36,457 bases of DNA from a virus, in IMG/VR virus record IMGVR_UViG_3300027759_004571, positions 1-36,457 of that record; one strand, 5' to 3'. The notes beneath the pieces are model-generated. The model was given only the letters and a program-made list of their open reading frames with translations, was not told where the DNA came from and made no database searches. The translations under genes and the position numbers were made by a program. Shown here one piece after another: positions 1 to 36,457 of the stretch (position 1 is the first letter of the stretch; every line of letters starts with the position of its first letter).

Positions 1-1
1 A

Positions 2-109
2 TCAGGTTCTAGTGGAACGAGTGGGTCATCAGGTACTTCAGGTTCTAGTGGAACGAGTGGGTCATCAGGTACTTCAGGTTCAAGTGGAACAAGTGGTTCT
101 TCAGGAAGT
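2..109 (+). repeat. 36-bp coding tandem repeat (collagen-like Gly-X-Y)
   Basis: Two 36-bp units (2-37 and 38-73) look identical base for base; a third (74-109) is degenerate. Each unit encodes 12 residues, four Gly-X-Y triplets with X/Y being Ser or Thr. Identity at synonymous sites points to recent slippage or recombination, so stalk length may vary between isolates. The array probably continues upstream of the window. Confidence 0.9.
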
Positions 110-1564
110 TCAGGAACATCAGGATCAGCAATTATCAACAATAATGTGGACAATTTTGTACTTACAGCAACAGGTGTTGCTGGAACAATACAAGGAGAAC
201 CAGCTTTACAATTCTCAAGTCCAACACTATCTTTTACAGGAACAGGTTCACCTACGTTAGGTGCTTCCCAAATTTATCTTAATGGTGGAACGTCTAATAG
301 GATTGATTTCAATCAGAATGGAGCTGGAGCCCCCGCATTTACAACAAGAAGTGCGGGAACAAAAATAGCTTTGTATCCAAATATTAGTGCAAGTAATGTT
401 GATATCGGTTTAGGTTATATGGCCGATGGAGGAGCGCCTAGTATGTGGTATTCAATACTAAGTCCAACTTCAAATGGCGCTTTTTATTGGTATGCTGGTA
501 CGACTCAAATTATGGCTTTGGTAAATTTAGCGGCGGGAACAAGAAGATTGGATTTAACTGCTGGTACTTTAGCAAATCCTGCGATTTCGGCAGGATTAAA
601 TTCATCAGATACTAACACTGGAATTTATTTCCCTGCGGCAGACACAATTGGATTTGTTGAAGGTGGTGCTGAAGCTATGAGAATTGACGCTAATGGTAGG
701 GTTAATTTTTTAGCAGGGTCAGCGGCAAATCCTATAATAAACGCGGGTCTTAACTCATCAGATACTAACACTGGAATTTACTTCCCTGCGGCAGACACAA
801 TTGGATTTGTTGAGGGTGGTGTTGAGGCGATGAGGGTTGATTCGAATAGTACGGTTAATTACTTAGCAGGAACAGTTTCATTACCATCAATCAATGCAGG
901 TCTTAATGCGTCAGACACTAACACTGGAATTTATTTTCCTGCAGCAGACACAATTGGATTTGTTGAAGGTGGTACTGAAGCTATGAGAATTGATTCGAAT
1001 GGTAGAATAAATCTATTAGCAGGAACAATCGCAAATCCAATATTGAACGCAGGGTTAAACTCAACTGATACAGACACAGGTCTTTATTTTCCTGCGGCAA
1101 ACTCATTAGGTTTAGTAACAGGTGGTATTGAAATTATCAGATTTAGTGGTAACACCACTTCATTTTCAGGTGGAACAGTATCGTTACCTACAATCAATGC
1201 TGGTTTGAACTCTAACGATACGAATACTGGAATTTACTTCCCATCTGGTGATACGATAGGATTTGTAACAAGTGGTACTTCTAGATCTATAATTAACAAT
1301 ACAGGTTTTGGCATCCAAACAACTCCATCCGCTTGGATTCATCTCAGCTCCTCACCTATACTTTCAAATTGGATAAGATTCGATGCGGCTAGAAATGCAA
1401 ATGTACCACCAGAAAATAATGCAGGTGCTCCTGATACGGGTATAGGTACTAATGGTGCTATTAATAAATACTTACAGGAACCTGATGTCTGGATGGAAGT
1501 AATTTTAGACTCCGCAGCAAAAGGGGGAGGAATAGTTCTAATCCCTTGTTATTTACCTGGATAG
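2..1564 (+). CDS. Tail fibre/virion protein with collagen-like stalk and 51-residue repeats (5' partial)
   Basis: The frame is open from base 2 with no start codon, so the gene begins upstream of the window; the first in-window candidate start (GTG at 146) is probably internal. The first ~45 residues are collagen-like, with Gly at every third position (Gly-Ser-Ser, Gly-Thr-Ser). A ~140-residue unique segment follows, then five tandem units of about 51 residues sharing AGLNSSDTNTGIYFPAADTI and ending near EAMRIDSNG. The C-terminus (IVLIPCYLPG) is not an S74-type chaperone domain that I recognise. DTNTGIYFP-type repeats are familiar from phage tail-fibre proteins, and collagen-like Gly-X-Y stretches form trimeric stalks. 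I infer a receptor-binding or decoration fibre at the virion surface. Downstream, the SET gene follows after 2 bp. Confidence 0.8.
   Translation, partial: SGSSGTSGSSGTSGSSGTSGSSGTSGSSGTSGSSGSSGTSGSAIINNNVDNFVLTATGVAGTIQGEPALQFSSPTLSFTGTGSPTLGASQIYLNGGTSNRIDFNQNGAGAPAFTTRSAGTKIALYPNISASNVDIGLGYMADGGAPSMWYSILSPTSNGAFYWYAGTTQIMALVNLAAGTRRLDLTAGTLANPAISAGLNSSDTNTGIYFPAADTIGFVEGGAEAMRIDANGRVNFLAGSAANPIINAGLNSSDTNTGIYFPAADTIGFVEGGVEAMRVDSNSTVNYLAGTVSLPSINAGLNASDTNTGIYFPAADTIGFVEGGTEAMRIDSNGRINLLAGTIANPILNAGLNSTDTDTGLYFPAANSLGLVTGGIEIIRFSGNTTSFSGGTVSLPTINAGLNSNDTNTGIYFPSGDTIGFVTSGTSRSIINNTGFGIQTTPSAWIHLSSSPILSNWIRFDAARNANVPPENNAGAPDTGIGTNGAINKYLQEPDVWMEVILDSAAKGGGIVLIPCYLPG
572..1330 (+). repeat. 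Five ~153-bp tandem repeats inside the tail fibre gene
   Basis: The units begin at (A/S)(N/L)P followed by INAGLN-like residues, near bases 572, 725, 878, 1031 and 1181, with spacing of 51, 51, 51 and 50 codons. The first three are nearly identical in protein sequence (TGIYFPAADTIGFVEGG); the last two have diverged. This is probably a repeated beta-rich shaft module. Confidence 0.85.
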
Positions 1565-1566
1565 AT

Positions 1567-2124
1567 ATGATAACAGACCCAAAAATAATTGAAAAAATTA
1601 AAAATAGTAATGCACGAATTATAAGTGTAAAGGTAGAGGATTTTCAGAAAATGATTCATAAGGTACATACAATTTCGGGTATGAATGACATTGATATGAA
1701 TATTACAAGTGAAAGTTACAATAACCAATACAAAATAGAACCACCACCTTTTATAGAGATTCCTACAAAAATAGAAGTCAAATTATCTCATGGTAAGGGT
1801 ATGGGAGTTTTTGCGGTAGAAAAGATATTGTCAGGAGAAATAATAGAAACTTGTTCACTCATTACCCTTCCGAAAGATGGAGATGTCCTCACTGATTATC
1901 GTTTTCTTTATCCAAAAAATACTATGAACGAATTTGTAATACCACTTGGTTATGGATGTATTTATAATCATTCAGATAAACCAAACGCGACTTGGGTAAA
2001 TCATCCAGAATATAAAGCTTTTAATTTTATTGCAATCAAGGACATAGAAATAAATGAAGAAATATGTACATACTATGGAGGAGAATTATATTGGAATTCA
2101 AGACAAAACATAAACGTAATTTGA
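1567..2124 (+). CDS. SET-domain protein (putative protein lysine methyltransferase)
   Basis: The frame is open from a TTG at 1546, but the ATG at 1567, just after the tail-fibre stop, is the likely start (185 aa). Residues ~67-172 carry the SET hallmarks in order: GKGMGVFA (76-83), the YNHSDKPNA knot motif (133-141) and EEICTYYGG (164-172) with its catalytic-type tyrosines. SET enzymes transfer a methyl group from SAM to protein lysines. No pre-SET or post-SET cysteine cluster is visible; the N-terminal 60 residues are unrecognised. Its place directly after a tail-fibre gene hints at a virion protein or host surface factor as substrate, but that is inference; a host chromatin or ribosomal protein is also possible. 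Confidence 0.85.
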   Translation: MITDPKIIEKIKNSNARIISVKVEDFQKMIHKVHTISGMNDIDMNITSESYNNQYKIEPPPFIEIPTKIEVKLSHGKGMGVFAVEKILSGEIIETCSLITLPKDGDVLTDYRFLYPKNTMNEFVIPLGYGCIYNHSDKPNATWVNHPEYKAFNFIAIKDIEINEEICTYYGGELYWNSRQNINVI

Positions 2125-2131
2125 AAATAAT

Positions 2132-2422
2132 ATGGCAATACAAGTAACAGGTTTATTTAGAAACCCAACATCAAATTTGATTCATGAATCACCTTCTTTA
2201 AAACTAATACCAATACTATCTTTTAAAGGTCAATTGGATTTAGATGTTCACATTAACAACTTTGGGATAGACACTATTGTTTACAAAAATATTGATAGAA
2301 CTTTGTTACAATACGATAATAATATAATGGATCCGTATGATAGATTAATTTCGGCTTTAGAGAATTATGTAATTGATAATCTAAAAGTGAGAAATACAAC
2401 ATCAACCTTTACAAAAGTTTGA
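2132..2422 (+). CDS. Small conserved-looking phage protein, function unknown
   Basis: 96 aa, ATG start after an A-rich leader, 7 bp after the SET gene. It is soluble, with no signal peptide or membrane segment. The N-terminal half alternates hydrophobic and polar residues as in beta-strands (IPILSFKGQLDLDVHINNF); the C-terminal half looks helical (YDRLISALENYVIDNL). I do not recognise the family. Its position between a tail fibre and the glycan island fits a small virion or assembly protein, without direct evidence. Confidence 0.65.
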   Translation: MAIQVTGLFRNPTSNLIHESPSLKLIPILSFKGQLDLDVHINNFGIDTIVYKNIDRTLLQYDNNIMDPYDRLISALENYVIDNLKVRNTTSTFTKV

Positions 2423-2442
2423 AAAAAAGTATTATTGAATTT

Positions 2443-2688
2443 ATGAAAGTTACACAAGAAGAGTTCGAAAAAATAAAAGAAATACGTCAATTAGGGACTA
2501 ATCTTATCAATGAGTTTGGTAAACTAAAAATGGATGAAATTGCCATTAATAAAAGATCTCAAGATCTTATAAAAAAGTACGATATCTTTGCCGAAGAAGA
2601 AAAAAAGTTCTTCGATTTACTTGCTTATAAATATGGTAAAGTGAATATCGATATCGAAACAGGTGAAATTACTGAATATTCAGTTTAA
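2443..2688 (+). CDS. Small helical protein, function unknown
   Basis: 81 aa from the ATG at 2443; the frame opens at a TTG at 2419 that overlaps the previous stop, but ATG is favoured. The chain is mainly charged helix (FEKIKEIRQLGTNLINEFG), then ends in KYGKVNIDIETGEITEY, a beta-turn tail of a sort I associate with small phage proteins. No membrane segment. It converges with the minus-strand glycosyltransferase, the two 3' ends overlapping by 9 bp, so no room exists for a terminator between them. Confidence 0.6.
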   Translation: MKVTQEEFEKIKEIRQLGTNLINEFGKLKMDEIAINKRSQDLIKKYDIFAEEEKKFFDLLAYKYGKVNIDIETGEITEYSV

Positions 2689-4956
2689 TTCTAATTTTTG
2701 AAAAACTTGTTTTGGTGTAATGGATCTTTGACACACATGTTGTTTCTTAGTTCCTTTGTATACAGGACACCAATCCCAATCTGAGGGGTCAAATGTAAAA
2801 ACTTCATCATTCCAACAAAACACACAAGTATTATCGTTGTATATCCTTGTTGTGTTTGACGTGAACTCATGACCTAGTTTAGCAAACCCATTTATCATAT
2901 AGGTATGTTTTCCAAGTGCCCAATTAATCCAAGATAAACCTGATCCGAGACCTATAAATTTGTCAGCATGAAGTAGAAGTGTCATTACTTCTTGCAGTGA
3001 TTTATTATTAAAATTGAATGTTTCAGGTATTTTGTATTCCTTTTGTGAAACAACAAAAATATCGTAACCTTTTGATTTAATCATTTGTGCTAACTCACAC
3101 CAATTCTCAAAGGACCATTCTTTACATCCTGCGGTCGCTTGTGGACCAAAAACTACATATCTTTTTTTGTGATATTTCTCATAGTTTTTTATATTGAGAC
3201 CATAGTTTAATTCAAAAAAATCTAATCCTAGTATATCCGTAGCGGTTTGTTGAAGAGGAATTAAATTAACTTGATTTGGGTTTCTGTCCGTATCATTCCA
3301 TAATCCATTCTTTTTGAACCATCCAATTCTATAAACCGCATAACAATTATGAGCTTCACCTGGTTTTATAAATTGAATATTATTATAATGGTTCAATCCT
3401 TCGAATAAAAAGTTTTGAAAGGTAGATAACAAAACCTTACAGTTATTTTTTTTCTGAAACTCGACAACATAAGGAACCCAACCTACGGTATCACCGAGAG
3501 AACTTGATTCCAACGAGATTAAAATTGTTTTTCCCACGGGGTCAAATCTATCAACAATTTCTCCATTTACCCTTATTCCCCATTCAATATAGTATTTGAT
3601 GGAGCAAGCACACCACATACCATTCGAGATGGTTGTTGAATATTTAATTTCATTTGTTTTCAAATCTATAAACTCAACAAAATATTCCTCAGGACTTTGT
3701 CCGACAATCTCAACTCTTGGCCCATCCAAATATGTAACTAATATGTCATTTTTAATTGGGTTTTGTTTGAAATCTTTCATAAATTCATCTATAATATTCT
3801 TTGCTTTTCGACTAACATTTGACCAACTAAATTCATTTCTTATAATTTCGGATTCTTGTAGAGCTTTATTTTTATAATATTCCCAATTAATGTAAGCGTA
3901 CAACATTTTCAAACTCAAATCTGATTTGTCGGGTTCATAATAATTACCAACCGAACTATTGAAGTGATTATAAGTGTTAGCCGATACGGGACTTTCACCT
4001 AATATTTTTACGGGAATACCTTTACCTGATGCAAATTCCATCTGACCTGAACACTCAGAGTATATGGATGGAATACCACAAGCCATTGCTTCAATTAGTG
4101 GTAAATTCCATCCTTCACTTCGAGCACAGGATAGGAAAACATTACAAGATTTGAGTATTTTTATGTAGTCCTCTCGAGATGGGAAATGTAAAATTTTTAT
4201 TCTATCATCATTTATCCCGAAATGTTCTAATCTCTCATCCGTGGTTGACATTCCATCATTACTAAAAGGATTGTCGATAGAAACTATCAAATCAACTTTA
4301 TCATTTTCGGAGAATGTTGTTAAAAATGTCTCGATGATTTCTTTTGTAAATTTCCTATAATCCCATCGACCAGCCAAGAAAAACTTAAAACGACCATCTT
4401 GAGTTAAGGGACAATTTACGATTTCGGGAAAGAAAACCAACGGATCAATACCTTCAGGAACCACTTTAACTTTGTTAGGATCATATCCCTGATTGATTGA
4501 ACATTGTCTTTGCCATTCAGACGGGACCCAAAGTTGATCGAATTCTTTTAACTTATCAAAAAAATGTTGTGGTTGAAGAGTCGATTCCCAAACATTGTAT
4601 GCAATTTTTGGCCCTACGTAATGGTCGTAAAAAATATGATGATCCGTCTCACACAACACAATATTCAAATTGTGAAAAAAGTTTTTGGTTTCATTTGGAT
4701 AAATTGGATAGTCTGATCTAGATCCATCGTTATTCCAAAGAATTTGTGAAAACAATAGTTGTTTATCGGTGTCATTTAGATATGGTTCTCCGTCATGGGG
4801 GGTTTCATTTAAACCATTCCAACTTGAACCTATGGTAAAATTTCTTACTTTTAATGAAAAATAATTTGATAATTCGCGAAAAAAATCTCGTGAATGTTGA
4901 TTATAACCTGTATTTCCTATGTAGGAACAATGAGTAAATATTTTTGTGTCGGACAT
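2680..4956 (-). CDS. GT4 glycosyltransferase fused to BAHT-type (TibC/Aah-like) heptosyltransferase
   Basis: 758 aa, ATG at 4956 reading leftwards. Residues ~1-395 are a GT-B retaining glycosyltransferase of the GT4 type: FLAGRWDYRKF (193-203) and the E-x7-E motif in SEGWNLPLIEAMACG (E281, E289). Residues ~403-758 resemble the autotransporter heptosyltransferases: an N-terminal beta module (YLDGPRVEIVGQ, then GMWCACSIKYYIEWGI), LGDTVGWVPYVVEF (487-500), LQQTATDILGLDFFE (568-582), and a C-terminal four-cysteine finger C711-x2-C714-x15-C730-x11-C742. That spacing is, as I recall it, that of the iron finger of TibC. BAHT enzymes transfer heptose to Ser/Thr on surface adhesins. It is the only large minus-strand gene in the island and diverges from the methyltransferase at 5005 across 48 bp. 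The acceptor, and whether the donor is heptose, are not shown. Confidence 0.85.
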   Translation of the reverse strand: MSDTKIFTHCSYIGNTGYNQHSRDFFRELSNYFSLKVRNFTIGSSWNGLNETPHDGEPYLNDTDKQLLFSQILWNNDGSRSDYPIYPNETKNFFHNLNIVLCETDHHIFYDHYVGPKIAYNVWESTLQPQHFFDKLKEFDQLWVPSEWQRQCSINQGYDPNKVKVVPEGIDPLVFFPEIVNCPLTQDGRFKFFLAGRWDYRKFTKEIIETFLTTFSENDKVDLIVSIDNPFSNDGMSTTDERLEHFGINDDRIKILHFPSREDYIKILKSCNVFLSCARSEGWNLPLIEAMACGIPSIYSECSGQMEFASGKGIPVKILGESPVSANTYNHFNSSVGNYYEPDKSDLSLKMLYAYINWEYYKNKALQESEIIRNEFSWSNVSRKAKNIIDEFMKDFKQNPIKNDILVTYLDGPRVEIVGQSPEEYFVEFIDLKTNEIKYSTTISNGMWCACSIKYYIEWGIRVNGEIVDRFDPVGKTILISLESSSLGDTVGWVPYVVEFQKKNNCKVLLSTFQNFLFEGLNHYNNIQFIKPGEAHNCYAVYRIGWFKKNGLWNDTDRNPNQVNLIPLQQTATDILGLDFFELNYGLNIKNYEKYHKKRYVVFGPQATAGCKEWSFENWCELAQMIKSKGYDIFVVSQKEYKIPETFNFNNKSLQEVMTLLLHADKFIGLGSGLSWINWALGKHTYMINGFAKLGHEFTSNTTRIYNDNTCVFCWNDEVFTFDPSDWDWCPVYKGTKKQHVCQRSITPKQVFQKLELN

Positions 4957-4984
4957 ATAAACTTGATTTGTTATAAAATAATAG

Positions 4985-5004
4985 TATTCTTTTAGAAAAA
5001 AAAA
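4985..5004 (+). promoter_or_regulatory. A-rich leader with possible promoter element upstream of the first methyltransferase
   Basis: The sequence TAGTATT-C-TTTT followed by a run of A leads directly into ATGATTGTTTT. Nearly the same arrangement precedes the paralogue at 5913. CTTG or TTTG lies about 19 bp upstream (4962-4970). It only partly fits TTTG-N19-TAnnTTTG, so a promoter is possible but weak. No Shine-Dalgarno is present. Confidence 0.3.
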
Positions 5005-5883
5005 ATGATTGTTTTTACAAGATACTCAGAAGATTTCCAAACCATTTTTTACAAAAATGTTTCAAATAAACCTTTAGATGTTGAAATTGTTGTATTCAGC
5101 TTAAATAAAAAAACTCCAAACTTTACAAATCGACTCAGATTAGAACCTAATGTTGAATGTTTTACATGGTTAGATAATAATTCTGAACCTGTTAAAGTTT
5201 TATTTTATGATCAACACACAAACAAATTATTAGCGCCATTCGTCTCAAACGTGTTAGACTCATTAAATGAATATGAATATAAAAATTTTGTTTTCACTAA
5301 GCAAGACGATGAATTGATTTCAATATTAAATAATTTTAATTTAAATGGGTTCGATACGAAAGGTGGTACGGACAAAGCAACTCGTCACAACTATACAAGT
5401 ACATATGCTAAATATTTAAAAAAAATACAATCTAAACCAATAAATTTCGTTGAAATCGGAGTACTATACGGTGGTTCTATGGCTATGTGGTGTAAGTATT
5501 TACCTCAGGCTAAATTTTTATTTTTTGATATAGAAAATCAAATAGAAGAAAGTATAAAAAAACATATAGATTGGGATAGGGTAAAATTACATATTTCGTC
5601 AGCGTATACTAATGAATCTGTACAGTTGACTAAGGAATATTTTAATGGTGGTATAGATTTTTTGTTAGATGATGGTCCACATACACTAGAGTCTATGATG
5701 GATTGTATTACTTTGTATTCGCCACTTATGAATAAAGGAGGTACAATTATGATTGAAGATGTCCAAAGTAAAGATTGGTTTGTATATTTATCTTCGGTTT
5801 GTCCTGCAAACACGACAATAGAAACTGTTGATCTTACTCAATCAGGTAGACACGATGACTTGATATTTATAGTTAATTTTTAG
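5005..5883 (+). CDS. SAM-dependent methyltransferase (CmcI/Methyltransf_24-like) with novel N-terminal module
   Basis: 292 aa. Residues ~1-98 form a module shared with the next gene (MIVFTRYSED start, FYDQHTNKLLAPFV, ending EYEYKNFVF). Residues ~115-292 are a class I methyltransferase: GTDKATRHNYTSTY (121-134), SAM-loop EIGVLYGGSMAMW (150-162), FFDIE (173-177), IDFLLDDGPHT (217-227) and MIEDVQ (249-254). The DK-x3-H-Y-x3-Y plus DDGxH pattern is typical of enzymes that O-methylate sugars or antibiotics, with DDGPH residues often binding a metal. It heads the plus-strand run of the island. Sugar O-methylation is inferred from family and context. Confidence 0.85.
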   Translation: MIVFTRYSEDFQTIFYKNVSNKPLDVEIVVFSLNKKTPNFTNRLRLEPNVECFTWLDNNSEPVKVLFYDQHTNKLLAPFVSNVLDSLNEYEYKNFVFTKQDDELISILNNFNLNGFDTKGGTDKATRHNYTSTYAKYLKKIQSKPINFVEIGVLYGGSMAMWCKYLPQAKFLFFDIENQIEESIKKHIDWDRVKLHISSAYTNESVQLTKEYFNGGIDFLLDDGPHTLESMMDCITLYSPLMNKGGTIMIEDVQSKDWFVYLSSVCPANTTIETVDLTQSGRHDDLIFIVNF

Positions 5884-5892
5884 ACATAAATT

Positions 5893-5912
5893 AGTATTAT
5901 TTTTAAAAAAAA
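5893..5912 (+). promoter_or_regulatory. Duplicated A-rich leader with TATTTTTA upstream of the second methyltransferase
   Basis: TAGTATTATTTTTA followed by eight A residues precedes ATGATTGTTTT. TATTTTTA at 5898-5905 fits TAnnTTTA, but no upstream TTTG lies at the right distance. The similarity to 4985-5004 shows the duplication included the leader. Confidence 0.3.
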
Positions 5913-6866
5913 ATGATTGTTTTCACGAGATATTCAGAAGATTATTATACCATTTATTATAAAAATGTTTCTGAAAAACCAATAGAGGTAAAAATTTTAG
6001 GATTTGAATCCTATAAAAAAAATCCAGCATTTGAAAATATTTTAACATGTGAACCACATGTTGAATATTTCACACATATGGGTCATACAAATTTACAAGG
6101 TAGAAAAATTTTAATTTATGATCGTAATACGAATGAATTGTTAGCACCGTTTGTTTTAGATGGTCCAAATTCACTTATGGATTATGAATATAAAAACTAT
6201 ATGTTTAATATATTATCAGTAAGTGATGAAACTGATAAATTTGGAATTTTATATTGTATTGATGAACATCACTTACATCCTGAATACGAAAACATTATTG
6301 ACATTGAAAAAGGTGATATAGTCGTGGATGTTGGATTTAATTTTGGTATGTATTCACTCAGAGCATTAAAAAAAGGTGCTAAAGAAATATGGGGATTTGA
6401 ACCTAATCGAAGGATTTATCAAAAGTTGAAAGAACATTATCCAGACCAAGATAGAGTTCATTTGTATAATTTTGCGGTATCAAACAAAAATGGTTTTGCA
6501 AGATTTAAAGAAGATTTTGGAACATTGGGTGCAGGTATCTGTGATACTCAGAATGAAAATGATATAAGAGACTTTTATGATATAAGAACTATAAATTTAT
6601 ATGATTTTTTGATTTATCATAATGTTCATCATATAGACCTATTGAAAATTGACTGCGAAGGTATAGAATATGATATTATTGAAAGTATACCTGACGAATA
6701 TTTTTCTAATATAAGAAAAATCCATATGGAATATCACATAAACACTGAAAGAAGAGTACAAAGTATTTTAGATAAGTTGAATAGAGTTGGATTTGAAATT
6801 ACATTTGGGAAGAATTCTTCAATAGACACTTGGATCGGTATGATTTACTGTAAAAAAAATGGCTAA
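5913..6866 (+). CDS. FkbM-family methyltransferase with the shared N-terminal module
   Basis: 317 aa. Residues ~1-98 are roughly half identical to the N-terminus of the preceding gene (MIVFTRYSEDYYTIYYKNVS; IYDRNTNELLAPFV). Residues ~130-317 are FkbM-like: VVDVGFNFGMYS (137-148, SAM loop), WGFEPN (160-165), the variable DIRTINLYDFL segment and LLKIDCEGIEYD (243-254). FkbM enzymes O-methylate sugar hydroxyls, or related groups, on polysaccharides and natural products. The 29-bp gap from the upstream gene and 8-bp overlap with the next suggest co-transcription and coupling. The same front end on two different methyltransferase types is notable. Confidence 0.88.
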   Translation: MIVFTRYSEDYYTIYYKNVSEKPIEVKILGFESYKKNPAFENILTCEPHVEYFTHMGHTNLQGRKILIYDRNTNELLAPFVLDGPNSLMDYEYKNYMFNILSVSDETDKFGILYCIDEHHLHPEYENIIDIEKGDIVVDVGFNFGMYSLRALKKGAKEIWGFEPNRRIYQKLKEHYPDQDRVHLYNFAVSNKNGFARFKEDFGTLGAGICDTQNENDIRDFYDIRTINLYDFLIYHNVHHIDLLKIDCEGIEYDIIESIPDEYFSNIRKIHMEYHINTERRVQSILDKLNRVGFEITFGKNSSIDTWIGMIYCKKNG

Positions 6867-7506
6867 CGGGGTTCATAAAATAACTGAAGAATTTGAAAAA
6901 GCTCTATCTGATTATACAGGAGCCCCCTATGTTGTTTGTCTAGATAATATGAGTAATGCTCTGTTTTTATCTCTGTACTATGAAAAAAATATAACAGGTT
7001 CGATTACTACTAACACCATAGAAATACCTAATATAACTTATCCTTCCGTACCTTGTGAAATTATTCATGCGGGGTTAAAAGTAAAATTTTATCCTGTGAA
7101 TGGACAAACTATCAAAGGTGAATATCAATTGAAAGGTTCAAATGTATGGGATTGTGCTCTTAGGTTTACAGGTGATATGTACCGTAAAGGGACTCATCAA
7201 TGTGTATCTTTCACAGGCCCTTATAAACATTTCAAGTTATCTAAGGGAGGAGCAATCCTGACAGATAATTTGGAAGCATACCATTGGTTCAAACGAGCAA
7301 GATTTAGTGGAAGACGAGAATGTTCATATCATGATGATTATTTCGATATGCTTGGTTGGAATTTCTATATGATGCCTGAACTAGCGGCAAGAGGACTTCT
7401 ACTTATGACTCAGTTTTATAATTTGGATGGTACCAAAAAATACAACGACGATTTGGAATTACCATATCCAGATTTATCTAAATTCGAAATATACTCAAAA
7501 ATTTGA
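6859..7506 (+). CDS. Short DegT/DnrJ/EryC1/StrS-type aminotransferase homologue
   Basis: 215 aa; the ATG at 6859 overlaps the previous gene by 8 bp. It keeps the order of DegT-family features: EEFEKALSDYTGAPYVVCLD near the N-terminus, YPSVPCEIIHAGLKVKFYPV (61-80), VWDCALRF (96-103, the cofactor-aspartate position, D98) and SFTGPYKHFKLSKGGAILT (117-135), where K123 is the best candidate PLP lysine. The usual family length is about 370-400 aa, so the C-terminal small domain is largely missing. It may be a shortened but active phage form that aminates a keto-sugar nucleotide, or a domain acting with a partner. The frame is intact, with no sign of recent truncation. Confidence 0.75.
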   Translation: MANGVHKITEEFEKALSDYTGAPYVVCLDNMSNALFLSLYYEKNITGSITTNTIEIPNITYPSVPCEIIHAGLKVKFYPVNGQTIKGEYQLKGSNVWDCALRFTGDMYRKGTHQCVSFTGPYKHFKLSKGGAILTDNLEAYHWFKRARFSGRRECSYHDDYFDMLGWNFYMMPELAARGLLLMTQFYNLDGTKKYNDDLELPYPDLSKFEIYSKI

Positions 7507-7511
7507 TAAAA

Positions 7512-8273
7512 ATGAACAACAACTTTTGCATTTTTTCAAATGACAATTACGTAAAAATATATCTGCCAGACCATCCATTTTCCGATAAGTTTTCAACAAG
7601 AGACAACCATGAGGTTATTTTTAGAAAGATACACACCATAATGATCAAAAACAAACTAATCAATGGAAATATCATTGATTTAGGATGTTGGGTTGGCGAC
7701 AACTCTCTTCCGTGGGCTAAAAATATAGACGGGATTGTTTTTGCAATAGACCCAAGTCTAGAAAACTGCCATTACATAAAACAGTTGGTTGAGATAAATG
7801 GCGTCAACAACATAAAAGTTATTCAAGAAGTTGTATCTGACGAGATAAAGGTTGTATCAACCAACGATGATTTATCACATGCTACTTTTGTTTCAAACAA
7901 TAGCGGTTTAACAAAATTAACATCAACAACTCTGGATAAGTTGTTTGAGCAAAATGAGATATTCGGAATTGACTACATACACTTGGATGTAGAAGCTATG
8001 GAATTTCAGGTGGTTAAAGGATCCGAAAAAATAATCACACACTTTCAACCAATAATCACTTTTGAACAACATCTAAATCAAGATGACTACATTTCACTAT
8101 CATCACATTTGAAAAAAAGAGGTTATTTAGTTTTTTTGATCAATGAAGTTTTGCCAGGATGCAATCCAGATTGTAGAAACTTCATTGCATTTCCAAGTAG
8201 AATTTCATTTGATAAGATAAACAAAGATTTAATAGAATACATTGGTAAACCAGAACTTTTTACAATAATATGA
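7512..8273 (+). CDS. FkbM-like methyltransferase
   Basis: The ATG at 7512 is chosen over an in-frame TTG at 7503 (253 aa). Motifs: IIDLGCWVGDNSLPWA (54-69, SAM loop), VFAIDPS (76-82), LTSTTLDKLFEQ (136-147) and YIHLDVEAMEFQVVKG (155-170), the FkbM acidic motif with LDVEAME in place of KIDCEGxE. There is a short N-terminal extension but no module like those at 5005 and 5913. It probably methylates a sugar in the same glycan. AAC and GAC codons look commoner here than in neighbouring genes, suggesting a separate origin. It overlaps the next gene by 4 bp. Confidence 0.85.
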   Translation: MNNNFCIFSNDNYVKIYLPDHPFSDKFSTRDNHEVIFRKIHTIMIKNKLINGNIIDLGCWVGDNSLPWAKNIDGIVFAIDPSLENCHYIKQLVEINGVNNIKVIQEVVSDEIKVVSTNDDLSHATFVSNNSGLTKLTSTTLDKLFEQNEIFGIDYIHLDVEAMEFQVVKGSEKIITHFQPIITFEQHLNQDDYISLSSHLKKRGYLVFLINEVLPGCNPDCRNFIAFPSRISFDKINKDLIEYIGKPELFTII

Positions 8274-9631
8274 AAAATTTAGTTTATTACTCGATAAGTA
8301 ATCAGACTGTTTATGCTGAAATGTTAAAGTTGTCTATCCAAACAATAGATGAAAGTAATGAAAACTTTTTTGATATATTAATAATCACTGATAAATTGTT
8401 TTATCAAAATAATTTATCAGATATCAAAAGACCAAACTTGTTTTTCCATTTTGTTGAACAACCAATAAGTAATGACCATATTTGTTTTAACAAATACTGT
8501 ATTTTTGATTGGGAGTTTGTAGATAAGTACGAAAAAATTTTATACTTAGATTGTGATATTTTAGTGAGTTATGATTTGACAAAACTTTTTAATAAATGTA
8601 ATAATTCAGATAAACTACATGTCGTAGTTGAGGATTACAGTATAAAAAACCACAATAGAATTCAATTCGGATTTGGTGACTATGATGACAAACAGATTCA
8701 AAGTTTTTCTACAAATTCAATTTACACCTTTAATGCTGGTAGTTTTCTATTTCTTAATACACAATTTATCAAACAACATTTTCATAATCTTAGAGAGTTA
8801 ATACGAAAAGGGGTTGAAAATTATTTTACAGACCAATCTTTTGTTAACTATTATTTCAATACGTTGAATGCTGTGAACTATGAAGGTTATCGTAAGGAGG
8901 TTGATTTAGTTTATGTAGTAGACTCAAACGTAAATAATCTTTTTGATTTTAATGATAAAATTTTTCACTTTTTGGTTGCCACATATTGGGGAATTGATAA
9001 ATTAGAGGTTATGAAAAACTTTTATGAAAGTAATCTAAAATCCAAAAAAAAATATAAAAGAGCACTTATAGGTGGGGGGGGTCACACAAGAGAAGTACTA
9101 GCACAAATGAATGTTAATTTACCAGTCTTTGTGGACGATGAATATTATGAACCGAAAAGGGGGTATTATAGATTATCAGATTTTGATTATGATAAATACG
9201 AGGTGATGGTTTGTGTCGGTGATTCAAAATTAAGGAAAAAGTTAGTGGAAAAGTTACCAAGCAATACTCGTTTTTTTTCGTATATCCACCCAACGGTACT
9301 GATACTAGGAGAGGATGTTGAAATTGGTGAGGGTAGTTTTATTGGTGCTTACTCAATACTAACCACAAATATAAAAGTTGGAAAACATTGTTTGATGAAT
9401 AGGTCTTGTCATATCGGACACGATTGTATAGTCGGGGATTATCTCAGTATGATGCCAGGGTCAATTATTTCAGGAAATGTTACCATAGGTGATAATGTTT
9501 ATTTAGGAACCAATTCAGCTATAAAAGAAAAAACTAAACTTTGTGATGATTTAGTAATTGGTATGGGGGGTATAGTTGTTAACAACATTGAAAGTTCGGG
9601 AACTTATATTGGCGTTCCCGTAAAAAAATAG
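8270..9631 (+). CDS. Bifunctional GT8-like glycosyltransferase / NeuD-PglD-type acyltransferase
   Basis: 453 aa, two domains. Residues 1-~255 are a GT-A domain of GT8 type: ILYLDCDILVSYDLTKLF (90-107) with the DxD motif D94-C-D96, FNAGSFLFLNTQF (154-166) and FTDQSFVNYYF (186-196). Residues ~262-453 match the sialic acid O-acetyltransferase NeuD / PglD family: a nucleotide-binding start RALIGGGGHTREVL (264-277), then left-handed beta-helix hexapeptide repeats from about 342, with HIGHDCIVGDYLSMMPG (381-397) holding the candidate catalytic histidines H381/H384. NeuD/PglD enzymes use acetyl-CoA on amino or hydroxyl groups of sugars, which fits an aminotransferase two genes upstream. The GGGG turn is encoded across a run of eight G residues at the domain junction. 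Confidence 0.87.
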   Translation: MKNLVYYSISNQTVYAEMLKLSIQTIDESNENFFDILIITDKLFYQNNLSDIKRPNLFFHFVEQPISNDHICFNKYCIFDWEFVDKYEKILYLDCDILVSYDLTKLFNKCNNSDKLHVVVEDYSIKNHNRIQFGFGDYDDKQIQSFSTNSIYTFNAGSFLFLNTQFIKQHFHNLRELIRKGVENYFTDQSFVNYYFNTLNAVNYEGYRKEVDLVYVVDSNVNNLFDFNDKIFHFLVATYWGIDKLEVMKNFYESNLKSKKKYKRALIGGGGHTREVLAQMNVNLPVFVDDEYYEPKRGYYRLSDFDYDKYEVMVCVGDSKLRKKLVEKLPSNTRFFSYIHPTVLILGEDVEIGEGSFIGAYSILTTNIKVGKHCLMNRSCHIGHDCIVGDYLSMMPGSIISGNVTIGDNVYLGTNSAIKEKTKLCDDLVIGMGGIVVNNIESSGTYIGVPVKK

Positions 9632-9634
9632 AGA

Positions 9635-10417
9635 ATGGAAATTAATAAAATAATATTCGCATCAGATGACAATCCAAACTATTTGGATCTTTGGAAATAT
9701 GTTTCAAAGGTGAGTAAACTAACCTTGGGTATTACACCAATTTTATTTCATATTACAGATCATTATAGTGATTTCATTCAAGATGAATATGGATTTATCA
9801 AAAAAATAAAAAAACATCCTAGTGTACCAACAAGTTTTCAAGCTCAACTATACAGGTTGTACGGTACTAAATTTTTTGGAAATGAAACTTGCTTGATATC
9901 TGATATTGATATGTTTACATTCAATTATGAATATTTTGTCAATCAAGTAAAACCATATGATCAAGACGATTTTATAATTTATTTATCAGACGCATATGAT
10001 TTATCAAGACCAGATACCCAACAGATGTGGGCATTAAATAGAGTTCCAATTTGTTATTTGTTGGGAAAGGGGGAAACATTTTGTAAATTAACCGAAAACA
10101 ATTGTGACTTTAACGAATATGTTGAGAGAGTAATTAATTTTGATTTTGGGTACGACTTTCCATTATTCCATAGAGATGAAATTTTTTTGGGAAAGTGTGT
10201 CTTTCGCAATTTCAACAAAATCAATCTTGTAAAATTGAAAAGAAATATATTAGATGTCAATTATATTCCTGGTAGGATTAATAGAGAAGATTTTTTTAAT
10301 TTTGATTATAGTTTACTTTATGATAAAAATTTTATAGATTGTCATATTCCCAACGATTGGAAAAATAATATGGATCATTTCCAACATATAGTTAAATCAA
10401 TTTTAACTTTTAATTGA
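9635..10417 (+). CDS. Putative GT-A glycosyltransferase
   Basis: 260 aa, starting 3 bp after the previous stop. A Rossmann-like N-terminus (INKIIFASDDNPNYLDLW) leads to QAQLYRLYG (69-77) and CLISDIDMF (86-94), where D90-I-D92 is the DxD metal and nucleotide-sugar motif. A later FPLFHRDEIFLGK segment resembles acceptor-side loops of GT-A enzymes. There is no membrane segment. The family is not one I can name; donor and acceptor are unknown. An abutting gene follows (TGA then ATG). Confidence 0.65.
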   Translation: MEINKIIFASDDNPNYLDLWKYVSKVSKLTLGITPILFHITDHYSDFIQDEYGFIKKIKKHPSVPTSFQAQLYRLYGTKFFGNETCLISDIDMFTFNYEYFVNQVKPYDQDDFIIYLSDAYDLSRPDTQQMWALNRVPICYLLGKGETFCKLTENNCDFNEYVERVINFDFGYDFPLFHRDEIFLGKCVFRNFNKINLVKLKRNILDVNYIPGRINREDFFNFDYSLLYDKNFIDCHIPNDWKNNMDHFQHIVKSILTFN

Positions 10418-11374
10418 ATGCAACTCCCTGATGAAAATAGATTGAATTTTGTAATTTATTTGTTTACAAGTTTTGCCGAGTCAATGACTGGTGGGTTAGT
10501 AGCACTTCATAAACTAGCATTCAAGTTGGCTGATAGGAACAATAATGTTTTTATTTTTTGTGAACCAGAGTTCCCACACCCGAACATTTATACAATTAAA
10601 TCCACCAAAACATACGATGTTGAGTTTATACAAGAGCATACTTGGGAACCATTTATGTATCCTTTACATAAAACAATATCTATTTATCCACAGATTACGA
10701 GCCAAAATCCATTTAATACAAAATATGTTACAAGGTGGATTTTATATGATACCCAAGAAGATATAGAATCAACATATGAAATCGATGATGAGTATTTTTT
10801 TTATGGTGATTTTAAGACATTTAAAAATGTTGAGTTCAAACAATTGACAGTTTTCAGTTACTTTTTCGATAAATTATACAAATTTAATCAGGGAAAACGT
10901 AAAACTTTTTGTCATATAATACACAAAAATACACCACCAGGAGGTGAAGAAATTTTTGAAAAGTTGGGTTCATTTGATCTGACAAATTGGAAAACTAGCG
11001 GTGGACATGAATATTTGAGGGATAGGTTGAACGAATATGAATATATGTTGACCTACGATCAAAAAACTTTTTATTCATTAGCCGCCGGATTATGTGGAAC
11101 CAAAACAATCATATTAGGGGCAGGCTCTCCTTATGTATTTACAAACAATGCTTATACAGAATCCGAGGATTATAAATCTAATATGTCACCAACAGAATAT
11201 AGAATTAGAAATCCGATACAAGCTTTCGGTGTTGCATATGGTTGGGATGACATCACTTGGGCTAACAAGACAATAGATTTTGTACCTGAGTACTTGAAAG
11301 AGTTGGAAAAAATTGATGATAAAACAGTAGACAGGTTTGTTAACTTTTGGAATAAAAAACTTAATATTACATAA
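10418..11374 (+). CDS. Putative GT-B-like glycosyltransferase (WavQ-like)
   Basis: 318 aa; ATG directly abuts the upstream TGA. The N-terminus has GGLVALHKLAFKLADRNNNV (25-44), the type of sugar-acceptor helix common in GT-B enzymes. The C-terminal half has YMLTYDQKTFYSLAAGLCGT (209-228) then KTIILGAG, resembling the conserved donor-site segment of WavQ-type LPS glycosyltransferases (TYDxxTFYSxxAALCG). The later FGVAYGWDDITWA pattern also fits that group. I infer transfer of a sugar onto the island's glycan; no donor can be read. Confidence 0.65.
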   Translation: MQLPDENRLNFVIYLFTSFAESMTGGLVALHKLAFKLADRNNNVFIFCEPEFPHPNIYTIKSTKTYDVEFIQEHTWEPFMYPLHKTISIYPQITSQNPFNTKYVTRWILYDTQEDIESTYEIDDEYFFYGDFKTFKNVEFKQLTVFSYFFDKLYKFNQGKRKTFCHIIHKNTPPGGEEIFEKLGSFDLTNWKTSGGHEYLRDRLNEYEYMLTYDQKTFYSLAAGLCGTKTIILGAGSPYVFTNNAYTESEDYKSNMSPTEYRIRNPIQAFGVAYGWDDITWANKTIDFVPEYLKELEKIDDKTVDRFVNFWNKKLNIT

Positions 11375-11375
11375 T

Positions 11376-13232
11376 ATGAAAGTAGCTTTAATTCAATTGT
11401 GGTTTGGACCTTTACCTGAATATTTTAATTACCATTTAGAAACGACAAAAAATATCGATTTAATTGATTTTTATTTTTTTACAGATCAAGATTTGGATAT
11501 CAAACAAGATAATTTTTTTTATCATAAAATAGATAAAGGATATGTCACAGACTATTTGTCCAAAAAATTGAATCATGAAATTAAAGTAAGTTCGGACAAA
11601 AAATTCTGTGATGTTAAGGCAGCTTTGAGTGATTTATTTTATATCTATATCAAAGATTATGATTATGTTGGTTGTTATGATATAGATACATTATTTGGTG
11701 ATGTTAACAAATTTTTGACACCTTTATTAGATCATTATGATTTCATCAGTGTCGGTGAGAAAACATTTTATAATAGATTATCAGGACCATTTTTGATCTA
11801 TAGAAATACAGAAGAGTTCAGAACTTTGTACAAAGTCCCTGAATTCATTGAATGTATGAACCGACCCGATGTAACTTGTTTCGAAGAAACTATCTTAGAC
11901 CAAATAGTTAGTCAACGTTATAGTAAATACATAATAAGTCAAACAAATGTAGAATCTAATAGTGGTAAAATTATTTATGAGGCAAGTTGGAACGGAGGAC
12001 AACTTTATTGTGATAATAACGAAATTTTCATTCATCATTTCTATAGAAAAAAAAACACACTATTTGGTAAAATAGGAAATACAATTTACACAAAATACAA
12101 AAAGATAATTTTAGATGATTTTATGTGGGTGGTTCATTTTTCACAAACTTATGAAAAATATGTACCACAACTTTTAGAGAGTGTCCACAACTACTCAAAT
12201 AGAAAGTGTGTAATTTATACTATCAATTACGATTCGCCTTTAAAGTTTGAGTATCAATATATTTCTGATCAATTTATTTTTATCAGATTGGATTTACAAC
12301 CTGGAAAATTAGATTTAAATGGCCGAGATCCTGTAATTATGAATTCTAAACCACTTATACTTTCCAATGTATTAGATAGGTTTCCAAATAAAAAATTTAT
12401 TCACATTGATACAGATATATCTTTAACGGTAAATTCGGATAAAATATCAAGACATTTTGATCAATTAGAAAATTATCCTTTGATCAATTCACATATTCAT
12501 GATGTAATTTATTTATGTGGTTTTGTTGAAGATGGGGGGTTCACAAGTTCATTACATACACTTTTAGATCTTATGGGTATTGAACCAAATATCCCATTAC
12601 CAAGGAGAAAATGCAATATTATTGTTTTTGACAAAAATTCAAAATGGTTTTTTTCAGAACAAATGGAAATATATGATAAGTTTAAAAATCATGAAGATCC
12701 TATAATTCTAGCATATTGGGATGAAGATTCAGCAAATACTGTACTCACAAAGTATCAATTGTACAAATCTTTACCACTTGTTGATATTGAAGAAACTTAT
12801 GACTTATCTTTGGACGTTTTGCATAACTATAGTTATAGTTTAACACCGATTTCAGAACACGTAGTTTTACCCAAAAATTTAAACGAAATACTTTTTTTTC
12901 ACGGATTTAAGACTAAAGAGGATTTTGAACTCATAAAAATGAACTATGATAAAAAAACATTAACTCATGATGATATTGACATCTACTATAGAAATAATAC
13001 TTTATTTATAGAAAGAAATAATTTTATGGTTGACAAAAAGTTTGAAAAAATTGTTGATTTAATTGTTTATAACAAGGATTATCAACAATTATTCCATTTT
13101 CCAAATCAAGATATATCCAATATTTATTTATTTTTTATAAATAACTTTGAACTAGAACCAAACGTTTACTTACTTGAAATTATAGAGAGTGAATCGAGAA
13201 AAGTAATATACCACAATAATTTTCAAATATGA
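11376..13232 (+). CDS. Two-domain putative glycosyltransferase: DUF6625-like plus second GT-A-like domain
   Basis: The ATG at 11376 is preferred to an in-frame TTG at 11337 (618 aa). Residues ~1-235 resemble DUF6625 glycosyltransferase-like proteins: VALIQLWFGPLPEYF (3-17), KFCDVKAALSDLF (76-88) and GCYDIDTLFGDVNKFL (99-114) with the DID metal motif. Residues ~236-618 are a different GT-A-like domain starting KYKKIILDDFMWVVHFSQTY, with FIHIDTDISLTV (341-352) as its DxD motif, then a beta-rich tail (~530-618) ending SRKVIYHNNFQI. The second domain is repeated as a stand-alone protein by the next gene. ATGA overlap with that gene suggests translational coupling. Confidence 0.75.
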   Translation: MKVALIQLWFGPLPEYFNYHLETTKNIDLIDFYFFTDQDLDIKQDNFFYHKIDKGYVTDYLSKKLNHEIKVSSDKKFCDVKAALSDLFYIYIKDYDYVGCYDIDTLFGDVNKFLTPLLDHYDFISVGEKTFYNRLSGPFLIYRNTEEFRTLYKVPEFIECMNRPDVTCFEETILDQIVSQRYSKYIISQTNVESNSGKIIYEASWNGGQLYCDNNEIFIHHFYRKKNTLFGKIGNTIYTKYKKIILDDFMWVVHFSQTYEKYVPQLLESVHNYSNRKCVIYTINYDSPLKFEYQYISDQFIFIRLDLQPGKLDLNGRDPVIMNSKPLILSNVLDRFPNKKFIHIDTDISLTVNSDKISRHFDQLENYPLINSHIHDVIYLCGFVEDGGFTSSLHTLLDLMGIEPNIPLPRRKCNIIVFDKNSKWFFSEQMEIYDKFKNHEDPIILAYWDEDSANTVLTKYQLYKSLPLVDIEETYDLSLDVLHNYSYSLTPISEHVVLPKNLNEILFFHGFKTKEDFELIKMNYDKKTLTHDDIDIYYRNNTLFIERNNFMVDKKFEKIVDLIVYNKDYQQLFHFPNQDISNIYLFFINNFELEPNVYLLEIIESESRKVIYHNNFQI

Positions 13233-14376
13233 TTTCAGTTAAGTATAAAAAGACAATCTTAGATGATTTTATGTGGGTAATTCATTTTTCACAAACTTAT
13301 GAAAAATGTGTTCCACAACTTTTGGCAAGTATTAATAACTACTCGAATAGAAAATGTGTTATTTATACCATCAATTATGATTCACCTTTAAAATTCAAGT
13401 ATCAATATATTTCCGATCAATTTATTTTTATTAGAATGGATATACCACCTGGAAAGTTAGATACGAAGGGTCGAGATACAACAATTATGAATTCCAAACC
13501 TCTGATACCATTAGATGTATTGGAAAGATTTCCTGATAAAAAATTTGTCCACATTGATACTGATATATCTTTAACGGTTAATTCTGACAAAATTTCTAAG
13601 TATTTTAATCAATTAGAAAATTACCCGTTGATTAATTCACATATTCATGATGTAATTTATTTCTATGGATTTACGGAAGATGGGAGTTTAACAAGTTCAT
13701 TACATACACTTTTAGATCTTATGGGTGTTGAACCAAATATCCCATTACCTAGACGAAAGACTAACATTGTAGTTTTTGATAAAAATTCGAAATGGTTTTT
13801 CTTAGAACAAATTGAATTATATTATCAGTTTAAAAACCATAACGATCCTATGGTGTTGGCAATATATGATGAAGACACTGCAAATGCCTTACTTACCAAA
13901 TATCAATTGTATAAATCATTACCACTCATTGATATTGAGGAAACCTATGACTTATCTATGGACGTTTTACATAATTATAGTTATAGTTCATCACCTATTT
14001 CCCAACATGTCGTTTTGCCCAAAAATTTAAACGAAATACTTTTTTTTCACGAATTAAAGACTGAAGAAAATTTTGAACTCATTAAGATTAACTATGGCAA
14101 AAAAACATTAAGTCATGATGACATAGATATCAATTATAAAAATGGGACCCTTTTTATAGAAAGAAACAACTTTATAGCAGATAAAAAATTTGAAAGAATT
14201 GTCGACCTAGTTATCTATACCAAAGAATATGAAGAAATATTTAATTTTTCAAATCAAGATATATTCAATATTAACTTATTTTTTATAAATAATTTTGAAT
14301 TACAACCGAACATTTATTTACTTGAGATTATAGAAAGTGAATCAAGGAAAGTAATATATCACAATAATTTTCAAAT
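12081..14376 (+). repeat. 1148-bp tandem duplication (copies about 12081-13228 and 13229-14376)
   Basis: Landmarks recur exactly 1148 bp apart: TTAGATGATT at 12111 and 13259, and ATGATTTCAG at 13229 and 14377. No net indel separates the copies. Because 1148 is not a multiple of three, copy 1 is the C-terminal part of the gene at 11376 while copy 2 is a separate gene in another frame. The two junctions both carry an ATGA stop-start overlap. The copies are about four-fifths identical in protein over the first ~160 residues, so the event is old. Confidence 0.9.
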
Positions 14377-14380
14377 ATGA
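13229..14380 (+). CDS. Stand-alone paralogue of the second GT-A-like domain
   Basis: 383 aa; the ATG overlaps the upstream TGA (ATGA). It is co-linear with residues ~236-618 of the preceding protein, including the DxD segment VHIDTDISLTV (107-117), NSHIHDVIYFYGF, and the beta-rich tail that ends with the identical SRKVIYHNNFQI. Both copies keep the presumed metal motif, so both may be active. Substitutions near the front (IPPGKLDTKGRDTT against LQPGKLDLNGRDPV) could alter specificity. The family is unnamed to me; the glycosyltransferase call rests on the motif, the partner domain and the island. Confidence 0.75.
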   Translation: MISVKYKKTILDDFMWVIHFSQTYEKCVPQLLASINNYSNRKCVIYTINYDSPLKFKYQYISDQFIFIRMDIPPGKLDTKGRDTTIMNSKPLIPLDVLERFPDKKFVHIDTDISLTVNSDKISKYFNQLENYPLINSHIHDVIYFYGFTEDGSLTSSLHTLLDLMGVEPNIPLPRRKTNIVVFDKNSKWFFLEQIELYYQFKNHNDPMVLAIYDEDTANALLTKYQLYKSLPLIDIEETYDLSMDVLHNYSYSSSPISQHVVLPKNLNEILFFHELKTEENFELIKINYGKKTLSHDDIDINYKNGTLFIERNNFIADKKFERIVDLVIYTKEYEEIFNFSNQDIFNINLFFINNFELQPNIYLLEIIESESRKVIYHNNFQI

Positions 14381-15198
14381 TTTCAGTAAAATACACAGAT
14401 GATGGAATAAATGTTAATGTTGAAAACACATATGGAATTTTCGACTTACCGCTCAAAGTATGTTTTAATAAATTTATTTCTAATGAAACAATTTGGTATT
14501 CACTCAATAATGACTATACCTATTCTTCGTTCCCACAAAAAGAAATGATTAATGTTGAGATTTTGGATTCAAAAGGAATACAGATCTTTTTCAAAAAATG
14601 GAACGTAGTTGAGGAAGGATCAATTATTTATCGACAACTTTATTTTTATTGTAAAAATATACTTAGTAATGGTCGAAAACCTAATGGGTTAGCAATTGGA
14701 ACTCATGATGGTGAGTTTGGTGAGTGGGTTCCCTTGGCGGATGAAGATTTAAGCAATATTGTTTTAGTGGAAGGTACAAAATCTCATTTCGATAAATTGA
14801 AAAAAAATTTTGAGAAAAACCAAAATATAACCTTCATACATGATATTATTACACCATATGGTGGTGATGTTACCTTTTTTGAAGGTGGACTTGGATACAC
14901 AAACTCAGTTGTAGAAAGGGTTATTCAATCATGGGAATCAGAAAAAATATATTCTGAAACAAGAACCTCAACATCCATACATGATTTGATAAGTCGATTA
15001 CAATCTTTAGATTGGATACATTTAGATTTGGAAGGGCTAGATGCTCAAATTATAATGAAAATGTACGAACTTCCTAATTTCATTATTTATGAACACAATA
15101 ATTTGCTTGAAAATGAAAAGAATGAATTGGAAACTTACTTGAAAGACAAAGGGTATCAAATTTTTTGTGACTCAGTGTCTTGCTCCGCAATAAGATAA
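14377..15198 (+). CDS. FkbM-like methyltransferase with an N-terminal beta-rich module
   Basis: 273 aa, ATGA overlap with the previous gene. Residues ~1-90 are a beta-rich module (INVEILDSKGIQIFFKKW, 58-75) unlike the one at 5005/5913. Residues ~100-273 are FkbM-like: GLAIGTHDGEFGEWVPL (104-120, SAM loop), IVLVEGTKSHFDKL (128-141, with VEG where EP is usual), then DWIHLDLEGLDAQIIMKM (212-229). It is the last island gene on this strand before a short convergent gene. Probable role: sugar O-methylation. Confidence 0.8.
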   Translation: MISVKYTDDGINVNVENTYGIFDLPLKVCFNKFISNETIWYSLNNDYTYSSFPQKEMINVEILDSKGIQIFFKKWNVVEEGSIIYRQLYFYCKNILSNGRKPNGLAIGTHDGEFGEWVPLADEDLSNIVLVEGTKSHFDKLKKNFEKNQNITFIHDIITPYGGDVTFFEGGLGYTNSVVERVIQSWESEKIYSETRTSTSIHDLISRLQSLDWIHLDLEGLDAQIIMKMYELPNFIIYEHNNLLENEKNELETYLKDKGYQIFCDSVSCSAIR

Positions 15199-15372
15199 TT
15201 ATTTTCTTTTATAGTTATTTAGTTCATTAAATTTTTTCAATACTTTTAAAGTATCTAAATAATTTTTTTCAGCCCTATCTATCTCTTTGAGGTCTGAACT
15301 AGATTCCAAAATGGAGTTATATTCCTTTTCAGCATCTTCAACTAATTTCTCTATAGATCTAATCAGTTTCAT
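15199..15372 (-). CDS. Small coiled-coil protein, function unknown
   Basis: 57 aa from the ATG at 15372; the frame stays open upstream to 15444, but this start sits 8 bp downstream of a TATATTTA element and removes an unconvincing leader. The product is almost entirely charged helix (IEKLVEDAEKEYNSILESSS, then LKEIDRAEKNYLDTLKVLKK). No plus-strand gene competes for this stretch. Its stop abuts the convergent methyltransferase stop. No family recognised. Confidence 0.55.
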   Translation of the reverse strand: MKLIRSIEKLVEDAEKEYNSILESSSDLKEIDRAEKNYLDTLKVLKKFNELNNYKRK

Positions 15373-15380
15373 TTGTTTAA

Positions 15381-15388
15381 TAAATATA
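15381..15388 (-). promoter_or_regulatory. TATATTTA promoter-like element (minus strand)
   Basis: On the minus strand the sequence reads TATATTTATTAAACAA then ATG. The TATATTTATTAAA core is the same as in front of the gene at 34235. It fits the Bacteroidota -7 form TAnnTTTG except for the last base. No clear TTTG is seen 19-21 bp upstream. The rest of 15373-15491 holds no other feature I can support. Confidence 0.5.
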
Positions 15389-15491
15389 TCACAAATGTTA
15401 TTTAGGTAACAGTACCAGGAAATCACAAATTGAAATATTATCACTTAGACTTTTCAGTTTCCATTTGTCAACATATGATTAATATTATTTT

Positions 15492-16481
15492 GTGTATAAT
15501 TGGAAAAATAAATTATTATTTGTTTCGGCTCAACCTGACATACCATATTTTCATTGGCAATGTGAAGTTTACTTGAATAATTTTTTGGATTTTGGTATAC
15601 CAAAAGAAAATATTCATGTATTATTTGGAACTCAAGATGCTGCCAAATTATCCAAAGGTGGTCAAAAATTAAAAAAATACACAAAAAATATTTTTACATT
15701 TCAAGATCAACGAGACAAAAAACACTATATCCCAAGTATCAAACCATTTCTGATTTACAAATGGTTGAAACAAAATAAAAAAAGAGGTAAACTACTTTTT
15801 GTACACGACTCGGATATCACATTTAATTCACTTCCCAACTTTGATGAATTGATAGATGATCATATAAATTATGTTTCAGATTGTAGAGGTTACTTAAATT
15901 ACAATTATTTAAGATCTTGTGATAATAGATACTACGAAAAACACTCAGATAAAATTTACAATGGTCAATTGATTCGTGAAATGTGTGACATCATAGGTGT
16001 TGAACCTAGAACAATTAGAGACCAAAATGACAATACAGGGGGTGCACAATATTTATTAAAAGACCAAGATTGGCAACTTTGGTATAAGATATACAAAAAT
16101 TCAAACTTATTGTTTGATAGAATAAAAAGATTTGACAATGAATACCCAATTGAAAATGGTCAACTACAGATTTGGACAGCAGAGATGTGGTCAATACTTT
16201 GGAATCAGTGGTTTATGGAAAAAGAAGTGAAAATATCGAATGACCTAAATTTTTGTTGGGCTAGTGATAAAATTATAAATTGTGAGGATAAAAAGATATT
16301 TCATTTAGCTGGAGTTGTTGAAGATATGAAAAAGAATAGTTTTTATAAAGGTGATTTTATTGATAAAAATCCATTAACATTATTAAAAAACAACATAAAC
16401 TTTTTCGATTTTATCGATAAAGATTCCGCAACTAATTTGTATGTTAAATGGATGAAAAATGTTTCAAAAAAACTAACTTGA
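15492..16481 (+). CDS. Putative GT-A glycosyltransferase (HDSD motif)
   Basis: 329 aa. No ATG lies in frame near the front; a GTG at 15492 is the only reasonable start, since an in-frame TAA lies at 15480. Motifs: LLFVSAQPDIPYFHWQCEVY (8-27), KLLFVHDSDITF (100-111) with D106-S-D108 as the DxD motif, NYVSDCRGYLNYNYL (126-140), NTGGAQYLLK (181-190) and EMWSILWNQWF (231-241). These resemble a phage-borne GT-A-like group, but I cannot name the family. It closes the island and precedes the Thr/Pro-rich proteins by 14 bp. Confidence 0.65.
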   Translation: MYNWKNKLLFVSAQPDIPYFHWQCEVYLNNFLDFGIPKENIHVLFGTQDAAKLSKGGQKLKKYTKNIFTFQDQRDKKHYIPSIKPFLIYKWLKQNKKRGKLLFVHDSDITFNSLPNFDELIDDHINYVSDCRGYLNYNYLRSCDNRYYEKHSDKIYNGQLIREMCDIIGVEPRTIRDQNDNTGGAQYLLKDQDWQLWYKIYKNSNLLFDRIKRFDNEYPIENGQLQIWTAEMWSILWNQWFMEKEVKISNDLNFCWASDKIINCEDKKIFHLAGVVEDMKKNSFYKGDFIDKNPLTLLKNNINFFDFIDKDSATNLYVKWMKNVSKKLT

Positions 16482-16495
16482 ATTATTTATAGATA

Positions 16496-18607
16496 ATGGC
16501 TTTTTCATATTCCTTAAGTGCTTGTTGTGAGAATAATTTAACATTCAATGTTACAACAACTGAAATTCTACCTACAGAAGGTAAATTTGTTTGTATTCAA
16601 ACACTTGAATATTCAGGTTGTGCAGAAGTTATAATATACAATTCTTCATTTAGTTTATACACTTATCAATCATCTTCGTCACCAGAGTATAATTTGTCAA
16701 GTTGTGAAGATTGTTATCAATTTTGTAATTGTGGGCCATCGTGTGACACGTGTTATGAATATGAATTAATCAACAATGGTTCGACAACTTTTTACGAATT
16801 TATTGATTGTATGGGTTACCCTAGACAAGTAACCTTAGATACTCTATCAACCGATTATGTGTGTGCTAAACAAGGAAGTGTTACATCTACTGACGATGTT
16901 ACAATTACAGAAAATGCAATTTGCAGTTTCAACCCATTCTCGTCTATATGTGGAAAATTCAGTGGTACCGCGTCAAATGAGGGTGTCACAATTGAATACC
17001 AAGACTGTTTTGTAGGGCCCAATGCAATTAACAAGACAATATCGGTTGAGTACGACCCTTTTTCAGAACTAGCGTATTGTGCTTCAGTCCAAGGTAATAT
17101 AGTTCAAGGTAGTTTGGATTCAGATGGTGGATATATTTCGAATTGTGATTGTGAAGCGGCACCAGTGCCAACACCAACTCCAACACTTACACCAACCAAA
17201 ACACCTACCAATACACCCACTAACACACCTTCACCGACAACATCACCAACCAATACACCAACACCTAGTGTTACAAGAACACAAGCTCCAACTCCGACAC
17301 CAACACCAACATTTGATCCTGTATTTGATATCTATTCTTTTAGACCGTGTTGTGGTCAACCAAATTTTAGGTTAAATAATATTCCAGGTACTCTTATTGT
17401 AGGTCAAGTTTTTTACGTTAATAATCCAGAGTTTGTTGGTTGTGCAGAGGTTATACCATATGAATCTCAAGGTAACATATATTCAGGAAGTCAAACGATA
17501 TTAACACAAACCGAATCCTGTCTCAGTGAAGTATGTGTGTGTCCAACACCAACACCTACACCAACCCAAGTATGTATCTGTAATAACTATAATATTTTTA
17601 ATGGTGGTGTTTCGGGTTATTTTTCTTATACAGATTGTTATAACCAATTTAGAACTGAATTTCTTGAAAAAGGAGATACTGTAACTTTTTGTTCTTGTTC
17701 TGAAAGTAGTTTTATACTACCACAATTCTTTTCTTATGTATTGATTGGGACTTGTTCGGAACCGACACCAACACCACAACCTACACCAACTCAAACACCA
17801 TCCAATCCACCTGCTATATTACCTTGTCAAATATCTCAATTTTGTTTAAATAGCTATTTTACACCTTTAGAGATATACGATGGTGAATATTTTTCAGCGG
17901 GAACTTACAACTCGAGATTATATTATACAGCCACAACTGGGGCTTACATATTTTATAACACTACAACAACCACATGGTGTTTATCTACTGTTATAGGTGG
18001 TGATTGTATTTTGAAAGGACCAACACCTTGTAACGGTTCGTGTCCTGATTTCAATCCCGTTTATTTTTCGAGCGGAGTTTGTCTAACTACAACCACTACG
18101 ACATCCGAATGTGAGACTTTTAATTTTGAAGGGTATTTTGATTGTGCACCAACAGCCATTACACCGTCACTTTCTGCAACACTCACACCAACACCAACAA
18201 TGACGATGACACCTAGTTCAACTAATTATTGTTTTTCATACAATAGTGACGTTAGTTTCAGTTCTTACACCTCAACAACTACTACAAGTACAACAACGAC
18301 CACGACGATCAATCGTGATTTAGTTGTAATAGGAAGTGAGAATTTCAATTTAATCAACACGATATTTTTAAGTCCAGGGCAATGTTATGGGTTCGAGTTA
18401 TGTGATAGTAGTGTAGAATATTATGTTCAACCAACAATTTTATTTGACAATATAAATTTAATTATTGGACGTATTTACGATCTTAATATAAATGGTGTTA
18501 ATTCTTGTTTGACATTTTTAGGTGCCGTTACCGCATCACCCAACGCAATCGTAACTCAAATAAACAACAATTATGTAAATTGTGCAAGTTGTATAAGTAA
18601 TCTATAG
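16496..18607 (+). CDS. Cys-rich, Thr/Pro-repeat virion protein or adhesin
   Basis: 703 aa, ATG after an AT-rich leader. Small Cys-rich domains are joined by Thr-Pro linkers. One domain type appears near the N-terminus (SACCENNLTFNV ... YSGCAEVIIY ... CEDCYQFCNC) and again after the first linker (FRPCCGQPNFRL ... VGCAEVIPYES ... CVCPTPTPT). A second type has YEFIDCMGYPRQVTL and, later, YFSYTDCYNQFRTEF. The main linker is encoded at 17162-17311; shorter TPT and poly-Thr stretches follow. No signal peptide or membrane anchor is evident, as expected for a virion component. I infer an extended surface fibre or adhesin. The dense Thr/Ser linkers are plausible O-glycosylation targets for the adjacent island. 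Confidence 0.7.
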   Translation: MAFSYSLSACCENNLTFNVTTTEILPTEGKFVCIQTLEYSGCAEVIIYNSSFSLYTYQSSSSPEYNLSSCEDCYQFCNCGPSCDTCYEYELINNGSTTFYEFIDCMGYPRQVTLDTLSTDYVCAKQGSVTSTDDVTITENAICSFNPFSSICGKFSGTASNEGVTIEYQDCFVGPNAINKTISVEYDPFSELAYCASVQGNIVQGSLDSDGGYISNCDCEAAPVPTPTPTLTPTKTPTNTPTNTPSPTTSPTNTPTPSVTRTQAPTPTPTPTFDPVFDIYSFRPCCGQPNFRLNNIPGTLIVGQVFYVNNPEFVGCAEVIPYESQGNIYSGSQTILTQTESCLSEVCVCPTPTPTPTQVCICNNYNIFNGGVSGYFSYTDCYNQFRTEFLEKGDTVTFCSCSESSFILPQFFSYVLIGTCSEPTPTPQPTPTQTPSNPPAILPCQISQFCLNSYFTPLEIYDGEYFSAGTYNSRLYYTATTGAYIFYNTTTTTWCLSTVIGGDCILKGPTPCNGSCPDFNPVYFSSGVCLTTTTTTSECETFNFEGYFDCAPTAITPSLSATLTPTPTMTMTPSSTNYCFSYNSDVSFSSYTSTTTTSTTTTTTINRDLVVIGSENFNLINTIFLSPGQCYGFELCDSSVEYYVQPTILFDNINLIIGRIYDLNINGVNSCLTFLGAVTASPNAIVTQINNNYVNCASCISNL
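17162..17311 (+). repeat. Thr-Pro linker repeat (coding)
   Basis: About 50 codons of alternating Thr/Pro with Asn, Lys and Ser (TPTKTPTNTPTNTPSPTTSP). The DNA is a low-complexity ACACCA/ACACCT pattern and may change length by slippage. Confidence 0.85.
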
Positions 18608-18614
18608 TAAAGTT

Positions 18615-18827
18615 ATGCCAGTTCAAATAACAATTAACGCAATGACAGGGACCAGTCCTTTTGACGTTTATTTATGTGATAGTCAACTAATCAATTGTTT
18701 TTATTTTGACACCATTAGTGTATTACCATATACCTTTGACGTTCCACCACCTATTGATAATCAATCATCCGTGTGTGTTAAAATTGTAGATAATCTAAAT
18801 TGTATAACCTATAACTGTCAAATCTGA
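18615..18827 (+). CDS. Small beta-domain protein, function unknown
   Basis: 70 aa, ATG 7 bp after the upstream stop. It reads like a single small beta domain: VQITINAMTGTSPFDVYLCD near the front, CFYFDTISVLPYTFDV in the middle and VCVKIVDNLNCITYNCQI at the end. The TGTSPFDVYLCD segment recalls the GGTxPY strand of SprB-type repeats. It has five cysteines. Its position between two Cys-rich putative adhesins suggests a small partner or decoration protein of the same structure. Confidence 0.6.
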   Translation: MPVQITINAMTGTSPFDVYLCDSQLINCFYFDTISVLPYTFDVPPPIDNQSSVCVKIVDNLNCITYNCQI

Positions 18828-18831
18828 AAAA

Positions 18832-21800
18832 ATGGCTATTGTCAACAAAATATTCACTAATTGTTTGAATTCTTCGGACACCCAATCATTTCAATACAAT
18901 GATATTGTATTTACACCTGGTAATGTGATTTCTATTAATGGGGTTTGTTATCAAGATACACTTGTAAACTCAAATTTGATAGCCACTCAAAATATAACTT
19001 CAAGTGGTTTTACTAGTTGTGAAGAATGTTTAACAACTACGATGACTGGTTTAGTGGTTTCAAGTTGCACGGGTTCAAGTATGGTGTACATTACCTTACC
19101 AAACAATGAAGTGCCTCTAATCGGGGAAACCATACAATACAATTCAATATGTTGGGTTGTCGTCTCAGCTACTACAGAATTTTATAATATTCAATCCTCA
19201 ATTCCATCTTTTGTTGATTGTGTATCATGCACTTCGTTCGGTAGTACCGTACGAGCGGCGGGTGGGCCCAAAACACCTGGAGGTCCTGGTGTTTATACAC
19301 CAACGTGGAGAACTGAAAAATTTAGTAATTGTTGTAATTCATCTGAACAAATTTGGGTAGAAATTGATATTAATCCGACTGCTTGGGGAGCTAGTGGGTC
19401 ACAAGTTTGGTTGGACCCATCGTTGACCAATCCGAAAGTTTGGTTACGTATGGGGATTGTTGGTACAGGTCAAGTAGCTAATGGTATGGTATTATTACCT
19501 GGTGGACAATCCTGTAACACATTTGTTACTTTATGTCCCACACTTACTCCGACACCAACACCAACTCCGACACTTCCAATTTATCAGTACTATGGGAATA
19601 CTATACTCATTGATGGTACTGCACCATTATTCAATGAAGCCTGTGGAGGTTGGTTGTATCAAAAATCATATTATGGATCTAAACCACTAAATTTATTAGC
19701 GGTAAATGATTATTTATACACAAGTCCGAGTCGGGGTCAATCTGATGTTGTTCAAGGATCTAATATTGCAGTATTACCACTCGCATCAGACTCATCTGGT
19801 AATGATATAAGATATTTTCAGGTTCGTAGTACTGGTAGAATTGACTCAATTGTAACATGTACATCTCTAACTTGGTATACCTATGTATCACCTAATCAAT
19901 ATACATCACCGAGTGTTTGGAGTTTTGCCGATCGTGATGATGCTTGTGATTATTCTTACAATCAATTTTGGGTTTTTGTTTACGGTCTTAAACCTATCGA
20001 TCAACTAATTACAGGAGACAGATTATACAATACTCAATCAACAAGTGATCCTAGAACAGGAATTGGATCGGGTTCATTGGAATATCAACCTATGTATGCG
20101 TGGGATGTCACAAACCAAGTTATTACAGGCGATAAATATCTTGTAGAATATGCTGGAGCTGCAAATGGTTTTATAGATACAATTGATACTTGTGATAACA
20201 TTTTTCCACCTACAACACCCACACCCACACCTACACCAACAGGGTGTCCATTCCCACTAGTTAAATTTGATTGTTATAGTTATACTATACAAGCCATAGG
20301 AAATACCGATACAATTTTTGAATATAAAAGGTGTACTGTAAGTGGAATTGATAACAATTATCAAGTTACAGTAACCGCTTTTTCATCTTTATCAGTATGT
20401 AGTCAAAACACTCCTGTAAGAATATCTGGAGGACCTGGTCTAGTATCCCCACAAGGGGGATTTTGTTTAGCGGTATGTATCAATACAACACCAACACCCA
20501 CCCCATCACCAACAACAACACCTTCCCCGACTAACACTACAACACCGACCAACACGCCTACCGTCACAAAGACACCGACTAATACACCTACCGTTACAAA
20601 GACACCGACTAATACTCCCACGAATACACAAACACCTACTCAAACAGTTACTCAGGGGTTAACCCCTACTAGCACACCAAGTAATACACCAACACCAACC
20701 ATTACATCAACAAATACACCAACAACTACTAAGACACCAACACCTACAACGTCATCAACACCTACGCAAACCCCCACCAACACGAATACCCCATCTTCAA
20801 GTCCTATCGCTACGACTACAACAACTAGACCGTCTATGGTTAATGAATGTGGTGTAGTAACGGTACAACCTATGGGGGTGACTTGTACCGTAATAAATCC
20901 AACAACAATAGGTGGATTGGGTACTGCAATATTAAATGTAACAGGTGGAACAGGACCATATATGTATCTTTGGGAAGATGGATCAACTCAATCTTTTATA
21001 ACTAATTTAGCGGGAGGAACTTATGAGGTTACAGTGTCCGACTATTTTGGTGATTATATGGTTAAAACTTTCTGTGTGGTGTCTTCAGCCCCCACGATAA
21101 CTTCAACACCAACACCTTCATCAACTATACCATTAAGTACATCGACACCAACTCCCACACCTTCTTCTACACCAATTCCAATTCTGTGTGGGTTATTTGT
21201 CTTAACAAATTCCACAGGTGTAATCGTTAATGAACAATATGAATTTTATTACAATACAAATATATCAAATGCGAATTCTTGGACAGCTACCACATCCGCT
21301 AATTATTTAACTAATAATGGATATCTACTATTGTCTTATAATAAATTTAATGCTGTTTGGACTATTTCACAAATATTGAATTCTAATAATATTAACTGGT
21401 CATTCCAAATAACCAATCCAAGTGGTGGTAATACTATTCCATTAACACCTTGGGTATTGAATGGTAACACAACATATATCGATAGTTTCGGAAGAACAAA
21501 TACATTAAATAGTGTTCAAATGACTCTAGGTATTTGTAATGTTGTTCCACTGAATGCTACAATTATAACTCAAAGTGCTACTTGTTCTCAAGTATCTGAC
21601 GGTAGTGTTACGATTACCGCAAACGGGGGAACTCCGATTTATACATATTCATTGGATAATATAAATTATACACCTAATAATACATTCACAAATTTACCAA
21701 GTGGATTCTATACAGTGTATGTTAAAGACAGCGGTGTTACTCCTCAAATATTTTCTCAATCAATTTCTATCGTAACGACATATTCACAACCACAACCGAC

Positions 21801-22845
21801 AACACTTTCTTTTATAAGAACTCAATTTGTTGTAGGTTCAAACAATAATCAACCAACAATAATTGATGAGTTTTCACAATACGAGTTGAATCTAAACGGA
21901 TTATCAAGTGGTGTTAGTCTATCTACGTTCAATTTAAATTTACAAATAGAAAATATCACTAAAGAACCTGGAACTACCAACGCTAACGGAACTACCGTAA
22001 CGGTATCTGTAAATAATTTAATAGTATTTACAACTGGAATCACACCATCAACATTGTGGACCGAGACAACATCACAACCACGTGGAAATGTAGCATGTCC
22101 AAATGAATTAACAACTAGTAAAAAAATATTAGTACCTGATAGGTTCGGAACATCTTTACCAATTAGAATCGTTCCATTTTTAAATCGTAATTTAGTCAGT
22201 ACGGACACAATAGTAGTCACAGTCTTGAATAAAGCTCAAATTACGAATGCATCACCCCAAATTAGTTGTCCAACGGAATTAACAAATACAATAATTTTGT
22301 CATCAACCTACGCTCCAGCAGGACCAAGTCAGGTTTGTTTCCCGGTTGTAGGAAATCCAAGTATTAATGAAACAGCTTTCAGATCGGCATCACAGACAAC
22401 AAGTATAACATATACAGGTAATTGGAGAGTTCAAGTGGTAGGTGCTGCGACTTGTGTAGAAATAACGAGTGTTAAAACTTCAACGATGGGTGGCTCGTCA
22501 TCTTTAAGATTTGACTGTAACAATCAATCGGGTAGTGTACCTAATCCATTTACGTCACCTTCAGTTTCTGCAGGTCAAACTTCAATAGTATCACCACCAA
22601 ATGCCGTTTCGTGTGGTAATTTAATACCTTGGGTAAATCCAGAAACGTTTACAATAAATTATTTTGTAACTAGTCCATGTACCCAATGTTCTGGTGATTA
22701 TGAACTTAGTTTATCTGTTAATAATACAGGTGTCATTGTAAGTCAAACAATCTCTATGACACCTGGTAATGGATTTGTAACGTTCAGTAATATAGTAATA
22801 AACAGCAATAGTCTAGTAACAATCAGAATTGATTGTATAATTTAA
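18832..22845 (+). CDS. Large multidomain adhesin-like virion protein with SprB repeats and Thr/Pro linkers
   Basis: 1337 aa. The N-terminus has two Cys-rich units ending CEEC (~res 64-67) and CVSC (~135). A TPTPTPT linker (~240) leads to a unique domain (~250-460), then another Cys-rich unit and a long Thr/Pro region (encoded 20485-20829). Two SprB-type repeats follow at about 676-750 (VTGGTGPYMYLWEDGSTQSF, then LAGGTYEVTVSDYFG) and 907-970 (GSVTITANGGTPIYTYSLDN, then LPSGFYTVYVKDSG). Residues ~980-1337 are beta-rich and Cys-poor except near the end. SprB repeats are known from Flavobacterium gliding adhesins, supporting a Bacteroidota host and a surface-binding role. It lies 4 bp after the small gene and 10 bp before the 720-aa gene, so probably one late operon. 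Confidence 0.75.
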   Translation: MAIVNKIFTNCLNSSDTQSFQYNDIVFTPGNVISINGVCYQDTLVNSNLIATQNITSSGFTSCEECLTTTMTGLVVSSCTGSSMVYITLPNNEVPLIGETIQYNSICWVVVSATTEFYNIQSSIPSFVDCVSCTSFGSTVRAAGGPKTPGGPGVYTPTWRTEKFSNCCNSSEQIWVEIDINPTAWGASGSQVWLDPSLTNPKVWLRMGIVGTGQVANGMVLLPGGQSCNTFVTLCPTLTPTPTPTPTLPIYQYYGNTILIDGTAPLFNEACGGWLYQKSYYGSKPLNLLAVNDYLYTSPSRGQSDVVQGSNIAVLPLASDSSGNDIRYFQVRSTGRIDSIVTCTSLTWYTYVSPNQYTSPSVWSFADRDDACDYSYNQFWVFVYGLKPIDQLITGDRLYNTQSTSDPRTGIGSGSLEYQPMYAWDVTNQVITGDKYLVEYAGAANGFIDTIDTCDNIFPPTTPTPTPTPTGCPFPLVKFDCYSYTIQAIGNTDTIFEYKRCTVSGIDNNYQVTVTAFSSLSVCSQNTPVRISGGPGLVSPQGGFCLAVCINTTPTPTPSPTTTPSPTNTTTPTNTPTVTKTPTNTPTVTKTPTNTPTNTQTPTQTVTQGLTPTSTPSNTPTPTITSTNTPTTTKTPTPTTSSTPTQTPTNTNTPSSSPIATTTTTRPSMVNECGVVTVQPMGVTCTVINPTTIGGLGTAILNVTGGTGPYMYLWEDGSTQSFITNLAGGTYEVTVSDYFGDYMVKTFCVVSSAPTITSTPTPSSTIPLSTSTPTPTPSSTPIPILCGLFVLTNSTGVIVNEQYEFYYNTNISNANSWTATTSANYLTNNGYLLLSYNKFNAVWTISQILNSNNINWSFQITNPSGGNTIPLTPWVLNGNTTYIDSFGRTNTLNSVQMTLGICNVVPLNATIITQSATCSQVSDGSVTITANGGTPIYTYSLDNINYTPNNTFTNLPSGFYTVYVKDSGVTPQIFSQSISIVTTYSQPQPTTLSFIRTQFVVGSNNNQPTIIDEFSQYELNLNGLSSGVSLSTFNLNLQIENITKEPGTTNANGTTVTVSVNNLIVFTTGITPSTLWTETTSQPRGNVACPNELTTSKKILVPDRFGTSLPIRIVPFLNRNLVSTDTIVVTVLNKAQITNASPQISCPTELTNTIILSSTYAPAGPSQVCFPVVGNPSINETAFRSASQTTSITYTGNWRVQVVGAATCVEITSVKTSTMGGSSSLRFDCNNQSGSVPNPFTSPSVSAGQTSIVSPPNAVSCGNLIPWVNPETFTINYFVTSPCTQCSGDYELSLSVNNTGVIVSQTISMTPGNGFVTFSNIVINSNSLVTIRIDCII
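20485..20829 (+). repeat. Long Thr-Pro linker with 30-bp tandem repeats
   Basis: About 115 codons of Thr, Pro, Ser and Asn. At 20542-20631 three 30-bp units encode TPTNTPTVTK, TPTNTPTVTK and TPTNTPTNTQ. The units differ at synonymous positions, so the array is older than the 36-bp repeat at the window start. Confidence 0.85.
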
Positions 22846-22855
22846 ATTTACAAAA

Positions 22856-25018
22856 ATGGGATACATCATTAAAAATACTTCAGGATTAATAAACACACAA
22901 ATAACCGATACAGGTAGAAAATATCTATCACAAGGTAATTTCAATATTGTATATTTTCAGGTCGGAGACTCAGAGGTTTGTTATACAGGAGGATCGACCA
23001 TTCAAGATGGTTATGTCTTTGAAGCTAACTACAATGCACAAAATTCAACTGGTTTCCCTCAATCAAATAGAGAATACATTAAATATCCGTATTATTTAGA
23101 GGGGACTTCAGGCAACACCTACGGTATTCCGACTGATTTGTCTGCAGAAGTGTTGATTTTTAACTACACCGATATGTTAGGTTTTTTTGTTAGTGGAGCT
23201 TCAAATAGTTACTCAGCAAATACAAACTCTGCGATGACAATATCTGCAAATTATACCTTTAGTTCGTCAACACTGACAGGTGGATATTCAATTACTCTAA
23301 ATCAAAACGTGTGTTCACCTAGTTCGGGAACACCATCTGTTGGTGATTTTATTACCTTGTATTACGATTTTACATATCCTTGCGGTTCAATCAATAATTA
23401 TATGATTCTAACTTATGAAATACAAAGTTTTAGTGCCATAAGTGGGAATAGTTATAGTGTAACTTTAGATAGAACAGTCCCTGATTATTCTACAATTACA
23501 GGTTGTACTGGTAAAGGTAGAGCGTTTATTTATCCGTCAGGTATGACACCATTTTACGATGTTACAACACCTCAAAATTATTTTGCATTACCTTGTGCAA
23601 CAACACCTCAAGTCAATATTTGGAATATGAACATTCCTTGGAGCGAAAGTCCTGCGGGTCTGATTGAAACTAGTTATCAAGGTTACACATACTTCGGATC
23701 AATTAATTACATAGGTAGTAAAGAATATTTAGGGTACCAAACGGATGGAGGTCAATATTTTGTTGATAGTTCAGGAGTAACAGCGACTACAGATACTTTT
23801 TATTTTAATTCTTTGGGAGATAGAATTGATGTAAAACCATCAGAACAAAAAGCAATTGCAATTGTTAGTTATACAAATCAAAGTATAAACAATTACTATG
23901 GAGAAAAGTTCGCAGTAGAACCATTCGATCCATCAAACCCAGGTCAAGAAGGTCAAGCGAGAAATCTTAAAGTTGTGTTACCAACACTAATGTGGCATAA
24001 ATCTACAGGTGGGACAATTGGTGAAACATTTTACATTGATCCACCAGGATTCGATTTATTATCACCATCTTATATGGAAAGCACCAAAAACTCGGATTTT
24101 AACACACCTGGTATGAGATACTACCATTTATGGGATACAAATGCAAATGCAAATGGTATTCCAAACAGAGTTGGTAAAGTTTACCCTGATTCAAAAATAG
24201 TTGTGTTTGACGACGAAGAAATCATAGCGGCGATGTCATACAAGTCTAATAGGAATTGGACATTACCCGCACCTCAACTTAACTTATTGGCACCTAATTT
24301 GTGCACAGGACAAGTTGATTCGGTTGGAATATTGAATAATAATTCCCAAACTATGTATTTGACATACAGGTTTGATTCTACGGCATACACACAATCATTA
24401 CATTGTAACTATTATTCAAAAATCGAAGGACCATCAGGAACCACCCAAGCCATGAATGTTGCACTTAGATTTGGAAATGAATTTCCATTTCTATCAAATA
24501 CTTGTTATGGGTTCCATGCAAATAGTATGAAGATCATAGTTCAAGTGGTCACTACAGGGTCTAAACCATTACCAAATGGTTGGACAGAAATTGATGTTAC
24601 TTCTGATCTTGCAGGTACATTGGTTAATGGGTATATCGTACAATCAGGTATTACAAATACAACTTTTGTAATTAGTTTGAATGATTTCACAGGAGGCACA
24701 AGATATAATTTAGCAAATTATATTAATCTTCCAACACTTGGAACAAATAACGGTTTGAATTTTGGTGATGAGTATTATTTCTATGGAAACTTTATTACTG
24801 ATATCGAGGCGACTATTTATGAAATGAAATATGGTATTAATTTGTCAGACCAACAATTTACAAATACCTCCAATCCAACAAGTACGGGTACAACAAATAA
24901 CTATTTAACTGAAATTGGCCTTTATAATTTACAGAAAGAACTTATGATTTTATCAAAATTACAATATCCAGTTTCACGACAAGGATTGCAACAATTTTTA
25001 GTAAAATATGACTTTTAA
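22856..25018 (+). CDS. Virion structural protein (putative tail fibre or baseplate component)
   Basis: 720 aa, ATG in AAAAATGGG. The N-terminus has GLINTQITDTGRKYLSQG (10-27) and FQVGDSEVCY, which recalls the opening of phage tail-collar/fibre proteins (TxxGRxxLxxG ... xxGDSE). The rest is beta-rich and Ser/Thr/Asn/Tyr-rich with no membrane segment. Near the C-terminus, IEATIYEMKYGINLSD and TEIGLYNLQKELMILSKL form a more helical end. It is the last gene of the structural run and lies 2 bp before the resolvase. The exact part of the virion is not determinable. Confidence 0.65.
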   Translation: MGYIIKNTSGLINTQITDTGRKYLSQGNFNIVYFQVGDSEVCYTGGSTIQDGYVFEANYNAQNSTGFPQSNREYIKYPYYLEGTSGNTYGIPTDLSAEVLIFNYTDMLGFFVSGASNSYSANTNSAMTISANYTFSSSTLTGGYSITLNQNVCSPSSGTPSVGDFITLYYDFTYPCGSINNYMILTYEIQSFSAISGNSYSVTLDRTVPDYSTITGCTGKGRAFIYPSGMTPFYDVTTPQNYFALPCATTPQVNIWNMNIPWSESPAGLIETSYQGYTYFGSINYIGSKEYLGYQTDGGQYFVDSSGVTATTDTFYFNSLGDRIDVKPSEQKAIAIVSYTNQSINNYYGEKFAVEPFDPSNPGQEGQARNLKVVLPTLMWHKSTGGTIGETFYIDPPGFDLLSPSYMESTKNSDFNTPGMRYYHLWDTNANANGIPNRVGKVYPDSKIVVFDDEEIIAAMSYKSNRNWTLPAPQLNLLAPNLCTGQVDSVGILNNNSQTMYLTYRFDSTAYTQSLHCNYYSKIEGPSGTTQAMNVALRFGNEFPFLSNTCYGFHANSMKIIVQVVTTGSKPLPNGWTEIDVTSDLAGTLVNGYIVQSGITNTTFVISLNDFTGGTRYNLANYINLPTLGTNNGLNFGDEYYFYGNFITDIEATIYEMKYGINLSDQQFTNTSNPTSTGTTNNYLTEIGLYNLQKELMILSKLQYPVSRQGLQQFLVKYDF

Positions 25019-25020
25019 TA

Positions 25021-25623
25021 ATGGTAAAATCTAAATTACAAAATTCCCCAAAAGTTCTCGGACTTGATGTATCCACAGCAACAATTGGTTGGGCATTATT
25101 CGACATTCAATCAAAACAATTACTAGAATTAACACATATATCACCAAGACCTAAACTTCAATCAGAAGATAAAGTCGAAGAACTTATTCTAAAATCTGAT
25201 GTATTCAAACTAAAGTTGGACGAATACAAAAATATGGGAATTACCAAAGTTATTATTGAGGAACCTTTACTTCATTCGAATAATATCTATACAGTTCAGA
25301 CTTTGATGAGATACAATTCTTTTATTACAAAAGTAATTTATGACACATTGAATATTATTCCAGAATTTATATCAACCTACGATTCTAGAAAATTTGCTTT
25401 TCCTGAACTTGTAAAAGAGAACGATAAAGGTAAATTTGTTTTATTTGGGGGTCTTCCAAAAGACGTGGATAAAAAACAAATTATTTGGGAACATGTTGCT
25501 AAACTAGAACCACAGATCACTTGGCAATATACTAAAAAACAAACACTCAAAAAAGAAAATTTTGATATGTCTGACTCGTACACTTGTGTCAGAGGATATA
25601 TGAAATCGAAAAAAATTTGGTAA
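25021..25623 (+). CDS. RuvC-like Holliday-junction resolvase/nuclease
   Basis: 200 aa. RNase H-fold signatures in order: KVLGLDVSTATIGWALFD (11-28, first acidic residue D16), KVIIEEPLLHSNN (76-88, E80/E81) and FDMSDSYTCVRGYM (181-194, D182/D185). These match the D-E-D catalytic pattern of RuvC-type enzymes, which cut branched DNA. In a phage with gp46/47-type recombination it would resolve junctions before packaging. A promoter-like element for the next gene lies across its 3' end. Confidence 0.82.
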   Translation: MVKSKLQNSPKVLGLDVSTATIGWALFDIQSKQLLELTHISPRPKLQSEDKVEELILKSDVFKLKLDEYKNMGITKVIIEEPLLHSNNIYTVQTLMRYNSFITKVIYDTLNIIPEFISTYDSRKFAFPELVKENDKGKFVLFGGLPKDVDKKQIIWEHVAKLEPQITWQYTKKQTLKKENFDMSDSYTCVRGYMKSKKIW

Positions 25624-25647
25624 TTCGATTTTTTTGTAGTATATTTA
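25616..25647 (+). promoter_or_regulatory. Bacteroidota-type promoter TTTG-N20-TATATTTA for the primase gene
   Basis: TTTG at 25616-25619, a 20-bp spacer, then TATATTTA at 25640-25647. This fits the Bacteroidota -33/-7 form TTTG-N19/20-TAnnTTTG except for the final base. The primase ATG is only 5 bp beyond the element, implying a nearly leaderless transcript. Confidence 0.65.
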
Positions 25648-25651
25648 CAGA

Positions 25652-26539
25652 ATGGAAGAATTTAAAGTAATTGTTAAATTACTTAAGGAGTTTTTAGGTA
25701 GACCAAAAAGGACTTACGAAAGTAAAAGTCAATGCAGTTTCAATTGCGTTGAGTGTGATGACGGGTCTAATAAAGGTAATTTAGAGGTTAATATTGAAAA
25801 AGGTGTGTACCATTGTTGGTCTTGTGGTATTTCAGGACCTTTGGGAAAATTAATTGAGATTCACGGAAATTTAAAAATAAAAAGAGCTTACTTACTCTTA
25901 AAACCTGAAGAACAGACTAAAACCACCGAAACCGAAAAAATTATTCTTAAATTACCTAAGGAATACAAAAAGTTTTCAGATTCCAATCCAAGGTTTATCC
26001 CACATAGAGAAGCGTTGAATTACCTCCATTCTCGAGGAATAACGGATGAAATGATTGAAAAGTTTCAAATTGGATTTGCTTCAGATGGAGACTATTCCAC
26101 TTGTATCATCATCCCGTCGTATGATAAAGACAATCATCTTAACTACTTTGTGGCAAGATCTTGGGTTAAAGGACGTGTAAAATATAAAAACCCACCAGCT
26201 GCTAAGGATAAAATTATTTTCGGGGAAAACACAATTGACTTCAAAAAGGACATATATTTGACCGAAGGAGTATTTGATATGTTTTTTTTGGATAATGCGG
26301 TACCTCTATTAGGTAAGTTTGTGTCAGACGTTCTTATGGAACGATTGTATAATGAATGTGAGGGTGATATACATATTTGTTTGGACGGAGATGCTTGGGA
26401 CAACGCTGTCGAGATTTTCCATCAACTCAATGGTGGAAGATTGTATGGTAAAATTAAAATTGTAAAACTTCCTAAAGACAAGGATGTTTGTGATTTGCGT
26501 GGAAATATTTCTGATTATTATTTTAAACTAGTAAAATGA
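25652..26539 (+). CDS. DNA primase (DnaG/T4 gp61-like: zinc finger plus Toprim)
   Basis: 295 aa. An N-terminal zinc-binding module has C28, C32-x2-C35 and H54/C55-x2-C58 (YHCWSCG). The middle region has a small helical segment (LNYLHSRGITDEMIEKFQIG, 122-141). The Toprim core follows: YLTEGVFDMFFLDNAVPLLG (202-221, E205) and HICLDGDAWDNA (241-252, D245/D247). Primases of this type make RNA primers for the lagging strand next to the replicative helicase, which is not in this window. At 295 aa it is shorter than DnaG and close to T4 gp61. It overlaps the nuclease gene by 4 bp. Confidence 0.85.
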   Translation: MEEFKVIVKLLKEFLGRPKRTYESKSQCSFNCVECDDGSNKGNLEVNIEKGVYHCWSCGISGPLGKLIEIHGNLKIKRAYLLLKPEEQTKTTETEKIILKLPKEYKKFSDSNPRFIPHREALNYLHSRGITDEMIEKFQIGFASDGDYSTCIIIPSYDKDNHLNYFVARSWVKGRVKYKNPPAAKDKIIFGENTIDFKKDIYLTEGVFDMFFLDNAVPLLGKFVSDVLMERLYNECEGDIHICLDGDAWDNAVEIFHQLNGGRLYGKIKIVKLPKDKDVCDLRGNISDYYFKLVK

Positions 26540-27312
26540 CATTTGATTTTTTAGAACTTGCAAAATTTAATGACGTAAAATACTACGATGCTGAGCACAA
26601 GTATTACGTTGGAAATACTGAATTTATTTCAGCAACTACATTTATTGGTAAATTTAAACCAAAATTTGAAACTCAGAGAATTGCTGAGGAGTATGCTAAC
26701 AAGAGGGGTTTGGATGTAAACTCTGTAATCGCGGAATGGGACCTGAAAAGAGATATATCAACCTTTAAGGGAACTTTGATTCATAGTCTAGCTGAAAACT
26801 GGTGGAATAATAAATTTTTCCCTTACAATCCAAATGAAAGTGTAAAAGAATTTGGATATGACATCATATCTGAAAAATACGAAAAATGTAAAGATATGTT
26901 TTTCAAGTTTTACGAAGATGCTAAACAAAATCTGATACCCGTGAAAATGGAACTTGTTGTAGGTGATCAAGAATACAAAATAGCAGGACAGGTCGACGGA
27001 CTATTTTTCAACAAAAAATCCAACGAACTAGAAATATGGGATTACAAAACAAACAAAGAAATTAAGTATTCAAACGATTTTGGTCAAAAATTCCAAGACC
27101 CAATTTCACATTTGGATGTTTGTGAGTTCAATACCTATTCTTTACAGTTATCGCTCTACAAACATATCATTCAAAAAAACACCAATTTGAAGATTGGTTC
27201 TAATTATTTGGTTTGGATAAATGAAAACATTTCAAAATACAAAGTTATTAAATGTCAAGATATGGAAGCTGAAATAAAATTGATGATTCAATCACTTGGA
27301 AAAACAAAATAA
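26536..27312 (+). CDS. PD-(D/E)XK superfamily nuclease (RecB/Cas4-like)
   Basis: 258 aa, 4-bp overlap with the primase. The motifs come in the superfamily order: GTLIHSLAENW with H83, MELVVGDQEYKIAGQVDGLF (E139, D154), LEIWDYKT (D169-x-K171) and NTYSLQLSLYKH (199-210, the Q-x3-Y signature, Q204/Y208). That arrangement is typical of RecB- and Cas4-like exonucleases. No Cas4 cysteine cluster is seen and no CRISPR genes are nearby, so a role in replication, recombination or host DNA breakdown is more likely. Confidence 0.85.
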   Translation: MTFDFLELAKFNDVKYYDAEHKYYVGNTEFISATTFIGKFKPKFETQRIAEEYANKRGLDVNSVIAEWDLKRDISTFKGTLIHSLAENWWNNKFFPYNPNESVKEFGYDIISEKYEKCKDMFFKFYEDAKQNLIPVKMELVVGDQEYKIAGQVDGLFFNKKSNELEIWDYKTNKEIKYSNDFGQKFQDPISHLDVCEFNTYSLQLSLYKHIIQKNTNLKIGSNYLVWINENISKYKVIKCQDMEAEIKLMIQSLGKTK

Positions 27313-27325
27313 TTTATTATATTTA
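27295..27325 (+). promoter_or_regulatory. Promoter-like CTTG-N19-TATATTTA
   Basis: CTTG at 27295-27298, 19 bp, then TATATTTA at 27318-27325; the next ATG (27334) is 8 bp further on. Three of four bases match the -33 TTTG and seven of eight match TAnnTTTG when n is free. Confidence 0.55.
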
Positions 27326-27333
27326 ATTTAAAA

Positions 27334-27591
27334 ATGGAAAATAATAAATTTTTAGCACAAATAATTCACGAAAAATTGTCTAATGATTTGGATGGGAACA
27401 AATCATTATCAATTCAAATTCTTCCTTTAATGGAACACCCCTCTAAAAATCAATATAATATTCCTGTCATAATTCAAGGACAGAAATTAGTTGTGTCCAT
27501 TAAACCAGTTTCACAAGATCCTGACGAAGAAAAAATTGTAAACCTAAACTTCATACATTCAACTGAATCATTCGATGAATCAATATTCTGA
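27334..27591 (+). CDS. Hypothetical protein
   Basis: 85 aa, ATG just after a promoter-like element. A helical front (LAQIIHEKLSNDLDGN) leads to beta-type strands (LSIQILPLMEHP; YNIPVIIQGQKLVVSIKPV). It has no membrane segment or cysteines. The last 17 bp overlap a small downstream ORF. It is early in a run of DNA-metabolism genes; no family recognised. Confidence 0.6.
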   Translation: MENNKFLAQIIHEKLSNDLDGNKSLSIQILPLMEHPSKNQYNIPVIIQGQKLVVSIKPVSQDPDEEKIVNLNFIHSTESFDESIF

Positions 27592-27712
27592 TCCCAAAAA
27601 TAATCCGACAGACGATTCGGGTCATTATGATGATGATTTGACTAGTGTTGGAAACACTAAATCGAAAGAAACCGCATCTGAATCGACAGATGAGTATCTT
27701 GACGAATGTTAA
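27575..27712 (+). CDS. Small acidic ORF (45 aa), tentative
   Basis: ATG at 27575, overlapping the upstream gene by 17 bp and ending 10 bp before the next ATG. It is rich in Asp, Ser and Thr (PTDDSGHYDDDLTSVGNTKS) and looks disordered. It fills a gap that otherwise has no gene on this strand, which favours it being real, but there is no homology evidence. Confidence 0.4.
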   Translation: MNQYSDPKNNPTDDSGHYDDDLTSVGNTKSKETASESTDEYLDEC

Positions 27713-27722
27713 AAAACATATC

Positions 27723-27938
27723 ATGAATAAAGAAAAAAAAATCAATTTAAAAGAACAACAAACTATCTTATGTGAAGTGTGTGGTCACCACTTCTTTAGG
27801 GAGGTGGTTATGGTAAAGAAAGTACCGAAAGAACTCACAGATACTTCAGAAGATACTATTGTACCTTTCCCAACCTATTGTTGTGACAAATGTGGTCATG
27901 TAAACGAAGAATTTATAATTTTTAACAACGAAATATGA
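27723..27938 (+). CDS. Zinc-ribbon protein
   Basis: 71 aa from the ATG at 27723 (the frame opens earlier, at a TTG at 27645, but that overlaps the small ORF). Two knuckles: TILCEVCGHHFF with C17-x2-C20 and YCCDKCGHVNEEF with C54-x2-C57, separated by a loop. This is a typical zinc ribbon, probably binding nucleic acid or protein. The 4-bp overlap with the gp47-like nuclease suggests coordinated expression. Confidence 0.7.
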   Translation: MNKEKKINLKEQQTILCEVCGHHFFREVVMVKKVPKELTDTSEDTIVPFPTYCCDKCGHVNEEFIIFNNEI

Positions 27939-28714
27939 TTAATAAACTAGTACACTTTTCGGATTTACACATTCGTCTATACAAGGATCATTCTTTGTAT
28001 CGGGAAATAATATCTGATATGCTTGATCAGTTCAGGGAAATAAAACCCGACAGGATTGTTTTTACAGGTGATTTGGTACATTCTAAAAATCAAATGACCC
28101 CCGAACTAATCAATATGGTTGCTTGGGTTTTAACGGAATGTTCTAAAATTACAAAAACAATTGTAATCATCGGTAATCACGATTTTTTGGAGAGTAATAT
28201 GGAACGATTGGATGCTTTAACACCAATTATTGATTCATTGTCCAATGAAAATATAGTATACTACAAAAATAAAGGAGTATTCACTGATAACAATGTGGAT
28301 TGGGTGGTATTTTCTTTGATGGATCACAATGTACCACCAGAAATTCCTAAGTCAGGTAATCTCAAAATTGGATTATTTCACGGGCCTGTTGTAGGGTTAA
28401 CCACCAATGTTGGGTATAAATTTGAAGATGGTTTTACGAGTGATAAATTTGAAGGATGTGATCTAGTTTTGTGCGGAGACATTCATAAAAGACAAGTTTT
28501 TGATATTCCAGGAGGGAAAAAAGCATATATGATTGGTTCTACGGTCCAACAAAATTTTGGGGAAAGTGTAAGGTACCATGGATTTGGGATTTATGATCTA
28601 ATTAAAGACGAATATACTTTTGTTGATTTGAAGAATAAAAAACCATTTTTATCGTTCAAAGTGACATCTTATGAAGACATTATGAATGGAAAAGAACAAA
28701 TCCTTAACTATTAA
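27935..28714 (+). CDS. 47: SbcD/Mre11-like recombination nuclease (T4 gp47-like)
   Basis: 259 aa. Metallophosphoesterase motifs in order: HFSDLHIRL (7-15, D10/H12), VFTGDLVHSK (42-51, D46), IIGNHDFL (78-85, N81/H82), IGLFHGPVVG (145-154, H149) and LCGDIHKRQV (179-188, D182/H184). The full set of metal ligands is present. It should pair with the SbcC-like ATPase encoded at 29868 to process DNA ends for recombination-dependent replication. It is shorter than T4 gp47 (about 340 aa), lacking most of the C-terminal capping part. Confidence 0.85.
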   Translation: MINKLVHFSDLHIRLYKDHSLYREIISDMLDQFREIKPDRIVFTGDLVHSKNQMTPELINMVAWVLTECSKITKTIVIIGNHDFLESNMERLDALTPIIDSLSNENIVYYKNKGVFTDNNVDWVVFSLMDHNVPPEIPKSGNLKIGLFHGPVVGLTTNVGYKFEDGFTSDKFEGCDLVLCGDIHKRQVFDIPGGKKAYMIGSTVQQNFGESVRYHGFGIYDLIKDEYTFVDLKNKKPFLSFKVTSYEDIMNGKEQILNY

Positions 28715-29336
28715 TTTATCATATTCCGAAGGAATAGATTTGGAAAGCTTTATCACTCTCAATAAAATAGAGGATGAAGACAAGTTTAATAAAAAATGTT
28801 GGAAACAAGGTTTTGACATTGAAAAGTATGGGTTGCTTGTTCCTGTAGGTACAGTACAAGAAAAAATTATTGAAATTCCTATTGAAAAAATAGTTGAAAA
28901 AGAGATAATCAGAGAAATTTTTGTTGATAAGATAGTAGAACTACCTGTCGAAGTTGTGATTGAAAAACAAGTTTTTCTAACAGATGACCAAAAAGTGAGC
29001 GAACTGATAGCTGAGTTAGAAAAAGCACAAAATCAAATTGTTAATTTGTCACAAGAAATTCTAAGATTGTCATCCAAACCTCCTGTCGAGAAAATAATAG
29101 AAGTTCCAGTAGAAGTTGTGGTTGAAAAAATTGTAGAAGTAGGAAGTTTAGAAGAAACAAATAAAAAACAACAAATGTTACAGGAAACTATACAAAAGTT
29201 GAGACAAGAGTTACAAAAAAAGACTCAAGAAATCTCAGATTTAAATGAAAAAATTAACAATCGTCATTTTACTTCTGATGTAAAAGGCATATATTTAGAT
29301 GGGTCAAACCTCAATAAAACAATAAAAACAAATTAA
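28686..29336 (+). CDS. Pro-Val-Glu-Lys repeat and coiled-coil protein, function unknown
   Basis: 216 aa; its ATG lies inside the gp47-like gene, overlapping by 29 bp. Residues 58-96 and 133-152 hold short repeats of the form (V/I)E(I/V)P(V/I)E(K/V)(I/V)VEK, for example EKIIEVPVEVVVEKIVEV. The repeats are separated by, and followed by, heptad-type coiled coil (SELIAELEKAQNQIVNLSQE; LQETIQKLRQELQKKTQEIS). No catalytic motif or membrane segment. It sits between the two recombination nuclease subunits, so an accessory scaffold is possible; this is inference from position. Confidence 0.6.
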   Translation: MEKNKSLTINLSYSEGIDLESFITLNKIEDEDKFNKKCWKQGFDIEKYGLLVPVGTVQEKIIEIPIEKIVEKEIIREIFVDKIVELPVEVVIEKQVFLTDDQKVSELIAELEKAQNQIVNLSQEILRLSSKPPVEKIIEVPVEVVVEKIVEVGSLEETNKKQQMLQETIQKLRQELQKKTQEISDLNEKINNRHFTSDVKGIYLDGSNLNKTIKTN

Positions 29337-29339
29337 ATT

Positions 29340-29711
29340 ATGAATGAAATATTATTATTTGGATTTGCCGCATATGGAATGACAAATATTCTAGTGTGGG
29401 GGTCTATTTTTTCTAGTTTTAGAAACTGGCTGTATGAGAACTCGAAAAGTTCAAGTCCACTAAAAGATGTTTACAACTTTTTCTCAGAACTATTGGGATG
29501 TATGTTGTGTACTGGAACCTGGGTTGGTTTTATACTATCTATGCTTTGGTTTTCAGTATCATCCGTAGCGGCGCCAATTCAAGACATGTCTCCAATTGGT
29601 AGAGAAATCATACCTGCAATATATGTTTTCGTAGACGGTATGTTTGCCGCAGGATTCATATGGTTCATAAACACACTTGTAGAATTTTTAGAATATCGTA
29701 AACCTATTTAA
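29340..29711 (+). CDS. Small membrane protein with CxxC-x-G motif
   Basis: 123 aa. About three hydrophobic segments (~2-25, ~58-80, ~90-113). ELLGCMLCTGTWVGFILSM (50-68) has C54-x2-C57 followed by Gly/Trp at the start of the second segment, like the C-x2-C-x-G-x-W pattern of some small DUF1360-type membrane proteins. Function unknown. It lies 3 bp after the coiled-coil gene and 2 bp before the next one. Confidence 0.65.
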   Translation: MNEILLFGFAAYGMTNILVWGSIFSSFRNWLYENSKSSSPLKDVYNFFSELLGCMLCTGTWVGFILSMLWFSVSSVAAPIQDMSPIGREIIPAIYVFVDGMFAAGFIWFINTLVEFLEYRKPI

Positions 29712-29713
29712 TT

Positions 29714-29908
29714 ATGCCAAAATCAAGAAACCGTGGAGGTGCCAAGGAGCATCGAGCAAGAGTTAAAAAAAGAAACGCTAGATTATTATCAGAAAAAAAT
29801 GCGTTCCGTAAAGAATACACAAGAATGATGGAACAAAAAATTGAGGAAATGAAGGCCAAAGGACAAGTTGAACAAAGTTCAAGTGAAAATAATTCTCAAC
29901 CCGAATAA
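29714..29908 (+). CDS. Small basic protein
   Basis: 64 aa. Strongly basic N-terminus (KSRNRGGAKEHRARVKKRNA), then helix (FRKEYTRMMEQKIEEMKAKG), then a Ser/Asn/Gln tail. Such a composition suits nucleic-acid binding. The last ~40 bp overlap the likely start of the gp46-like gene. No family recognised. Confidence 0.6.
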   Translation: MPKSRNRGGAKEHRARVKKRNARLLSEKNAFRKEYTRMMEQKIEEMKAKGQVEQSSSENNSQPE

Positions 29909-32285
29909 TTACGATCTATTCAATCCGATCATTACAAAAGAAATATCTATGACACACAAATTAGGTGAGTTGGAAAATCCTTACATACAGGTAGTATGGG
30001 AAGATGATTCTTCAAACTTCTCCCAGGAAAGGATTAAAAGTATCAAGGAATACTTCCAAAAGAAATATTCTTCTCAGAATGTCAATATTATCACTAAGTT
30101 GAAAACTCAGAACCAAGAGGATCAACAAGTGACTGAAGTTGCTTTGAATATCTTGGATAAAGACCAACAGAAAAATATGATTCGATCATATTTGGAAAGT
30201 AAAAGTCAACAAAATTATTTAGACCAAATTTTGGAAATAGATAAAAATGTTGAAAGTAGGATTTTACTCAACTCTGAAGATAATTTTGCGTTCCGTAAAT
30301 GGTATATCAAAAAAATTGAATTTAGTAATTTTTTATCTTATGGTGAAAATCAAGTAGTTGACTTTACACGTTTGGATGGTATAACAGCGGTAGAGTCTAA
30401 TCCACCAAATTTTGGCGGTAAGACTGTACTTTCAGTCGACTTACTTCTTTTTCTTTTCTTCAATACCACAACAAAGACAAGTAAAGCTGAGGAAATATTC
30501 AATAGGTTTACCGATAAAAATAAAGTAAGTGTTTCAGGTGAAATTTCTATCGATGGTGAAGATTATTTGATTGTACGTAATTTGGAAAGAAAACTTTCTA
30601 AATCAGGAGAATGGAATGTAAAAACTGAACTAGATTTCTTCAAAAAACTACCTAATGGTGAACTTCAGAATTTTACTGGAGAACAACGTAGAGAAACTGA
30701 AAAATTCATAAAAACGTCTATTGGTGAACAAGAAGATTTTTTGATGACCATCTTAACTACCGCATCTAATTTGGAGGATTTACTCGAAGCTAAACCTACC
30801 GCTAGAGGACAAGTCTTGAGTAAGTTTTTGGGTCTTGATTTCCTAAAGAGAAAAGAAGAAACCGCCAAAGAAATATTTTCAGAGTTTTCAAAACAAATGG
30901 TATCTAATGTGTACTCCCACACAACCCTGACTCAAGAAAATGAGAATATGGAAAATAGGATTAGTACCATCAAGTCGGATAATCAGAATATACAAACAGA
31001 GATAGAATTAGTCTCAGATAGTATTTCTAAGGGTGAGGCATACAAAGTAACTCTTCTAACTCGTAAGCATACGGACATTGATCATAAACTATCGATACTT
31101 AACCCTACAACAATTTCTGATAACATCAGAAATTTAGAAACAGAGTATCAAGAACAAAAACGTCAATTTGAGACAATAGTTGTAAAAGAACCTTCAGAAT
31201 TTTATGATGAAGAAACTCATGATCAGGTGAAAAAACAAATCAAAATTGAGTATGGAAATTCTGTTCAACTTCAAACTGAAATCAAAGAGATAGAAAAATT
31301 GAGGTCTAGTGTAAGCGGTGGAATCAAATGCGAACATTGTGGAATAGATCTTCTCACCGCATCTTTAACCGCTAATAAATTAGGTCTTCTTGACGGACTT
31401 ATCTTACGAAAACAAGCGATAGATACTTTACTGAATGATTTATCATTCAAGGATCAAACATTTGTGAGCTTAAAAAAAGAGTTTGATGAATATGAAAAAA
31501 ACAAACTGATTCGAGAAAAGTTTGAGGCGAAGATGGAGTCGATTCAAATGAAAATTTCAAATGAACAAGAAACTCATCGAAGATATTTGGAACAACAAAC
31601 TAAAATTGAAGAGAACAGAAAAACAGACCAATTGATTATGAAATCAGATACTCGTCTGAATGAATTGAATAGGGAAAAATCTCAATATGAACGAACGTTA
31701 GGGTCTAACCAACAAGCCGTTATTGATTTAGAGTCAAGACTCAAAAAAAATATGGACTTAATTATTAAAATTGGTCAAGAGTTTGAAAGAGAAAAAGTAT
31801 ACAAAATGTACCTTGAAATTTTCGGTAAAAATGGTATATCTAAAATTATCATGAAAACCATGATGCCAATTATTAATTCAGAATTGACACGACTTCTCCA
31901 AGATAGTGCATACTTCAAATTGGAAATACGAATTAGTGACAAAAATGAAGTAGAATTTGTCATGACTGACAATTCGACTGGTATAGAAAAACTTATGATC
32001 TCAGGATCTGGGTATGAAAAAACAATAGCTTCGTTAGCTTTACGAGCAGTCCTTTCTAAAGTGTGTTCATTACCAAAACCAAATATAATTGTGTTTGATG
32101 AGGTATTTGGTAAAATTTCTAATGAGAATTTAGAAATGGTAGGTGAATTTTTTACTAAAATTAAAGAATATTTTGAAAAAATATTTGTGATTACTCACAA
32201 CCCGTTAGTTACTAACTGGGCAGATAATATTTTGAAAATTGAAAAACAAGGGAATGTTTCTAGGGTATGTAATCAATCTTCGTAA
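29868..32285 (+). CDS. 46: SbcC/Rad50-like ATPase (T4 gp46-like) with N-terminal extension
   Basis: 805 aa if started at TTG 29868; GTG 29883 and ATG 29949 are alternatives. The ATPase core begins near 145 (WYIKKIEFSNFLSYGENQVV). Walker A is 179-PPNFGGKT-186, with Pro replacing the first Gly. Coiled-coil arms flank a zinc hook, KCEHCG (C488/C491). The C-terminal half has the signature-like SGSGYEKTIASLALR (712-726), Walker B IIVFDEVFG (740-748) and the His switch VITHN (774-778). It is predicted to form the end-processing complex with the gp47-like nuclease. The ~140-residue front part is absent from T4 gp46 and I do not recognise it. Confidence 0.85.
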   Translation: MNKVQVKIILNPNNYDLFNPIITKEISMTHKLGELENPYIQVVWEDDSSNFSQERIKSIKEYFQKKYSSQNVNIITKLKTQNQEDQQVTEVALNILDKDQQKNMIRSYLESKSQQNYLDQILEIDKNVESRILLNSEDNFAFRKWYIKKIEFSNFLSYGENQVVDFTRLDGITAVESNPPNFGGKTVLSVDLLLFLFFNTTTKTSKAEEIFNRFTDKNKVSVSGEISIDGEDYLIVRNLERKLSKSGEWNVKTELDFFKKLPNGELQNFTGEQRRETEKFIKTSIGEQEDFLMTILTTASNLEDLLEAKPTARGQVLSKFLGLDFLKRKEETAKEIFSEFSKQMVSNVYSHTTLTQENENMENRISTIKSDNQNIQTEIELVSDSISKGEAYKVTLLTRKHTDIDHKLSILNPTTISDNIRNLETEYQEQKRQFETIVVKEPSEFYDEETHDQVKKQIKIEYGNSVQLQTEIKEIEKLRSSVSGGIKCEHCGIDLLTASLTANKLGLLDGLILRKQAIDTLLNDLSFKDQTFVSLKKEFDEYEKNKLIREKFEAKMESIQMKISNEQETHRRYLEQQTKIEENRKTDQLIMKSDTRLNELNREKSQYERTLGSNQQAVIDLESRLKKNMDLIIKIGQEFEREKVYKMYLEIFGKNGISKIIMKTMMPIINSELTRLLQDSAYFKLEIRISDKNEVEFVMTDNSTGIEKLMISGSGYEKTIASLALRAVLSKVCSLPKPNIIVFDEVFGKISNENLEMVGEFFTKIKEYFEKIFVITHNPLVTNWADNILKIEKQGNVSRVCNQSS

Positions 32286-32848
32286 GGTTGAACTGGTGTA
32301 ACATCCGTGAATATCATAGCTCCATCACCTTTTTTAAATCTGAATTTGTATATTTTAGAATCTAGGTTTAAACTATTAAAATCTTGTTCTGAACCTTGAT
32401 ATTCCATTTCATCTCTTTGTGTTGGATCAGGATGCATATATTTGTACGACTTGCCGAGTTCTAATTCCATAGGATCTAAATCTTCTTTCATCTCCTTATG
32501 GGAACTCTTCTTATCTACGATTTTTTCACAAGTTCCTGTGTGGTTATATTTTGCTTTATATTTTATATCACCAATGGAAAATTTAACATCAATATCATCG
32601 TTTCTTTTTAATTGATAGGTAATATTACGAGCATTGAGCTTTCTAAGTTTCTTACCAATATTATCAATCATTTCATCACTTCCTCTTTTACCATCTTTAT
32701 CCGGATAAAGAGACATTCTGTAAACATCAATATCTTCCTTACTTATGTTGATGCTTTCATTAAATTTATCATCTTTTTTAGATTCTTGTATCACTCGTTC
32801 TATAATATTTTTCAACTGACTTTCATTCAAATACACTATTTTTTTCAT
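32273..32848 (-). CDS. Minus-strand phage protein with LNESQL-type N-terminal helix
   Basis: 191 aa, ATG at 32848 reading leftwards; its 3' end overlaps the gp46-like gene by 13 bp. The N-terminus MKKIVYLNESQLKNIIERVI resembles the MKK-x-L-TES-x-L-x-x-(I/V)-(I/V) opening that I associate with many Bacteroidota-phage proteins. The C-terminal ~65 residues look like a small SH3-like barrel (LELGKSYKYMHPDPTQRDEM, then YKFRFKKGDGAMIFTDVTPV). The middle is charged. Function unknown. It diverges from the gene at 32899 across 50 bp and may be controlled from there. Confidence 0.65.
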   Translation of the reverse strand: MKKIVYLNESQLKNIIERVIQESKKDDKFNESINISKEDIDVYRMSLYPDKDGKRGSDEMIDNIGKKLRKLNARNITYQLKRNDDIDVKFSIGDIKYKAKYNHTGTCEKIVDKKSSHKEMKEDLDPMELELGKSYKYMHPDPTQRDEMEYQGSEQDFNSLNLDSKIYKFRFKKGDGAMIFTDVTPVQPYED

Positions 32849-32852
32849 AAAA

Positions 32853-32884
32853 ATTGGATTTTATACATAAATACTCTATATTTG
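32853..32884 (+). promoter_or_regulatory. Bacteroidota-type promoter ATTG-N20-TATATTTG
   Basis: ATTG at 32853-32856, a 20-bp spacer and TATATTTG at 32877-32884, an exact match to TAnnTTTG. The ATG at 32899 is 14 bp further on. This is the best promoter match in the window. It drives the gene before the sigma factor and probably the sigma factor too. Confidence 0.7.
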
Positions 32885-32898
32885 TAAAAAAAAACTAT

Positions 32899-33405
32899 AT
32901 GAACACAAATAAGTTCCTCATTCAGATATTGTCAACCGAAAAAATATCACCTGAAAGAAAAATTGTCTTTTTGTCCGAATTATCATTGGTTTGTTTGAAC
33001 TTTTCTTTTTTGGAAGTTAAAAATCAAACTTTTTACTATGTCCAAGTGGATTTTGATATAGAAGTTTTACAGGGATTAATGTCATCATTAATTGAACCTG
33101 AAGAAATTTATTTTATTACCGAAATTAAAGGTAGTGTTGGCACGAATATTGATGAACAAGTATTTATGCACTTTATGTCTAATCAAGAGTTTCCGGTGAG
33201 TAGTATGACTGAGAATAACAACATAGATATGAATATTAACTTATCGTTTGATAATCCTGATATGGGATTTATGGATGAAGATGACGATAATATAGAATGT
33301 CTCAAAAAAACACCATCGATAGATAATATTTTGGATAAAATACTTGAAAAGGGTATAGATTCACTAAATTTACAAGACAAAAAAATACTTCAAAACTTTA
33401 AATAA
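32899..33405 (+). CDS. Hypothetical protein with DUF6576-like C-terminal helix
   Basis: 168 aa from the ATG at 32899, chosen because the promoter lies just upstream; an earlier in-frame ATG at 32854 would precede the promoter. The N-terminal ~90 residues alternate strand and helix. A Asn/Asp-rich stretch (NIDMNINLSFDNPDMGFMDE) follows. The end, PSIDNILDKILEKGIDSLN (~139-157) then LQDKKILQNF, resembles the (I/V)DxILDKIxxxGxxSLxxxEKxxL helix common at the C-termini of Bacteroidota proteins (DUF6576-type). It is 4 bp before the sigma factor gene, so likely co-transcribed. Confidence 0.65.
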   Translation: MNTNKFLIQILSTEKISPERKIVFLSELSLVCLNFSFLEVKNQTFYYVQVDFDIEVLQGLMSSLIEPEEIYFITEIKGSVGTNIDEQVFMHFMSNQEFPVSSMTENNNIDMNINLSFDNPDMGFMDEDDDNIECLKKTPSIDNILDKILEKGIDSLNLQDKKILQNFK

Positions 33406-33409
33406 CTTT

Positions 33410-34210
33410 ATGAAAGACAAACAATTTTCAATCGGACTAGATCAAAAACAAATCGCATATTACCTTAAAGATGTAAAAAAACTCAAGGTAATGACACCTG
33501 AACGAGAGAGAGAACTTTCGGAGATAATGTGTAGTGGTAATGTTTCAGAGGAACAAAAAAATAGTATTTACCAAGAACTAATTGATGGTAATTTAAGATT
33601 TGTAATTACTGTCGCCAAACAATATCAGAATCAAGGTATGGATCTTGATGACTTAATTGCTGAAGGAAACGTAGGACTACTTAAAGCAATACAAAATTTC
33701 GATTGGACTAAGAAACTTAGATTTATTTCTTATGCTGTATGGTGGATCAAACAATCTATTTTTCAATCATTAAATGAACACTCAAGAACTATTCGTTTAC
33801 CAGTCAATATTGTTCAAGAGATGCAAAAAGAAAAGAAAAACTTCAAACCAATCAACGAATTTGAGTTTAACGACAAGTTTGCTAACTTACCAACCACATC
33901 GTCATACAACAAAATCAATGAGGAAGGAGATGAATATATTAGTTCACTTGCAGATACTAATGGGGAAATGCCCGACGATCCCTTTGACACCAAAGTACAA
34001 CTCATTGCAAAACTAATGACTATGTTAGATATTTTAGATTCAAGGGAAAGAGGTATTATATCTGAGTATTTTGGGTTATCAGGTAAACCAAAAACATTAG
34101 AAGAAATAGGTTCAGGTTTGAATCTTACCAAGGAGAGGGTAAGGCAAATTAAAGAAAAAGCACTTCGTAAATTACGAAATGATAGTATGGAATTGTTTGA
34201 ATACATGTAA
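33410..34210 (+). CDS. RNA polymerase sigma-70 family factor
   Basis: 266 aa. Region 1.2 (YLKDVKKLKVMTPERERELS, 18-37), region 2 (NLRFVITVAKQYQNQGMDLD, DLIAEGNVGLLKAI, then RFISYAVWWIKQSIFQSL, ~55-121), RTIRLP (126-131), and region 4 with its helix-turn-helix (TLEEIGSGLNLTKERVRQIK, 229-248). Region 3 is short: about 60 residues lie between RLP and region 4, and most of the sigma-3 helical domain seems missing. It is close in plan to a small Bacteroidota primary sigma factor and would redirect host polymerase to phage promoters. It could do the job of T4 gp55, but its region 4 is far more complete. Confidence 0.88.
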   Translation: MKDKQFSIGLDQKQIAYYLKDVKKLKVMTPERERELSEIMCSGNVSEEQKNSIYQELIDGNLRFVITVAKQYQNQGMDLDDLIAEGNVGLLKAIQNFDWTKKLRFISYAVWWIKQSIFQSLNEHSRTIRLPVNIVQEMQKEKKNFKPINEFEFNDKFANLPTTSSYNKINEEGDEYISSLADTNGEMPDDPFDTKVQLIAKLMTMLDILDSRERGIISEYFGLSGKPKTLEEIGSGLNLTKERVRQIKEKALRKLRNDSMELFEYM

Positions 34211-34213
34211 GAG

Positions 34214-34221
34214 TATATTTA
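34214..34221 (+). promoter_or_regulatory. TATATTTA promoter-like element
   Basis: TATATTTATTAAA starts 4 bp after the sigma factor stop; the next ATG is 13 bp past the element. A possible -33 (ATTG, 34192-34195) is 18 bp upstream, slightly close. It shares a 13-base core with the minus-strand element at 15381-15388. Confidence 0.55.
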
Positions 34222-34234
34222 TTAAAAAAAAATT

Positions 34235-34543
34235 ATGAAAGAATTTATAATCAAAAATCACACAATGATTACCTTTTTTTTACTTCTTAGCGTTACAATA
34301 AGAACATGCGGTACACATAACAATACAATCAAACTTAAAAACAAAGTTGAAACTATTGAAAATAAAATGTATTCACCTGAAGAACTTAATATAATTGTTC
34401 AGTTAGAAGGTCTAAAAGTAGAAAAAAGAATGATACAATCTACCGATAGAAAGATTTTGGATGTTCAGAGACAATCTGAAATCGACAAGGAAATAAATTT
34501 GTTAGAAAAAAAATTGAAAGATGAAAGAATGGTTAAAGAATAA
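34235..34543 (+). CDS. Single-TM coiled-coil protein (possible inner-membrane spanin)
   Basis: 102 aa. One N-terminal hydrophobic segment (~10-26, MITFFLLLSVTI) is followed by a long charged helix (NTIKLKNKVETIENKMYSPE, then KVEKRMIQSTDRKILDVQRQ). An N-terminal anchor with a periplasmic coiled coil is the layout of Rz-type i-spanins, and an amidase gene lies two genes downstream. No lipobox or separate outer-membrane spanin is visible, so this is a suggestion only. It overlaps the next gene by 23 bp. Confidence 0.6.
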   Translation: MKEFIIKNHTMITFFLLLSVTIRTCGTHNNTIKLKNKVETIENKMYSPEELNIIVQLEGLKVEKRMIQSTDRKILDVQRQSEIDKEINLLEKKLKDERMVKE

Positions 34544-35258
34544 CATCAACAATGTTATTATGGGGTCTTTTTTGATACCCATTTTACTTGTGGCATTTGT
34601 ATCAATATCTCACGTTACGACTTTTTATGGTATTTCTAATCCATTTAGTTGGGCGATATATTTGTCTGTCGCTGTAGAGATAGCTGCTTTAGCGTCACTC
34701 GCTGGAATATCAGCTAAATTTGGACGATTTATTTATATTCCATTCGGAATAGTTACTTTGATTCAGTTTGTAGGAAACTTTTTCTATTCATATTCCTTTG
34801 TAGATATGGATAGTCAATCATTCAAAAATTGGGTAGATATGATTTCGGGTATTTTCGAAGTATTTGGAGTTGAACCAACTAATTTTGTAGCACACAGACG
34901 AATTTTAGCTTTCCTGACAGGTGGAATGATTCCATTTATTTCACTTACATTTGCTCATATGTTGATTGTATATTCATCTAAATTACAAGAAAATAAACTA
35001 GATAATCCAAGTTTAGATTTTGATAGTCGAATAGTTGATGAATTGTCCAAAAAAGCGGGCATTTCAGAAGCTAATAGTATTGAGAAACCCTGGATCCCAA
35101 CAGAAACAGAGTTGGAGGAGTTCGAAAAAAATTTATCTATCAATAATCAAGTTACGGAAGAAAATAATCAAGAAATACAACAAGTAGACGAAGAAGTCCC
35201 AACTGAAGAGCTTCCTCAACCTACTAAAAACGTGTTGGTTTACTCGAAAAATGTTTAG
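34521..35258 (+). CDS. Four-TM membrane protein with acidic tail
   Basis: 245 aa. Hydrophobic segments at ~12-34 (MGSFLIPILLVAFVSISHV), 41-64 (SWAIYLSVAVEIAALASLAG), 69-94 (FIYIPFGIVTLIQFVGNFFY) and 127-152. The last ~90 residues are acidic, hydrophilic and rich in Glu and Gln. An H in TM1 (SISHVTTFYG) and an E in TM2 (AVEIAAL) lie within the membrane. It is located between a possible spanin and an amidase, which would suit a holin-like role, but its length and tail are unusual for one. Function not established. Confidence 0.65.
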   Translation: MKEWLKNNINNVIMGSFLIPILLVAFVSISHVTTFYGISNPFSWAIYLSVAVEIAALASLAGISAKFGRFIYIPFGIVTLIQFVGNFFYSYSFVDMDSQSFKNWVDMISGIFEVFGVEPTNFVAHRRILAFLTGGMIPFISLTFAHMLIVYSSKLQENKLDNPSLDFDSRIVDELSKKAGISEANSIEKPWIPTETELEEFEKNLSINNQVTEENNQEIQQVDEEVPTEELPQPTKNVLVYSKNV

Positions 35259-35853
35259 TTTGATTGACAATTTTACTAATAGGATTGTAGGCAAAACAGA
35301 CGTAAAAAGTCAGATTATCCTTTGTCATACCTCAAGGAACTCAAATGAGTATTTAATTTCTTTGAAATATAGGAAAAATAAAAAGTACGATAAAATACCA
35401 AACTTTTTAGTTACAAAAGATGGTAAAATTATTGACCTATTACCATCCGAAACATACTCGAATTTTTTCGATAATCATGACGTGAACAAAAACTCTATAA
35501 TTATTTCATTAGAAAATTTAGGATGGTTAGAAAAAAAACAACTATCCTCTCATTATATTAATTGGATTGGAGATATTTATAAAGGTGTGCCGTACGAAAG
35601 AAAATGGAGAGATTATTTTCTTTGGGATCCATATACAACTGAACAAATAAATTCTTTAGTAAAATTGTGTTTAGATATGTGTCAAAAACATAACATACCT
35701 ATAGAATGTATTGGTCATAATACAAAAATAACAAATATTGAAAAATTGAATGGTATTGTGTCGAGAAGTAATTTTGACCAAATATTTACGGATGTAAGTC
35801 CGGCTTTTGATTTCGATAAATTTACAAATATGTTGAAAAATGAACAATTATGA
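35251..35853 (+). CDS. N-acetylmuramoyl-L-alanine amidase (Amidase_2/PGRP type)
   Basis: 200 aa, 8-bp overlap with the membrane protein gene. Features: IILCHTSRNSNEY (22-34, zinc ligand H26), PNFLVTKDGKIIDLLPSETY (50-69), NSIIISLENLGWL (81-93), WDPYTTEQINSLVKLC (125-140), ECIGHNTKI (152-160, H156) and IFTDVSPAFDFDKF (178-191, D181 as third zinc ligand). The H-H-D set and order match zinc amidases that cut between muramic acid and L-Ala in peptidoglycan. No signal peptide, so export would need a holin or it may act in the virion. Probable endolysin. Confidence 0.82.
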   Translation: MFSLIDNFTNRIVGKTDVKSQIILCHTSRNSNEYLISLKYRKNKKYDKIPNFLVTKDGKIIDLLPSETYSNFFDNHDVNKNSIIISLENLGWLEKKQLSSHYINWIGDIYKGVPYERKWRDYFLWDPYTTEQINSLVKLCLDMCQKHNIPIECIGHNTKITNIEKLNGIVSRSNFDQIFTDVSPAFDFDKFTNMLKNEQL

Positions 35854-36454
35854 TGAAATAAAAAAACTATTGAAATCTTCAAGAAACCTTCTTGAAAAGA
35901 AAAATAGTATGTCAAACATTCGAGAAACTTATCTAAGTAAGGGTCTTATGGTGGAACAAGACACGAATACAAGTTTCACAACTAATTTAGGTGAACCAAG
36001 ACCTAATGTCGCAAAAGATACTGAAAAAGAAATTTATCAAGAAACAAAACCTAAAGAAGATAAACAACAAGCCTATAGAATTTCTGGAGGTATTTTGGTT
36101 ATGCATGGTAAATCTAAAACTGATTTAGAGATTACGACAGAAGATAAAAGAGCGTTCCAAGAAACTATGGATGAATTTGTCGATGAAGTTTCAGAAATGG
36201 TCGATTTTTATCCATTAAATGTATATTCTACAAGTGTAGAATGGAGTGGTAAAGTCATTGACCAAGATTTAGAATTTTTATACTCTATAGGTGAAAATAA
36301 TGGTGTTTATATCAATGGAACCCTTTCTAAAGTTGACGATGAATTTTTAGAGTTTGTCTCAAAATTGAGAGCTTACTACCAAAAATTTAAAACAAAGTGG
36401 GCTAAAGTTTTAGCATCAAGAAAGAAAACTCAAATAGGTCAAGATGAAGAATAG
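35840..36454 (+). CDS. Hypothetical protein, possibly virion or assembly related
   Basis: 204 aa, complete, 14-bp overlap with the amidase; the stop ends 3 bp before the window end. The N-terminal ~75 residues are charged and low complexity (TEKEIYQETKPKEDKQQAYR). The rest mixes helix and strand: ISGGILVMHGKSKTDLEITT (81-100), FQETMDEFVDEVSEMVDF and a basic helical end (KLRAYYQKFKTKWAKVLASR). No membrane segment or catalytic motif. I do not recognise the family. Confidence 0.6.
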   Translation: MNNYDEIKKLLKSSRNLLEKKNSMSNIRETYLSKGLMVEQDTNTSFTTNLGEPRPNVAKDTEKEIYQETKPKEDKQQAYRISGGILVMHGKSKTDLEITTEDKRAFQETMDEFVDEVSEMVDFYPLNVYSTSVEWSGKVIDQDLEFLYSIGENNGVYINGTLSKVDDEFLEFVSKLRAYYQKFKTKWAKVLASRKKTQIGQDEE

Positions 36455-36457
36455 TTT

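Follow-up and report, generated by a model that had tools for sequence, protein, structure and literature searches.

Gene content of the island

The window analysed here is the whole 36,457-nt stretch of IMG/VR record IMGVR_UViG_3300027759_004571 (positions 1 to 36,457). Twelve ORFs, which we designate by their first coordinates, follow one another almost without gaps between positions 2,680 and 16,481; the first-pass annotation had spoken of eleven genes, while its own list also sums to twelve. The island is not one operon, because its first ORF (2680..4956) lies on the opposite strand. Eight of the twelve ORFs belong to sugar-active or sugar-modifying families with support from profiles or fold, and structure and profile searches did not place most of the island proteins outside sugar-active families, which confirms the initial description of a sugar-chemistry island. 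Matches above the Pfam gathering cut-offs comprise GT4 plus GT9, Methyltransf_24/RMNT_CmcI, FkbM, DegT and GT8 plus hexapeptide acyltransferase.

The island is preceded by a collagen-like tail-fibre gene (2..1564 (+), 5' truncated at the contig start), whose product is the proposed acceptor. It harbours an SG[ST] tract and five 51-aa repeats (153-nt period), and it matches PHROGs tail fibre (4.5e-20) and Pfam Collagen, the latter slightly under the cut-off (25.6 vs 27.2 bits). Downstream of the island, 16496..18607 (+) codes for a Thr/Pro-rich, Cys-rich virion-like protein with 45 Cys, a candidate acceptor whose position is conserved in relatives, and 18832..22845 (+) for another such protein, with 45 TP dipeptides and a weak virion match (phrog_26672, 1.1e-5).

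Four ORFs code for predicted methyltransferases. The product of 5005..5883 (+) is a sugar O-methyltransferase candidate (Methyltransf_24/RMNT_CmcI), and those of 5913..6866 (+) and 7503..8273 (+) are FkbM proteins (49.9 and 47.3 vs 22.7 bits). The fourth protein, encoded by 14377..15198 (+), is FkbM-like (IDWLHLDxEGLDAQ), with a score of 26.2 bits under the profile cut-off of 37.7. Proteins 5005 and 5913 have an N-terminal domain of ~95 aa in common (56% identity over 99 aa).

The aminotransferase homologue encoded by 6859..7506 (+) scores above the cut-off of the DegT/DnrJ/EryC1/StrS family (PF01041; 42 vs 19.8 bits). Its PLP-site residues D98 and K123 are invariant, K123 aligning with the Lys of perosamine synthetase, and N168 is kept. 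However, it is a short form of 215 aa, compared with about 360-400 aa for the full two-domain form, and matches only positions 25-98 and 163-242 of the 360-position profile; it lacks the C-terminal domain and a portion of the middle. Similarly, the acyltransferase encoded by 8270..9631 (+), of the NeuD/PglD/VioB type, exceeds the cut-off of its family (TIGR03570, NeuD/PglB/VioB; 163.2 vs 160.8 bits, profile 3-202 of 202) but differs from it in being fused to a GT8 domain; in relatives, the two are separate genes. The short aminotransferase and the lack of any nucleotide-sugar dehydratase found in the window show that the gene set is not near-complete, contrary to what had been claimed.

Five further glycosyltransferases had also been listed, two of which are still putative. 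No family match was found in Pfam, NCBIfam and other profile searches for the products of 9635..10417 (+), which has a DxD motif (SDIDM) and, in relatives, forms a fusion with a Methyltransf_24 domain, and of 10418..11374 (+), in which GT-B-like motifs are seen only by eye. The next two ORFs share a DxD-bearing domain that we call X, which relatives fuse to the TibC-type enzyme described below. In 11337..13232 (+), X follows a DUF6625 domain (95.3 bits) that also has a DxD motif; the true start is likely ATG 11376, since homology begins there. 13229..14380 (+) is a tandem duplicate of this X domain, with 83% identity over 1,153 nt. The AlphaFold2 model of DUF6625-X is poor (pLDDT 50), and its Foldseek matches to chondroitin polymerase and COLGALT1 were not taken as proof.

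The product of the last ORF, 15492..16481 (+), has a GT-A fold (AlphaFold2 pLDDT 95.1), with glycogenin, UGGT and GTA/GTB as top Foldseek PDB matches (best 1.5e-5, TM (target) <=0.57). The DxD residues D106 and D108 are invariant. This protein belongs to phrog_4417, a group so far without known function, and the gene downstream of its homologues codes for at least nine Cys in 30 of 33 loci. Profile searches of the PDB were uninformative for X, 14377, 10418 and 15492. Common ancestry of the accessory beta domains (the TibC-type barrel, the 14377 N-terminus, the X C-terminus and the 5005/5913 N-terminus) was not supported, the best hhalign probability being 19%.

A TibC-type enzyme fused to a GT4 domain

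The protein encoded by 2680..4956 (-) consists of a GT4 domain (aa 1-395) followed by a homologue of TibC/AAH-type protein O-glycosyltransferases (aa 403-755). In bacteria, TibC links sugars to adhesins. It had been described as a GT4-heptosyltransferase fusion; the fusion stands, but its GT9 half is not of the LPS type. This half exceeds the curated NCBIfam cut-off of TIGR04414, the TibC/AAH protein O-heptosyltransferases (221.6 vs 200 bits), and its PDB matches in a profile search are to TibC only (8e-41). Residues D489, T608, K612 and W676 correspond to TibC D110, T226, K230 and W305, and the iron finger, C711-x2-C714-x15-C730-x11-C742, has the spacing of TibC residues 339/342/358/370. Judged by its sequence, the GT9 domain is a TibC/AAH-type protein O-glycosyltransferase homologue and not an LPS heptosyltransferase, and therefore the virion is a likely target. 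The Pfam TibC_1st domain (N-terminal beta-barrel) is absent from the Pfam matches of this protein; it was found in the proteins of two relatives and, weakly, in Microcystis phage Mel-JY01.

Enzymes of the TibC family are dodecamers that transfer heptose from ADP-heptose to Ser, with the gene of the autotransporter acceptor adjoining; in TibC, Asp110 is the catalytic base, Thr226 and Lys230 serve the beta-phosphate, and Arg286, which is required, contacts adenine N1 (PMC4358343). Among 90 phage sequences, the equivalents of D110, K230 and W305 and the four iron-finger Cys are invariant, and that of T226 is present in 89. In contrast, the Arg286 position is occupied by V/T/S/L/I/A in at least 89 of the 90, and by V657 in the window protein, in a stretch aligned without gaps. 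Because Arg286 is replaced, the donor of the phage enzymes may be other than an ADP-sugar.

Heptose pathway genes were not found in the window, nor in most relatives. However, the island of one relative (G005) codes for homologues of the heptose kinase, adenylyltransferase and epimerase of the ADP-heptose pathway, with scores below curated cut-offs, and HldD-like genes lie near the TibC-type enzyme in 5 of 80 loci. With these observations, the argument that phage heptose genes are absent and that the donor is hence not a heptose was dropped.

Genetic context in other phages

Relatives of the TibC-type enzyme are encoded on at least 596 viral stretches. A GT4 domain is fused to it in 74 of 80 phage loci, and other fusions in relatives are FkbM-X-GT4-TibC, GT4-TibC-X-PIG-L and GT4-MT24-TibC. 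A tail sheath gene is present within three genes of the enzyme in 40 of 56 non-redundant loci, directly downstream in 30 of them, compared with none of 80 mini-DegT control loci. The gene order in these phages is SG[ST] fibre, enzyme, sheath, tube. No sheath-like ORF was found within the ~20 kb loci of the window's own lineage. We found no autotransporter partner beside the phage enzymes, their neighbours being the tail fibre in the window or sheath and tube genes.

Relatives of the window were reached via the virion-like gene 22856; scans using 8270 or 11337 as a single query yielded no viral relatives. The island recurs in 12 relatives, flanked by tail fibre and Thr/Pro/Cys-rich virion-like genes. 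Since its genes are co-located there, and not scattered, their chance grouping is excluded. Such islands are common in relatives, contrary to the earlier notion that the set is unusual in phages. The gene content varies strongly among the 12, and genes turn over quickly and independently; the outer sugars therefore probably differ from phage to phage. DegT and acyltransferase genes occupy the same fibre-to-virion-gene interval in 8 of the 12, and a NeuD/PglD-type gene lies within three genes of DegT in 41 of 51 non-redundant loci. Co-location, fusions of the parts and this pairing indicate that the proposal of one shared pathway was probably right.

A proposed pathway and its alternatives

We consider it likely that the island encodes a cytosolic pathway for O-glycosylation of the phage's own tail-associated proteins. 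An initial sugar, probably donated as a nucleotide-activated heptose, would be attached by the TibC-type domain of 2680..4956 to hydroxyl groups on side chains of the adjoining repeat-rich fibre (in TibC, those of Ser). The GT4 fused to this domain would then lengthen the chain, together with GT8 and the GT-A-type proteins. We infer that an amino sugar with an N-acyl group would be made from a keto-sugar of the host by the short DegT together with the NeuD/PglD-type acyltransferase, and that the FkbM and Methyltransf_24 enzymes would O-methylate, and thus cap, the chain. Variable outer sugars would perhaps guard the tails against decoys or proteases, or against being recognized by the host.

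The island might instead serve more than one purpose, the TibC-type enzyme and 15492 acting on the virion and the DegT, acyltransferase and methyltransferase genes forming a separately mobile cassette with another target. The independent turnover of island genes fits this idea, as does the mini-DegT pair, which often occurs without the TibC-type enzyme (14 of 51 loci have both) and which in Flavobacterium phage immuto is surrounded by sugar genes with no tail genes annotated. However, methyltransferase and X domains are fused to the TibC-type enzyme in a single chain, and DegT and acyltransferase genes share the above interval in most relatives; we regard such a division as unlikely.

Somewhat less probable still is that the island changes the surface polysaccharide (O-chain) of the host during infection, excluding other phages. 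GT8, DegT, NeuD/PglD and FkbM enzymes are typical of O-antigen clusters, and a precedent is found in the glycosyltransferases of the pelagimyophage tail-fibre region, for which this role was proposed (PMC7029224). However, no transmembrane segments were found in the 12 island proteins of the window or in 97 island proteins of relatives; the islands thus lack any flippase, Gtr-type enzyme or transferase that initiates synthesis on a lipid carrier. In addition, the lead enzyme groups with protein O-glycosyltransferases and is placed among tail structural genes. Modification of phage DNA bases to block restriction, known for many phages and one of several roles suggested for moraphage glycosyltransferases (PMC12619734), is very improbable here, as the TibC family acts on protein, the context is that of tail genes, no DNA-modification gene was seen in the window, and the thymidylate synthase/base hydroxymethylase family is missing from five records with the TibC-type enzyme.

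Relation to known systems

Like TibC/AAH (BAHT, TIGR04414), the phage enzymes combine the family score with the catalytic Asp, Thr/Lys, Trp and iron-finger spacing, and their genes adjoin that of a repeat-rich surface protein; unlike them, they are fused to GT4 in most loci, have Arg286 replaced, have a phage fibre or tail gene as partner and are surrounded by genes for chain-extending and methylating enzymes (PMC4358343). In gene content, the island resembles the fibril glycosylation cluster of Mimivirus, which codes for a DegT-type aminotransferase, an N-acetyltransferase, several glycosyltransferases and a methyltransferase and is proposed to decorate the fibres of the virion with methylated N-acyl amino sugars (PMC10117803); it differs in belonging to a phage, in its TibC-type anchor and short DegT and in having no dehydratase. 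The host-recognition cluster of pelagimyophages is hypervariable, with tail fibres, several glycosyltransferases including GT8 and a reported rfaE; the available part of that paper reads the glycosyltransferases as host O-chain modifiers and reports no TibC-type enzyme (PMC7029224). Moraphages, jumbo phages of aquatic habitats that are predicted to infect Bacteroidota, are similar as large aquatic phages with a sigma factor, a primase, an exonuclease subunit, glycosyltransferases (four core orthogroups) and variable genomic islands, but neither a TibC-type enzyme nor an island of the window type is described for them (PMC12619734). Glycosyltransferase islands near phage tail genes are already known, and the TibC-type enzyme as a phage anchor appears to be new.

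Phage glycosyltransferase islands are usually taken as modifiers of host O-antigen or of phage DNA. The presence of a TibC-type homologue among the tail genes of hundreds of phages makes glycosylated tails a third, directly testable reading, for which this homologue would supply the missing anchor step. We give about even credence to the broader proposal that phages have a large, undescribed TibC-type branch of protein O-glycosyltransferases, integrated in tail gene clusters and with altered nucleotide recognition. This branch would anchor to fibres and contractile tails a heteroglycan that the phage encodes and that diversifies fast, as a tail glycocalyx made in the cytosol and without a lipid carrier. 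Our analysis suggests that the window phage assembles sugar chains of its own design and covers its tail proteins with them, as do hundreds of others with a TibC-type enzyme. Microcystis phage Mel-JY01, the one isolate in which a TibC-type enzyme was found, is a named phage in which tail glycosylation can be sought. Glycosylated tails would bear on phage adsorption, on decoys and on the recognition of phages.

Gene content of the island

The viral contig of 36,457 bases harbours twelve near-contiguous ORFs at positions 2,680-16,481. Only the first is read from the opposite strand; the remaining eleven are in forward orientation. The G+C content of this island (0.285) is lower than that of the downstream sequence (0.328). 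Pfam matches above the curated cut-offs were obtained for six of the twelve products, namely a GT4-GT9 fusion (first ORF, 2680-4956, minus strand), a Methyltransf_24/RMNT_CmcI protein, a DegT protein (6859-7506), two separate FkbM proteins encoded before and after the latter, and a GT8-hexapeptide acyltransferase fusion whose acyltransferase was assigned to NeuD/PglB/VioB by NCBIfam. Two different methyltransferases share an N-terminal domain of ~95 residues, encoded at 5005-5300 and 5913-6200 (56% amino acid and 69% nucleotide identity). ORF 14377 (ORFs are named by their start positions) has a sub-threshold FkbM match in NCBIfam. ORF 11337 combines DUF6625 with a DxD-bearing domain called X, and the following ORF, 13229, is a second copy of X in tandem (83% over 1,153 nt). 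Family and profile searches, Pfam and NCBIfam among them, gave no assignment for ORFs 9635 and 10418. A SET-domain protein is encoded between the fibre gene and the island (1546-2124; 44 bits vs 22.4) and also occurs in relatives' islands (L085).

The last product (15492-16481) belongs to phrog_4417, a PHROGs family of so-far-unknown function. Its AlphaFold2 model, built with 35 relatives, has a pLDDT of 95.1, and the top Foldseek matches in the PDB are the GT-A glycosyltransferases glycogenin, UGGT and blood-group GTA/GTB. As judged from this model, phrog_4417 is a GT-A-fold family. In 30 of 33 non-redundant loci (L272-L351), the product of the gene directly after it has at least nine Cys.

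The TibC-type domain

Residues 403-755 of the opposite-strand protein match TIGR04414, the TibC/AAH autotransporter O-heptosyltransferases, with 221.6 bits (cut-off 200), but LPS heptosyltransferase I with only 30.7 bits. In the PDB, this region matches only TibC, in structures 4rap and 4rb4 (8e-41). In TibC, Asp110 is the catalytic base, Thr226 and Lys230 lie at the beta-phosphate, Trp305 at heptose O4 and Arg286 at adenine N1, and Cys339/342/358/370 form the iron finger (PMC4358343). Over 90 phage sequences, not de-duplicated, the Asp, Lys, Trp and four Cys are invariant and the Thr is present in 89; the window's cysteines (C711-x2-C-x15-C-x11-C) have the TibC spacing. The domain is predicted from its sequence to work like a TibC-type enzyme. 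Arg286 is substituted in at least 89 of the 90 sequences, and tests of family membership found neither this residue nor an autotransporter partner; hence, we describe these proteins as TibC homologues that form a phage branch, not as certified family members.

The TibC study makes no reference to phages (PMC4358343). In the parts of the open-licence literature consulted, O-heptosyltransferases and phages are co-mentioned only in passing, in work on amino-acid starvation in Cronobacter. TibC-type enzymes in phages appear undescribed within that literature.

Genomic context and gene turnover

A profile scan found at least 596 viral stretches with a TibC-type enzyme, and 74 of the best 80 have the GT4 fusion. 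A tail sheath gene, recognised like the tube by sequence motifs that PHROGs confirmed on examples, lies within three genes of the enzyme in 40 of 56 non-redundant loci, directly downstream in 30; a tail tube gene is present in 32. The same sheath test on 80 loci of short DegT proteins gave 0. Three loci (L219-L221) have the order SG[ST]-rich fibre, GT4-TibC, sheath, tube. The window's own lineage was reached via the virion-like gene 22856. In twelve relatives, the enzyme occupies the same place, adjoining a collagen-like fibre and upstream of Thr/Pro/Cys-rich proteins. No sheath is found close to it in this lineage. The records analysed are metagenomic and often fragmentary, and the window contig itself starts within fibre repeats.

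The other island genes vary among these twelve relatives, with DegT and the acyltransferase in eight and 14377 homologues in seven. A ~6.7 kb block of G004 is missing from G017, with flanks 76-81% identical. Fusions in relatives include FkbM-X-GT4-TibC (L099), GT4-TibC-X-PIG-L (L260, L269) and 9635 with Methyltransf_24. The PIG-L-type deacetylase domain is C-terminal to X in L260 and L269 and also comes after X in L264 (6290-7753). A protein of Microcystis phage Mel-JY01 annotated as methyltransferase FkbM (PP395634.1, 4750-8430) is a GT4-Methyltransf_24-TibC-type fusion (TIGR04414, 317 bits).

The short DegT proteins keep the PLP-site Asp and Lys, lack the C-terminal domain and have no close PHROGs family. 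Of at least 587 viral stretches, the best 80 (L106-L185) encode proteins that are mostly 209-217 residues long and 76-82% identical; 84,980 genomes yielded only six matches, all on MAG contigs. In 41 of 51 non-redundant loci, a NeuD/PglD-type gene lies no more than three genes away. In a few loci, a WbqC-like protein (PF08889) follows instead of an acyltransferase (L142:6644-7351, 5.8e-72; L189:2778-3485). The homologue of Flavobacterium phage immuto is 77.6% identical to the window's, a sequence likeness that only hints at Bacteroidota as host group.

Donor sugar and possible target

One relative (G005) encodes in the same island homologues best matching heptose-7-phosphate kinase, heptose-1-phosphate adenylyltransferase and ADP-heptose 6-epimerase (NCBIfam, all below cut-offs). 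HldD-like genes lie near the TibC-type enzyme in 5 of 80 loci, and a heptose kinase homologue is present in 6 of 46 records. The window has none of these three homologues; therefore, the host would supply the donor. Hydropathy predicted no transmembrane segment in the twelve island proteins or in 97 ORFs of relatives' islands, but it did pick out a membrane protein in another part of the window.

In pelagimyophages, glycosyltransferases encoded in the tail-fibre regions have been read as host O-chain modifiers (PMC7029224). Among moraphages, four glycosyltransferase orthogroups are core (PMC12619734), and the same paper cites reports of virion glycosylation in mycobacteriophages. In Mimivirus, a comparable sugar cluster is proposed to serve the fibrils (PMC10117803).

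The analysis establishes the family assignments, motifs, genomic context and fusions; we infer the transfer, its donor and acceptor and the order of steps as follows. The TibC-type domain would anchor a sugar on the fibre, and the GT4, GT8 and GT-A proteins would lengthen the chain. An N-acyl amino sugar would come from DegT and the acyltransferase, and the methyltransferases would cap the chain. The island's target is probably the virion proteins.
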